Source: Gracilariopsis chorda (lineage: Eukaryota > Rhodophyta > Florideophyceae > Gracilariales > Gracilariaceae). From it: a stretch of DNA of 64,000 nucleotides. The translations under genes and the position numbers were made by a program. Location: positions 161,636-225,635 of the forward strand of contig NBIV01000135.1 of the NCBI GenBank assembly GCA_003194525.1. Direction: 5' to 3'. Below, one piece after another: positions 1 through 64,000 of this stretch. Every line of letters begins with the position of its first letter. The first letter of the stretch is position 1. A model generated the notes under the pieces. It was not told where the DNA came from. It made no database searches and was given only the letters and a program-made list of their open reading frames with translations.

Positions 1-3000
1 GACGTGAGTCTCCGTCGTCTCTTGAGACACAATCTGGGAAGGAATCCTCTTGAAGACCTGTGCGCACCTTATAGAGGATAGTTCAACGAGAATGCTTTAA
101 GAAAAAAGATATTAAAACTATGCTGTGTTCGGATTATGCTTTGCAACCTTCCTGCTTTAGCGGGGTACTGGCCTGGACAGCTAAGGGACTCCGCATCGTA
201 CTCAAATGCCTTCGAGGAATCATATACCAAGGGTACTTCAAGGTTTATGCACCTTTTACGAACGTCAAAGAAATCACTTTTGATACTCTGTTTCCATACT
301 TTGTTCGTGTTGTGTTATGGTCTCACAACTTTCGATGAGCTAAGGCATAGAGTTGAAAATGCCGTTGATCGCTTTGTCATGAGGTGTAGAAAACGCTCCA
401 AGTCCAGGCGAGACACGTTCCCGTCTGCACGAGAAAGACAAGGAGTTGGAGTACCAGAAATAGTGAAGAAATGGCCGGAAAGATTGCCAATAACTTATCA
501 ACAACAAGAAGTATTTTGAATTTTTTCGCTCATTTGGGCATATTCAATTGGTCCACGTGGAAATAGCAGGCAGAGTATGAAATACCGCTAGAAACCCAAC
601 GGTATGATACATAAGATACCGATGTTCGCTTTCGCAAGAAAGCAGAGTAGTTCAGCTGTTCTTCTTCTTCTTCTTTACTGTGGGCCCTTGATGTCCAACT
701 ACAAGATAAGGGTAAAGCATATCTGGTTAAAGATATTTTTCTCTCCGCAGGAAACCGAGGAATTTCTGCGGTTCAGCTGTTCATCACTATTTGAGTTCGG
801 GATCTCTTCATTGCTTTCGATATCAATATTGATAAATGTCAGTTGGTCAAAAAAAATTTCTTTGCATTTTGCCCTCTTTGTTCCATGCAGTCGATTAACC
901 ATAAATCCACAGAAAGCAGCAACGGAACTATTATTCGCAAACAACATGTCTTCCATATGTTGTTTACAGTATTCTTGAGAGAAGAAGACTTCAAAGATGC
1001 TCGTTCTACGATGACTAAAGAGAGGCTTCCTGGTCCAAATAGTCGAATAGAACGGAATCTCGTAAAGGCCAGGAACTGTGTGAGCCATTTCTGGTACCAG
1101 AGTACATGCAGTTCCAGCCCGCCGAGGTGTGTCCAACTCCAGAAAGGCTATAACTTACGCCGGATGAGGAAGACAAAATAGAGATGCGATTGGGTCTATA
1201 GGGTGAATATATTCCTGAAGAGAGAAAGATTTTACTGAAAGCTCTCCTGCAGCTTAGTAATAGAAAGCTGTTGACAACAACAAAGACGAAGAAGGGGAAT
1301 TTAGCTGTAGAATATGTGATTTGCCTTGTACATCCAGAAGGTTGAATGCGTTGCCCAGGAATTAAAGACACTGCCCATATAAACACACAAACACTTATGG
1401 TGGTCTCGGAATAAACACACAAGCTAACCACAGACACACAATGCTTTTTTAGCTCAACAGAAGTCCTTTCTCTTCGAAACACAATAGCCATTTGAATGAA
1501 TGGTATTGAAGGTATGGCTACCATGGGTACTATGAGTAAATCTTCTTCGGTGCTTAGGATTGGGGTAGGTACAATACTAGTATCTTCAAACAGTTGCGAT
1601 GCGCTCAATTGCAAGTCCATAGACGAGACCCATTCGAAGTCCTTAAGGATAATGTTTTGTGCATATCACAACCCGAAACTATCTCAGACCACTTAATGAC
1701 AGCTTTTTTATCCGCGAGCGCGCGTAAAGACGTCTTAATATGTACATCTCTGAAGCGCAACTAATTCCGAGAAAGAAGTTGTCACACCAACAAGGGGAGC
1801 CAATCAGCTCCCCTCCAATGTAACCGAATTGTGTTTCTCTTCTTCGGGACGTCGGCCGACCATGGTAGGGGGAGTACGTGAATTGTGCCCAGCGTAGAAC
1901 CATTAACCTCCCCCTCCTGGTCTTTCCACGCAATACTAACCCAGGAAAAAAGCAATTTTGTATCACAGCTCTAGAAGAGTTCGAGTGCAACACATCAAAT
2001 CCTTCCTTATTTTCTTAGCAACGAAATCAATAGAGCCAGAAAATCCATTCGTATGCTGTTGATGTAGCCAGGGTAGAACCACCCTTCGCATTTCTCTATA
2101 TTCTTCATATACTTTGGAGAGAGGAGCTTATCTAAGATCAATCGCTACCGAACTGTCGAAATTCGGACAATAAGCCCATATAGACACAGACACATACATA
2201 TGTGTAAATGATGTACTGGCATTAGAGCAGTTCTAAAAGAAAACAAAGTCCTTAAACCTTACCCCTGGCAATAATATTTCACCTGTTGTATACGATAAGA
2301 TTTCTGCGGTTGTTGGCTCTTCTGCGAAAAGTTGCTCTAAGGGTTACTGAATACTTGAAGCCTAGCCCCTACCCATAGCTATACATAGGTGCCGTCCTGC
2401 ATGAAAGCGTATGTAAGCTTGAACAGGTGTGAGAACAAGATCACTACGACTTGGACAGGAGGATATGAATTCGTTCGTAACGAATGAAGTCCTGTTAGCA
2501 CTCTACCATCCTTATTGGGCGACTGCTAACGCATATAAAACCGATCGCATCTACCAGGGCTATGAACCGCATCGCACATTCGTCGCTAAGTGGGTCTTCT
2601 CTGTAATAACAAAATCTTATCACTGTCATCTGGAGTGCCTTTAAACTTCAAGGCTTCCTTCAGAAAGAAGCCCTCTCAAATCTTATTTAGGTAAGGGTTT
2701 AAACAGCGTTCTCTCCGGCCATTCTTTAATGGTATTATTGAAAGTGTGTCTCTCGTGGATTGTGTCTTTGTTACAACTCTCGTGGTACGTCCAAGTTTTT
2801 AAATCTGAGGAACGACTTATCTCCCAGAAATGGCCAGAAAAGTTACTGGTTTATCTATAACCCCTACCATAGTCCTGGAATTAGGGACACGAGCTCATAT
2901 AAACACACCCAAACGCAAACATCTCCTAGAACAAAACAGTTGATCTCCCTCGGGAAGTCGGTCGAGGAATGACCTCCCACCGCTCGAATATCTTCGAATC

Positions 3001-3836
3001 AGAAACAGGCAACGCTCTTGAAGAGGGTCTTAGGATAGGCAATCTTGATTTCTTTCACAGGATAAGCGCTGTGAACCATTCTTTGAACGATAAGTCTTAC
3101 TTTATCTCGTGTGTGCCATACGATCAAAGCGCACAAAAGTCAGCCAAGTACAGGTAGTAAGGCATAACAAAGACGAATGCGTTTCGCAAAATGCTCATTT
3201 TCTATGAAGCGCTTTAAGAAACTCAACCAGAAGAGTATGCCTACCTCCCCTTCATGATCGTTGTGATTTACCAGTCGACGAGATTCTTAGAAAAAGGCCT
3301 GTTGGTCTACCTGATAAGAGAACGTTTCTTTGAAAAGAAAGTATCTGCACTGTGTAGGAATTAGACATAGGCGCCCGTAAAGAGAGAGAGAATTCCGGTT
3401 GCGTACGTGTCTTCTTCAACGTTCGGCTTTCGTGTGGACACTGTTCAAAACCATCAGTGTTGTCAGGCTCGAGCGAAAATCGTTGTTGATGCAAGCCTCC
3501 GTCGATAAGGAGTTGGCATATTCAGCAGGACCCTTATCACGAGAAGTGTGGCGCAAGTGCGAGCGATCCAGTTGGCATTACCCAGTGCACTCGATGCCCG
3601 GTGACAACAATGCTGGACAATTCCTAAGCATGCTATATTGGAATATATCAAAAAATCCTTGACCCTCAATTCGATGGGCTCTTCGGACTATTGTGCTTTA
3701 TAAAAGCCTTGTTACAGAGGTGCCGGCTCATGTCTGTCGCCGTAAGTTTCGTGCTCCAAATGTGAAATCCATTGCTCTCTAAACTCGCTTATCTCAGTGG
3801 TATAAGCACTCATTACCCGATATCATCACCACTGAA
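1..3836. other. AT-rich stretch without a convincing gene
   Basis: No open frame here shows a recognisable domain, and the longer ones (up to about 200 codons at 1015-1620 on the minus strand) read as low-complexity Ser/Val-rich sequence with no family resemblance. Short related segments recur, for example a CCATATAAACACAC-like string near 1374 and again near 2893, with a looser version near 2173, suggesting remnants of an old dispersed repeat. I see no RNA gene. Confidence 0.5.
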
Positions 3837-4790
3837 ATGTTCCCGAAAGTTTCAAAGAGCGCCAGCACCGCAAAGCGGGAATCAAATATTCGACGACAGT
3901 TGGGAGCTGTATCAAGATGTCAGAGAATCGGGAAACCCAGAAGAGCAAGAAGGAGTCGTGAAAAGGGTTGCGAAAGGATATCCTACGTTGGAGAGGGGTT
4001 CAAATTTGGGAAGAAGCGAAAACAAGTGCGGGATGCAAAGTGTGAGTTGATGGGTTGGAGGAGCCTAAACCATGATGTGCAACATAATATCTTGGAGCGG
4101 CTGCCACTCCGGGATCTCTTAAACGCTCGCTTAGCTGGATTAGATGCAGAATCGCCCAAATTTCAACAGAGCTCCCAGGAACTAATGCGCACCAGGTGTT
4201 TGGAATTGCAGCCGTTATGGAAGGAGTGGCGGAATACCAGTCGTCTGAAGAGCCGAGAATACAGACACAACTGTGATCCAGTGGAATTCTCAAGGGTGAA
4301 GAAGTTATCTGCTTGCCATTGCTTGGTTTCAGAGTTAAAGCATCTCTGGCACCTTAAGGATCTGCAAAGTCTGCATATCACCGCCTGCCCTCTGTTTCAT
4401 CCGCAACTGGACGATCTGAACAGAGCACTTCGAAGCTGTACTGGCCTACTTGAACTCAGTTTGGCGTCTTGTGCATATGACAAATTTCCGGAGAGTATCT
4501 TAAAACTGAAGAAGTTGCGTCGCTTAGATTTATCCAGAACAGGCATCACACGACTACCAGAAAAGATAGGCGATGAACTATCTGAACTTCGTGTCGTCAA
4601 GCTCGCGGACTGTCTGTCTGTGCAGCACATACCCGAGTCCTTACTATCTCTATTAGAGCAGAGGAAAAGAAAGGCCTCTCTCGGGAAGTGTAAGACGACC
4701 ATAACCGTCAACTTGAATGGACTTTCTCCAGGACATAAGAAATTGCTTGTCTCGGCATACAGGTATCCCCTTTTAGCTGCATCGATATGA
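3837..4790 (+). CDS. F-box / leucine-rich-repeat protein
   Basis: The open frame encodes 317 residues. After a basic N-terminus (rich in Lys/Arg, residues 1-70) comes an F-box-like segment beginning near residue 72 (MGWRSLNHDVQHNILERLPL), with the Leu/Ile-Leu-Pro spacing seen in Skp1-binding F-boxes. The C-terminal half holds three to four leucine-rich repeats (LQSLHITACPL, LLELSLASC, LRRLDLSRTGITRLPEKI, LRVVKLADC). Such proteins usually act as substrate receptors of SCF ubiquitin ligases. The true start may be the internal Met near 4050, directly before the F-box, because the upstream part looks unlike the rest. No intron is needed. There is no close neighbour on this strand. The function is inferred from domain order only; the substrate is unknown. 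Confidence 0.6.
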   Translation: MFPKVSKSASTAKRESNIRRQLGAVSRCQRIGKPRRARRSREKGCERISYVGEGFKFGKKRKQVRDAKCELMGWRSLNHDVQHNILERLPLRDLLNARLAGLDAESPKFQQSSQELMRTRCLELQPLWKEWRNTSRLKSREYRHNCDPVEFSRVKKLSACHCLVSELKHLWHLKDLQSLHITACPLFHPQLDDLNRALRSCTGLLELSLASCAYDKFPESILKLKKLRRLDLSRTGITRLPEKIGDELSELRVVKLADCLSVQHIPESLLSLLEQRKRKASLGKCKTTITVNLNGLSPGHKKLLVSAYRYPLLAASI

Positions 4791-5806
4791 ACGTGTCAGT
4801 AAAGAAGTTCACCACGATCATCATGACGATGATCGACACGTCAATAGTGACATTCAAGAGCAAAACAGAGGTAACCCAACAACTGTACCCCGATCTATCT
4901 AGTTGTTGGAGAGAATACGTACCATGCACCGGGTTGGGAAGTTTTCAATGCAGAAATAACGAATAAAAGTGAGGCGTAGAAGCACGTGCTCTTCCAAGAA
5001 ACTTTACGCCGTAAACTGTAATACGACACAGTTGGCATAGATTCAGAGACGGAAGGGAAGATATATCTTCAACACTAAAGGCACGTGAGGTACCGTTGGT
5101 ACCTTTGGTACCTTTTTCAAGGTGCTCATGGAATATTTGACAATGACAATGAAGTACGAAGTGCAAGTCTTAGGAACGCTACAGGTACCTTGTACAGTAA
5201 TAATGCGATCAAGTGGTTTGCTTGGCCAGATAAGGGTTTAACCCTTAACCTTCTCGGTTCCAACAGTTTTCGATACAACCAGTGTTGCTGCCTTACCTTT
5301 GCTAATAAGAGAAGGCTAATCCTTAACCCGTTTCACATCAACCATATAAATTGTCATCTGCACTGAAGGCTTCACCAGTTGGCACAGTGTGGTGTACATG
5401 TGCGCTGTCATAGGGGTCACTGCCATGGTTCACGCCGGACTTGTGGCCTAGTGGTTTTGGTTATCACACACAAGAATGTGGTGACAGCTGTCAACAGCAT
5501 TTCACAGCAGGAGCATGTCGTAACGAGTTGTAAAGGGATATGAGTATTTAGGGATTGAATGGTTACCAGTTTTCCGGTATGACAAAGAATACACTGTCAA
5601 ACGCATTCAAAGCACAAGCTATCTATAAAGGTATTGTGTCTTCGTGAATCGGATTTTGCAGCGGAAACGTGCCAACTACTCCTTTATTGACAAAGTGCAT
5701 GCAACGAGTTCTTCATACACGACTAGAGCAGCATGGAGAAGCAATCTGCCTACATGATCCAAAACGATACTATGAATGACGCAACAAGGCACCATAAAGG
5801 AAAAAA
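4791..5806. other. Intergenic, no gene seen
   Basis: No coding signal is visible. Three near-tandem GGTACC-type 11-mers lie at about 5088-5115. A short palindrome, AAGGGTT-T-AACCCTT, lies at 5232-5246. This is where the missing 3' half of the neighbouring CRY-DASH gene would be expected, but I found no match to the conserved FAD-binding end of that family on the minus strand. Confidence 0.5.
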
Positions 5807-7228
5807 TTATAAAGCCCTGACGGCCGACCTTTGCGATAGTCCAACGTTACGCAACGCAGCCGTGGACCTCTTGTTGGAGTACTTGGCAGTAATGTATCGG
5901 AAGAAATCACGCCAGACGAGCTCAAAGTAAGTAGTAGAAGTGACAAGTGTATACGGCCGTGGCGAAGCCTTTTTCATCTCATCAAAAATCCTTCTCGGCG
6001 AAATACAGCCGAGCGCCAACCATGGGGAAATTCGACAGGAGAAATCGGCACCAAGATGAGAGGAGGCTTGTGCTCTGGGCGAGAGTGCAGCATCATAGCG
6101 TTTGCTTTCTTCGACGTAAGACTGAACGCGCAAGAGCGCTTCAGTTTCACCGCCGGTAACAGCCGAAATGCCCGTGGCAGAGGCGCGATACGTATCGGAC
6201 TTGGAATTCAGAGGGGTATCCTCGATGCCAAGATCGCGAAGTGTGGGAACGTCTCCCGATTTGAGGCTGCTCGGAATGGTTGGGAAGGAATCAGGAGTAT
6301 GCAACGGGGTGCGGATGGTGCCAGACTTTTGGACAGCCTCACGGAAGTCTGAATAAACGTCTGGAATATTTTGGATTGGGAACGGCAGGTCATCCTCATG
6401 GTAGAGAGTGTTAGCCCAGAAGGTTGAGAGTTGGGCGTTACTGTCCTTGAGAGCTTTTTCCAGAGCGCTTTCAACCTGCTGCTCATCGTGGGTGACCTCC
6501 TTGTGAGCAAAGACGTCACGACATTTGAGTTTAGCGCAGATGTCGGGGATGATTTTCTCTGGGCGGCCGATGCGGACGATGAGGTCACTGCCCTTTGAGC
6601 GAAGGGACTTGCGCAGATCCTGAACGCTCTCGATGAGGAAGCGGGCCCTATACTTTCCCGTTTTCTGGAAGCCGTATTCGGTGCGTCCAAAGTGGCGAGG
6701 GTCAAAGCAGTACACAGGGACGACAGTCTTGGCATCCTCCAAGGCGTAGGAGAGGGCGGGGTGGTCGTCAAGGCGGAGATCAGAACGGAAGAGAACGACA
6801 ACCTTGTCCTTGGACTTTCCAAAAGAATTGTGGTTGAAAAAGGCGCTGGGGGCGTGCATGGGGGCTAACTGGGTGAGCAAGGCGGGGGCGGAGGCTGCGG
6901 CATGGGCACGGGCTGGGGTGAGAGTGGGGAGCGCATTCGGGAGGGTGGTGCGAGCGGCGCCGGGGACGGAAAGACGGGGGTGAGAAGTGGGGGTGGACCC
7001 GATGAAGCCGGTGGTGGAGGGACTTGGGCTCATGTTGGTGGAGACGGCGGAGACGGCGGCTGGTTGCGGCGTGGTTTCGGTTGGCGGAGAAGGTGGGCGG
7101 AGAAGGTGGGCGGCGGCTGTTGCGGTTGGCGGCGGCGGGTGATCACAGCGGCGACGCGCGCTGTGGGCGCATGGCGCGGGCCGCATGGCGTATGGCCGTG
7201 AGCTTGCAGCCGATGGGCGATCACACAC
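5807..7228 (-). CDS. Cryptochrome DASH / photolyase, C-terminally truncated
   Basis: The frame encodes 473 residues. Residues 1-135 are rich in Ala, Pro, Ser and Thr and look like an organelle transit leader; an internal Met near residue 65 (about 7036) is an alternative start. The photolyase alpha/beta domain starts near residue 143 (VVVLFRSDLRLDDHPAL) and is followed by DASH-typical segments (GADFSCRISPWLALGCISPR, YFELVWRDFFRYITAKYS). These proteins bind FAD and a folate antenna and repair UV dimers in DNA, often in plastids or mitochondria. The frame then stops after about 25 unrelated residues, so most of the FAD-binding domain expected after WRDFFR is missing. Either the gene is broken, or a distant exon is joined at a possible GTAACG donor shortly after the last conserved residue; no such exon is visible in the next 1 kb. 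It is divergent from the gene at 7392. Confidence 0.8.
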   Translation of the reverse strand: MCDRPSAASSRPYAMRPAPCAHSARRRCDHPPPPTATAAAHLLRPPSPPTETTPQPAAVSAVSTNMSPSPSTTGFIGSTPTSHPRLSVPGAARTTLPNALPTLTPARAHAAASAPALLTQLAPMHAPSAFFNHNSFGKSKDKVVVLFRSDLRLDDHPALSYALEDAKTVVPVYCFDPRHFGRTEYGFQKTGKYRARFLIESVQDLRKSLRSKGSDLIVRIGRPEKIIPDICAKLKCRDVFAHKEVTHDEQQVESALEKALKDSNAQLSTFWANTLYHEDDLPFPIQNIPDVYSDFREAVQKSGTIRTPLHTPDSFPTIPSSLKSGDVPTLRDLGIEDTPLNSKSDTYRASATGISAVTGGETEALLRVQSYVEESKRYDAALSPRAQASSHLGADFSCRISPWLALGCISPRRIFDEMKKASPRPYTLVTSTTYFELVWRDFFRYITAKYSNKRSTAALRNVGLSQRSAVRAL

Positions 7229-7391
7229 ACATGCGCTCGCTGTGGTGCCGTTTCAATGGCCGCGCTGGACACGTGGAGCGCATTTCGTGGCGTTGTCGCC
7301 AGCGCGCTTGGCGTCGCATGTGCCCTGCAGACTTGTGCGCTGGATTTATGTATAAGTTAACTTACATGGGCTGCAAACGGCGTTCAAATGT
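7229..7391. promoter_or_regulatory. Short divergent intergenic region
   Basis: Only about 160 bp separate the starts of the CRY-DASH gene (minus) and the membrane-protein gene (plus). The stretch is GC-rich and ends in a more AT-rich part near 7347-7362 (TATGTATAAGTTAACTTAC). A shared bidirectional promoter is an inference from layout; no specific element can be proven by eye. Confidence 0.3.
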
Positions 7392-7925
7392 GTGCGCTTA
7401 TCTCCCTCAACCGCCCCTCGCGACGCCATGCAGATGGCCGCCTTCCTCACGCCGCATCTCCCCCTGCGCCCGGCGGCGTGCCTCCCGCGCCGCGCAGCAT
7501 GCAGCATGTGCGAGGCGCGCCCGCCAAACGACCCCACAAGCCTGCGCACAGAATCGCAGCGCCGGCGCAACTCGCCGCCAAAGCCGCTGCGTCGCCGTCA
7601 GCGACGGCGCAATGAGCCAGACCCCCTGGAATGGGACAAGCTGGAGTCCGTCCCGCTGGTGCGTTCAGACGCGTCGCCAGAGTCTGGCGAGGACTACTGG
7701 GTCGACCCCACCGTCACGCTTTCCGACGCCGATCCGGGCAAGGTGCGCGCGAAGAAGAAGAGCATTGAACCGGCTCTCAAGAGAAAGCTCAAAAGCGAGG
7801 TCGTCAGTCCATACTCGGACAACTGGATTCTGCGTGCCGTCGTTGTGGTGGCCTTGCTGGTGCTGGCCGTGTGGAAGTTTGGCGGCCTGGACACCGTTCC
7901 GATTATCACCGTGCCAGATCTCTAG
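7392..7925 (+). CDS. Small membrane protein, probably plastid-targeted
   Basis: The frame encodes 177 residues. The N-terminal ~75 residues are rich in Arg, Ala, Pro and Ser and lack acidic residues at first, like a transit peptide; a second Met at 7428 gives a tidier leader. The middle is hydrophilic (DYWVDPTVTL, then a Lys-rich stretch). A single hydrophobic helix (WILRAVVVVALLVLAVWKF) is followed by a short tail, GGLDTVPIITVPDL, that looks conserved in style. One membrane span near the C-terminus with a short tail fits a thylakoid or envelope protein, but I do not recognise the family and assign no function. There is no intron. Confidence 0.6.
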   Translation: MRLSPSTAPRDAMQMAAFLTPHLPLRPAACLPRRAACSMCEARPPNDPTSLRTESQRRRNSPPKPLRRRQRRRNEPDPLEWDKLESVPLVRSDASPESGEDYWVDPTVTLSDADPGKVRAKKKSIEPALKRKLKSEVVSPYSDNWILRAVVVVALLVLAVWKFGGLDTVPIITVPDL

Positions 7926-8270
7926 TAAACCGAAACAGCCACTGAGCTTGTTAGTGCGCCTCACGCTCCCTCCATTCGCCAACGCCCCACCGCCAAGTCG
8001 CCACTCTGTCAGTGTAAGCGCCAAGTGCTTGGCCGCAGAAGCGCCGTAGACGTGCTCAGTCAACCTGTGTAAGGCGTCGGCTACTTTCTCTGCCACCTGT
8101 CATGCCTGGCGCTTTCTCCACAATACACTCTCACATTTCCCGTCTCACGTCCGTCTTCAGCTGCACCCGTCCGACCACTGCTTTGTACGCTTCTTCCTTT
8201 TCGCCTATCATCGGCCTGCTTCGGCTACATCCCGCCCTCCCCCCGTTTCTTTTTTCGCCGGAAACGCGTC

Positions 8271-9151
8271 ATGAAAGTCCTCTCTCTCATCGTGCTGCGC
8301 GCCCTTCCGCAAGAACCAGAGGCTACTACATTGGCCTCAGCCTACATGCTCGATGACTTTAATTTCTTTCAGCGAGAAAGGTATGTTCTGCGCCATTTAT
8401 CCGCTCGCGCCTTTCTGTTCCGTTTGCTCACCGCATTTCTTGCACCACGCGAAGCGTAAAGCAATTCACCACATTCGTTTCAAGAACAGTCGGAAAGCGA
8501 GTCGAACTCGGTCAAAGAAGCACTGTTGAACACGAAGGCTATCTCGTGCACGTTCACGTTCGCTCCAATGGTCTTGCTGCCGTTGCCGTGTGCGACAAGG
8601 AGTATCCATCCCGAGTAGCTTTCACATTACTCATGAAGCTGCAACAGGACTTCATGAGTGCCCATTCAGACGCAACATGGCTTGCTGCCAGAGAGGAGCT
8701 GCCGTTCCCAGACCTCCAACAAATGATTCGCAAGTACCAAAATCCTCACCAAGCTGATGCTATTATGAAGATTCAAAGAGACCTTGACGAGACCAAGATC
8801 ATTTTGCATAAAACTATAGACAGCGTTCTTGAGCGCGGAGTCAAGTTGGACAACTTGGTGGAGAAGAGTACCGATCTCTCTGCACAATCCAAAATGTACG
8901 TCTTGTAACTGTACTGCAATATACTGCACAATCCGAAGAAGCTAACCTCACTGAGCACCACCTTTTCGCAACCTTTCGCTCTTCCATCGTCGCCGACAGG
9001 TTTTATAAGGTAAGTCTCCGATTTGTACAATCCTCACACCCACTATCCCCACTATGTTCAGTGACTGACTCTTGATTTTCTTTGCTCCTCATCGTGATAT
9101 GATCAAAAACAGACGGCGAAGAAACAAAACAGCTGTTGTAGCATGATGTAA
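8271..9151 (+). CDS. YKT6: R-SNARE YKT6, four exons
   Basis: Splicing exons 8271-8380, 8455-8895, 9000-9009 and 9113-9151 gives 199 residues that follow the YKT6 family end to end. All three introns (74, 104 and 103 bp) are GT..AG. Residues 1-125 are the longin domain. The R-SNARE helix follows, with DAIMKIQRDLDETKIILHKT and the usual arginine-containing centre near VLERG. The protein ends KKQNSCCSMM, giving a CAAX box (CSMM) for farnesylation and a preceding Cys for palmitoylation. YKT6 mediates membrane fusion in ER-Golgi, endosome and vacuole traffic. Exon 3 is only 10 nt and supplies the end of the conserved KMFYK motif. Reading straight through exon 2 would stop after KMYVL and lose the lipid anchor, so the splice model is well supported. 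Confidence 0.93.
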
Positions 9152-10038
9152 ACAAACCCATCTCAAACCTCTGCGAAGTTCTCCACAAAGTGAACATTTG
9201 TAACTGCAACAAAGTCATGGCCTAAGTAAACGAACACCATCTTCCGAGTGGTACCAGGGGAGTTTTTTTTTTTTTTTGAATTCATGTACTCTCTTTGCCT
9301 GAAACAACAAAACAGGAAACTGACGAAACCATGTCCCCTCCCGCATTAGTATCTATGAGTAGGCTCTGCGTGGGATGCTATAGGTTTTGCCAACCAGGTA
9401 GCGCAAAATCCACGAATCAGAATATTACCGTCCGCCTGCAGTTTCTAAATGAAAACGTAGAGGTATCCATAAACATGGACTAACCAGGGGGTTTCTGCCG
9501 CCCTTCCCTTGCCATGAACTCATGATGCGGTGAAAAGAGATGAAACAGACACTTGATCACGTGCAGCTTTCCAATGCACTCTTGGCCGGGGCTCTTGATC
9601 GGATCGGCCTGCCATGTTTTCGACATGATATACATGCACGCTCCTGGCTCTTTCTTCGCTGTATCATGAACTGGATTTCAAGCAACAAGTGGGGAATGGT
9701 TAATTCAAGTCTGAGGAATTTGCAAACTGCGAGAATGAGGAGAAGAGCAATGGAGGTGAAGGCGCAAGGCTTCGAGAAATCAGACACCACCTAATTTATC
9801 AGAAAAACCTATTCATGTATTTGCAGCCCTATTCTCCAAGCAATCCGACCTCCGCAGTTCCCAGCCTGGGAACTGTCTCCTGTAGCTAGTAGAGTGAAAG
9901 CGATTTTTGGTTCTTGAAGCATTTCCATCGAACCACAGCTCCCAGGTATTGCCATTCTTGACATTCGAGAGCGGTCTGCGATTTTCCCTGCCCTTCCCAC
10001 GAAGTGTTCCGAGTTGCACGAAGGAAGCCCAGCAAATC
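9152..10038. other. Intergenic, no gene seen
   Basis: The stretch between YKT6 and NDUFA5 contains a run of about 15 T at 9261-9275 and short open frames without any family resemblance (the longest about 85 codons at 9540-9794). I see no RNA gene. Confidence 0.5.
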
Positions 10039-10542
10039 ATGCTACGAACGCTAGCGAGACGGGCTTTCACGCCGTCGATACGAAGCTTTGCTTCGCAAAT
10101 TCGAGAACCAGGCCCGGTCGGTCTTTACGCAGGAGACGATCCACGAGCGGTAAGGATTCATCTTTCACTCCATGAAACGAAGGTCCTGTAATGTACCCAC
10201 ACATGGAACTAATTCTCTCTCTGATTTGAACGATGCATTAAACGCGACCCACTTGTGCAGACTCTCAGGGAACTGTACAAGCGCACACTAGATGCGGTCA
10301 AGAGCATTCCTGAAACAGCCACTTATCGAGTCAATGTTGAGAAGATCACAAACTATCGCATGGGTATTGTGAAAGAAAACGAAGACATCGCTAAGATCGA
10401 AAATGCTCTCAGTGTCGGACAGATCCAGGAGGTTATTGAGCAAGCAGAGGACGAATTGGAGCTTATTCCCCACATGGTTGAATGGAAACCGTGGGAAATG
10501 AAAGAAGGTGAGAAACCGGTTGTTATCAATGTAGTAGACTAA
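10039..10542 (+). CDS. NDUFA5: NADH dehydrogenase (complex I) accessory subunit NDUFA5/B13
   Basis: Exons 10039-10149 and 10261-10542 join to 130 residues; the 111-bp intron starts GTAAGG and ends TGCAG, and the phase is kept. Residues 1-20 (MLRTLARRAFTPSIRSFASQ) form an Arg/Ser-rich mitochondrial presequence. The body carries the family hallmarks: PGPVGLYAG, LRELYKRTLDAVKSIPE, YRVNVEKITN, a QIQEVIEQAEDEL helix, and the W-K-P-W-E motif near the C-terminus. The subunit sits in the matrix arm of respiratory complex I. The length matches the family. It stands alone, with no operon-like partner. Confidence 0.92.
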
Positions 10543-10843
10543 ACGGAGTGGCATGTTGTTGGCTCTTCTTGTAATGTTATTCGACCCTAATACACGTTTG
10601 AACACGATGCATTCTTTTCCAATTTGCGTCGAATGCAAGAGCAGCACTTTACTGTGTATGTGTTCGAAAAGAAGCTATTGAGTGTTGATTACGTAGGACT
10701 ACGAGGCGATTACATAAAGAAGACGAGATCCCATGTACTTATTCGGGGAAGTGCTCCAAACTAGTGCCACGAACAAGCCTATCAGCAGGATTACTACGAG
10801 TACAGGTTACAGTTTCAGCAGGTAATCATATTGATGTGTTTCT

Positions 10844-12445
10844 CTATCCTTGCACAGAATCCGAGCTTCTCTTCACCATCAGATTCTGAGACAGGTTCGG
10901 CGTTTCTGAGGGAGTTTCATACGCCGACGGGGGGGCTGGTGGAGGCGGCGGGGGTTGAACTGACCGGGTCTCAGAATTTGAGACGCCGGTGGGATACCCC
11001 ACTGGTGGGGGTCCAGGTGCCGGGGGTGGCGGGGGTTGAACTGACCGGGTCTCAGAATTTGAGCCGCCGGTGGGATACCCCGCCGGTGGGGGTCCAGGTG
11101 CCGGGGGTGGGTAGCTCGGAACTGATGTAGAAGTCGCTGGGTATGTTGAAGGAGATTGCGGGTAGGCAGACCAGGAAGACTGATAGTTCGCTGAACTGGT
11201 GGGAGGAGACCCAGGAGGTGGTGGCGGTCGATACTGGCCTGAGACTGGCGGGGAAGACGCCGGTGGCGGGGGTGCATAACCATTGGAGGTTTGAGGAACA
11301 GAACCTGGCGGCGGAGGTGGCGGGTAACTAGTTGACGTCGGCAGATACGAGCTTGGCGGAGCTGAATTAGGTGGGACCTGATAGTTGTTTGGGGGAGGGA
11401 TTGGGGGCGAGGAAGGAGATTGCGGCATGGGAGAATATCCCGCACCGTAGTTAGAAGAACCGTCATCTGGCGGCGGCGCAGAAGGAGCGCTTTCAACACG
11501 AGGGAACGGTGCACTCTCCGCAGAGGGGTTGTACGGTGGATACGCGACGTTTGGTTCATTCTGAGTACGCGATTCATTCAGAACTTTGGTTTCTGATGAC
11601 ACCCATGGGCGTCGGTCTCCACGAAGCAGTACCCTATGACCTAGACCAATTTCATCGGCTTTCGATATGGTGCTTCTCAAGGGTTGTGCTTCAAAGTAGT
11701 GCTTTTGAAGAAGAAGCATGGCTGATATGGCACGGTCTGTCACGGCGAGACGCTCCACTTCAATGGCATCCATTTCAGAATAGATTTGCCTATGCATGTT
11801 GGCGACCTCTTTGGCGAGCTCTTGCACTTTGGCCTGGTTACGAGAGCGACGCTCTACCTCTTTCTGAGTGACGGGACTGCGACGTTTGGCTTCGTTTTGA
11901 AGCATTTGTCTGGTTTTGGCGTCATAGTACTTATGCTGACGGATAACATCAAGCCGTTTTTCGTGCAGGTTTTCTGTTTCATCTATTCTGGCAATAATGG
12001 CCAGGAGTTCCTTTTTGGAGAGATCTAGCCGTTGAGTGGCGTTGAAATTAGTTTCGACAGTGTTCGACGGCGGGGTATCTAAACGAGACTTGGTCGCTTG
12101 CAACTCTTTGAGAAGGGCGAGAGCAGGTACATCGCGCTCTGGATAAATGGATGAGCCGATGATATCAAAGGTGGAGTACGAATTGAACAAGGAATTCCAT
12201 GCTTCCTCGTTCGTGGTGACGCAGTTGAGAAGCGACTGCATAGAGGAGCGCCATTGGTAAAGGGTGCCCTTTGTAGCGGCAAGTGATTCGTCTTCCTTGA
12301 TGATTTTCTTCTTAGTTGTTCCTTTCGCCAGAGACACTTTAAGGCCGTGGATCATGTTGAAATTGCGCAAACGACTCAAATGGGGTTTGGTTCGTATCCT
12401 GTTGTACATGCGTTTCTCGAAGTGACACGGTGAAAGATTAGACAA
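10844..12445 (-). CDS. BAR-domain-like protein with proline-rich tail
   Basis: The frame encodes 533 residues. Residues 30-265 are mostly helical and resemble BAR domains: an opening IHGLKVSLAKG, long charged helices, KYYDAKTRQMLQNEAKRR, a coiled stretch, and an end segment with LLLQKHYFEAQP. BAR dimers bind and bend membranes in endocytosis and trafficking. Residues 290-533 are almost wholly Pro/Ser/Tyr (PPPPPPG, YPPPPP), the kind of sequence that binds SH3, WW or profilin partners. Near the end the Pro-rich tail contains a 27-residue unit twice. The start chosen is the first Met of the frame; the Met near residue 31 is an alternative. The next gene on the same strand (13655-15178) is a paralog. 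Confidence 0.65.
   Translation of the reverse strand: MSNLSPCHFEKRMYNRIRTKPHLSRLRNFNMIHGLKVSLAKGTTKKKIIKEDESLAATKGTLYQWRSSMQSLLNCVTTNEEAWNSLFNSYSTFDIIGSSIYPERDVPALALLKELQATKSRLDTPPSNTVETNFNATQRLDLSKKELLAIIARIDETENLHEKRLDVIRQHKYYDAKTRQMLQNEAKRRSPVTQKEVERRSRNQAKVQELAKEVANMHRQIYSEMDAIEVERLAVTDRAISAMLLLQKHYFEAQPLRSTISKADEIGLGHRVLLRGDRRPWVSSETKVLNESRTQNEPNVAYPPYNPSAESAPFPRVESAPSAPPPDDGSSNYGAGYSPMPQSPSSPPIPPPNNYQVPPNSAPPSSYLPTSTSYPPPPPPGSVPQTSNGYAPPPPASSPPVSGQYRPPPPPGSPPTSSANYQSSWSAYPQSPSTYPATSTSVPSYPPPAPGPPPAGYPTGGSNSETRSVQPPPPPAPGPPPVGYPTGVSNSETRSVQPPPPPPAPPSAYETPSETPNLSQNLMVKRSSDSVQG
10951..11112. repeat. Two tandem 81-bp units inside the BAR gene tail
   Basis: The segment beginning GGGGTTGAACTGACCGGG at 10951 recurs at 11032 with few differences. 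On the coding (minus) strand each copy encodes a 27-residue block with PAPGPPP-GYPTG-SNSETRSVQ. The period is a multiple of three, so copy number can vary without breaking the frame. Confidence 0.85.
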
Positions 12446-13654
12446 GCGCGGTAAGGGATACAGGAAAGGATAACGGCGGCTGCCGCTGCGTGTACTCGGC
12501 CCGTGGCTGTGATGGCAGAGACGTGAAGAGTCGGTGGCGCCGAGTTGCTTGGGGTATCGTTATACCACTAGTAGCTTGCTGGTACCGTCGGTAGGTAGAA
12601 TGAAAGAACCAATAGGTATAACTTTAGAAGGCATCCAGGGTGTGCAAGGGCGGTCCAGTAAGGATGAACCGAACGCACATCACTGCGTTGAGCTGCGAAG
12701 GGCAGACCCTTTTTGCCACGTCTATGCCGTTGTCGCAAAGGCAACGCGGCGTGAACTTGTCGTGATATGATACATCCGTGAGGGTAACCACGCCACGTCA
12801 TTGCTGGACTCACAGATTTCTTTCAATTTTCATGTTTCGTTCGCATCTTCCTCTTAGATGCGTTCCACGTACGGCAGCGCGCGTGGGATTGCCAAGCTTG
12901 CCGTTCTGAGTGGCTCAGCAGGGCGATGACTATGAGTCCGGCATCGAAAGGAAGGGCTGCTTACAAAAGGTACGACCTCCCCCGGTGATCGATGCGAACA
13001 CCACATCAGCTGGAGCCGGTCGCAGCTTGCCCTTTGTTGTTTCGCTCTCGAAATCCGTTACAGGTACTGAGTCAGTACTATGACGTACGTTACTACTAGA
13101 GCAATGCACCCCATGTTGTCCTGTGCAGCACCTGAAACGCAGCTCGTGTGCACCATGTTGAAGGTAGACGTGACATGATAGATATCATGATGATAGCAGC
13201 ACCGCTGCTCAACTTCCGGTGCGGCGGCGCAGCATCACAATTGAGAAGGAGACGTGTTGCGAGCGCATAAGCAAAGCAACAAGTTCACCCACCCGAACAC
13301 ACAGATCTGCCATCACACCCTCCCACCGAATCCCGACTGCAAGAACGATTTCATATCGCTGCATGCTAAGGTTTGATAAGCCGCACAGAATTTCATCACT
13401 GAATACCAAGACTCGCATGAGTTGCGTGGACACTGAACTCTGGAAACCATATCCTCTTCCCTTGCGTAATCATACGTACGTACTATATAACACTGTGATT
13501 ATCTGTGTCACTAAACGAAACCATACGACACACGGTGCACGTATATTTATCTTACTCGTTTGGGGTTTTTGTTAATACGCTCTGCACAACTATTTTTGGG
13601 TCCTATGTGTGTACTGAAGTTAGAAACGACTCGAAACCAAAGCCGAAAACAGAG
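12446..13654. other. Intergenic between the two BAR genes, no gene seen
   Basis: There is about 1.2 kb without a convincing coding frame. A frame of about 118 codons at 13219-13575 has no recognisable features. I see no tRNA-like or repeat structure. Confidence 0.5.
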
Positions 13655-15178
13655 CTACGAAAGGTGGCGTTCAAGCGCAATATTGGATGATTTCGGACAA
13701 CCTCTATCGGTCATCGGATACAGCGGAACAGTATTATCGAAACTCTTGTCTGTCGCGCGTTGCGCAACACCATTTCTCATCCCGCCCGTACATCTCCTAT
13801 GCTCCAAGTCAATTCCTTCAACCGTGCTTCTGGCTACAGAAAGTCCTTGATCTACGTTTCTGCTGCGTTGCGTGCCAGAAACATCGATCCTTCCAGTATT
13901 TCCATTTGGTGCGCCAAGCGATGAACTGGGCAGACTGCTCTTCTGTCCTGCTCTTGACACATCAGATTCGGTCTTTCTTCTCATTAAATTCGTAGCTCTC
14001 GTACTTTTATGAGTCTGAGAAACCGGGGCTGATTGGGTGCCATTATCACTCGGCAACGCATTGGATTCTCCCGGAATTGCATCCTCTCCAATTGCCAAGG
14101 GCATGTTAAACGGGCCACGGATACATCTAAATCTGCCCGTCAAATCCGGATGGGACATCTCATGATTCAGTTGGTCAATGTTTGGGTCTTGCCTCACAGG
14201 GCCCTCAACTATGCGAACACTCTTCTTTCTGGTTCCATTAGAGATTGACGCTTTACGACGCACGCCTTGACTTGCCAAGTCTTGATCGTCAAAAGGAACA
14301 CTGCCATTCGGATTGCTAGTCATCTTACTCACGGGGCTTGGCGCTCTTGGGGGCTGGGCAAGGTCATCAGAATGAGTGCTGTGCAAAGATGCAAGTGGAG
14401 CGGCGTTTGTGTAGCCATGTAATTCATAAAGAGCTCGCGGAGATATGCGACTTTGCATCACGGAGAGCACAGCTGGCATTGGATTAAGAGCAAAGTAGAA
14501 ATCCTGCGTGCGAACGTAACTGGTCAAGACCATTTCAAGCAGTAGCTCCTTCTTATCAAGCGCCTTGTGCAGCTCATTGTGAAACTTGTCCGTCTGATAT
14601 GCCAGTTGCGTTGAATAGTCTCGTAACTTTTGTTCATTACGAAGACGACGATCTGCTTCTCTATCGGTAACTTTTTTCTTCTTCTTACTCTCATTTGCGC
14701 GAATGGTTTCAAGTTTAGAAGAATAGTACTCCTTGTTCTTCAACGCGGAGACGCATTCCATCTGTTCTGCTCGTAGCTGTCTGATACAGTCATTAAAGGC
14801 GCGCAGTTCGTCAACAGCGCGCGTTCGTTCGTCATGTATAGCCTTTCCGCCAACAGGTGTAAGAACGCAGTCACCCGCACTAGCAAGGCTGTCTAATGGC
14901 AACTGCAGCTTGTGATGTTCATGGTATACCTCCTGTGCGGTTTTAGCAATGGTGCTAATGTTGTATGCTAACGATGTCCAAATCTTTTGGTTTTCTTCAA
15001 AGGCGGCTTGTAGTTGGGGAAACCATCTTCGAAGTTCCGTGAGAACTCGGTCAGCTTCACGAAGACGTTGATTGGTTTCAAGTAAAACGCGATCTCCCTT
15101 GGCAGAGAGGGCGAGCTTTATTCCGTGCAACATGACTTGTTCTGGTGAAGCTGTTTGACCCGTGCCTCTCGGGCGCAC
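13655..15178 (-). CDS. BAR-domain-like protein, paralog of the upstream-neighbour gene
   Basis: The frame encodes 507 residues. Residues 15-240 have the same pattern as the gene at 10844-12445: LHGIKLALSAKGD at the start, an ENQKIWTSL segment aligning with NEEAWNSL in the neighbour, a central KEYYSSKLETI aligning with KYYDAKTRQML, a Lys-rich turn, and a terminal VRTQDFYFALNPMP aligning with LQKHYFEAQP. This is typical of BAR-type helical dimers that sense membrane curvature. The C-terminal half is Ser/Arg/Pro-rich and disordered but not polyproline, so the two paralogs differ mainly in their tails. The two lie in direct tandem on the same strand, about 1.2 kb apart, suggesting an old local duplication. 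Confidence 0.6.
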   Translation of the reverse strand: MRPRGTGQTASPEQVMLHGIKLALSAKGDRVLLETNQRLREADRVLTELRRWFPQLQAAFEENQKIWTSLAYNISTIAKTAQEVYHEHHKLQLPLDSLASAGDCVLTPVGGKAIHDERTRAVDELRAFNDCIRQLRAEQMECVSALKNKEYYSSKLETIRANESKKKKKVTDREADRRLRNEQKLRDYSTQLAYQTDKFHNELHKALDKKELLLEMVLTSYVRTQDFYFALNPMPAVLSVMQSRISPRALYELHGYTNAAPLASLHSTHSDDLAQPPRAPSPVSKMTSNPNGSVPFDDQDLASQGVRRKASISNGTRKKSVRIVEGPVRQDPNIDQLNHEMSHPDLTGRFRCIRGPFNMPLAIGEDAIPGESNALPSDNGTQSAPVSQTHKSTRATNLMRRKTESDVSRAGQKSSLPSSSLGAPNGNTGRIDVSGTQRSRNVDQGLSVARSTVEGIDLEHRRCTGGMRNGVAQRATDKSFDNTVPLYPMTDRGCPKSSNIALERHLS

Positions 15179-16250
15179 CGGGCTGAGAAGACGATGGGTG
15201 CAGAGCTATGGTTGCGAAGTGTGCATGGTGTAGGTGGACCTAGCAACTAGCATATATTCGAGGTGTGGCTGCGACGTAGAGCGGTGACGTGTGACCGGAA
15301 AAAGGAAGCATTGGACAAACAAAAGCACAAAGCGTCTGCAGCAAACACGAAAGATGTGTGGGGTGTTTAAGGATTGCTTCCCGAAGCAGAAGCAAGTGCG
15401 GGCGGAGCTCGTTTCAGTGTTGTTAGATGTAAGCAGGCGTGGATGTATGTCGCGAATGGACTACATCGAAAATAGCGAAGTCGATACAGTACCAAAGCAT
15501 GATACCTTGAACGGGTTGGAGGGATGACGGTTGCACCTAAGGAACCGTTTGTGACTACAGGCATGCATCTCGAGGACCTCGTTTCCACCCTCCTTTCCCG
15601 TGGGAAGGAATATTGCTGAGAAAGTCAGGAACAGTTGGAAATGTGATGAGCCGTGCTCACGCATGCCCATCCGCTAGCACTGTGTATGTGAGAGAGGGCG
15701 TGAGGGGCTAATTGCTGGAAAACGATGAGAGCAGGTGGGCCGCACGAAGGGCTGCACCCGTGGCTATACACGGGGCGACGTGCGTATCGGTAGAAGGCTA
15801 ACTCTTTTACCCTAGAAGATAGTGCTAAGGGTTAGCGTTTAACCCTTCTCCGTGCGTGCTCTAATACATGGGCACGATAACGACATGTTGACTTGGCGGA
15901 TATTCGGGCAGCGGATGCGCAGGCGCAATCGGCGACGCGTGGAAACGGCGGGCGGGCGCATTGAGTCGGGGCGCAGCCGGACTTGTCGATGCGCCATTGG
16001 ACGTGCAATTTGCAGTATTTTAAGCACACAGCCAATACAAATGCACCCCGCCAAATGCACGTTTTGCGCGAGCAATTGAACTGTCGCCGCACAGAAAAAC
16101 CCACAGTGCGCTCCCGGAGCACGTCAGCGCGTGGAAGAAACACGCCTTCGCCCAACTGAAGAACCATCCGCGACGTCATCGCGCCTTGGCGCGCTCTCTC
16201 CTCCCAGCCCGCTCCCTGCCGCCGTCTTCCCCCCTCCCACCGTATCCGCA
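15179..16250. promoter_or_regulatory. Divergent intergenic region with a short palindrome
   Basis: This separates BAR gene 2 (minus) from the RING gene (plus). It contains an 8-bp inverted repeat, AAGGGTTA / TAACCCTT, at 15827-15834 and 15840-15847. The same AAGGGTT/AACCCTT core occurs at 5232-5246. The second half is GC-rich. An upstream in-frame Met at 16131 would extend the RING protein by 40 residues of Ser/Pro-rich sequence. Confidence 0.35.
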
Positions 16251-16993
16251 ATGCCATCGCAGCCCTCTGCCGCCAGTCTTTCGCTCGCTGTTGGTGGCGG
16301 TCCCGGCTTCACCGTCAACAATGCTCCCAACGGTATCCGAACCGCCGTCCTGGCCGGTGCCGCCGTCTTTTCCGGCTTAGTTTATCTCCTTCGCAAAGGG
16401 CACGCAGACGGCGTCAGAAAACGCGTCATTCGCCGCTTGGATAAAATCGCCCCCAGGACCAAGTACCGTTCTGACAAACACGCCCAACGTCGCATCATTA
16501 ACGCCGACTGTGAGTCTTCGCACATCACAATTGCATCTGTTCTCACAACCCTTCTCCGCGTCCACCCCCGCTAACTAATTCTTCCCTTTCGTGCAACTTT
16601 TTGAAACCGATACTGAAAAAAAAAGGTCCGGTATGTCTAGGCGAATTCTCAAGCACTCCAGACAAGTATATTCGTGTCTTGGAATGTCGTCATGCTCTGT
16701 GTTCGGATTGTTTAGAAGCGTGGGCCGTTCATTGCACCAAAGCTCACTTGAATCCCTCTCGTTTCGGAATAACACGAGCCGGTCGCGTCGTATCATGGAC
16801 TCCCGGACCCAAGTGTCCACTCTGCTGCGCTCGACTCAACTGCGTCCCTAAAGAGGATCTGCGAGAAGCTATCATTGCAGCTGTAAACCACCGTGGCACT
16901 GCGCTCTCCACTATTATTGCTTACCAATCAAGATCTTCGAGCGATGACGATTTTGAACAAGCTACCGCATGGCGAAGCGCCGTCGAGCTGTAG
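16251..16993 (+). CDS. Membrane-anchored RING-finger E3 ligase candidate, two exons
   Basis: Exons 16251-16509 and 16626-16993 join across a 116-bp intron (GTGAG..AAAAG). The junction codon is TGT, which creates the first cysteine pair of the RING: C-P-V-C-L-G-E-F. The ring continues with ECRHALCSDCLEAW and closes with KCPLCCARL, a C3HC4 arrangement with an unusually long spacer between the last two metal pairs. Upstream of the RING is one hydrophobic segment (TAVLAGAAVFSGLVYLL, about residue 28-45), followed by a basic region. RING proteins of this type are E3 ubiquitin ligases, probably on an internal membrane. Without splicing the reading stops within about 20 codons, and the RING lacks its first Cys, so the intron is well supported. 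The start could instead be 16131. Confidence 0.8.
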
Positions 16994-16995
16994 GG

Positions 16996-17043
16996 TTTGT
17001 CATTGGTGATGTGAGGCCAACGCTTCACATCACCAATGACAAA
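16996..17043. terminator. Perfect 19-bp hairpin directly after the RING stop codon
   Basis: Arms 16996-17014 and 17025-17043 are exact inverted repeats (TTTGTCATTGGTGATGTGA and its complement) around a 10-nt loop, starting 3 nt after the stop codon. A stem this long in a 3' UTR could act in RNA processing or stability, or separate the convergent RING and ERV1 transcripts. The role is inference. Confidence 0.5.
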
Positions 17044-17354
17044 TCCAAAAGCTCGGAGCACAAACATGTTCTCCTTTTGTATTCTTAACATGTAAACTGT
17101 AACTTCATGTATGTTAGCAACTACAATCAAACGGCACAATTCGTAAAAGCGCACCACCTCCGATGCCGCACCCGTTTCGCCGCCCGACATACAAGTCATT
17201 TTCATGGCCTGCACATTTCCGCAACTGTTGTTGCCATGTATTCTGAAATATGGAAACCAAACTCATTCAACGCCATCAACCTGTTAGTTTCGCCACGATC
17301 ATGCTCAACTCAGCACAGCCATCAATACTACTACCGATTTGCGTCCGCGGTTGC

Positions 17355-17771
17355 CTACCTCGGTACATTCATCTTCTGCACGCTTTGAAATCCCTTGAAC
17401 GTTTGCTTAAAGTCATCTAGCTTGTCTCTATGGGCCGTACACTGTTCACATACGCCCCACTTCTCTCCCACTTTTGAACAGTCAAACAAATCTTTTCCAA
17501 TTTCTTTGTTCACTTCATTATGAACGCGACACATCCATTGTGCGAAAGCTGGACCGCTCCGGCCATCAGGCGGATCTTGCTTGATGATTTCCTGAAAGGA
17601 CTCAGCGCAAGGCGCGCAGGGGTAGATTTGAGCGAAATCCTTCATGAACCGCTGCACTCTATGTTGTTCTTCTTTGGAAGGACGTAATGGATAAGCCGCT
17701 GCCAGCGTGTGAAGAAAAGTCCATGTTGACCTTCCCAGAGTTTCCGGGCCTACTTCCTCTTCTGCTCCCAT
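17355..17771 (-). CDS. ERV1: FAD-linked sulfhydryl oxidase ERV1/ALR
   Basis: The frame encodes 138 residues, the size of the core family domain. It has the conserved opening LGRSTWTFLHTLAAAYP, the active-site CxxC in YPCAPCAESF, the FAD-contacting WMCRVHNEVNKEIGK segment (H-N-x-V-N), and the FDCSKVGEKWG ending found in ERV1/ALR. These enzymes sit in the mitochondrial intermembrane space and reoxidise MIA40 with electrons passed to cytochrome c or oxygen. A second cysteine pair near the C-terminus (CEQC) could be the shuttle disulfide; in fungal and animal enzymes the shuttle pair is usually N-terminal, whereas plant and algal forms carry it at the C-terminus, so this supports an algal or plant-like host. 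Single exon, convergent with the RING gene. Confidence 0.9.
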   Translation of the reverse strand: MGAEEEVGPETLGRSTWTFLHTLAAAYPLRPSKEEQHRVQRFMKDFAQIYPCAPCAESFQEIIKQDPPDGRSGPAFAQWMCRVHNEVNKEIGKDLFDCSKVGEKWGVCEQCTAHRDKLDDFKQTFKGFQSVQKMNVPR

Positions 17772-17933
17772 CTTGCTTTTCGTGTTCTACGTTTTCAAAA
17801 ATCCTAAAGCTTTGATCTGTGCTATCATCTAGATACACCGGCCACTTTCAACCGTCTCAGTCAAGATCGCGTCATGATAAAGAATCAAGGACAATCATTC
17901 GCATGCTATCAATGGAACCTTGAAATCGCAAAA

Positions 17934-19678
17934 TCTCTCCATCATAAGTATTTGTTCCTCTATGAGGGGGGTGTTCTTGATTGAATGGAGGCGTTGCGCC
18001 ATAAAATCCTCTTGCACGCCCCCGTTTGCCCATCCAAAACTGCCATTTGGCGCAACGCCTCCCTGCCATTTAAAAAATTCAGCAGCAGCAGCAGCAGCAA
18101 AGCTTCCTGCTTACTGGCTGGCACTCCCATAATGACTGCAGTGCCACCCAATTACACAAAGCAACGTGTCGCGCTTTCTCATCATTGGCTGGCACTGCAG
18201 TCAATTTAGACACCTAGGCGCCGCGGCGCCCCGTGGTTCTACGAGCTCTATTGCGAGCGCAAGCGAGCAAAGTGCTCGGAGAGCCTCCGAACGCCACGAA
18301 ATACACAAAGCTACAAAACCAACGCGGCGCGCAGCGCCGCCCACGGCCGAAGGCCGTTTCCACTTGTCTCAACACCCCACTCTTAATGATTTACACATGT
18401 ATGAGGGGGGTGTTGTTGATTGACAGGAGGCGGTGCGCCAATAAACCGCCCTGTATGCCCCTCTACGCGCATGCAAAACTGCCATTTGGCGCAACGCCTC
18501 CCTACCACTTAAAAAATTCAGCAGCAGCAGCAGCAGCAAAGCTTCCTGCTTACTGGCTGGCACTCCCATAATGACTGCAGTGCCACCCAGTTACACAAAG
18601 CAACGTGTCACGCTTTCTCATCATTGGCTGGCACTGCAGTCAATTTAGGCACCTAGGCGCCGCGGCGCCCCGTGGTTCTACGAGCGCTATTGCGAGCGCA
18701 AGCGAGCAAAGTGCTCGGAGAGCCTCCGAACGCCACGAAATACAAAAAGCTAGAAAACCAACGCGGCGCGCAGCGCCGCCCACGGCCGAAGGCCGTTTCC
18801 ACTTGTCTCTCCATCATAAGTATTTGTTCCTCTATGAGGGGGGTGTTCTTGATTGAATGGAGGCGTTGCGCCATAAAATCCTCTTGCACGCCCCCGTTTG
18901 CCCATCCAAAACTGCCATTTGGCGCAACGCCTCCCTGCCATTTAAAAAATTCAGCAGCAGCAGCAGCAGCAAAGCTTCCTGCTTACTGGCTGGCACTCCC
19001 ATAATGACTGCAGTGCCACCCAATTACACAAAGCAACGTGTCGCGCTTTCTCATCATTGGCTGGCACTGCAGTCAATTTAGACACCTAGGCGCCGCGGCG
19101 CCCCGTGGTTCTACGAGCTCTATTGCGAGCGCAAGCGAGCAAAGTGCTCGGAGAGCCTCCGAACGCCACGAAATACACAAAGCTACAAAACCAACGCGGC
19201 GCGCAGCGCCGCCCACGGCCGAAGGCCGTTTCCACTTGTCTCAACACCCCACTCTTAATGATTTACACATGTATGAGGGGGGTGTTGTTGATTGACAGGA
19301 GGCGGTGCGCCAATAAACCGCCCTGTATGCCCCTCTACGCGCATGCAAAACTGCCATTTGGCGCAACGCCTCCCTACCACTTAAAAAATTCAGCAGCAGC
19401 AGCAGCAGCAAAGCTTCCTGCTTACTGGCTGGCACTCCCATAATGACTGCAGTGCCACCCAGTTACACAAAGCAACGTGTCACGCTTTCTCATCATTGGC
19501 TGGCACTGCAGTCAATTTAGGCACCTAGGCGCCGCGGCGCCCCGTGGTTCTACGAGCGCTATTGCGAGCGCAAGCGAGCAAAGTGCTCGGAGAGCCTCCG
19601 AACGCCACGAAATACAAAAAGCTAGAAAACCAACGCGGCGCGCAGCGCCGCCCACGGCCGAAGGCCGTTTCCACTTGT
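17934..19678. repeat. Tandem array of two 872-bp repeats, each made of two diverged halves
   Basis: The block 17934-18805 recurs almost exactly at 18806-19678 (offset 872). Each copy splits into two related halves of about 433 and 439 bp. Every half holds the same ordered modules: a GAGGGGGGTGTT string, a 14-bp inverted pair (GGAGGCGTTGCGCC at 17987-18000 with its complement at 18049-18062 in the first half), a (CAG)6 run, a second inverted pair around GACTGCAGTGCCA, a GCGCCGCGGCGC palindrome, and a closing GGCCGAAGGCC palindrome. Open frames inside are by-products. The two 872-bp copies are nearly identical while the halves differ more, so the latest duplication was of the whole 872-bp unit. 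Non-autonomous Helitron-like or foldback elements are possible identities. Confidence 0.9.
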
Positions 19679-19887
19679 GCTACTGTAGCAATTAAGTCAG
19701 GCCAAAATAAAATGGGACAAGTGTGACGCAAGTACCCTCTCCTGAAATCACAGTTTGTGCGTAGTATATCGCTCAATTTGGCGCCAAATCATCGTGGCGT
19801 TTGCGAACACCATTCTACTGCATGTTCCATGGGCTGTGGTGCTCAAGGATCTTTTACACACCATTTTTTATCAAGACTGAGGAACAG

Positions 19888-20397
19888 GTGGAAACTGCCT
19901 TCGGCCGTGGGCGGCGCTGCGCGCCGCGTCGTTTTTGTAGCTTTGTGTATTTAGTAGCGTTCGGAGGCTCTCCGAGCATTTTGCTCGCTTGCGCTCGCAA
20001 TAGCGCTCGTAGAACCACGGGGCGCCGCGGCGCCTAGAGTATTTGGAACCGTAGGGATTTGTGTTTGGGTGCTCAAATTGACAGCAAGGCCAGCCAATGA
20101 TGAGAAAGCGCAAAATGTTGCTTTTTCTAACTGGTTAGGACTGCAGTCATTATGGGAGTGCCACCAAGTAAGCAAAAACCTTTGCTGCTGCTGCTGCTGC
20201 TGAATGTTTTAAATCGTAGGGAGGGCTTGCGCCAAATGGCAGTTTTGCATGCGCTTAGAAGGGCATACAGGGCGGTTTATTGGGGCCAAGCCTCTATTCA
20301 GTCAATACCACCCCCTCATACGCGTAAAAATACTTATAGTAGAGAGAGAAGTAGAAGTGGCCTTCGGCCGCGGGCAGCGCTGCGCACCGCTGAATAA
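19888..20397. repeat. Inverted diverged copy of the palindrome-rich repeat
   Basis: Reading the minus strand gives the same modules as the array at 17934-19678: GAGGGGG, the CAG run (seen as CTG at about 20184-20202), the GACTGCAGT segment, the GGCGCCGCGGCGCC palindrome and GGCCGAAGG at both outer edges. The order is the same but several stretches are rearranged or lost, so this is an older copy. Confidence 0.8.
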
Positions 20398-20587
20398 GGG
20401 TGACTTTGGGGGATCTGCAGGCTGATTATGCTCGCTAACGCAGGCAAACGACCTGCAGACTCATGAGGGTCGCTGCGCCAAGAGTGAATATAGAATAGAG
20501 TAATAATTGAGCACCCATGCGATTTTGATTGGTGCACACTGCAGTTGTACATGTAGAGTACAGTGGAATGTAATTTTCCGGCACTGC

Positions 20588-20745
20588 CAAAATGATTGCA
20601 GTTACAACCACTGTGCAGTGGGATAGGTAGCAGTGTTGTAGTGCCAGCCATTGGCCGGCTTTGCAAAAATGATTGCAGTGCCAACCACTGCGCAGTGGGA
20701 TGGGTAGCACTGTTGTAGTGCCTGCCACTGAGCAGCAGTGGCAGT
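20588..20745. repeat. Two ~80-bp tandem units
   Basis: The segment AATGATTGCAGTTACAACCACTG (near 20589) with the following GCAGTGGGATAGGTAGCA recurs about 80 bp later in slightly changed form. It has the same TGCAGTGCCA-style words as the palindrome-rich repeats around it. Confidence 0.65.
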
Positions 20746-20770
20746 CAACATGCAGCAGCAGCCAATGAGC

Positions 20771-20965
20771 TCTGAGCTTTGCTGCTGCTGCTGATGCTGC
20801 TGCTTCTGCTGCTGCTGCTGCTGGTGAAATTTTTGAATGGCAGGGAGGCGTTGCGCCAAAAGAGGTTTATGCATGCGCTGAAGAGGGCGTGCGGGGGTGT
20901 TTATTGGCGCAACGCCTCCGTTCAATCAAGATATAGGTGCTCATGTGCTTGTAAATCTATATAAT
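20771..20965. repeat. Partial copy of the palindrome-rich repeat with long CTG/CTT run
   Basis: A (CTG)n tract with CTT and ATG interruptions runs from about 20777 to 20822. It is followed by the inverted pair GAGGCGTTGCGCCA and TGGCGCAACGCCTC that marks the family at 17.9-19.7 kb. The rest of the unit is missing. Confidence 0.75.
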
Positions 20966-21462
20966 GGAGAGATGTCAAACATGCAGTTGCCACTACTAAC
21001 TTTATACCCCTTTCTACAACAACAATACGTTAATCGACGTTTCAAAAGGCGCATAAGACCCAGGCACGAAGACGACAACAACAAAGAATTACAAGAATTA
21101 CACTACATTAAACACATAGCTCAACATTTTTTCAACTCTTTGGCAGTGGATGTAATCAATCTCTCATAACCTTGACTGAGTTCGATATCTTTTCATCTTT
21201 GGCTACTTGCTTCTAAATGTTATGCCGCTCTAAAATATGTACACTCCATATTATTCTGACGGAGAGATTATACTTTCACAAAGAATCACTGAGGCTGGAA
21301 GTACAAGGTCTATGAACGCAACACATTTTCATGGGCTTCTTTTAGCATGGGATTAAACAAGAGGATCATGATTTGTAATGCGTTAATTTTTTGGTATTAC
21401 AAGATTAGTTTGTTTTCTTTTTGTACGATTTAGAAGAAAACTTTGGCTGAAGGTGCTGCAAA
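20966..21462. other. AT-rich spacer, no gene seen
   Basis: No coding signal is visible. It probably includes the decayed 5' part of the transposase that becomes recognisable at 21463. Confidence 0.4.
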
Positions 21463-22110
21463 TTGATCAATTTGTTTGCTGCAATCCGTATGCCAACTGA
21501 AGAACTTTTTGTATTTCAGATGGCGTTTCGGACGACGCATCCAGCATTGGATGATGCATACTGCGTTTTATATGGATTAAAACTATACCTGAAACAAATT
21601 GGAGAATTTGTTATACAGAACATGTTTAACAATCGATGCACTCATGACCGCGATGTAGGGAAAGTGTTGGTACTTGCCACGAGTGGAGTTTTTATTGCCT
21701 GCTCGTTTAATGTACCAGGGGATATGCATGGTTCTACGATTGCGGAATGGAGTCGGGTTAATAGCAAACTACAGAAACTGTTTTGATCTTTTGGGTGGCG
21801 TTGTGTCGTGGACTCTGCCTTTCGTAGATCAAACTACCCTTACTTGATTAAGTCTGCCGAAGACTGTGTGGTGGACTCTGATGGGACGATTGAAAATACG
21901 AACCTCTTATATCAGGCAAAACCTGCTCGACAGGCGTCGAAATGGGATATGGGTTCTTTTAATTCTATGTTTCCTACACTTCTTGATTGGTTTGTTTACA
22001 AGGAGCGCGGAGAACGAAAAATTGTGTTGCTTACTTTGGTGATACTTCACAAGTTGCGTTCTAGATTGTTTGGAATCAATCAGATTCTAAACCCGTACAT
22101 GTCTCAATGA
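21463..22110 (+). pseudogene. DDE transposase relic (HARBI1/DDE-superfamily type)
   Basis: One frame runs through the whole segment with a single in-frame TGA at about 21784. Before the stop are the segments MAFRTTHPALDDAYCVLYGLK, IQNMFNNRCTHDRDVG, and a VPGDMHGSTIAEW motif; after it are VVDSAF, a KSAEDCVVDS stretch and GERKIVLLTLVILHKLRSR. These match the order seen in DDE-superfamily endonucleases of plant-, oomycete- and fungus-type transposons, where the middle Asp lies near VxxPG..HDS and a later Asp in xVDSAF. Residues upstream of 21463 are not recognisable, so the N-terminus is lost. It is tail to tail with the SANT-like gene at 22148, the usual two-gene layout of Harbinger-type elements. 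Confidence 0.65.
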
Positions 22111-22147
22111 AGTGTTGAAGCGAATATGATTATCCTTTAATAAATGA

Positions 22148-23025
22148 TTACCTCGAACTACCACTTGGATTGAACCCCTTGTTTTCCTGACCAAGTAGCA
22201 CCATCATCATCATATGCATCATCTGGTTGTTGCACCTTCTCTCTTCTTCAAACCTTTTCCCATCCTCCTTGCGACGTTCGCGCTCCTCTTCCCACCCCAA
22301 CCGTTCCTCCTCAATGCGCTGAGCGCAGTATGATCTCTCTTCCTCTCTGCGCTGCATTTCAGCATCCTGTTCATCCAGATATCTTCTAGGCTCCGCTTCG
22401 CGTCGTTTCTGCTCTTGAAGCATGGATACCTTCATAATTTCTAATATCAAATCTTCCCCACCACTCTTACCCATTTTATTAAGCAACCTTTTTTGTACCA
22501 ATGGGTTTGGAGAGGGTGAACACATCTGCCGCGCTGCTGGCACATGTGCGCTGTTACTGGCGTTGTTCATAGTTCCTGATACCATTGATTCCTCCTCTTG
22601 ATTTTCAGTTGCATTGAAATATCTCTCAGAAAAACCTTCCCTGTACTCTTCGCCGCACTCCGCTCTGTCACAAGTATCTGGTCGTTTAGTTAACTGCTTT
22701 CTAAGCTGCTTTGCGGGCGCGGCACGTGGAGGGGAATGCTTTGGTCCCCCGTTGGCACAGTTGTGCGACATATGGTCGAGAACTTCCTGCGCAACGACTC
22801 TGCATTGAGACCTTTTGTCGTGTATCGTGCCCCATGTACCGGCGAGACCATTTCCCATTCCTCCCTTGCAAGCTGCATGTACTCCTCGATCAGGTCGAGA
22901 ACGCTTTTCATTTCACTATGGGTCAATCCCGGTCCCCTCTTGATAAGAGGGGCTTTTGAGGATGTTGCTTTCCTGGCGGCTTTCTCCTTAGCTGGTGCGG
23001 ATGCCGGGACAACCCTGCCGAGCAT
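22148..23025 (-). pseudogene. SANT/Myb-like (DUF6818-type) DNA-binding protein relic
   Basis: The coding track reads on the minus strand from about 23025 down to 22148 with one frameshift near 22740-22800. The first part has the segment GPGLTHSEMKSVLDLIEEYM, then EWEMVSPVH, and LNAESLRRKFSTICRTTVPTGD, a pattern I associate with the SANT-like DUF6818 family that accompanies DDE transposases. The second part is a long charged coiled coil (RREEERSYCAQRIEEERLGW) and a Met-rich end. The role would be to bind the element's ends and help import the transposase. Sequence still further upstream (to 23273) may be an N-terminal extension in another frame. Confidence 0.55.
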
Positions 23026-23273
23026 CGCTGAGGAGAAAGATTTGCATACCTTCTCACTTTTCCGACCACTTCTGGAGACCTGCTATGACACAGTGCTCTG
23101 TTGCCTTCTCTTCTTCTCCGATCCGTCGCTTTCGGGCTCCGAGACAAAAACTTCATCACATTGCCATTTGAATGTGCCAACGCTATCACAACTTCTTCTG
23201 GTGCGGTAGCATCAAGATTTTCGATGATTTCGGCAACCTTGAAGACCTTTCTACAGTACATGGTTTTGTCCAC

Positions 23274-25189
23274 ATTGGGTAAATCCGGTCACGTTCCAAA
23301 CCGTGGGGAGCGTCTAATTATGTAGAAGAAAGCAGAATTGCAGCGAAGGTGTAGAGTACGCGTCGGTGCTGCGTAAGGAAGCGCCCACAGTGTAGTGCAA
23401 TGCACTTGTCCCGACATATCGAAGATGCGGATCATATATCGCTTGTATCCCGTGCGCATTGGGAAGGGTGGCTGTGAGATACAATGTCCCTGCTGGGATG
23501 CCATGCGGCAGTGGATACTGGTCTGATGTGTACCAATACTTGGTAACCAGGAGGATATCGGGATAGATGGATGGGTACATAGGAATATCCCAGTATTCTG
23601 GGCTATTTTAGTTCTTACTTTTAGAGTATTTTCCTCATTAAGAGGCTCGTCACCTCCCGATCTGGGAAGTGCCACGTGTGTTGCGCTGCTCACTCGTGTC
23701 AGACACTGGGTTCGTGTCCACTTGAGTGATGGCTCCTCGCCATCACCTCCTCCTAGTAAAGGAAACTGAGGCTCATCCTTGAGGATTACTACTTGCAGAG
23801 TGTTGGCCCTGATACCTGCCGCCTACGTGAGCTTCGTCATCCCGCTCGGGAGAAAGCACGGCTGACCAGGTTATTATCAACTCCTCAGGGTTATCCAGGC
23901 AAGACCGGTCCGACGTGTACCACTTTATCATTTTCTTTTTACTGTTGTTTTTCCTGTGTAGGGTATTATTTCGCCCCTGTATAGGCTTGTTTCTTGGCTA
24001 TTCCGTCTCTCTTGTGGCTACGAGAACGCTTTTTCTGGGATCTGAACAGCGCCGTGCTTACGGATTCTTTTTCTTTCTCGTCTCTCTTTTTTTCCTCTCT
24101 GGGCGTCCGTGTCTACAACTTCCACGCCAAATTCACCATACCTTCACGCACTCCAAGACTGAAACGCTCACCTCCATGGTATTTCTGAAGTCACCGTCGG
24201 TCTTAAACCCGACACCCGTGTGATACGGAGGGTTCTGCAACCTGCGCTACCCACACAGGGAGCAAGGCTTCGAACACTTTGAGTGCCTCCCCTCTCTCGA
24301 AGTTTGCACTACACGGAGGACTCTTAGAGTAACTGCAGTGCGTCAAAGAAAAGCGGTCGAAAAGACGGCACAAGGCTGCAAAGATCGAATGTCGAACTCC
24401 AGACAAGTCGAACAACGCGCCTCTCTTTTAAATGCACCAGAAGAGCTGAACAGAGATGTAGGTTGTGACATGAACAAAGAAACAGATATCCTGGATAGTG
24501 GCGGGCGTGCTCCCAACGGCTAGGCACTTCGCAGCATAGCGACAGTTGGAGAGAGCAATCTGAGCTTGTGCTCGCGCAGAAGCAAAGCGACGAATGTTGA
24601 AAGCGCTCGGAGCGCTTTGAGCTACGGAATCACAGCGAGGAGAGAGGTGAGAACGCTTAGAGCCAATTTGGCGCAAAAGCACGGCGGCAGTGGTGACAGG
24701 GCTGAGAGAGGCTTATAGCGCGAAAGCACACCTGGGAGAGGCGAGAGAGCTTTGACGGGCTTGGCGATGGGCTGCATGAAAAGTGTAGCAACATGCGCCA
24801 GCGCCCAACGCGCGATATTTGATTCGCCGAAGCCTTGTGCCTCAAAGGGGGTACCCCTTCGAAGAGAACGTCATCTTCGCGTCTGCAAAAATCGCTTTTG
24901 AAAGTGCTTTAGTTACAATTCGTGCCGTTGGAATTTGTGATTTGTGATTTCAGGAGGGTTCCAATGATGGGCCATCATCGCGTGTGTTAAACGAAGAATA
25001 TTGGACGAAAAATAATGTTTGCTTTTTTGTGGAGTGCTTGGCCACTTTTGGCGGACGCCTAGAAATATTTGGGCCATGGAAGAGTTTTTGGGACTAATTC
25101 CAATTTTATATTCTCCTTTTTCAGATCCACGTGGGTCGGTGTCTTTTTGTAGGCCTGGAGCGGTACTCTTTACCCCCATCTCCCAGAAA
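23274..25189. other. Gene-free stretch, probably old repeat debris
   Basis: No frame here shows a domain. A frame of 134 codons at 23289-23693 (minus) has no family resemblance. A short palindrome AGCGCTCGGAGCGCT lies near 24603. A CT-rich patch at 23.9-24.2 kb could be LTR debris of the integrase relic that follows, but I cannot support boundaries. Confidence 0.4.
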
Positions 25190-26345
25190 TACTAATTCGC
25201 GCACAGTTCGGAAATCAGCTTTGTACGAAAATACGCGCCCAGACTAATGGCGGTCCCGATATTCCCTTTGGCGTCAATTCAAAGGTTTATCTGGTCCGAA
25301 CAGTCTGGTCCAAACCACCGATCGTGGTTCCTTGTTCGCTGCAATTGCGAGTTATACATCCATCCCATCACTCGAAGATGTTGCCTCACCCTGGCGCGAA
25401 GATGCTTTACACGACGCTTCGTCGGGATTTCTACTGGGCGTTATTAGCCATTTATTGTTACTCAATGGTGAAAAGTTGTACGCACTGTGCTCGCGAACGA
25501 GTTAAGTTTCGTCTCCATGCGAAGAAATTGACGTTATTTCCGGCAGGGGCTCCTTTGGAATTTGTGGATATCAATATTCTCGGTAGGTTCCCCCGGAAAT
25601 CCCATGGACATAAGTATTTGTTCTTAATCACTGATAGGTTCTCTAAATTATTCTGGACACTTCTGTTGAAGAAGATTACCGCTTGCAGTTTTGTGGAAGC
25701 TTTGTACGTCACTGGATCTTAGTATACGGCCCGCCGGTTAATCTCGTTTCGGATAATGGACCACAAGTTTTGGCTCTCTTGTTTCAAGACATTTGTCTAA
25801 TATTCGAGATGAAGAATTATTTTACAACAACCTATCACCCTCAATGTAATGGGCAGGTGGAACGGTTTAACCGTACTCTTTTATCAGCAATTCGTGCTTC
25901 TATGGTTGAACATCAAAAGACTTGGGATCTTTTGACGGATGCAATTACGTATGCGTATAATACGCAATTCCACAGAATTACTGGTTTATATCCATTTGAA
26001 CTTGTTCTCTGACGTTCACCAGCACCTGTGGCGGTCGAATCTCAACCTACGTTAAATAAGTTTCCGTCCACAACGGATCACTACACCCAAATAACGAATT
26101 GGCTAAGTACGATTGTTCCTTTCGCTAAGTGTTCGATGGCGAAGGCACAAAGCGCTTATAAGCGGAATTTCGATGCTCGGATCTGGCGGGCTCTTCCAAC
26201 CCTTCAGAAAAGACACTTGGCCTTCGTTTGCAAGGAATACTTTAATTCTGAGAACTACAAACTCCACAAATGTTCACACATCCGTCGGTGTTCTCGTTAT
26301 GCTAGTTTGGGATTCAAAAGGCAAAGAATTAAAATGAACGAATAA
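25190..26345 (+). pseudogene. Ty3-type retrotransposon integrase relic
   Basis: The track begins with the HHCC zinc-binding region (LYTTLRRDFYWALLAIYCYS, then KSCTHCARERVK), enters the DDE core (FVDINILGRFPRKSHGHKYL, LITDRFSKLFW), shifts frame near 25710, and continues with PPVNLVSDNGPQV, NYFTTTYHPQCNGQVERFNR and WDLLTDAITYAYNTQFHR. A TGA at about 26010 and further decay follow, ending in a piece with KEYFNSENYKLHK. Integrase inserts retrotransposon cDNA into the host genome. No LTR, RT or gag can be seen around it, and it is more AT-rich than the Ty3 copies at 42 and 60 kb, so it is an older, separate relic. Confidence 0.85.
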
Positions 26346-26407
26346 CGACTCTTCAAACCCATTTTTGAATGAATCCAATTTCTCAAAATAATTCCATACA
26401 TAGCACA

Positions 26408-26490
26408 GAGCTAGTTTGCTTGGGACAAAAGACTAGCAGTATACTAGAAATTTCCCATTTTCTTTGGAGGCAAAACTAGCGCCAGACTCC
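26408..26490. repeat. CTAG-motif cluster, proposed left end
   Basis: Four CTAG words in 70 bp: GAGCTAGTTTGC near 26409, GACTAGCAGTATACTAG at 26431-26447, and AAAACTAGCGCC at 26472-26483. The same longer words occur at the right edge (41.9-42.09 kb). Subterminal repeats of this kind are common transposase-binding sites. Confidence 0.45.
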
Positions 26491-26819
26491 AGTAATACCT
26501 ACCCTCTCAGGTGCACGTGGAATCCAAATCGTACTGGTCCTGAGCGCGTGCCCCTTCAAATAGCAAAATAGAATACATAGAATAAATAGAATAGATACAT
26601 AGCGGTTACATAACCAAATAGCTGACTTTCCATCACCCGTTGCCCGACCTGCTCCCTGAATCGCATGCTCTACCCCACGCCCTACGAAAAGACGCTCTGC
26701 ATCACGTGCACCACCTCATCTACGTGCATCATAATATTACGCTCCCTGATATCTCACTCCGCCACCACCCTCCCTTCTCTGTTTCCAAGCATCCCGTTCT
26801 CCGTTCTCCTTCCCCCGCC

Positions 26820-29800
26820 ATGATACCCTGTTGCCATCCCCGTTGCACCTTCTAGGGCCGCACCGCGTTCTCTCTCCAGAGTCACCTACGCAGGTGCCCT
26901 CATCGACTCACCCCCGACAAACGCTCTTCCTCCTCCGCCAACGCTCCCGTCCAGTTCCCTCTAAGGACCAAGCGACGAATATCCGTTCAAAACCTCTCCA
27001 CAATTCCTCCTCCCACTCCCTCACACTGCCCCTCCGACAACGTCCCCCTCGCCGAAGATGAACCCTATCACATCCGACAGGCCTCCCTTTCCCTCCAAAC
27101 ACAAGACGCACACCACATGGCAAGTCACGCCCTCTGTTCAGTCTCCTCCTCAAACCCACCTCCCCATACCTCGTCCCAATCCCCCTCCCTTCTCCTCAAC
27201 AACCCCCATCTCGAGCAACTCGTCCTCTGCATCTTCTGCATCGCTTCCTCCTTTAGCACACGCAAAGCCGACGAACTCATCTCCCTTCTCAACCACCCAG
27301 ACTTCTCCAAGTCATCCTTCCAGAAATCCATCTCCTCCGCAAAGCTGTGCCTTGCACTCCAAGAACACCTCCTCAAGGAATGCATCAGCTCCACCGGTTT
27401 CTTCCCTCTCACACTCACCGACGAGCACAACTCCTTCTCCGCAACCCTCTTCCAAAAACGCGCCACAGACGTCCTGAAGCAACAAATCGCTCTCGCACGC
27501 TTCAACAACACCTTCTTCCAACCCGTCTCCCAATCTTCCCCTTCCTCCTCTTCCGCCCCCCGCCTTCACCCATCCTATGGCCGCAGCCTTTGGAAACAAA
27601 GTCGTTCCTGCCTTCAAACAAGCCATCATGCAGTGATGACATCGTCTGGCACACCCCCGAAAAAACCGATATGGAATCTTTCGTCAGTCTCGTCCAGTTA
27701 TACTCCGATAAGTCCGCCACCTCACTCAAGAGCTCCTCCATCAACTCATATCCCCTTCACACCACCCTTCCCAACTTCTCAGACGCATTCTGCCGAAAGT
27801 GTATCTCCGAAACCCTCACCCTCCTCGGATACCTCCCAACCTCCTTCTCTCCCTCTTCCTCCCCAGACCACGCAGACTTCATCCCACATTCGTCTTCCAA
27901 CATCCCACGCGAAACAAGAATAGATCTCATTCAACGCGCCATCTCTGCAATTCTCAATCCACTCCTCTCTTCCGCCCTCCTCGGTTTCTCATTCCGTGAC
28001 ACCCACGGTGTACTCTGCCACTGCCGCCCCATCCTCTCCAGCTACTGCGCAGAAATCCCAGATGCAAAGGAAATCCTCGCAATCTTGCACGGAACACGAC
28101 CATAGCACCCCTGCCCTAGATGTACCGTCCCCTGCGAACACCTCTCCCTCAACACAAACCCCATCCACTTCCGCACACAATCCCAGACTCGAAACAAACG
28201 CAGGGAACACGCCGCTCTCCTTCGCCAGTCTGACGAAGCCCAGCTTGCCTGCAAGCCAAAAGTCGCTCGCACCAAAAAGGTACAAGCAACCAGAGCCCTC
28301 CAGTCCCTCTCCCTCGCAAAGTATCCCTCTCTCTTCGAAACTTACGCCATTTTCAACATCACTCCCCTTCTCTCCTCTTACAACATCTTCGCCTTCGAAC
28401 CCCTTCACAACTTCCACCTCGTCGTCTCAAAGCTCATCAAATCCAACGCCATCGAACGACTCCGCTCCGAATCACTCTTCACCGCAGTCGGCCCCAACAA
28501 CACCAAACGTTCCTTCCATCCCATCCGCACCTCAATCCTCAAACACTCCAAGTCTATCCTCGCCGCCATCGAAAAGGACTCCCCTGCACCCGGCCTCCAC
28601 ATCGACTTCTCCACAACCGACAACTCCCAAGCCCTCAACGGCTTCTTCACCACAGAAGGCTTACGAGGAATGCTGGAAGCAAAGGATTACCGCACCCTCG
28701 ACATGGTCATCCCCTTCATCGGCGCCTTCTTCGACATATGCTGCAAAGAAACCGACTCCTCCCCCATCACTTCTGTCTTCACCAAATACACAGACCTCCT
28801 TCTCTCCGCTATGCGATACAACTCGTTCCCCGAATGGACAGACACCTCCCTCCTATCTCTCGAAAAACACATCAGATCCTTCAAAGTCACAGCCGCATCC
28901 ATTCCCGGACCCTACCACTCCTCCCACATCGGCACCCTCAAGTTCCATCTCCTCTACCACATCGTCGAAGACATACGCCGATACACGGGTCTCCACTTCA
29001 ACGACGCAGGCATCTTCGAGCACGCCCACGTCCTCTTCAAATCACATTACTCTAAAACTTCCAAGCGAAAAGCCACCGCCCATACAGAAACCATCAGTGC
29101 TATAGACCGCTCCAATCTCTTCAAAGACTGGAATCCGCTTTCCGCACACCCTTCCCTATCCTCCCATGCTCGACCTCAAACTCAACCCTAACCACGCAAA
29201 CCCTCCTTCGTACGTGACGGAAAACATCTTTCCTTCTACGACATATTCACAGCCGCAAAGTACCTTGCATCCACCCCCAACGCAAGTCCAAAATTTCTTC
29301 AAGAAATCTTCTCCTCAGACACGCTCTCCATCATCTCATAACTAGGTCCCACCACACTTCATTCTTTCGTCTCCCTTTCCATCGAATATCTCAAGCTAAA
29401 TCCCTCACCCAACAACCTCCGTCAAACTCGTCTCACCTTCGTCAACTCCGCGTACGTCGTCGGCAGTTACATCCCAACACTACACAATTACAACCAAGAA
29501 CGAAACGAACTCGTCCTCCAAGAATCCTCCGTCCCTCTCCTCCAGCGCATCTTCGCCGTTCCATCATTCGGACCTTCCAGATCACCAAAGTTCTCCCATA
29601 TCCTTGTCGCAGGAAGCAACTTCTCCTCTCCATCCACACCAACTGTATGGGTCTCCAAGCTCATTGCCCTAGTTCGCTTCAAACTACCTTCCCCCTCTTC
29701 AAGCTCTTCCACCCCCATTACAAAGTTATTCGCTTTCGCATAATTCCTTGAACTCGTACCACCCCGTGACAATGTCGGATATCACCCTCAACTGCGTCTG

Positions 29801-30068
29801 CCTTCGGTGGTCAACCGATGACGAGCGGGACCATACCACCGATCCAGTTCTTATCTCCAAACCTTCCACCGACGACAACGTATCTCCTTGGTTCGGCCTC
29901 ATTCCTTCCACCTCCATTCTAGGTGCAGTCTACGTCATTCGAGGAAACTACCCCGCCCCGCCATTCACTCCTCGTCTTCACTGGCGCTTCCATCGTTTCT
30001 ACATCAACCGATTCTATCGTGACACCTCTTCAAAGCCTTACGCCCCACAATCTACAACACATCATTAA
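26820..30068 (+). pseudogene. Plavaka/KDZ-like DDE transposase relic
   Basis: The track starts with a C2HC zinc finger (MIPCCHPRCTF, stop, then SLQSHLRRC). The body continues in one frame to about 27620, changes frame, passes a TAG at 28103, and runs to 29189 with segments such as CPRCTVPCEH, YNIFAFEPLHNFHLVVSKLI, LHIDFSTTDNSQALNGFF and IGTLKFHLLYHIVEDIRRYTG followed by FEHAHVLFKSHYSKTSKRK. The last part (frame change near 29745) ends PWFGLIPSTSILGAVYVIRG and FYINRFYRD. The order zinc finger, PLHxFHL, DDE-like core, KxHxLxH-IxRxxG and E-H is that of Plavaka/KDZ-type transposases. Lesions include TAG near 26853 and 28103 and TAA at 29189 and 29339. Codons are very C-rich and G-poor. Tail to tail with the gene ending at 30090. 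Confidence 0.6.
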
Positions 30069-30089
30069 ACCACCCCTTCACCAGTAACA

Positions 30090-32525
30090 CTATTCTTCTT
30101 CAACTTGTTCTTCATATCCTCCCAGACCTTCCTCCCACTGCGCCTCGACATGATCCGTCGCCTCACCTCTTCCAACATCTCGACTCTCTTTCACCAACCT
30201 CTTCATCCACACATCTTCTGGCCGACACGCAGCAACGTAACAGTCCAGCACCCCTCCCAGCCGTTTCGTCATATGTTCCAAAAAGTATTCATCCTTCACG
30301 GCCAAGTATATCCTTTGCTTCGAAGGTATCTACAGCGCTACCATCACTTCTCTATCCCCATTGCCAGCTATACAACGCGGGTCACCCTCATCGCATACTT
30401 CATTCTCCAATTCTTCATGATGTAGCTCTCTCACCCTCTCCCAAGCCAGACCAAGTATATTCTCTACCGCGAGCAGAAGATACTCACCTTACAACGTAGA
30501 AAATAACAACTGCGGTCTTCCTCCACGCCCCACATCAGTGTCCATTGCCGTCAAAACACATGCAATCCACGAATCCAAACGAGCCAAATGCATCACTTTC
30601 CCATGAACGTACTCCATCTTTCCCTCCCTTTCCGTTCCCACCTCATATCCCATGAATTCTTCCAACAATTCCACCGCAGCCCCGTCCTTGAAGTACATGT
30701 CCCCTTCACTAAACTCTCTCAGCCGCCCAGGAACCTGAAATACAGAATACATAAGATCGTCGATTGTTTTCATCCTCCAAGAACATAACCTACCACTCCT
30801 CGCCTCCCCATCCCTCATGAACTTCGTCTTAACTTCCTCTAACTGCTTCTTCAACTCAATTTCTAGCTCCGTCCCCTCTCTATGTCTCATATGTCTGGCT
30901 ACCAAGTCATATCCAAGCAACAAAAACATTTTGTCCCGTGCTGCACGCTTCCCAACCCCAATCACATCACTCAACTTCTGCTTCATACGTTGCCTCAAAC
31001 ACCTGTCTGCAACAACCTCCCGCACGCATTGATCCTTCCTACCCGCTTCACGAATCGACTCCCATCTCTCCCCCTCAATCTCAACGCCAACCAATTACTT
31101 CAATAGTTCATTGCTTCCTCCTCGCGACGAAGGCGTGTACGACCTCATCTCAGACGCAATCTCAAACGGACATCGAGGTACAATCTCCTTTCCTCCAATA
31201 ACAAACACACTCCCCTCTTTTCCCTTCCCCAATACTTCGCATCGATTCGTCCAGTTCCTTTCCACACCCTCCGAAGTAAAACAAAGCTCCGATACCTTCA
31301 CCTTCGCAAAGTACAACAACCTATCATATACTACCCTGTCAAACCCATAAAAACCCTCTTGCACGTCAACCACATACTTCCTACGCCCTGGCAATTCCTT
31401 TTCACCTTCAGATCCCTTTCTCTCCCCTCGTCTCACCTTCATCCCTTCCCGTAAGCTATCTATCAGCGAATTCTTCTCGCTCATCTCTTCTCTCATCCTC
31501 TTCAGTTCCTCTTGTGTCAGCTTCAGCGACATCTTTAGGCTGCAGTGGTCCCCTTTGATCTGCACGAGTTCTGACTTCAACATATTAACCATCTCAACTA
31601 ACGAAGATCGAGATATCACACCGATGTCGTCATTCCCTGCATCTCCCAAAATATTGACAGGCAGCCGTCGCTCCTCAGCAGGCTCACTTGCGACCGATGA
31701 ACACTTCGTTTCCTCTCTCGCATTCCTTACGGAGTCCGCGGCGTTATGCTTCCTTTATCACTTTCTAATTCTTGAGCCATTTGCACCTTTCGCGCCCGTA
31801 CCGGGGTGCTCGTACGTTCTCCGCTTTTCGATGCTTCCTGTATTCCATCCGTCGCTCTGACCACTTCTTTCACTTCTCGCGTTTCCTTTAAATCAGAAAG
31901 GCGTCCCACTCCTTCCTTTATTCTCTCTCTCGTCCATCTCCCCTTCACAATGTGGTCCTCTTCGTCCCCATCACTCTCTACCAAAGGGATATTTACCTCT
32001 CCTCCATATTGATTTCTCCTTGGGGCCCCACCTCTCTTCAGCGCAACTGCCTCTTCCATTTCTTTCCTTTCCGGCATTTCTTCATCTTTATTTCGGTCTT
32101 TGACCCGCGCATTTGCTTTCAACCCTCCCTGATCTGGTACCTCTTCCCTTCTCCTAGCAACCGACCCTTTCTTACCTTCCACCCCACCACCAGACCCAGG
32201 CATCGATCGCTGTCCCCGAACCGAATCTCTCCTGCGTGCTACATGCGCATGGGCATCAGCCTTCAAATTCTCACTCGTCGTGAGCTCACTCGCCGTGCGC
32301 TAACTCGTCGTGCGCTTGGATCCGACTTTCTTTGCCCCACTCTTCGCCCTCTCTTCGAAGCACCTTCTCCTGACCTCCTCCCCGATAATCCGCTCCTGGG
32401 AACACATGATTCCGCTTTCGTTCCACTCGCAACTCGCACCTCAATAGCCTTTCGCCGCGTCTTAAGCGCACTCGCCGCACCACCCTTGCCGGGCCTCGCT
32501 TCTTTCCCTTCGGCGCCATTCTTGG
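30090..32525 (-). pseudogene. Basic coiled-coil protein of the large element
   Basis: The coding track reads from about 32525 down to 30090, with a frameshift near 32270-32300, another near 31740, a TAA at about 31095 and a further shift near 30480. The N-terminus (APKGKK..., ARRVSARRVSSRRVR) is strongly basic. The middle is charged and disordered. A coiled coil follows (SSLVEMVNMLKSELVQIKGD, LKLTQEELKRMREEMSEKN). The C-terminal half holds KQKLSDVIGVGKRAARDKMF, LEEVKTKFMRD and a conserved-looking globular stretch, ending with LVKESRDVGRGEATDHVEAQ. I do not recognise the family. A DNA- or chromatin-binding accessory protein partnering the transposase is an inference from its basic N-terminus and its tail-to-tail position, the same layout as the pair at 21.4-23 kb. 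Confidence 0.45.
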
Positions 32526-32865
32526 AGTCAAACCTCTTGCGCAAGTGGCTAGTGACGCTCTGGGATGGCGCACGCCATGTGTTGTCCCGGAAAATCTCGC
32601 CACCCAATGCGCACAAAAATCTTTGTTGTTTGTGAAATCTTGAGAATACAATCCTCCGTGGTACCGAAAATGGACGTTTCTGTATCACATCTATATTGCT
32701 TTGTATCTTCTATGCTTACTGAAAAGTGATGTTCTCCTAAGTTAGGACTACACATCCGTTCAAAAAATAAAAGTCGCCCTTTAGCCAAGCTGTGGACAAA
32801 GGTTTATAACAACAAACTAATCAATAAATATCGTTCCATCCTCCACATTAAAATGGGTTTTCCAG

Positions 32866-33620
32866 TCATAAACGTGACCTTATCGCGAAGAGTTCCTCTC
32901 CTTGCTCTATGTTGGCTGTATCCTCCATCTTAATAAGTTTGTAGTGCGTTATTCCCCCTGGTGTTCGTCCCACTCCCAGTGTCCGTGTCAATCGCACATT
33001 AGCCTCCCTTTTTTTCACGAGGCCATCCACAATAGCATCTAACTGTTTATCCCCTTCCACGTACTTTGGATCGTTGATATACCCCGCAATACAAAAAGGC
33101 GAAGGAACCACCCATAAAATGGGTTTGCTTGTTTTCCATGCCAATTCGTCAGCTGTTTTCGATGCGGAGGTGGTTGGAACTGTTGACCGTAGACTTCTAT
33201 CTCCACCGCATACTTCCGGAAGCGATCCTTCGTCACACCCATGACTCCTCCCCGTAGGCCTTGTGCACTTCATTCCGACTCGAAAGGTCATGATAAATCA
33301 ACGTCCCGTAGAAATAGCACACTACCTTGCCTGCAGCAATTCGACGAGTTGCAAACACTCCAACACCAGCCTTTTCGTGACGAATAGTAGACTTGCCCAC
33401 TCGCAACCCATATTGCACAGCCTCCATTGCCAATAGAGACTTCATGTTCTCCAGATTCAATCTTCCCTGCAGCTCCCTCGGCCATCCATCCATAGCTTTC
33501 TTCCTTCCCAACTTCCCTAGAATTTCACTTTGCCACAAAGTGGAGAGAAATTCGACAAGGTGTGGGGGAAGAATTTGGTACGGTGGAAATCGTCGACAGC
33601 CTCCATAACACGGTGTGCCT
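32866..33620 (-). pseudogene. SET-domain (lysine methyltransferase-like) segment
   Basis: The segment begins with QSEILGKLGRKK and reaches the SET opening RHEKAGVGVFATRRIAAG (the GxGVFA motif, 33343-33371), then VVCYFYGTLIYHDL. A frameshift near 33235 leads to TKDRFRKYAVEIEVYG, and another near 33190 leads to SPFCIAGYINDPKYV (33057-33083), EANVRL and NIEQGEELFAIRSRL at the end. Known SET domains share the GxG(V/I)FA start, an (I)N(D/H)..NV core that binds S-adenosylmethionine, and a closing GEEL(F/T); all are present. The usual product methylates lysines on histones. No pre-SET Cys cluster is seen. It follows the DNA methyltransferase with no clear stop between them, so the two may be one protein. 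Confidence 0.6.
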
Positions 33621-33639
33621 GCTTCTTCCCATTGGGAAT

Positions 33640-35969
33640 GCAGAGGAAACACAATGGGCCATCTTTCGAAGCTCCTGGCTCTTCTCAATATCCGTATGTC
33701 CTTCCCGTATTATGGAAGCGAAGCGAACAATAGCGGCGATGCCTGGCGTGTTCAAAGCAAGCTTTGTCCGGTTCACACCCCACAAACTTCCGATGCTTGG
33801 GCAGTTCCATGCACGCCATCGCTGTCGAGAACGTTCCGGCAAACATGTCGACCACGACGTCTCCTGGCTGACTAAAGCTGCAAATCAGCTCTTTCAACAG
33901 TGCCCTACACTTCTGTTCCGGTCGCACCCTCTTCCTCGTATACTTCCCATCCGGTTTTTCACAGACCACATGAGCATCTCACTATTTGACATCGGCGGCA
34001 CCTGATCCATGATTGCATGATACGCTGGGTATCGTGAAGCAACATAATTGAAGTTCTCATAGTTGACCATCCGGTGCTGTTGTGCATAAGGAACTCCAAA
34101 ACGAACAGCATGTACAGCGTATTCTGTCGTCTGGTGCAACCGGCAACTTCTTCTCCCAACGTTACCCGTCGTATTACCTAAAGACCGTACGAAATGTAGG
34201 GGCTGTTCGTCGACGACAAAGGAGTAACACATCGTATCAGAGTCATCCATGTAGGTAACTTTCCGTAGGACATCCCGCCACAAACGGTACCTGATCCCAT
34301 GAGCAGAACTGTGTAGTATGTCCACCAGGACGTAGAAGCTTTGAACGACCTCCTCGCTGACCTGCTCATGCTGTTCTCTGTCAGAATATCGTGTTTAGCT
34401 GTTCTCCAAACGACGCTCAGAACGAGTCCCATATGGAGGATCGGAAAGCAGGAACTGTACCCTTCCTTCAATAGATACCTCGCTTTCGACACACTTGTTG
34501 TCGTCAACTTCGATGAGATTTTCGGACTTGCACTTGTGGAGACGGAAGTTGCGGGACATCTCCTTCTCAAAATACTTGTAAGCTATCACATCATACAAAG
34601 TCGTAGGGTACGGTGAGTGCACGAATCCCCGTGCCTTTGACATCATACGATAAGTTTTGCGACAAAGCTGTTGTCTGCAGTCCTTCAGTGGCCTTTGGTG
34701 CAGTACCACGTTCTGCAGTACCACGTTCGGCATCCTCTACCATCTCTATCTCTTCCACTTCTTCCAACTCACCCAGATCAACACCTTCCACACGCTCAGC
34801 ACGTCCGCTCCCACCACCAGCCGTACCAGTTTCTACCGGCTCCATAATGATATCAATGTCTTCTGCGGGCTCTGGTTTCACAGGTTGATGTACTTTCACA
34901 TTGCTTCCATGCATTGCAATGAGCTCCAGAGGCTTTATGGCCTCTTGAACCGTAGTGAAAAGAGTTTCACTAAAGTTCTCAAAACGCAGAGGGAAAAGTC
35001 TCGTTCTCGTGATGATGAACCTTTTGAGGGCATCCCATTTGCTGGGAGCAGAGATGTCGAACAGTTTCTCTTGGACCACCACATTAGAAACCTCACCAAG
35101 GTATTCTTTGGCACAAAGGCGAAGCGCTGTATCCACTGGGTCCAGCAGATTCCATGCCCATTTTGGTATCGTTTTCCTCTACGGTGGTGACGTTCTTCTC
35201 CTCCACAAAACTGTTTGGAACAATCTTTGTGTTGGAAGCCCATGGAGCGTTGTGCGATATCGGTGAAGACTACACTGATATAGTCTGAGTCGAATGTAAG
35301 GCAAGATCATAACCTCAACGTTGGGAAACCCGAAGAATTGGGAGAAACAATCCCAAGCCCTGGACACCAGCTGCACATCATACCCGACTCTCTGACTCTG
35401 GGTTTGTCCGACAAACTCACTTTCGAGAACTTCTTAGCTGCCATGCCCCTTTTTCCTCTTCCTACCACTTCCTTTCTTATCCACGGCATTCTGTTGCACC
35501 ATAGACAACCCAATGACTATTTCGAGTCGGTGCAAGGATCCGTGTGGAAAGCGGAATATTTCTTGGTTGCTTCCAGAAAACTGGACTTGCAAAAGATAGA
35601 TAGCAACACGTTACGGGGAATTCCTTTAAGCCCTTCCCTTTTACAATAAACCTTCCAAAAGTCCCTTACACGCCTGTCTTTTTCACGGTCCTTTACGTCC
35701 ACCACTCATTGCCATAAGATAGAGTTGACGTGGAGGCCTCTGAGAGACATGTTACGGAGCTCGGAGTCCGAATACGAGATGTAATCCGGTCCGATGAGAG
35801 TGAGAAACATTTTCTTGGCAGAGTCATGAACGTTGCGACTTTGTACCGCGAACTCCACAAAGTCGGTGTGCTTCAAACTTCTCAGCTCATCCAAATTTTG
35901 CCTCGTCGCTGCGTAGTCATCACGAACTGCAAGATAAGCATCAATAAGCTCTTCTCCAGTTCCGTGCAT
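33640..35969 (-). pseudogene. DNA methyltransferase (DPPY, beta-type motif order), large-element gene
   Basis: The track starts at a Met near 35969, passes a TGA at 35706 and frameshifts near 35500 and 35150, then an acidic linker (EDIDIIMEPVE, LEEVEEIEMVEDAE). After another shift near 34620 comes motif IV in QFLLSDPPYGTRSE (DPPY at 34431-34442), a TAA near 34396, then YVLVDILHSSAHGIRYRLWR and a shift near 33965 to KRVRPEQKCRALLKELI and motif I, GDVVVDMFAGTFSTAMACME (about 33820-33860). DPPY marks amino-methyltransferases acting on adenine N6 (sometimes cytosine N4). Motif IV before motif I is the circularly permuted beta order. It continues towards a SET domain. Such enzymes are bacterial or phage in type; in eukaryotes they are rare imports. 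Confidence 0.65.
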
Positions 35970-36014
35970 CTTGAATGAACCAGTTTCCTTCTGATTATGT
36001 TTCTCTTCGTTTTG

Positions 36015-36162
36015 GGTCGAGGACCGTGGTCCGAGGTGTCATGGTGCTCCATCGCGAACACGAGGGAGCGCCAGGCATGAATTTTAATTAAAATTTCGCG
36101 TCCTGGCGCTCCATCGTGTTCGCGATGGAGCACCATGACACCTCGGACCATAGACCTCGACC
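36015..36162. repeat. 148-bp near-perfect palindrome
   Basis: Left arm from 36015 (GGTCGAGG) and right arm ending 36162 (CCTCGACC) pair over about 72 bp each. The centre, TTTTAATTAAAA, lies near 36087. Mismatches are limited to about four bases near the outer part, one in the middle and a few near the centre. It sits close to the point where strand composition flips, between the minus-strand methyltransferase gene and the plus-strand ParB-like gene. It could be an origin-like cruciform, a shared promoter operator, or two inverted terminal sequences joined head to head. Confidence 0.85.
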
Positions 36163-36308
36163 AAAAATTATCAAATTCTTTTTTGCAATGCAAGTAATTG
36201 GGAGGGGAATTGCAGGGATGCTACGTTGACGACAATGGATGTCATGAAACGTCTTGAAAATGATACATAGTGCTTACGTCCATGCTCTTTGGAACCAAGC
36301 ATATGTGA

Positions 36309-36640
36309 TCACGGGAAGCATTCGACGTCAGTGGGTGCCAAGAAAACGCAAGCGCGACCTTTGAAGTACTCAGCCATGGATTCCACTGGGAAGAAGATAA
36401 ACGCGCCATCACGGAAACGGACTCCGACGAAGCCTGTTTCGCCGGAGAGACGTGTTATCCACATGCCGACAACGCGAGGCAAAGCGAAGAGCTGGGGCGC
36501 CACCCGAACTGCCAGCCACTCTGAGTGATCAATTGGGGGCAATACGGCTCAGGTGCTTAAGGGCGATGCGGAGGTCAATCTGTTCGTACGAGTTGGGAGT
36601 GTTGATGCAAACGTGAAGGTAGGAGAGGCAAAATTGCGCG
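36309..36640 (-). pseudogene. Coding remnant of unknown family
   Basis: On the minus strand a frame with AQFCLSYLHVCINTPNSYEQ and IDLRIALKHLSRIAP shifts by one near 36537 and continues WLAVRVAPQLFALPRVVGMW, ITRLSGETGFVGVRFRDG and AFIFFPVESMAEYFKGRAC before a stop at 36309. The sequence is globular in character, not low-complexity, so I think it was coding, but I do not recognise it. It lies between the palindrome and the ParB-like gene and runs opposite to the latter. Confidence 0.35.
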
Positions 36641-36794
36641 GTGCGGGGGTTGCTGGGGGGCCGGGGACGAGACTCTGTCGTTCTCTACACAAACATACCC
36701 TGTCCCCCTGTCCACAAACATACCCTGTCCTCTACGCAGAGACCTGGAGAGGACTTGGTGGTTATCTCTAAGGCAAATACTTCGTCACGCCAAG

Positions 36795-38324
36795 ATGAGA
36801 AAGTACCCTTATGTTTTTGGGGGTCCCGACGAACCGCCCGCAACTTTGAAGGAGATGGTTTCAGCGGGTTTATATGCACTGGACACTGCGATGATGAGTG
36901 TCAAAAATGAAGGCGAAGAGGGGATTGAGTCGGTTCCACCGCAGTCAGGAGCAAATGTGAATACTGTCCACAGAAGTACAGCTTCCAGGACCACTGCAAG
37001 ACAAGTCAAGCGCCTTCCCGCTGTTGCTGGTACACCATCAAGCTTTTTTGTGACCAAAGCGCCTGTGAACAGCCTTCAGAGCGGTGGAGAGGCTCCGGTG
37101 AAAACCCGTCGGAGCGGTGGAGGAACATTAGGTGCTCTCGCGGGCGGCTCTGGAAACCGAGGAGGCCCTGAAGTCGGAGCAAGCTCCCATGATGACGTCA
37201 TAGAGGTGGCTGTACTCTCCAGGAACGATCTTGATCCGGAGGAGAGGGTTTTATATGATGACGGAGATGCTGTTCCTTCGGAAGAGGTGGATAACAGTTT
37301 TAGGGTCTTAGACATCAATCGAGATGATTATGACCAGCACAATTGCGTAATCGATACCCACAACATTCGATTTCCGAAGAACATGGTTCGTTCGAGGAAT
37401 GACAAACATCTTCGGGATACTTCGAACAAAATGAGGAAATTCGGATGGCTCCCTTCTCTTGGGTCGATTGCGGTGGCCCTGTTGGAGGATGTGCCGGTTC
37501 GTGACGCTATTGATGCGAGTGGGCGTTTGATTGTTCCTGTGGTTTTGGTGGACGGCTTCCGTCGAGTGAGTGTTCTACTGGACCTCGAGCTGGATGGTGC
37601 GAGATGGGCACGGATTACTGCTGGTTTGAACGTCACGCTTTGGGAACGGAACGACGGCCGGAGAATGACATTGAATGAGGTGTTGTGGCTGGGGAATACG
37701 TTGAATGATTTGAGCTCCAATGTTCTGGTGATGTCCTTCGCAGATAAGATTCACACTGCTGTTTCGTTTATTCGTAATGGCGTAGAGCAGGATGGGTATG
37801 AGTTGTCGAAGCTTAAACCAAGCCAAATCACGGGGGTGTTGTGGAGCAGTGAGACGAAGGGGAAAGAAGGGAAGATACGTCATTTCAATCGCCATTCTGC
37901 TCTTGCTCTGAAGTTTGCTCGTAATCCCGGTCTGTTAGAGTTCTTCGATGTGGTGTGGCAGGAGACGCCTCAAAGTGGAATCACTCATATGTCTAGTGAT
38001 ATTCTGCTTGGAATGTCAGGGATAAGTTTCGTTTTACTATCCAATGTCTACAGGCGCATGTTTCGAGTGAGGTCGGCGGCCACTGTGAAGACGGGGCCGT
38101 TTGAGGATTTCCGAAAGTACTTCTTCGACTGCACTTCTAAAACGTATGACATTTGCAGTGAGCTGGGGAGTTCCCTGAAGGAGAAAAAGCATGCACAGGA
38201 AGTGATGAATACCACAGTTTACCATCGGCGATTCTGCCCGGACTGTGTCAAAGTATATCATATCTCGTCTGGGGAAGTGGTATATGAAAGGGAAACGCAG
38301 TTCACTGGAGTCCAGAGTGAGTAA
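36795..38324 (+). CDS. ParB-like domain protein of the large element
   Basis: An uninterrupted frame of 509 codons. Residues 1-165 are low-complexity (Gly/Ser/Arg/Glu). The core (about 185-290) reads like a ParB/Srx N-terminal fold: DTHNIRFPKNMVRSRNDKHL, then LRDTSNKMRKFGWLPSLGSI, then LIVPVVLVDGFRRVSVLLDL. ParB proteins share the order 'NP-R', a helix 'L..SI...G', and a basic 'G-(E/x)-R-R' loop that binds and hydrolyses CTP; VDGFRR would be that loop. The rest (290-509) is mostly helical with a possible zinc pair (FCPDCVKVYH) near the end. Coding continues past the stop in other frames towards the dioxygenase, so the original protein may have been longer. In bacteria and phages ParB-like domains often accompany DNA methyltransferases, as here. 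This family assignment is tentative. Confidence 0.5.
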   Translation: MRKYPYVFGGPDEPPATLKEMVSAGLYALDTAMMSVKNEGEEGIESVPPQSGANVNTVHRSTASRTTARQVKRLPAVAGTPSSFFVTKAPVNSLQSGGEAPVKTRRSGGGTLGALAGGSGNRGGPEVGASSHDDVIEVAVLSRNDLDPEERVLYDDGDAVPSEEVDNSFRVLDINRDDYDQHNCVIDTHNIRFPKNMVRSRNDKHLRDTSNKMRKFGWLPSLGSIAVALLEDVPVRDAIDASGRLIVPVVLVDGFRRVSVLLDLELDGARWARITAGLNVTLWERNDGRRMTLNEVLWLGNTLNDLSSNVLVMSFADKIHTAVSFIRNGVEQDGYELSKLKPSQITGVLWSSETKGKEGKIRHFNRHSALALKFARNPGLLEFFDVVWQETPQSGITHMSSDILLGMSGISFVLLSNVYRRMFRVRSAATVKTGPFEDFRKYFFDCTSKTYDICSELGSSLKEKKHAQEVMNTTVYHRRFCPDCVKVYHISSGEVVYERETQFTGVQSE

Positions 38325-40314
38325 TAAGGTGAAAGAGGTTCGTAGGACGTTGTCCAGCGCTTTGTCGGACATGCAGGGACAGGAGGCTACTGCTGCTGCT
38401 CCCTCTGCGGCCGATGTGGACGTGATCGAGTTGCTTGGTCTGAGGAAGCTGCTCAGGAGCCTCCAAACCCTGACCAGGAGCCTCGAAGAAGTAAGCAAGT
38501 ATCAAGGAAGCGTAAAGTGGAGGTCCTGGACGAAGATGAAGATGAAGAGTCAGTTGATTTTGAGCCACCGGTGAAGAGGCAGAGACGATCGAATCGTAAG
38601 CCGACTGCACCTGGTGTGAAGCGACCTGGCTTTGGTATTCTCGCAGGAGGGTGGTGGATTGGCTGCGTATTATGGAAAGGAGAGATTTGAAGAGGTGGTT
38701 GACAGCACAAGAGATCATTGTGCTCGAGTCAAGCGAGGATGAAGCTCAGGAGGACTTTGTGGATGATGAGGAAGACGAGGCAGAGGAGCAGCAAACCGCA
38801 GGCAGCTTTGACGATAAGAATCCTGACAAGCTTCCAGCTGGCTTAATTACGCCAGGAGAGCTGGCTATGGAGCGGACATGTCTTGGGTGGACCTGGTATA
38901 CTCGTTGCCGAGTGAGTGGCCTGCAAACGGAAATGCAGTGAAGTATTCCCATCCATGGATGCAGAGGATAAAACTGAGGAAGCACCATCGGGCGGAGAGT
39001 GCCTATCACCTGATGACTTCCAAATGGTTCATCATGCTGTGTACTGGCGTGCGTCTCGCAACATGCACAAAGAGATGGGTACTACGACACGTGCAGTGCT
39101 GGGCGTGAAGATGCCGTCATCAGGAACGGCATCAAATGAAGAGGAAGAGTTATGGATGGCTGCTTTTGAGAGAGAGGACTCGGCTCGTGTTTACTTTGGG
39201 AAGAAGAGAGTGGAGCTGTCGGAGAGTGGGTTTTGTGTGCTGGAGAATTTTGGGACAGATGAAGGCATGGCGAGTGAGGCTTCGACGAGGGGACTGCAAA
39301 TGGACGAAGATGTGATAGGAGAACTGATGGAATTCTTCGAACGCGACTTTGTTTCGCAACCGGATCTCACGAACGAAGCGAATCGTGTTTTCTGGAATAT
39401 GATCATCAATGGAGGAGGGGTTAAGGATGTTAAGAATGGTATCAAGGCGGTGAAGCGTTTCATCACAACCAAACGAGGGATTGAAGACAGAATTGAGGAG
39501 CTTGAAAACGGTGCGGTTCTTGCTCGAACGAGAGCCATGTTGGATGCAAAGCTCGGTCAGATTGCAGCGGATCTCGGGTTGTCTGAAGGTGGAACGATGT
39601 ATGCCCCTCACGCGGGTGGCCGTATCCTTTGTACTGGAGGGTATTGTCCGAGGCAGGTGCTACACACGGATTTCAGGGTTTTGACGGAGAATGACAGGAT
39701 GAGAAATGTGAACCCGGGGTATTTTGAAATGGCATCGGCACCGGATGCGTTCATGATTTTGGGTTTGTGAACGGTCACATACTCTGACAATGACACGGGG
39801 TAACTTGAAAGAAGCTTTCGGCTTCTATGATGGTTCAGAAGTTCAGAATTCCACCATTTTCTGTGTTCATTGGAAGATAGGATGTATTTCATGCTGGGCC
39901 TGGCTACATTGATGCAATAGCGAAAGGCTATTGCATGCGATACATTATGTACTTTGTACCTGAGGGATACAATCTCCCGGATGCGGTGCATAGGCAAAGC
40001 GGTTTCCGCCCTCCCTTTTTTAATTATGAAGAGGACCGTGGCGATTTATGTGAGGTGGAGGAGGGGAAGAGGAGCGGGGAGATGAAGCTGACGATAGAGA
40101 TGTAGTTATGCAAGAAGCCGAAGGTGAGAACCCGTCGGATGAGGAGGACGATGAGGATATACTGAAACCAGCGGAAATGAACACTGATGGAGATTATGAA
40201 CAGGAGGATGACGATGAGGGTGAAATCGTTCCTAAAGTAGCAGAGGGTATGATAGGTGAGGACGATGAAAAGCGATTGATAATGATAAGTAAACTAGTGA
40301 TATACGTTTGTTAA
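38325..40314 (+). pseudogene. 2-oxoglutarate/Fe(II) dioxygenase of the large element
   Basis: The track continues from the ParB-like frame through several frameshifts. First comes a Lys/Arg-rich and acidic linker (SKQVSRKRKVEVLDEDEDEE, PPVKRQRRSNRK) that looks like a nuclear-localisation region, then an acidic stretch at 38.7 kb. From 38916 to 39770 one frame runs with FERDFVSQPDLTNEANRVFW and ends in GRILCTGGYCPRQVLHTDF, with H-T-D (39663-39671) as the iron-binding His-x-Asp. After frame changes near 39.77-39.83 kb and a TAG at 39878 come the second His in VFHAGPGYIDAIAKG (39890) and the Arg in MRYIMYFVPEGYNLPD (39938). H-x-D..H..R is the full 2OG-oxygenase signature. An acidic tail ends the track. 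The substrate could be modified DNA bases or histones. Confidence 0.6.
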
Positions 40315-41090
40315 ATCTGATGATTGCTTTTTTGATCTTTATAGTGAAATGTTTATAGTGAATGGGAGAGGTTTACTACGATGGGGATTACTTTTTATGC
40401 GGCTTCATTCGAATGATGGGTAATAATGAAGGGATGATGTCTACAAAGATTTCGCTTTGTTATATTCAATAAAGAAAGTTCTGCAAGTATGAGAAGAAAC
40501 TTGGGATGGGTGTATTGGAGGGGAGAATGAAGGGGCAGCTCTTATGACACACGAATGGATGTAAAATTGAGTATGGGATTATGTATGAGAATTGAAGGTG
40601 ATTGTACGGATGTGAAGGATCCCGTTGTTATAGCCAAATACCGCGATTGTCCATTCTGTTGATATAGAAAGTACTGGTTCTTTTCATACATGAATGCATT
40701 GTGGCGTGCTTGATGTATGAAGAAGAGTGAAGAGGGTGAAAGCATTATCGTGTAGAGGTTCCAAATATTGTTTTGTGTTTTGGGAAGGACAAGGGGTGAG
40801 CAAATGAGAATATGATAAACTGTGCATTTAAGCAGTGACGAAGTTGGTTCAAGTGAAGAGGTGGGACATTCATTATCGATTTTTGAAAATTCATTCACGA
40901 CTCTTGAACATTCATTCACGACTCTTGAAGATTCATGTCATTTGAGAACATCCACACGCACCATGACTACTATTTGCAATTTTCGGTCAGTGAGCTTGGG
41001 GTTGGGACGATGATGGGAGGGGATGGTGGGGAGGGAGGTGCGGGCGAGGGTGGTCGAGGAGGAGGGGTAGGGGGAAGTTGAGGGAGACGA
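40315..41090. other. G-rich spacer in the large element, no gene seen
   Basis: This is AT-rich in the first half and increasingly G-rich towards 41 kb. It holds a short direct repeat, ATTCATTCACGACTCTTGAA, near 40890-40930. No convincing coding frame was found. Confidence 0.4.
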
Positions 41091-41622
41091 ATGGATGGGT
41101 TCTACCACGATGTGAAGGAACTATTGAGGAGCGCTGGGGGAGGGCTTAAGGAGCGTTTGGATGAGTGTATTGAGGAGGTTGTCGTGGAGTTGGAAGGGAT
41201 GGTTCTGAGTGCGTCGGAGGAAGGAGTGCGGATGGGCGCTGTGGCTGAGTTTGCGCCGGAGGGTGAGGGAGGCTGGAGTGTGGGCAGAGCAGCACGTCGA
41301 TGGGGTTGTGGCGTGTGTGGGAGAGGATCTGGGGAGGCTGTGGAAGGAGAATGAGGAGTTGCGAGGACGGATTTTGGAGCTGGAAAAGCGACTTTTACTG
41401 GTGGACAGGGCTGTGCATCTAGTCGAGGATATGCAGAACAAGATGTATGGAGGTGGAGGGGAAGGGGGGGTCGGAGGTGCTGTCGGGAGTGGGTCTCCGG
41501 TTACTCCTGGAGGTAGAGGGGGCGCGAAAAGGAGGTTGGAGGAGAATGAAGAAGAAGGATTGGAGATTAAGAGTCAGTTTAAGAGGAGGCATGGAAAGAG
41601 GGAAGAGGGAGAAGAAGGCTAG
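41091..41622 (+). pseudogene. Leucine-zipper-like small protein of the large element
   Basis: One frame starts MDGFYHDVKELLRSAGGG with helical LDECIEEVVVELEGMVLSAS. A frameshift near 41270-41290 joins it to a second frame with EDLGRLWKENEELRGRILEL and EKRLLLVDRAVHLVEDMQNK, a heptad pattern typical of a coiled coil. The end is Gly-rich and then basic (AKRRLEENEEEG, FKRRHGKREEGEEG). The basic end and zipper suggest a dimeric nucleic-acid or chromatin-binding accessory protein. No family was recognised. The coding strand is very rich in G. Confidence 0.4.
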
Positions 41623-41824
41623 TGATGTTTAGGAGTGTCGTTGAGGCTGTTAGGACGACGGAATGGGTGGTATTGGAATCTGATGCGCGGTGTGTCGGGT
41701 GTGTGAGAACAAAGAGAGCTACCCAGATGAGTTCCTGAGGACGAGTTGGAAGTCAAACTAGGGCAGTATGAAGTTTGAAATTCAAAAGATGGAAATAAAA
41801 ATGTTAGTGTTGGTTGGGTGCTCG

Positions 41825-41859
41825 AAATGGCGCTGGCCGCTGCGTGGCCAGCGCCATTT
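41825..41859. repeat. Perfect 14-bp hairpin near the right end
   Basis: Arms AAATGGCGCTGGCC (41825-41838) and GGCCAGCGCCATTT (41846-41859) flank a 7-nt loop. It lies just inside the cluster of CTAG motifs at the proposed right end of the large element. Confidence 0.8.
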
Positions 41860-41871
41860 TGAGATCTGTAT

Positions 41872-42090
41872 CTAGCTTTTAGTGGAGAATGAACTTGCTC
41901 CAAACTTGAAACTAGCGATGCGCAGTGCAGGTGAGGCAAGGCTCTGTAAGATATGGAAGTGTGAATTCCAAAAAAAAATTCTTTTTACTTGGGAAGCGCC
42001 AGAAACTAGCAGAATCTATCATTTTCGTAGTAATTTTTTGAGCTTTTGCCTAAGAAACTTGCGATCTAGCGCCTCTATCTAGCATTCCAA
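41872..42090. repeat. CTAG-motif cluster, proposed right end
   Basis: Five CTAG words: TATCTAGC near 41870, GAAACTAGCGATG at 41908-41920, AGAAACTAGCAG at 42001-42012, GATCTAGCGCC at 42064-42074 and TATCTAGCATT at 42077-42087. The longer forms repeat words found at 26.41-26.49 kb. Directly after, at about 42095, Ty3 integrase sequence begins. Confidence 0.45.
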
Positions 42091-42095
42091 GAACA

Positions 42096-42907
42096 CCGAC
42101 GATGTCTATTTGGACCGACGAACCAAAGAAAAACACAAGGCTGAGCACATTGCGGCCAAGTTGATACCTCGTTCCACCGGACCATAAAGCGTAATCAAGT
42201 CCACTGGCCATATGGTTACGATAGAACGAGACGGCCTTCAGGATATTGTGTCGACAAACCGCGTGTCCATGGTGCCTCCCCCGTCAGTCAGACCAATGCA
42301 ACACCCTACCGGAAGTGCGAGCGTACTGCAGGCCTTTGCGTGTACATCCCCACATATACTGACGCCGCCACCTCCCGCCCCGCGCTCATGAAGCACTCCA
42401 GTGGTCGACGCGGCCCGCTCAAGGCTGCCATTACCATCTGAACCGACGACCTCGGCAGCACCGCCGGAGACACGCGCCACTATCGCCTACCCTCTTCGCC
42501 TGAAGGTCAATATAGCGGTTCAACAGGGTGCCGTTGCCGAAGATTCGGCGCAACATGCCGCGGTGCGAGGGATAGACCATGGAGAACGCGGTTGCAAAAC
42601 CGTCCCGTCAGACAACGGCTATGGAGCCTTCTATGACATGTATTTACCAGAAGAGGACCACCACGAATATGTCGTAGACCACATCGTCTCCACTGGCATT
42701 GACCAAAAAGGTGAGGTGCTCTACAAAGTTCGCTGTTATGGCTATGGCCTGGACGAGGACCAGTGGATACCGCCTGAAAATATCCCGGCGAATTTTGTTA
42801 ATCGCTATTGGACCAAAATGGGCTACACGGAGAGCGATCTCCGAAAAGGGTTTATCACTGATCACACATTCACTGCCAAGGAGCCCCGAAACGCCGCTGG
42901 CCAATAG
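42096..42907 (+). pseudogene. Integrase C-terminus plus chromodomain
   Basis: The frame reads VYLDRRTKEKHKAEHIAAKL, then GP-stop-SVIKSTGHMVTIERDG and VSTNRVSMVPPP, which is the GPY/F module of Ty3 integrases with a TAA in place of the aromatic residue. After a TGA at about 42391 the same frame continues to a chromodomain at about 42657-42795 (HHEYVVDHIVSTGIDQKGEV, CYGYGLDEDQWIPPENI), with the aromatic W and Y/F positions that bind methyl-lysine. Chromodomains direct integration of chromoviruses into marked chromatin. A hydrophilic linker of about 90 residues separates the two modules. Confidence 0.8.
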
Positions 42908-43737
42908 GCACGCGCGCATGCCACGGTGCATCGGCAATCCGCCTCCTGGCCGGGCCGCTCGCTCCGTCCTCCTCGACACTCCGGCATGGAGAACAGTGGA
43001 AACGCCAACTTTGGACCTACGGAACTGGCCTTAGAAAAGCACATCCGAAGGGCCTGTGAAGTGCAAATTGCACTGTGAGACCCAAGGTGTAACTCTACCA
43101 AAGGCCACCCATGGGGAACTAATCGCTTGTCAGAGCCGCTCTGCAGACGTTCTCGCTACACACGCGTACTGGTGGCCACATGGAGCGTGCCCTTAAGGAG
43201 GGGGGGAAATTATTGACACAAGATAATTTTGACGTCACCACAAACCGCCTCCGACCAATAGGACTGCGCGCGTGCCACGGCGCGTCCTTGAACCGCCTCC
43301 CTCGGCACCGCCTTCACTGTCTTCATCAGGCGGAACTATGGCCGAACGGGAACCGCAACGACTACAGACCCCCGTAATTGAACTTCAAAAAAGGGTCCCA
43401 ATGGTTCTGAAGGGTGCAAGTGATGGCCAAAGGTGTAAGGTTTGACCTCACAAAACACGGACCATGGGACTTGAACAAGGACTCAGGGCCTGAAGGTTAA
43501 ACTTAACCAGAATGGCCGGAAGGAACCCACCCTACGTCCACGATAAATAGAGTCCCAGAGGATGTGAGACGCGAAAATAATGCCTGAAGGCCTAACAGCT
43601 GACCTTACAAACGGAGAGCCGTGGGTCTACAATAGGGGAGCGACGAATATAAGCACAGAAATCCCAAACTAGGACCCATGTAGACATTATTGAGGGCTCA
43701 AGGCTTTACTTAATTTGCCAGCGACCAGTTAGGGCGA

Positions 43738-44949
43738 AGGAACAGCGGAAGGAGGTCGTAGGCAAGCGGCATCAAACCCAATGGCCTGCAGATAATAATC
43801 CGGGAGGGTCCGATGCAGTAAGTCGACTGGGGTATCCAATAAGGGCTTTGCCTCGTAGGCCTTGCCATCGTCGCGACCCAAAGGATGCTCTGGAATCAGC
43901 CAGAGCTCGTCTGCCACGTAGTCGTACTACAATTATCCAGGGTTTTTCGCCCAATGGACCTGAAGTAAATAATCTAAAAGCTCCTCCGTTTGCTCCGCGC
44001 TATACGCAGTCCCTCGGACTATATTCTGCAACCCTAGCTCGCGAATGAACGCGATGAGGCGGGGAGGCAGGGGCACCAATCGGGCCTCAGGACTCGGAAT
44101 GATTTCTTCATTCCAAATACGATGGTCAGCCTCACGGACATTTGCATGCACGCCGTTACAAGCAGTATCGAAAAAGACCACGAGGCAGAATACCGCCCAT
44201 TCCACAAAGAAGACCAGCCAGGTAAGCCAACGGAGCCGCTGACGGAATTCGCCCTGGCGTTGGGTGGTGTAATAAGCCACAATGGACGAAGTAGGGACCA
44301 TGAGGAGATTAGATGCATGCCAAATGGGTGCGTCAGGGCTAACACTGCCCGGGCGCATTGGAAGGTAGACATGGGCCCTACGGGATGGCGATATGTCATG
44401 GATTTAGACCTGATGCCAGCAGATGAAGTACTTCAAATTAGTCTGGGTACGGCTGTCGGGTTCGATCATGTCATTTCAATAGGACCTGTTGGTAATCCAG
44501 TAGAGCTGATCATAAGGCGGCTTGTAGCATATCAGCCCCAGAAGGTTGTGTTCGCCATGCGGGAACGAATACCGGGGCTCACCGTGTAAGAGGTATAGGT
44601 CCACGAGGAGCCGGTTAACCCTACTTGGGTAGTATGCTTCTTCTTCACAACGGGCGTAGGGCATGTCCGGGGGTACCACGGTACGGCAATGCGCCACCAC
44701 TTGGAAGTCCGTGGAGGGATGTAGCCAACAGTTGTACCAAGAGGTCTCTCGCGCGTTCTTCTTCTCATGGACATAATTCGGAATTGCCGCGAATCTGCGG
44801 CCGTCCACACATTGGGCCTGGTAGCTGATAAATTCCTTGACCGAACTGGGCAAATGGGTACTCCTTACGGCCATCGGATTGCGCCCCAAGGTATGGTCAT
44901 ACCTCTTCCCAGAATGGGCGTACGCGCTGCTGGCGGGGACTAAAGCCAT
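43738..44949 (-). pseudogene. Antisense ORF of the Ty3 element
   Basis: Read on the minus strand, coding begins near 44949 (SVKEFISYQAQCVDGRRFAA, NYVHEKKNARETSWYN, VDLYLLHGEPRYSFP) and, after frameshifts near 44475 and 43950, goes through GEFRQRLRWLTWLVFFVEWA, a RLVPLPPRLIAFIRELGLQN segment and TEELLDYLLQVHWAKNPG to a region near 43738. It runs against the chromodomain gene and ends tail to tail with it. The ending 'EELLDYL..VHW' resembles 'EEVLQLLGYIDNVSW' in the antisense ORF at 58-59.9 kb, suggesting the same gene family. I cannot assign a function. Gag, an envelope-like or a regulator role are all possible. Confidence 0.45.
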
Positions 44950-45373
44950 TGGAGAGGATTCAAAAATGACGTCCGACCGCAGGATGCGTTCACCGTCGTC
45001 GTACAGCGGGCGAGGGCCCTAATGGGTTAAAAACGAATCTGTTCCAAAAGACATGCCGAGTGTAGTAATCACCAAGCAGGATGGCCAAGGGTCGTAGTGG
45101 GAGGTTTTCAGGTGCAATATAACCTGGAGATCAACGGTCTCCGCGCCCAATCGCCGTGGTGGTAGAAGGGACGACCCAAAAGAACCAAAGCGAACGAAGT
45201 GGTTGCTAACGCGCAGTAGCGACACCCTGGTTGTAGAAGTGGGCGCCCAATAGACCCACAAGTGATGCACCCATCCCCGTGGCCACTGGCATTCAATACA
45301 AAACAGGAACGCGGGCACGACCAATGGGCGATCCATGTCCCTTCCCAGCCCTTACTAAGGCCTAGTAGGGGGG

Positions 45374-46066
45374 TGCTACACGAACCAATAGACCATTGGG
45401 ATGGCGATCAGCGCTAGTGCAGCTATCCCAGCGAATCTTTAAACAGGAGTACACGGAAATGGGCGTCGAAGAAGAGGTGGGCGACGGTGAGTGCTGCCGA
45501 GGCGGCAGAAACTTATGGGGGAAGTATGTAGTACAATGGCCCTGAGGTCAGATGAATGTCAAGCTGGAGTGCCGAAGGGGTGGACGAAGGACCAGAGCAC
45601 TACTGGCACGTGTCAATATAAGCCACGTGGGTCAGAGATAATTGTGATCTGAAGGGTGACCTCTGGTGGACCTGGCACTGCAGTACAGTGCACTGTAGAA
45701 TAATGTAGTATTTTGTTTAAGTATTTTGTAGTATTTACCGGTGGTCTAGAGCATCTCGCCGACTATGTTAGTTGGCTGGAGTGCAGGCGGCCACTGAGGA
45801 GTAAAGGCAAGCACCAACTCCGTCCTGTAGTCGCCCCCAAGCTTCCAGTAGATACAGGCTTCCAAGCCATTGTTACGAGTGCGCCCGACATTTAGGGACC
45901 TCAGATAACGCCCGCCCATTGCACCCGCACGTCATAAGGTACCCACGACACAACTAGACCCCAGTGGACTGTCATCCTAGTGGCTGGTACTCTGCCGCCG
46001 CTACCCCTAGTAGGTACTACTTCCCCACTTGGCTTTTGGACTAGTATTCTACTAGACGTTGGTGCA
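45374..46066 (+). repeat. Candidate 3' LTR
   Basis: It starts TGCTACACG directly after a G-run and ends TTGGTGCA, giving the TG..CA ends of an LTR, about 693 bp. Immediately after, truncated Helitron coding resumes (46060s). No second copy is in the window to confirm it, so it is a proposal. Confidence 0.35.
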
Positions 46067-47814
46067 AGCCCCTAGCACTTCATTTCAAAGATGTGCTCCG
46101 TGTTCTTCTAGAAGTCCTTCATGAATACGTTTCCGTACTGGTTGCACACCCATGCAATCACATCCGGTCCGTCAAACGGTCCATGGCGTTACTCTGTGCT
46201 TTAAACGCGTTACGATTGCCCGTGTCCATACCAAGGGGCTGGATGTTCTCTCGCCAGATGTGTATGGTTATTGGAATGAAAAGGGAGGAAAGCTCTCTCT
46301 GCGACACGACTGCTTGTACATCCATGTGCTTGTTGTTCCAGTACGCTGCTGAGTTGACTGTGTCATTGGGTAGAGAGATACGTGCCATTCGCGCGAACTG
46401 GGATGGTGACACTAGGCCATTTTGCTGTTCTGCTTGCTGGATTTTTTGCTTTTTTACCATGGGCGCCTGTTGTTCTCTCTCCAGAAACCACAGTCTCATG
46501 TCTTCAATGTTTGTGTGATTGCGAAGCATCCAAATCTGCATCAACGGTCCACTGTTTAGGAGGATGTTGTCTGAGTACAAACGTTGCTTCGCGTTCTTAG
46601 CCCACTTGCGCTTTCGGAGCTTCCACTAGTTGAAGCTGAGGCCTGAGCTTTTGCTGTGTGGATTTCCTTGCCTTCAGAAACAGCCCGATGTCAAATGGGT
46701 AGTGCTGATCGCCGTGAGGGAAAGTTCCCTTCTCTGCAAGTTCAGATGCAAGTTTTTGGAGTCAGTACCACTCTTGCGCGTTGTTTGCAGCATTCGAAAT
46801 TCCCCCTGCTCCAGCAGCAGCAGCAGTCGTCACTGCAGCGTGCTCTTCTGTTACAGTTCATTTTACCAAGCACGGTACTTGAGACTCCACTTGGTACAGG
46901 CCAGTCGGATTAACTACGAGCGTTCTCATAATTGGTGGCCCCCCACCAGGAACATCTTCAGGGAGAGGGCCAGCACCTGCATGAGGAGCACTGCCTGTGG
47001 CACTTTGGGTTCCTTTGTATTCATGTACGATTACTCCTTGTTCCGCTGCATGCACGCTGATATCTACGGCGGTCTCTGAGTTTTGTTGTTCTTGTTGCGT
47101 GCTAAGCATGGATCAGTAACGCTGGCGCACCACGTCTGGCTTCGGCTGGATCACATCGTACAACTTAGATAAAATGTGGCTTACGTTGATTTCCTGAGTG
47201 ATCGCACGCAGATTGGCACGCGCATAGTGAGATAGAGCCAAGTAAAGCGGACCGGTACCCCAAAAAAACCTGTAGCGCTTGTTGTGTTGCTTCTGCGTGG
47301 GGAGAGCGAGAGCTGCATTGCCCTCAAGTCTGAGAAAGGAAGGACCGCCTCCCGTCAAATAAGATATTTCCATATACGCTTACGTCGTTGCAAAGAGTGT
47401 ATTGAAGTTGAGGAAGTGAGATCGAAAAGCTTTCAGGCTATAAAGAGTTCAAACCAACTCGTTGCTATACCTTCTGAAGAAAGTTACATCTTATCCTGAC
47501 ATTCTTTTCATTCCACAGCACACTCTGGTGGTCTCTTTGCCAAGCAAAACGCATCGGCAGTACTTGCAGCTATAAATTCTCAATGTCTAGTCTGGGTACG
47601 GGCAGGAGGAAAGCATGTGGGAGTACTCGCCGAATCTTCCGCATCGCCGTTGAACCGCAGTGGAAAGCGTCTCAAACTCTGGAACGTTTGCACGGATGGC
47701 TTGAAGATTCCAAGCATCAGCTGCTACAGGATCCCACAGTCCTCAATCCTGACGTCCAGCAGACTGCATGATCGTCGTATCAAGCAGCTGCTGTGGCTGG
47801 TGCGGGTGCTGTAA

Positions 47815-47895
47815 CTGCTGTGGCTGCTGCAGCTGCTGCGGCTGTTGCGGCTGCTGCGGCTGTTGCGGCTGCTGCGGCTGTTGCGGCTGCTTTGG
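47815..47895. repeat. Short tandem repeat, CTGCTGCGGCTGTTGCGG type
   Basis: An 18-bp unit is repeated about four times with variants. On the minus strand it encodes repeated Pro-Gln-Gln. It is part of the truncated Helitron N-terminus. Confidence 0.8.
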
Positions 47896-48364
47896 TGGGT
47901 GTAAGGGAGCAGGAATGATCTCATCGTCTTCAACTTCCATGGTAACTGGCATCTGCTCTTCTTCTTTTTCAACTTGTGGCAGAACAGGTTGCTGTGGTGG
48001 CTGTCAAGGAGCGGGAATGATCTCGCCCTCTTCCACATCCATCGGAGCCGGCACCTGTTCTTCTTCTTCAACTTGCGGCAGAGGACCCGCATCTGTCTCC
48101 ACGGTTGTGTTGCCCTCATCGTTGATGGCAGGCGCAGGTAGTGGTGGAAGTGGTGGAGGCATAGGAGAGGAAGTTGGTCGTGATGTGGGTATGGAACCAC
48201 TTGCCCCAGCGACGCACGTAGGTGCAGGTGTCAGTTCGTCTTCCACGGCAGGAACAAGGGGTACTTGCACGTGCGCTCCGCTCTCATTTACCGGCGTCTC
48301 ATCTGTAGCGGGAAGAACTGGCAATCGTCGAGGTCTTCCATCTCCTGGCCTTGCGCCGCCTGAG

Positions 48365-48610
48365 TTCACCCTGGCCCCTCCCAAGTTCGCTCTATCCCCT
48401 GCAGAGCTTGTTCTGGTGCCTCCAGAATATGTTTTGGCCCCTCCCGAGTTGGCTCTAGCGCCTCCTGAATTTGTCCTGGGACCTCCAGAATTTGCCATAG
48501 CACCTCCCGAATTCGTCATGGCACCTCCAGAATGTTCCCTGGCACCTTTAGAAATCGTTCTGGCACCTGCGGAATTCGATCTGGCACCACCGCAGTTCGG
48601 AGTTGGACCT
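48365..48610. repeat. 21-bp minisatellite encoding a 7-residue repeat
   Basis: About eleven units of the kind GCACCTCCAGAATTTGCCATA. On the minus strand each gives Asn-Ser-Gly-Gly-Ala plus two variable residues. The full-length Helitron at 52 kb lacks this block, so it is specific to the truncated copy. Confidence 0.85.
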
Positions 48611-48661
48611 CCTTGTGCCATATCTATTTACAAAAGATATAAAATAATTCTATTTTTGTAA

Positions 48662-50395
48662 AACCCTAAATACTTTGCCAGAGTTCCAGAATATGTTCAA
48701 ATTATAAAACAAAGTTGAAAGTGAAAAACGTGTTGCAATTTGTTGCTTTACATCCACCAGAAGTAGTTGGATGAGCAATTAAAGCATTGCTGGAAGACTT
48801 ATGTTTACCCGATGCAGTCGTGGGAGCACAGGGACTCTTGACACACTTTTGTTGGATTATGACGGGCGGAGTGTTCTCAGCCGATTTTCAAGCAGTTTGA
48901 TATTTAACCCGCATTCGGTTGTAAGGATATGTCTGGTAAAAGTATAGGATATGATCAAGACCAACGATACGGGTGCGTATACTGAATAATACGACACCTA
49001 GATGTAAATTGACTCCACGTTCTACGCGCTCCTCGTACGGCATCAGATCATAGAATCAAAAATATGAGCTCTACAGAACACGCATTCCCCACTCAGAGCT
49101 TTGGAAGGCAGATGTAGCTTGAATTGCGCGCTGAATGGCACAAATATTGGAAGAATCTGGTACGTCTTGTGACGATTTCAATAAAATATATTAGGTGCTT
49201 CGACTGAAAGCAGAGTCCACCACAAAGGTGCCCTAGGTAGTCATATCAATCAGTTACAGCTTTCTATATATCGAACCCCATTTTGCAATGGTATATTAAT
49301 GCATAAAACCTGGGGCATTTATCAAGAAAGCTATAAGAACGACATACGGCAAAAACCACATACACTGTGAGTGTCATTTTTCACGAGGAAACGACACCGG
49401 ACAAAGAAAGTCCTTAATATGCGCTCTTCTTAGCTAAAAGAGGACAAGAAATGGGTTCGTAGCTCGAGAGTACCAGCACAGGCGTGCAACGCTAATGTAC
49501 TGAGTAGGCACAAACTGCGACAAAGAACCAAGATGCAAGGTAGAAAAGAAACTTGGTAGTGCCCGTACAACAAAACGAGCGACAAAGCCCGGTAAAATGT
49601 AGCAAAGAGACTACACCAGCGGATAACCTACGCGATCAAAACCTTAGATCTGGCGTAGTGCTGATGATCAATCCTATTATAGCGCAGTGACCTACACGCA
49701 GGACCAAAAACTTAGGTCTAGTGCGCGGCCGAAGTGCACCGTGCTACAAAAGACGAACCCAAACAAAAGCAGTGTAGTACAAGCACGTGGGAGGATGTGG
49801 GAGACCAAGCCGCAACACGTAAAGGGGTGAGTGGTGATGAGTGTGGTTGATGGCAGCGAGGAGCAGATTGCTCTAAGAGAAGATGGGGTTTGCGAAAGGG
49901 AGGAGAAGTGGTCTGGCCCGAGTTGGCTTGGAGGCCACCAACCCCAGGCTTCTATAGACAACTAGGCTGTGTGCATAGTGTCTTTTTATTAATACTAGGT
50001 CTAGATAATAACCCATAAAAACCGGTTAGGGGACACTTCTCTGCCATGTAAAACCAGCTTGGCAAAGGTATTGTTCTTTTCAGGGTATTTTTGTATCTAT
50101 ACAGTACTCCGTGACAGTACCAGATGATTCCAGCAACATCGTTCTAACCACCGCCGTATTTCCAAACCAGACGCAACCGCCATTATGCAACAGCATGTTG
50201 TGCAGCATCTGCGCCAGGGCGTCGTGAGGGCGCTGCCAGTGCGCGGTGGACTCGCCGGCTATTTTGAATGCTTATCCAGATGCATAGTCTTGCCATGATG
50301 GCAGGGCATGGTAATTTTGGGGTGGACGCCCTGCCAATATAACAAGAGCATACACCCAGATTCACATACGCATTGCAAAAATTCATCGTGCTGTC
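48662..50395. other. Gene-free stretch
   Basis: This is AT-rich, with no domain visible in any frame. A frame of 89 codons at 49692-49961 (minus) is the only sizeable one and looks random. Two related 30-bp segments about a 'CTTAG(A/G)TCT' word occur near 49645 and 49710. Confidence 0.45.
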
Positions 50396-50396
50396 T

Positions 50397-50937
50397 TCTC
50401 TAACCTATCTAAGGATTTGTGCGACAACGACCTTGGCAACCCTTAAAAAATAAGTAAAATGCACGATTTCGTTTTTTTTGGCACAAACTGCGCCAGCACC
50501 CAAAATCGTGCTTCATGTTCTTTTTTTGAGCCTTTTGGTACGCCAACTCTTTGCACCAATGATAATCAATCGTTTTGGACAACCAAAACGTTTGATTCTC
50601 AGGTTTATCACCGCTCAAGCTCCGGCCCTATCACTCTTTCCTGCAGGCAAGATGCAGACGTCACAACTGCAGCAAAGAATGGTAGGGTGGCCCTACCACA
50701 CTTTCCTGCAGGCAAGATGCAGAAATCACAACTGCAGGAAAGTGTGGTAGGGCGGCGCTACCACTATTTTCTGCAGGCAGGATGGAAACGTCACCACTGC
50801 AGGAAAGAATGGTAGGACCGCCCTACCACTCTTTCCTGCAGGCAAGATGCATATGCTACAAATGCAGGGAAGAGTGGTAGGGCCGAAGGCCCTTCTCACC
50901 CTTGTCTAACCTACCTAAGGATTGCTTTGACAACGAG
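50397..50937. repeat. Direct repeats flanking a tandem hairpin array
   Basis: The words CTCTAACCTATCTAAGG (50397) and TCTAACCTACCTAAGG (50905), each followed after a few bases by GACAACGA, form a ~33-bp direct repeat. Between them at 50626-50884 lie four 65-bp units starting at 50626, 50691, about 50756 and 50821. Every unit is itself an inverted repeat (CTACCACTCTTTCCTGCAG with a complement at its far side), so the array can form four adjacent hairpins. PstI-like CTGCAG cores mark each arm. Confidence 0.85.
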
Positions 50938-51020
50938 CAATTTGACCCCTTAGAATACATCAATAAACGCACATTTATTTCCCTCCAAATGAATAGCCAA
51001 TGGTAATCAAAGTATTTGTC

Positions 51021-51398
51021 CTACTGGCACGAATCAGTCAACCACGTGTATGATCTGGCACTCTCGACAGCCTCAACTTCTATCAGCCCCGTTGAACCCG
51101 TCTCACACATGGATATCTCTGACGGCCAGCGAACAGGCAAATCCTTGCTGCGTCCAAGCACGCGGTAGTCTTCCAATTCCGTGTACACGGTGTCGATGTT
51201 TGGGCCAATGGAGCACAAAATCTCTTCCAAAACAAAACAGTTGACATTGCAACGGTGCATATCAGTGTGCTTCAATGCAGCCTGTATGATGCACATTTTT
51301 TCCAATAATGTTCCCAAGTGCGGTAGAATAGCATCCATGCGGCCGCGCAAACAGCATAGTTGTAGGTAGCGAACCTCTGTTTGGGACATATCGGCCAT
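51021..51398 (-). CDS. Hypothetical protein, 125 residues
   Basis: A single frame from ATG (51398) reads MADMSQTEVRYLQLCCLRGR, then helical DAILPHLGTLLEKMCIIQAA and a hydrophilic second half ending in SYTWLTDSCQ. Composition is that of a globular protein. It has no family resemblance I can name and no repeat content. It lies beside the Helitron and may be its cargo, or chance. The possible heptad pattern in the first half would suggest a helical bundle. Confidence 0.35.
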   Translation of the reverse strand: MADMSQTEVRYLQLCCLRGRMDAILPHLGTLLEKMCIIQAALKHTDMHRCNVNCFVLEEILCSIGPNIDTVYTELEDYRVLGRSKDLPVRWPSEISMCETGSTGLIEVEAVESARSYTWLTDSCQ

Positions 51399-51587
51399 GG
51401 TGTTAGAAAATAGTTCAGAAGAAGAAGTAGAGTAATATAAGTTGTAGGTGGCTGCTTGGAAAAAAGTTTTCTGTTACTTTAGGGTATGCTCTAGCTTAAG
51501 TACACAATCTTCAGCACATTGGACAATAGGTAAAATAGAAACGTAACCTACTCAAACAACAAAATAAATTACGTATAGTACAACCTA

Positions 51588-51925
51588 CGTATACCCTTCT
51601 AACAAAAATAGTTATAGTTTAAGTAGTGCATACGAAGGCTGCGCAGTACTTCAAATGTATACCCTTCTAACAAAAATAGTTATAGTTTACGTTGCGCATA
51701 CGTATGTTGCGCAGTACTGCAAACGTATACCCTTCTAACAAGAATAGTTATAGTTTACGTAGCGCATACGTAGGCTGCGCAGTACTGCAAACGTATACCC
51801 TTCTAACAAAAATAGTTTTAATCTATGTAGTGCATAAGAAGGCCGTACAGTTCTAGAAACGTAGAACGCTGTAACAAGAATAGGAACAATCTATACGTTG
51901 CATACGTAGGTAAATCGTACTCGAT
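51588..51925. repeat. 68-bp iteron-like tandem array
   Basis: The string ATACCCTTCTAACA occurs at 51591, 51659, 51727 and 51795, an exact 68-bp period, with a fifth, decayed unit near 51860. Each unit also holds AATAGTTATAGTTTA and a TACGTA / TGCGCAGTACTGCA palindrome-like part. It lies just upstream of the Helitron coding region. Confidence 0.9.
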
Positions 51926-52183
51926 ATGTATTGACGTCTGAAACCAAGACCAAATAAGAATGCATTGCATATGTACATAGTAAAGTATTACGTTTGTAAA
52001 CAATCCAGTTACAGATGTTGTCAGGAACATCTTGAGACAACGAATACAACATGTATACGTATATGTCAGGCGGGAAACTATTGTGCAACACCAGTTCTCT
52101 ACTTAAAGGGCAGAGACGGTACATGTTCCATCGAAAGGTGATTACCAAATCTCTCAACCTCTCTCCGGTTCTCTCAGTCCGAC

Positions 52184-52822
52184 ATGAGTTCTTCTTCGCA
52201 TCGACCCCCATCACGACGTGGTGGTCGCAGGTCAGGAGCAGGGCGTCGTCCAAGAGAGAATATACAGCCCGTGCATCAACGAGACATAACCGATGAGCTA
52301 GCGCAGGTGGACTTAGGAACTAGAACGGAGCTTCCTCAAAATGTTATGGAACTTCATAACCCTGAAGAGATATACTTGAACTCCTCTCATTCTTCCGGTA
52401 TTCAACAGGAACGAGATAGGACGGTTATGCGGTTCGCTGGGAGACCTCGCCAAGGCATTCACTATGGAGCAAAATATTTCTGGGATGCAAGGGCAGAAAA
52501 TATTAGTCAAGGCCTCCACGTCCAAGCTCTTCATATCCGGAGTACCAACCACTCACTGGCACACTTCCAGCGTGTTGTGGGACGTGTGGTGCAAACGGCC
52601 ATCGAGCACCTCGCTGTCCTCTCAAAGATTCGGGGTGGGTGCTTCGTATTCGTATGTACAAATATTGTGGCGCAGTTCTGCTCAGTGCAGAGACCGAAGG
52701 AACATGCTGTGGATATAAAAGCTCCAGATGGCTTGGAGTTTCTTTCAGACGAGTGCATATTAATTCGCAACTTGAAGACATATATCGCTTGCGTTCTTTT
52801 CAAACGCTATCAACACACATAA
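52184..52822 (+). CDS. Helitron-associated ORF, unknown function
   Basis: The frame encodes 212 residues. The N-terminus is basic and Ser/Arg-rich (MSSSSHRPPSRRGGRRSGAG, RRPRENIQP), followed by an acidic middle and GRPRQGIHYGAKYFWDARAE. The last third (after about 52560) may not be coding, because other frames there look similar. It precedes the Rep/helicase track by a few tens of bases on the same strand. It could be the true N-terminal region of Rep, joined by an intron or broken by a frameshift, or a separate accessory protein. Confidence 0.4.
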   Translation: MSSSSHRPPSRRGGRRSGAGRRPRENIQPVHQRDITDELAQVDLGTRTELPQNVMELHNPEEIYLNSSHSSGIQQERDRTVMRFAGRPRQGIHYGAKYFWDARAENISQGLHVQALHIRSTNHSLAHFQRVVGRVVQTAIEHLAVLSKIRGGCFVFVCTNIVAQFCSVQRPKEHAVDIKAPDGLEFLSDECILIRNLKTYIACVLFKRYQHT

Positions 52823-52850
52823 ATGTTTTATTTGCAACCGTTGTCACATT

Positions 52851-55800
52851 CATGGATATGAAGTACGTTCGGGGTGGAGGTCCTTCATTTCTTCGACTTC
52901 AAGGCAATGTGTATCTTTCTGTTCCAGGCCAGGACGTGCGCTACACATATTTGTGGTCGGAAGGTCCTCTCAATCTTAATTCACGGGAATATTATTCTTA
53001 TTTCACGAAAAGAATGGTGTCTAACCCGAATATTCGATACTTGGTTCCAAAGTTGTACAATCTCATGCAACCAAGACCAGATATTGTCCGACAAAGATAT
53101 AGAAATTTGTTCAGACCAGACGAAAGTGTTCGCAGGGGAACAAACGCGGACGAGTCTACTCTGGACATCTCTTCAGACGCTATTCAGGAAGGAATAGTTG
53201 TCCGGAATTATCAAGGTGCCCATGAAGCCCGAATCGAGGTGAGCTCTGGTGCAGGACCGTTACCAGAAGACAGCCGAGGCCGACCTCTTGCAATGAGAGC
53301 TTTCGTCGTAGAGCCAAGTGGCCTGTTCAGGTCGGAAGCCCCAGTTGCCAAGCTGGTAGGCGGAAGAGAATCCCATCGCATGTCAACCAGAAATCTTCGA
53401 CGTGGAGTTGTCAAGTACAAGCGTTTGAAGCCTGATTCAATGGAAGCTGAGAAGGGATCTTTTCCACTGCTCTACCCTTACGGTGAGATTCATGCCCCGT
53501 ATGATACAGCAACATATACTTCATCGAGGGATGCGAAAAACCGAGACGAAAGGAGCCTAACATGGGCAGAACACTCTAAGCGAAGACTGTACACCGATAA
53601 TTCGCTGCTGAACTCTGGAACTCTTCTTCAGCAATGGTTGCTTCGTACTAGCACAAACATTGAAGACTTGAGACTTCGTTACTTGGAAACGGAACAGATG
53701 AGAATGGTTGAAGAACGGGAGCTGCACGCTGGAACCCATATCGGAACAGATGAACTTGGCCCTCCCGGTAAACTCTTCCTTCCGGGCAATCACAAAAATT
53801 CTCCGGCGTACTGGAGACAAAAACGACTGGATGTGCATGCAATACTAGCTTGACTGGGCTCCCCGACGCTTTTCGTCACAGTCACAATGAACGTATGGCG
53901 GCAAGAGATGAAAAGGCTTAGTATGGACAACAAAAACACCGGAGCATTTTCTCCACAATTAGACAGATGCCGTCTTTTTGATAGGCTAGATCTTATTGCA
54001 AGAGTGTACAACCAGTATGCAAATTCAATCATGAAGGATCTACAGAACAATTCAGAAGAGCTCTTTGGCTTGAAATGCATTGGGATTGCCGCCAAACTTG
54101 AATTCCAGGAGAGAATTACTCCACATCATCACATTCTTCTTTGGTTGGAGGGGGGCGTAATTGAAGATCCTGAGATCATTGACACTTTGATCAAAGCCGA
54201 ACTGCCTCGGGGTGACTCGACTGAGGACCAGGAACCCCGAAAGTTGGTGAAAAAATTCAATATGCACAGACACTCTCCATAATGCCGTGGTCGTACCTCT
54301 GACGGGAGATGCAGATTTGGGTATGATCGACAAGAAATTGTGGCTGAAACAACGATAAATGAGTACACAAATCGAGTGACCTACCGAAGAAGAAGGACAG
54401 GAGATTTGAAAGTGGTTCCGTACAATCCAGATCTCACAATGATGTACAAGGCTCACATCAATATTGAAAGAACCCAAGGTGGCAGCGCCATAGCATACCT
54501 GATGAAGTATGCTTTCAAGAGTGCCAAAGAAAATGATTTGGTTGTATCAAGTCGAGCGGAAAGCCAATCAAGTGCACAGAGCGACATGCTTCAAAATGAG
54601 ATCAGGGCGTACATGAGAGCGAAAGTGGTGGGCGCGGTTGAAGCTGCATGGAACCTCTTTGAGTTCAGGCAGTTCGCATCAATCCAACTGTACGGGCACT
54701 TGTCATACATCTCCGTGGAGAGCGACAGGTTTTGATTCAAAACGTAAGACTGCCTAGACGTCTGAGGTCTTCCCTGCTGGAAAGATATTTCAGAAGACCC
54801 TCCCGGTACATGGACTTGGACTACATGACATACTACGAGACTGTACGTGTCTACGATAAGCTACCCCGCTCTGTACCAGAGTCTGACTCCACTCTGGATG
54901 GAGGAAGTCCACGAATGTACGTAGTGCCGCGATCCGAAAATGATCGAACTGTGACTAGAATTAGATTTGCTTCTCCCAAAAATCCCGAACTATTCGCTCT
55001 TCGAATATTGCTCATGAACTCTGCATTCAGCCCCTTTGATGATCCGAAACATGTTGGGAGCGAATCCTACTCAACTTATAGAGAAGTGGCAGTAGCCCGT
55101 GGACTATATATCCATGGTGACGAGTACGAAACGGCTTTTGACGAGGCAGTAAGATACCATGCTACTCCTGCTGAGCTGCGTTACTTGGTCGTCACTTCCT
55201 TTCAACAAGGAATAAATCCTAAAACTGTGATTGAAAAGCACGAACGAGCCCTAACTACAGATATAACCGAGGGAAACAGAGCACAAAGAAGAGAAGAACT
55301 ACTTCGAAGAATCATTGAGATTTCGGACAGACATGGCGGTCAGCTTATCAGAAAAGATCCGTTCTTTCATCATACTGTATCACAAATTCATCTCAGAGAG
55401 AGCGAACTGCAATTAGCAGAGCAACAAGCTGAAGTACGTCGCAGCTCTTCTTCGAGGTCCAGGCGAAGGTTAAAAGAGAGATATGAGGATCTGAAAGAAG
55501 GCCAGAAGCAAGTTTTTGACAAAATAATGAGAGAAATACAATACCGAGATAGAATGGAAGAGTCTGAAAGACGCAACACACACGGAAGCGTTTTCTTCTT
55601 ACAAGGACGAGCGGGGGCAGGGAAGACCTATCTCCTATCTTTGCTGAGAGATATTGTTGAGCACGAAGGCTTATTGGTGCAGATGACAGCCACAACAGGT
55701 ATTGCTGCTGCCCTATATGAAGGCGGAAGAACTTTGCATAGTTTGCTTGGATTGGGAGTTGATGACAACAATGATTCGCAGAGTAGAGAGCGTCGGACAC

Positions 55801-57020
55801 TTTCCAAGTACGGAACACGATCACAGAGAGCAGAACTAGTACGGAAGACTATTTTGCTGGTAATTGATGAAGCTTCAATGTGCCCGAAAATGCTCTTCGA
55901 GATTGTGAACACCATACCGAAGGACTTAAGAAACTCTACGAAAGACTTTGGAGGCATGGTCGTAGTTATGGCAGGCGATTATATGCAACTGCTTCCAGTC
56001 GTTCCAAGAACAAGAACAGTGTCCGAAAGGGATGGAACAATTCGTGTTATCCCAGTGAGTGTCCTACGGGAGCTTCCATGGTACTCTTGCGAGCTTTTGG
56101 ACAGAAGATTCAAGGTTCTTCGCCTTACAGAACAGGTTCGTCAACAAGATGATCCAGTTTTTGCAAAAGGTTTGATCAGTCTTGGTCGTGGGACGTTTCC
56201 AGCATCAGCAAGGCTTCCGCTTATGTCTACGTCAGATGTACACGAAGCATACAAGTTGCTTTGGAAATGGTTTACGACACGGAAGAAAGAAGATGTCAAG
56301 CTCAACCGATTGATTGTTGCGCCAACAATCCAATTAGTGGAGGAACATAACCAAAACGCATTGGAGTATGTCCCAGGAAGGATGTCTGACTTGAAGTCTG
56401 CAACCACGATCGTTCCCAACCGAGGGCCAACCGGTGAAAACTTTCACACAAATAGTATCATTGGACCTGAACTGACGTATAATTACGCTCCAACTGGAGT
56501 CCCGCACCACCATTTGAAACTGAAGTTGGGTGTTCCTGTTATGGTGATTCGAAATGTACTTCATCCGCACTTGCTCAATGGAAAGATGTTTATCGTTACC
56601 AGCATTTCTCGCAGAGTGATTCGACTTTCGGGCATTGATGAACATGGGGAAATTCAGCAAAGCTTTTTACTGCACCGCATTGACTTTGTTTTCGAGTTTG
56701 CAGATGTGAAAATCAAACGTCGACAGTTTCCCATCAGATTGGCATTTGAAGCAACTGTGCATAAAGTGCAAGGACAAACGCTGAAGAAAATGATGATTGA
56801 CTTTCGAACAAACTTTTTTTCGCCGGGTCAGGTCTATGTTGGACTTTAGCGTGTCAGAACATCTGATGATGTGTTACTGCTGCATAGTGAAGAACAGAGG
56901 CCTCAAAATGCGCAGTATTTCCATCCAATGCCGGTGAGCATCAAAAACCCTGTTCTACAAGAAGCTGTAGAATTTGTAGAGGGGCTTCATTACTTTGACA
57001 TAGTTTATTATATGTGTAAA
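52851..57020 (+). pseudogene. Helitron Rep nuclease / PIF1-like helicase
   Basis: Coding starts with MDMKYVRGGGPSFLRLQGN. The Rep part has LFVTVTMNVWRQEM after an in-frame TGA (53851), the HUH nuclease motif TPHHHILLWL (54118-54147), a TAA at 54280, and the tyrosine motif AYLMKYAFKS with Tyr at 54496 and 54508. A one-base shift in a T run near 54733 leads into the helicase: Walker A GRAGAGKT (55605-55628), Walker B LLVIDEAS, LRLTEQVRQ, and VHKVQGQTL. A TAG at 56847 falls where the family has Ser in 'GLSRVRT', and the frame goes on for about 55 more codons. Helitrons transpose by rolling-circle replication: Rep nicks and joins DNA, and the helicase unwinds it. Only about four lesions separate this copy from an open frame. 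Confidence 0.9.
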
Positions 57021-57049
57021 CCAAAATTTGTGCAGATATCTTTTGCAAA

Positions 57050-57186
57050 TTTTGGCCGCGGCGCGAAGCGCCGCCTGCGGCCGAAGGCCGCTTTTCCTTT
57101 TCTCTCCATTATAAGTATTTGTTCATGTATGAGGGGGGTGTTATTGATTGAATGGAGGCGTTGCGCTACAAATTCGTCTTGCACGC
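57050..57186. repeat. Partial copy of the palindrome-rich repeat, cut by an LTR
   Basis: The segment has GGCCGCGGCGCGAAGCGCCG, GGCCGAAGGCCG, CTCTCCATTATAAGTATTTG, GAGGGGGGTGTTATTGATTG and GGAGGCGTTGCGC as in the array at 17.9 kb. It ends at CTTGCACGC, exactly where the array would go on with a C-run. The LTR starts there. Confidence 0.85.
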
Positions 57187-58012
57187 TGTGGTGCAATGCC
57201 CCAAAGGGGAAAAACACCGAAAGACGTTCGGGATCTTCCTCTCACGAGGTGAACCCAGTTGGGTAGAGCCCTCCCAGAGGTGTCACGGCGAAGCCGGTTT
57301 GCAAGACCAGGGACACCTGTCGCGACTCGCGCAGGGAGGTGAAGGCGAATCGGTATCCGCGTGAGCGTGGTGTGATCCTCAGTAGAGGTATGTTTCCACG
57401 TAAGTGGGGGTGTGTGAGCGGATGCGCACACGAGGGCCGCGGATAGCGGGAGGTGCTACCTTAAAAAGGGGAAGAAGGAAGGGCGAAGAGGGGGAAGAGA
57501 GGAAGAAGTGAGTCGCGAGAGCGACGAACAGATACGGCGATGCCGGTGGACAGGACTCCCTATACAGGGCGAAACACCAATATGATTGGAACAATTATAC
57601 TCCCAAGGATGGGCTTCTTTAGATGTGCGAGGGGGTTAGATGTCCCGTGGTTTACGGCGTTTCCCTCCAAGGAGAAGTAGAGCACGCGCGCAAGCGGTAA
57701 CAGCTAGAGCCAATTCCCCAGGTTGGGGTCCCTTGTTGGGGAAGGTTTACTGGTGCGACGGAAGTGCGCCGTCGCAGCAAGTACTAGCTTCCCAGAAATG
57801 GGTGTGAAAATAATAAATAATAATAACTAAAATATTCCACATTTCGTGGCAACATCCACTACTGTGGCCAACCGCCAATTGACCCAAAACCGTGTCCCAC
57901 GTGTCCATATCCACCATAGTGGGGCGTAATTCATATACACACTACACAACCGATAATATCGGGAAAGCGTTCAAGTACCCAGAATCCCTCCCTGAGGGCG
58001 TTGCACTTCACA
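57187..58012 (-). repeat. 3' LTR of the Ty3 element
   Basis: On the plus strand it starts TGTGGTGCAATG and ends GCACTTCACA, so the ends are TG..CA (and TGTG..CACA). The start coincides with the interruption of a known repeat and the end is followed by TCCCCCCCCT, the complement of a polypurine tract. Length is 826 bp. Neither end is confirmed by a second LTR, which lies beyond the window. Confidence 0.7.
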
Positions 58013-58022
58013 TCCCCCCCCT
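58013..58022 (-). promoter_or_regulatory. Polypurine tract
   Basis: TCCCCCCCCT on the plus strand, AGGGGGGGGA on the element's strand, directly next to the LTR. It would prime plus-strand cDNA synthesis by reverse transcriptase. Confidence 0.65.
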
Positions 58023-58066
58023 AAGACAGGAAAACGACCGCGGACGCGGAGGGTTCCCAGACGAAA

Positions 58067-59853
58067 ATGGGTGATAAAAGCGCGTGCTCTGTCTCCGGGT
58101 CTTCGATAAATCCCTCTGCATCAGAGTCACCAAGCGCACAAACGACAACAACAGCCACCCTCGACAAGGGAGAAATGAACGACGACAACACCATCAACAA
58201 CCACAGCCAACCTCCGAGACTTCTCGGGCGATACACCACCGGTTTCCGGTCACTTCCCCTGCCTCAGGGCGATCGAAATCCGGTACAACCGGGGAATATG
58301 GCTGCTGCAGCCGACCATCCCTTCGCACTACCACCTTAGGTGGTGTCCTCCGGAACCACTCCGGTGTCCAGCTGGCCAACCTACAACACCCTGGTGGGGC
58401 TCAACCCGATGAATCGGAATCACGCGTCGCGCCTGCGCCTTGCCCCGTGGTTTCACCCGGTCGCTGTCCTCAATGAGGGATTGGTCACCGCTTATGCGGA
58501 TGGCTCAGACACCCTTCCGGGGGATCTGCCCAGAGCAGTCACCACATCGTGGGATTGGCGTCACCGGATTGCGATTCCGCGTCACCACCTCCGAAGAAAT
58601 TCGGGCGAGACCGTCGCTGCGGCGCAGACTGCGTTGACGCGCATGGCGTACCAACGGCAGAGCCGGGCTCCATTCGATGTACCGGTCCCACCGGAGTATG
58701 GCTTTGACGTTAGCTACTTCCGCACTCGCGGGGAGATTGGTACGGCGAGAACCTGTTCCGCCTCGAGACCCTCGCTTGGAGGAATTTCCACGCTGCGCGG
58801 CAAGAAGCCCTTTGCTGGGAGCGACCGATTATTCGGGCGGAGTTCAGGTACCTTCCCCGGTAATACCGGTCCAACCTTCTCCAAAACATCATCCGCTACG
58901 AGCGGCGTTGGCGATCCCGATTCGGGTATTTTATCCCGTATCAGAACGTGGAGATAGAGCGGATTGCGCCGCCTCACCGACTAGGTCGGTATGTAGCACT
59001 CCCCGAGTGGTGGCGCTTCCATGAAGCCTGCCGGGGGTGCTACATAGAACTCCCGCCGGTACTTACGTACCTCGGTTCGCTGCTCATGCAGGATCCCCGG
59101 TCGGGGTTGTGGTCCGTAGTGGTTACGGAGTGGGCGGCCCGCACTGCGGCTTATATTCTCAACGAGGCGTACGACCAGTATCGTCTCTGGTTCCTTCAAC
59201 AGCGTGTGCGGGCAGCGATCCGAAACCTGGATCTTCGCATCCCCCTTGGGGGCCAGGCCAACAATGAAGAGGTCCTCCAATTACTTGGGTACATCGACAA
59301 CGTTAGCTGGAGTGAGGTCCCGCTGGAGCAAAGCGGTCGTCTGGATGGCGGCAGCGGTAACACCGGTGGTCCGGGACTAGGTAGAAACACCGCCCTTGCG
59401 GGGGATTTTATCTACTTCGACCCCTGGGAGTTCCGGGAAATTTCCTCCGAGGAGGCGCGCGAGCTTCGCGATACGCCCCGGCATGTGCCGGAAGACCACC
59501 CGGTGGGGTACGTCAATTCTGACGACTACTACCGCGCATATGGCGGGGATGACCCAATGGTCGATAACGATCCGGAAGAACCCGGGGAGATGGACGTAGA
59601 GGAAACCGGCGCTAGCGCGGAAGCTTTCCCAGAGGGGGTATCTCCGGCCGAGCCGGCTGCTGACCCTTCGGCGGCAAGTGCCGGACCTTCTATCCCCAGC
59701 GGGGTGACGGCGAATGAAAACGAGATCATCGCACGTTTCCTCCGGGGTGCCGGTCTTAGCGCTGCCGAGGTATCGGGGGATGTCACCACCATGGCGGACG
59801 CGTTGGCCTACCGCCTTGCTGGGGGTTACGCCCCGGACGATGGGGGTGAGTGA
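58067..59853 (+). pseudogene. Antisense ORF between pol and the 3' LTR
   Basis: Coding starts MGDKSACSVSGSS at 58067. A TAG lies at 58337, and the frame continues through a domain with HASRLRLAPWFHPVAVLNEG and VTTSWDWRHRIAIPRHH. A frameshift near 58740 leads to WYGENLFRLETLAWRNFHAA, a TAA at about 58870, then NVEIERIAPPHRLGRYVALP, EWAARTAAYILNEAYDQYRL and NEEVLQLLGYIDNVSW. The last part (59360-59853) is acidic and disordered, ending FLRGAGLSAAEVSGDV and a short helix. It is Trp/Arg/Tyr-rich and globular in the middle. It opposes pol, and its stop lies about 190 bp from the end of the chromodomain gene. Gag is normally co-directional and 5' of pol, so this is an extra gene. Function unknown. 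Confidence 0.6.
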
Positions 59854-60044
59854 AACCTCTAGTCCAGGTTCTTGGTTCTTCTTTCCCTGGCTATGCCAGT
59901 TAGTGTAGTGTAGTATTGTGGGGAGCTAGCTGCTCCCTTGAATAAACTTTCCCGTTCAGAACGGTGCTTCTCGGTTGAGTTCCCCGTCTTCGACGGATCT
60001 TGCCTTGTTATCCTTTCCTATCGCTCTGCGCTCGCGCGGCAGCG
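59854..60044. other. Short spacer between convergent genes
   Basis: This is about 190 bp between the end of the antisense ORF and the end of the chromodomain gene. It includes AATAAA at 59941 for the plus-strand transcript. Convergent 3' ends would overlap if transcripts run long. Confidence 0.4.
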
Positions 60045-63000
60045 TTACCCAACTTGGGCATTAACCAGCGTGGCTGGGGCTGCAGTTCCCGTTTGACGGT
60101 GGTATCGCAGGACCTGCGACCGTGGGAGGTGTTCAATTGGCTCCCACGTATCCCCACTGGGGTCGTACCCGTACCCGCGGACGCGGTATTGTAGAATACC
60201 ATCCTGGTCCCAGGTGTGTCCGACAAGTCGGTCTACTAAGAACTCTCGTTCATAGACCTGCCGGCCGTGCCGGGTGGTGGTTGTACTTCCTTGCGGGGGC
60301 TGCCCGCTGTGCGGTATAATGTCCCTTAGCAGGGTGTTCGGCAATAACTCCGGCGTTGACGTGCGCTGTGATAGCGGCCGCTGCTCATGCGGGAAGATAT
60401 CCCTCAAGAGGGTGTGTGGTGCCACGGTTTTCACCGGCAAGTCATTCCCCATTGGGGCAGGTTCATTTCCGCTTTCGCGGTATTGCGGCGAACCGCCAGT
60501 CGGCGGGGGACTTGGGCTCCGGCTTTGCGGTTGAGCTCACGAACCGCGAGTTTGCGGGAAGATGACCGCTCCTGCGGAATCGGCATTTCCACAATCCCCT
60601 GGGGGGTTCCGTGCGACACGGTGATTGGGTGGCAAACCGCCTCCCTGCCAGGCGCACGAACGCTCCGCACCCTACGTTCCGGCGATGCCGTGGTGTCCCC
60701 GGCTACTGACGGGTTGCCTGGGGCTAACTCCGGTACACCGGTATTTTGGTCAAAATTCCCCTTTGGGGGGTGCCGGGCAGGTGCCGATGACACCCTTTTC
60801 AGGGGCTTGGCCGCTAAGTGCGGTGCACCGTCTCCACGGGGAGGAGCAGCGTCCGGTCCGGTATGACCGGTTTCGAGCGTGCGATGGCGTGCGCTTTTTC
60901 CGAGTTCCTCGGTTCTTCCCAGCAGCGTTGCGGGAGGTGGCGCAAATTATTCCCCGGAACGGGGGCTTCGATTCCGTGGACGACGGGAGGCGTTTCCGGC
61001 GCTTGCAGGCCAGGGCCTGAACCTTCGGCTGCGGCTTGGCTGCCTTTTTCCCCAGGAGGGGTGTGGGGATTTCCCAGCGGCGCTGGTGTATCTGGGCGCC
61101 TCTTTTCCGCAGGGCGCGGGGCTGATCGACCTGATTGAAACCGCTTCCGCGGGGACTTCCGCCAACGGCGGCTTCGAGGCATCGCCCTGCTGAGGGGATT
61201 GAGGGCGATCGTCACCATACTCCCTTATCGGGATCCTTCCCTGACAGGGGTGTGCGGTAGTTGCCCTTTAACTTCCCGTGTAGCACGGTATATTTTCCGC
61301 GTTTGTGGCGATGCCTCCGGGGATGGATCGGGCGATTGCCTTTCCGCTGCTGCGGTATTGGAGGGAGGCTTCTCGTTTTCCCGTGACAAACGGTGTATTT
61401 GCCGCTTTTGCGGGGCCTGCGCGTCTGGTTCCTGTTGCACAGCACTGCCCGGGAACGGGGGATTAGTGTCGCGTGACATACTCCGTGCTCCACGGTCAGT
61501 GTTCCGTATGTTACGGTGTGTTTCCCGTTGCGACGGCGATATCGTTCCTCGAAAACGAGTGTTCTCCTCCCCCTCCTTAGACGGAGCGGCGGGATAAGGG
61601 ATAACATTCCCCGCCTGGCGGGTATAGATGCGCGCCAGTGGGGCAGACGTGGTAGGGGCGGGCGCTGAGAGGCCCGAATTACCAGGCTGAGCCGGTGAAT
61701 CCGACAGGGTCGGTAGGTCTGAGAGTCCCCGGCTGGGGTGTGGTAGTACCGTAGGCCTAGTACTCCCGGATGGTTCCGGTGTTGCAGAGTCCGTAGAAAC
61801 GGGGTTTCCTGGATCCAGGACTACCTCTGACGAGGGAGGAGGGGCAAGGACAACACGATCACGGGAAATCCGTTCGTGCGTGTCGCCCATCTCTACCACG
61901 ACAGTGTCGGTGTTAACAGAGATGACCTTGAAGGGTCCATCCGCCACAGGCGAGAGTTTGTGACGCTTCTCCCGTTCCGGGTTGTAGTACTCCTTTCTGA
62001 TGAAGACGTAGTTATTTGCCCGAATCGGGGGGGTCTTTCCTCGCAAGCGAGCGTCAAAATCCCGCTTGTAAGCGGCTTGGGCCCGTGCCATATACTTCCG
62101 CGCAGCGGGGACCAGCTTGGAAAGCCATTGCTTCAATTGCTGCCGGTAGACATCCACAGATGGGAAATTGTCGAAGGTAGCTTGGGGTTCCAGCGCCACA
62201 GGCGGGGGTGTTCTAGATAGGACCAACTCGAATGGCGAAACTCCGGTAGTCCGGTGTATCTGCGTATTGTACGCGTAGGTTACCGCATCAGCGTAGAGAT
62301 CCCAATTCGTTGGGTGGTCAGCGACGTAGGAACGTAACGCCGCGAGTAACGTCCGGTTAAACCGTTCAACTTGCCCATTACACTGGGGGTGGTAGGTAGT
62401 CGTGAACAAGTTCTTGACATCCAGGATGCGACAAACATCCTAGAAGAACTTGCTCACGAACTGTTTCCCGTTATCGGAGAGCACCTCCACAGGGGGAACG
62501 TAGACAAAAATCCGGTGCGTGACCAGAGCCTGGGCCACCATGAGAGCGGTTATCCCCCGAAGAGGGACAGTCCGTACCAGCTTAGAAAAGCGGTCGGTGA
62601 TGACAAATAGAAACTTGTTTCCACATTTTGTGGTGAGTAGTGGTCCGAGAAGATCAATTGCGATAAACTCGAGTGGCGCCCTTGCGGGGAATAGTTTTCA
62701 GCTTCTTCGCATTTTTGCGGAGCTTGACGCGATTCTTCGCGCATTCGCTACAGAACCGCACAGTTGCGTAGCAATCCACCGCCATGGCGGGCCAATAGAA
62801 ATCCCTTCGCAGGGTTAGGTAGAGTTTCCCCCCCCTGGGTGACCTCCGATGGGGGCATAGTGTGATAGATGTAACACCCCGCGATTGCAGGGAATGTGGT
62901 ACCACAATCTGTGGGCGGGCTTCGACCTTCCTTACGAGGTAGCCTTTGTCGTTTACCCCGAAAGGGAGATCTTCACCACCGTTGATACGGGCACGAATTC

Positions 63001-64000
63001 TCGTACAGAATGGGTCGCCGAATTGTTCTTGGATCATTTCTTCCGGTGATACCGGTACAAAGTTTCCCGGTAACGGGTTCTCAGATTTATCTCGCGATGC
63101 GAGTAGTTCGTCAAAATCAGCATCCTCGTCCCAGGTTTCTGGCCTAGCCTCGACGGCATGTTCCGGATCATCCGGGTCTATAGCCATGAAGCATGGGACT
63201 TCATCATCCTCCGTTGGGAGTGCTTCCCCACTTGTGGGTAACCGCGACAAAGCGTCGGCCTGGGTGTTCTGCGCACCCTTTTTATAAATGACTTGAAAGT
63301 CATATTCCGCGAGGCGGAGTCTCCAGCGCATGAGGCGTCCCGACGGGTCGGAGATATTCATCAACCACCTCAATGAGGAATGATCCGTGTACATGGTGAA
63401 GTGAACTCCCATAAGGTAGGGGTGCAGAGTGGTCATCGCCCATACGACGGCGAGGCACTCTTTCTCCGATACGGAGTAGTTCCGCTCATGAACATTGAGC
63501 GATCGTGACCAATAACCAATTGGATGTCGTTCCCCTCGGGGGTGGTTTGAAAAAGAGCACACCCGACTTGGTAGTCGCTCGAGTCCGTATCTACGGAGTA
63601 TGGCAACCCAAGTTTTGGGAGATGTAGGATTGGTGCTGATGTGACAGCCTCCCTCAAGGAGTTAAAAGCTTCCGATTGCTCAGGCGTAAATGTTCCCAAT
63701 TTTGGGGGGTTCCCCTTTCGCAACAAACGCGTTCAGGGGCGCCGCAGTATCCGAAAAGTTCGGGATAAACCGTCGATAGACGTTGACCAGCCCCAAAAAG
63801 GAGCGCAGTTCCGTTTGAGTACGGGGTTCTTTCGCCTCAACGAGGGATTTGACTCGAGCTTTCTCGATCGCTAACCGTCCAGGACGGATAATGTGACCCA
63901 GATACTTCACAGTATTCGTGAAAAACTCGCATTTCCTCAACTTGAGGTTAATTCCCGCATCGCGGAGTACGGTCAGCAGTCTCGGACGTGAGTGAGATGG
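60045..64000 (-). pseudogene. Ty3 Pol: RT end, RNase H, integrase, linker, chromodomain
   Basis: The track enters from the right with the RT thumb (KCEFFTNTVKYLGHIIRPG, LRSFLGLVNVYRRFIPNF) at 63.94-63.70 kb, RNase H (ILHLPKLGLPYSVDTDSSDY, YSVSEKECLAVVWAM, TDHSSLRWL, QADALSRLP) at 63.65-63.24 kb, the integrase zinc region (LTLRRDFYWPAMAVDCYATV, CSECAKNRVK) near 62.8 kb, and the core (VITDRFSKL, EVLSDNGKQFVSKFF, TAG at about 62441, TTTYHPQCNGQVERFNRTLL). The GPF module is near 61.9 kb. About 500 residues of Pro/Ser/Arg-rich linker precede the chromodomain (FLVDRLVGHTWDQDGILQYR, GYGYDPSGDTWEPIEHLP, 60.26-60.11 kb). Frameshifts lie near 63.69, 63.53, 62.66 and 61.2 kb. RT copies the RNA, RNase H removes it, integrase inserts the DNA, and the chromodomain targets chromatin. 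Confidence 0.88.

What the first reader, a model, noticed from the sequence alone, without database searches (positions are those of the whole stretch)
26400..42095. A ~15.7-kb eukaryotic DNA element that pairs a transposase with DNA- and histone-modifying enzymes
Seen: transposase-like, DPPY DNA methyltransferase, SET, ParB-like and 2OG-dioxygenase coding tracks lie side by side, with no host gene among them, between unrelated Ty3 fragments. Known: fungal KDZ transposons can carry TET/JBP dioxygenases, and bacterial mobile elements often pair ParB-like domains with DNA methyltransferases. I know of no described element that joins all of these. Inference: the element may write and erase its own DNA and chromatin marks to escape or steer host silencing.
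Basis: partly seen in the sequence, partly recalled or inferred. Interest (0 to 1): 0.93.

Follow-up and report, generated by a model that had tools for sequence, protein, structure and literature searches.

The report
Red-algal transposon carrying epigenetic enzymes
A large jumping gene, present in dozens of copies in what looks like a red seaweed genome, carries its own bacterial-type DNA methyltransferase fused to a histone-methyltransferase domain, plus a ParB-like DNA-clamp protein fused to a probable oxygenase, so it may mark its own DNA and chromatin.

Summary
Window 26,283-42,101 is one element: 23-bp inverted repeats, 2-bp target duplications (exact in 9 of 11 copies) and 10 further copies, end to end apart from internal indels, at other sites. 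It is not a chance nest. The transposase is Plavaka (PF18759). The cargo is two fusion proteins. One joins a beta-class N6-adenine-type DNA methyltransferase (DPPY) to a SET domain: intact in a sibling copy, dN/dS about 0.2 in both domains, 26 relatives in public sequence data. The other joins a ParB fold (predicted structure) to a domain with the HxD...H...R pattern of 2OG dioxygenases; that is motif evidence only, and TET/JBP kinship was not shown. A conserved palindrome lies between the two divergent genes. A coiled-coil protein, a small ORF and, in 2 of 11 copies, a membrane protein complete it. The window copy is decayed. The host is probably a red alga (7 phycobilisome-linker matches), not a fungus, with no 5mC methyltransferase found (PF00145: 0). 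Best reading: the element writes adenine- and histone-methyl marks on itself to stay expressible; the erasing half is inferred. New variant of a known kind; I did not find this combination described.

The parts
26283..42101 (.). Whole element in this window, 15,819 bp; decayed copy that also lacks the membrane-protein gene
   Evidence: Collinear with 10 other copies, C1, C7, C199, C63, C230, C46, C150, C22, C39, C10; ends read
26280..26282 (.). Left target-site copy AT followed by one extra C; right copy AT is 42102-42103
   Evidence: 2-bp duplication exact at one offset in 9 of 11 copies; the window is one of the two that are not exact
26283..26305 (+). Left terminal inverted repeat
26603..30065 (+). 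Plavaka transposase gene, about 1,150 codons, broken here
   Evidence: window frame 27257-28105 PF18759 7.6e-13; copy C7 955-aa open frame PF18759 1.1e-17; ORF map
30183..32803 (-). Coiled-coil-rich protein of unknown function (870 aa open in copy C39), broken here
   Evidence: ORF map; Pfam none
32866..35990 (-). Fused protein: N-terminal region, beta-class N6-adenine-type DNA methyltransferase (DPPY, about 33.7-34.6 kb), C-terminal SET domain (about 32.9-33.4 kb); broken here, open in sibling copies
   Evidence: sibling L045, 976 residues open in the fetched piece, 1065-codon frame in 4 places; homologs; structure; selection
36010..36167 (.). Palindrome (66-nt arms, 92% complementary, 26-nt spacer) between the divergent genes; candidate ParB loading site or two-way promoter
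   Evidence: sibling palindrome in L155; similarity score 43 against a maximum of 23 in 500 palindrome-preserving shuffles
36271..40276 (+). Fused protein: ParB-like domain with helical domain, acidic linker, C-terminal domain with HxD...H...R (2OG dioxygenase-like); broken here
   Evidence: ORF map (C1: 1,062 aa open); sibling 1,417-codon open frame at C550 and C204; structure; homologs
40992..40993 (.). Site where 2 of 11 copies (C46, C63) carry about 1.5 kb more, coding for a protein of about 400 aa with about six hydrophobic stretches; absent from this copy
40929..41619 (+). Small ORF (228-230 aa in C10, C199, C39), coiled-coil-like, function unknown
   Evidence: DivIVA 0.0089, 16.4 bits against a cut-off of 28
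42079..42101 (-). Right terminal inverted repeat

Best explanation
It is a large DNA transposon of the Plavaka kind, living in what is probably a red alga, that carries its own epigenetic toolkit as two fusion proteins read outward from a central palindrome. SHOWN: the element, its ends, its copies, its gene order, the methyltransferase and SET domains with purifying selection on both, and a ParB-like fold in the predicted structure. INFERRED: (1) the methyltransferase puts N6-methyl groups on adenines of the element; (2) the SET domain of the same protein methylates nearby histones, so that the two marks are laid together, as 6mA and H3K4me3 go together in other eukaryotes; (3) the ParB-like half of the second protein loads at the central palindrome and spreads along the element, bringing its C-terminal oxygenase, which removes or changes a methyl mark on DNA or protein; (4) the net effect keeps the element expressible instead of silenced. 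My confidence: about 0.9 in what it is, about 0.5 in self-marking that favours the element, about 0.3 in ParB-guided erasure. The single figure below is for the anatomy together with steps 1 and 2.
Against: No methylation, expression or activity data. The SET substrate and the base methylated cannot be told from sequence (N4-cytosine enzymes share the fold). dS against the sibling is 1.0-1.5, near saturation, so dN/dS is rough. The 2OG part has no dioxygenase match in Pfam, NCBIfam, PHROGs or PDB sequences and its model is too poor to search (residues 842-1062, which hold the motifs, under pLDDT 50). The Foldseek E-values for ParB are weak (0.018, 0.052; none under 0.001). L155, one of the high-copy derivatives, has dropped most of ParB-2OG, so it is not needed in cis. 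No empty site was found for the window insertion. P0026 and P0027 lack the C-terminal SET columns, and four SET motif patterns are met by only 17-23 of 27 rows. A host with no detected 5mC enzyme may have no 5mC silencing to resist.
Confidence: 0.6

Rival explanations
1. Same element, different purpose: adenine methylation times transposition (as recalled for Dam control of IS10), limits copy number, or compacts the element to hide it, rather than resisting silencing.
For: The methyltransferase is closest in fold to CcrM, a cell-cycle enzyme (its role is recalled); the host shows no PF00145, so there may be no 5mC silencing to resist; the derivative L155 keeps the methyltransferase end while losing most of ParB-2OG.
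Against: The fused SET domain is under similar selection, which a pure timing role does not need; no direct evidence for either purpose.
Confidence: 0.25
2. A virus-like or plasmid-like element: ParB partitions an excised form, the membrane protein and the methyltransferase serve an extrachromosomal stage, and the Plavaka enzyme is its integrase.
For: ParB fold, membrane protein, and a GC-skew gradient at fourfold sites from -0.83 to +0.62 that ignores gene direction although mutations after insertion are close to strand-symmetric.
Against: No capsid, DNA polymerase or packaging family above its cut-off in the ORFs scanned (a phage capsid model gave 12.4 bits against a cut-off of 24.1, taken as chance). 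The methyltransferase-SET protein matched nothing in viral contigs; the alignment matched 43 loci, in the methyltransferase part only. A host photolyase exon also has strong fourfold skew (-0.55 on its coding strand), so skew alone proves little.
Confidence: 0.1
3. A chance nest of separate mobile elements.
For: An integrase piece lies on the left and a weak chromodomain on the right; both flanks are repeats; deletion derivatives exist.
Against: 11 collinear copies sharing both ends, 9 with exact 2-bp duplications; the same order in a sibling family at dS about 1.
Confidence: 0.02
4. The C-terminal domain of the second protein is not an oxygenase; HxD...H...R is coincidental.
For: No profile or structure match; P0001 has HTA and copy C1 QTD at the metal site.
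Against: Invariant distal H, R 16 residues later, and HxD in 5 of 7 family members in a conserved GRGD..H...RYH context.
Confidence: 0.15

Closest known systems
Plavaka DNA transposons with TET/JBP genes in mushrooms (Kojima 2025, PMC12730594; passages and section 3.2.3 seen)
   Same: Plavaka-type transposase; 2-bp target duplications; a dioxygenase gene as epigenetic cargo inside a DNA transposon
   Different: Termini CGTCGGTGT..ACACCGACG, neither TGT..ACA nor CATCA..TGATG; host probably a red alga; adds methyltransferase-SET and ParB fusions; the dioxygenase-like domain is not shown to be TET/JBP; the word ParB does not occur in that text
HarbingerS and MuDR transposons with SET genes in oomycetes (as cited in PMC12730594; originals not read)
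   Same: A DNA transposon encoding a SET histone-methyltransferase domain
   Different: Other transposase; in the passage seen, SET is not described as fused to a DNA methyltransferase
DNMT-bearing retrotransposons of dinoflagellates and charophytes (PMC5890265; abstract and outline seen)
   Same: Mobile elements that carry a DNA methyltransferase and may methylate themselves
   Different: Retrotransposons with host-derived cytosine-C5 enzymes; here a DNA transposon with a bacterial-type beta-class amino-methyltransferase and a SET domain
Plavaka giant repeats of Amoebidium (PMC11244446; passages seen)
   Same: Very long Plavaka-flanked units with intron-poor genes; the paper notes gene hits in red algae
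   Different: Many of the cargo genes there are tyrosine recombinases; no methyltransferase-SET is named in the passages seen
CcrM / M1.HpyAVI beta-class N6-adenine methyltransferases
   Same: Fold and DPPY-then-FxG motif order
   Different: Fused to a long N-terminal region and a C-terminal SET domain; in a eukaryotic transposon
ParB / Noc / KorB clamps
   Same: N-terminal fold and following helical domain in the model
   Different: Fused to an oxygenase-like domain; CTPase activity not shown; has DGxHR where classical ParB has a GERR-type motif (recalled)

Membership tests
Plavaka DNA transposon | Transposase matching PF18759 | tested here: met
   7.6e-13 in the window, 1.1e-17 in copy C7
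Plavaka DNA transposon | CxxC and H(3-4)H motifs before the last catalytic E (Kojima 2025) | tested here: met
   CPRC, HLLYH and IFEHAH read by eye in copy C7; catalytic D residues not pinned down
Plavaka DNA transposon | 2-bp target-site duplication | tested here: met
   9 of 11 copies exact; the window and one other are not
Plavaka DNA transposon | Termini TGT..ACA (PlavakaA) or CATCA..TGATG (PlavakaB) | tested here: not met
   Termini are CGTCGGTGT..ACACCGACG: not a member of Kojima's A or B group; the transposase assignment stands on the other rows
TET/JBP dioxygenase | Match to a TET/JBP profile | tested here: inconclusive
   No such Pfam match in the window piece, P0001, P0028-P0032 and the C1 protein; distant kinship not excluded
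2OG-Fe(II) dioxygenase superfamily | HxD...H metal triad and a downstream R/K (signature recalled) | tested here: met
   Distal H and R invariant, HxD in 5 of 7 rows; 8, 10 and 10 of 11 copies
2OG-Fe(II) dioxygenase superfamily | Double-stranded beta-helix fold | tested here: inconclusive
   That part of the model is below pLDDT 50
Beta-class N6-adenine DNA methyltransferase | DPPY before the FxG-type motif, N6_N4_Mtase profile, matching fold | tested here: met
Beta-class N6-adenine DNA methyltransferase | Methylates adenine N6 in DNA | not testable with these tools
   Needs an activity assay; N4-cytosine enzymes share the fold
SET-domain methyltransferase | PF00856 above cut-off | tested here: met
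   23.5 bits against 22.4 in L045; 5 of 7 homologs scanned exceed it, P0002 is just below (20.5) and P0026 has no hit; the window's own piece is below it
SET-domain methyltransferase | Methylates histone lysine | not testable with these tools
   Needs an assay
ParB/Noc clamp | ParB N-domain fold followed by a helical DNA-binding-type domain | tested here: met
ParB/Noc clamp | CTP binding and parS loading | not testable with these tools
   The palindrome is a candidate site only
KDZ transposon | KDZ transposase | tested here: inconclusive
   Only Plavaka matched in the transposase scans

The most novel reading that the evidence does not exclude
A transposon family has brought a complete, self-addressed epigenetic system into a lineage that lost 5mC: a writer that lays DNA adenine methylation and a histone mark with one protein, and a ParB clamp that loads at the element's central palindrome, spreads over the element and carries an oxygenase eraser. 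In this host the transposon could be the main or only source of DNA methylation, and ParB-type spreading would be a eukaryotic way to mark exactly one DNA unit.
Probability: 0.3. Interest if true: 0.95.

Novelty: new variant of a known kind. Interest (0 to 1): 0.82.

Why it matters
Transposons with one epigenetic enzyme are known (TET/JBP, SET, DNMT). Here a DNA transposon holds a bacterial-type DNA methyltransferase and a SET domain in a single polypeptide under selection, plus a ParB fusion, in a host where no 5mC methyltransferase was found. If active, it makes two open questions testable: whether DNA and histone marks can be laid together by one enzyme, and whether mobile elements can found a new DNA-methylation system in a eukaryote. 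Sibling copies with open frames and near-identical sequence suggest recent activity, so a sequencing run on the living alga could settle much of it.

Tried and rejected
Chance nest: rejected. Fungal host: rejected; 15 match rows for PF00504 and 7 for the phycobilisome linker PF00427, four of the latter on contigs that also hold methyltransferase hits of this element group (C12, C60, C144, C153), so contamination is unlikely. Empty site for the window insertion: none; each of the 40 scored matches to the joined flanks covered one half only. The right flank is also found at 100% in C589, whose element is 99-100% identical to the window's over two probes, so C589 is probably the same insertion assembled twice; the hit counts include it, but the 10 fetched copies do not. 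Flanks of the fetched copies are not all repeat-free: C199's left flank is 82% like window 53.7-54.5 kb and C150's is 82.5% like window 42.6-43.2 kb. Right-arm 'cargo swap' in L155: first read that way, then rejected, because the membrane-protein gene also lies beyond 2OG in longer copies; L155 is a deletion derivative. Viral origin. Prokaryotic methyltransferase-SET: 66 loci match, in the methyltransferase part only. MT-A70 in the host: 0 matches, but the control rang nowhere, so no conclusion. Profile searches for the 2OG part led nowhere. Print: the searches listed no paper whose title or abstract start names a transposon with a methyltransferase-SET or ParB-dioxygenase fusion; I looked inside six papers only, by passage, section or abstract. 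Most subscription journals, probably including the 2014 KDZ/TET paper and Repbase Reports (recalled), are not in that library.
Full report
WHAT WAS CHECKED. The window lies in an unnamed assembly of 91.3 Mb in 1,081 contigs. DNA probes from three places of the element (34.0, 28.2 and 38.9 kb) each returned the maximum of 40 scored places (first-look candidates 118, 124 and 84), at 93-100%, 81-100% and 86-100% identity. I fetched 10 further copies that had both transposase and 2OG hits in order. All 10 align with the window from about 26,280 to about 42,100; indels over 60 bases are listed in 9 of the 10 (about 1.5 kb more in C63 and C46, 1.2 kb less in C10; the paired 279-base entry in C1 is probably an alignment artefact). 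Their flanks differ from the window's and from each other apart from dispersed repeats. Pairwise identity among the 11 is 92.0-94.9%, star-like.

ENDS. The element runs 5'-CGTCGGTGTTCTCG...CGAGAACACCGACG-3'. A scan of duplication lengths 2-9 at offsets 0-5 on each side found a 2-bp duplication exact in 9 of 11 copies at one setting; the next best gave 6 and is the CG pair of the terminal repeat itself. The window copy has AT on both sides with one extra C on the left. Two-bp duplications fit Plavaka as described by Kojima (PMC12730594, passages), but the terminal letters fit neither of that paper's two groups. The immediate flanks are a retroelement integrase piece on the left (Integrase_H2C2 1.6e-8) and a weak chromodomain on the right (Chromo 1.9e-4, below its cut-off).

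GENES. Left to right: transposase (+), Plavaka PF18759 at 1.1e-17 in copy C7; a coiled-coil-rich protein (-), 870 aa open in C39, no Pfam match; methyltransferase-SET (-); a palindrome; ParB-2OG (+), 1,062 aa open in C1; and a small protein (+), 228-230 aa. In 2 of 11 copies (C46, C63) a further 1.5 kb codes for a protein of about 400 aa with about six hydrophobic stretches, placed between ParB-2OG and the small gene. In the sibling (for example C204, C550, C31) and in more distant families of the same genome (for example C131, C190, C370, C435, C179, C28) a relative of this protein also lies just beyond ParB-2OG. The window copy lacks it.

A YOUNG SIBLING. Searching the genome with the methyltransferase protein gave 106 rows (104 scored of 278 candidates). 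Of these places 28 form a group at 69-71% protein identity, 26 of them without a stop inside the match, 4 with an open frame of 1,065 codons (recount). Two pieces that were fetched are 99.8% identical over 487 bases, and the membrane-protein gene is 98-100% identical at more than 30 places. The sibling's transposase lies at the matching place at C53, C48, C27 and C31, and its ParB-2OG hits report one open frame of 1,417 codons at C550 and C204. One sibling methyltransferase-SET gene was fetched (L045): 976 residues open within the fetched piece, N6_N4_Mtase 3.2e-18, SET 7.5e-5. Another sibling copy (L155) is a deletion derivative: methyltransferase end, palindrome, the first part of the ParB gene, then the membrane-protein gene.

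THE PALINDROME. Between the divergent genes lies an inverted repeat (36,010-36,167); its core is found at the centre of 10 of 11 copies, is repeated in at least four (C199, C230, C150, C39), and is lost with a deletion in C10. The sibling copy L155 has a perfect palindrome with 43-nt arms at the same place. The two are alike in sequence: score 43, against a maximum of 23 in 500 shuffles that keep the palindromic form. A ParB-like protein encoded next door makes a parS-like role attractive; a shared promoter is as possible.

THE HOST. PF00504 gives 15 match rows and PF00427 (phycobilisome linker) 7, four of these on contigs that also hold methyltransferase hits of this element group. This points to a red alga; the step from linkers plus light-harvesting genes to red algae is established knowledge, not a tool result. 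PF00145 (5mC methyltransferases) gives 0 matches while the control rang in 10 of 14 genomes; absence is likely but not proven. MT-A70 is undecided, as its control rang nowhere.

HOW IT MOST LIKELY WORKS. A Plavaka transposase moves the unit by its inverted repeats (ends and duplications shown; present activity inferred from alike siblings). The methyltransferase-SET protein writes adenine methylation and a histone mark (domains and selection shown; acts and targets inferred). 6mA and H3K4me3 coincide in many unicellular eukaryotes (PMC12695648, abstract and passages; 'red alga', 'rhodophyt' and four red-algal genus names do not occur in its text), so joining the two writers would be a direct way to claim permissive chromatin. 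That paper ties robust 6mA to AMT1, an MT-A70 enzyme, not to a beta-class enzyme like this one. The ParB half would give the second protein address and spread, and its oxygenase half would edit a mark (inferred).

AN UNEXPLAINED FEATURE. At fourfold sites the + strand GC skew climbs from -0.83 in the transposase through -0.65, -0.25 and -0.04 to +0.32, +0.49 and +0.62 at the right end, whatever the direction of the gene; the membrane-protein gene on the right gives +0.69 and +0.72, and the sibling methyltransferase gives -0.29 where the window family gives -0.25. Mutations since insertion are close to strand-symmetric in every part (largest C>T against G>A gap: 0.151 and 0.111 per site in the ParB part), so the gradient was probably not made while the copies sat in the chromosome. 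Against a simple replication story: AT skew shows no matching trend, the non-coding left end has a skew of only -0.09, and a host photolyase exon has -0.55 on its coding strand. A strand-asymmetric mobile stage is one explanation.

NOVELTY. Epigenetic cargo in transposons is a known kind: TET/JBP in fungal DNA transposons including Plavaka, SET in oomycete Harbinger and MuDR (PMC12730594, passages), DNMTs in retrotransposons (PMC5890265, abstract). A methyltransferase fused to SET, and ParB fused to an oxygenase-like domain, in one Plavaka element, were not seen in the listings of my ten searches nor in the passages that I read. I rate it a new variant of a known kind, with the two fusions as its new part.

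Noticed in passing
window 26283-42101: GC-skew gradient at fourfold sites from -0.83 to +0.62 that crosses zero near the central palindrome and ignores gene direction, while mutations after insertion are close to strand-symmetric.
   Followed up: partly
L155; C27, C32, C64, C12, C144, C187, C232, C281 and others in G000: High-copy, near-identical sibling copies with a shortened methyltransferase frame (mostly 593-650 codons) and the membrane-protein gene close by; the one fetched (L155) has lost most of ParB-2OG.
   Followed up: partly
C131, C190, C370, C435, C179, C28 in G000: More distant ParB-2OG families in the same genome (ParB half 25-27%, 2OG half 44-46% identical), with the membrane-protein gene turned to face ParB-2OG.
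   Followed up: no
window 52507-56849: Weak Helitron_like_N match (0.004, below cut-off) followed by a PIF1-like helicase frame (2.9e-36): probably a Helitron; copy C199's left flank is 82% like part of it.
   Followed up: no
window 17890-20931: Cluster of 300-nt direct repeats about 435 bases apart, CAG runs and long inverted repeats.
   Followed up: no
window 5807-7252: DNA photolyase exon (1.5e-42), a likely host gene.
   Followed up: no
window 61225-63661: Ty3-type integrase and RNase H frames of a retroelement.
   Followed up: no
C589 and C400 in G000: Elements 99-100% identical to the window's over two probes; C589 also shares the right flank at 100%, so probably the same insertion assembled twice.
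   Followed up: partly
G000: No PF00145 cytosine methyltransferase found in a genome with dozens of copies of this element.
   Followed up: partly
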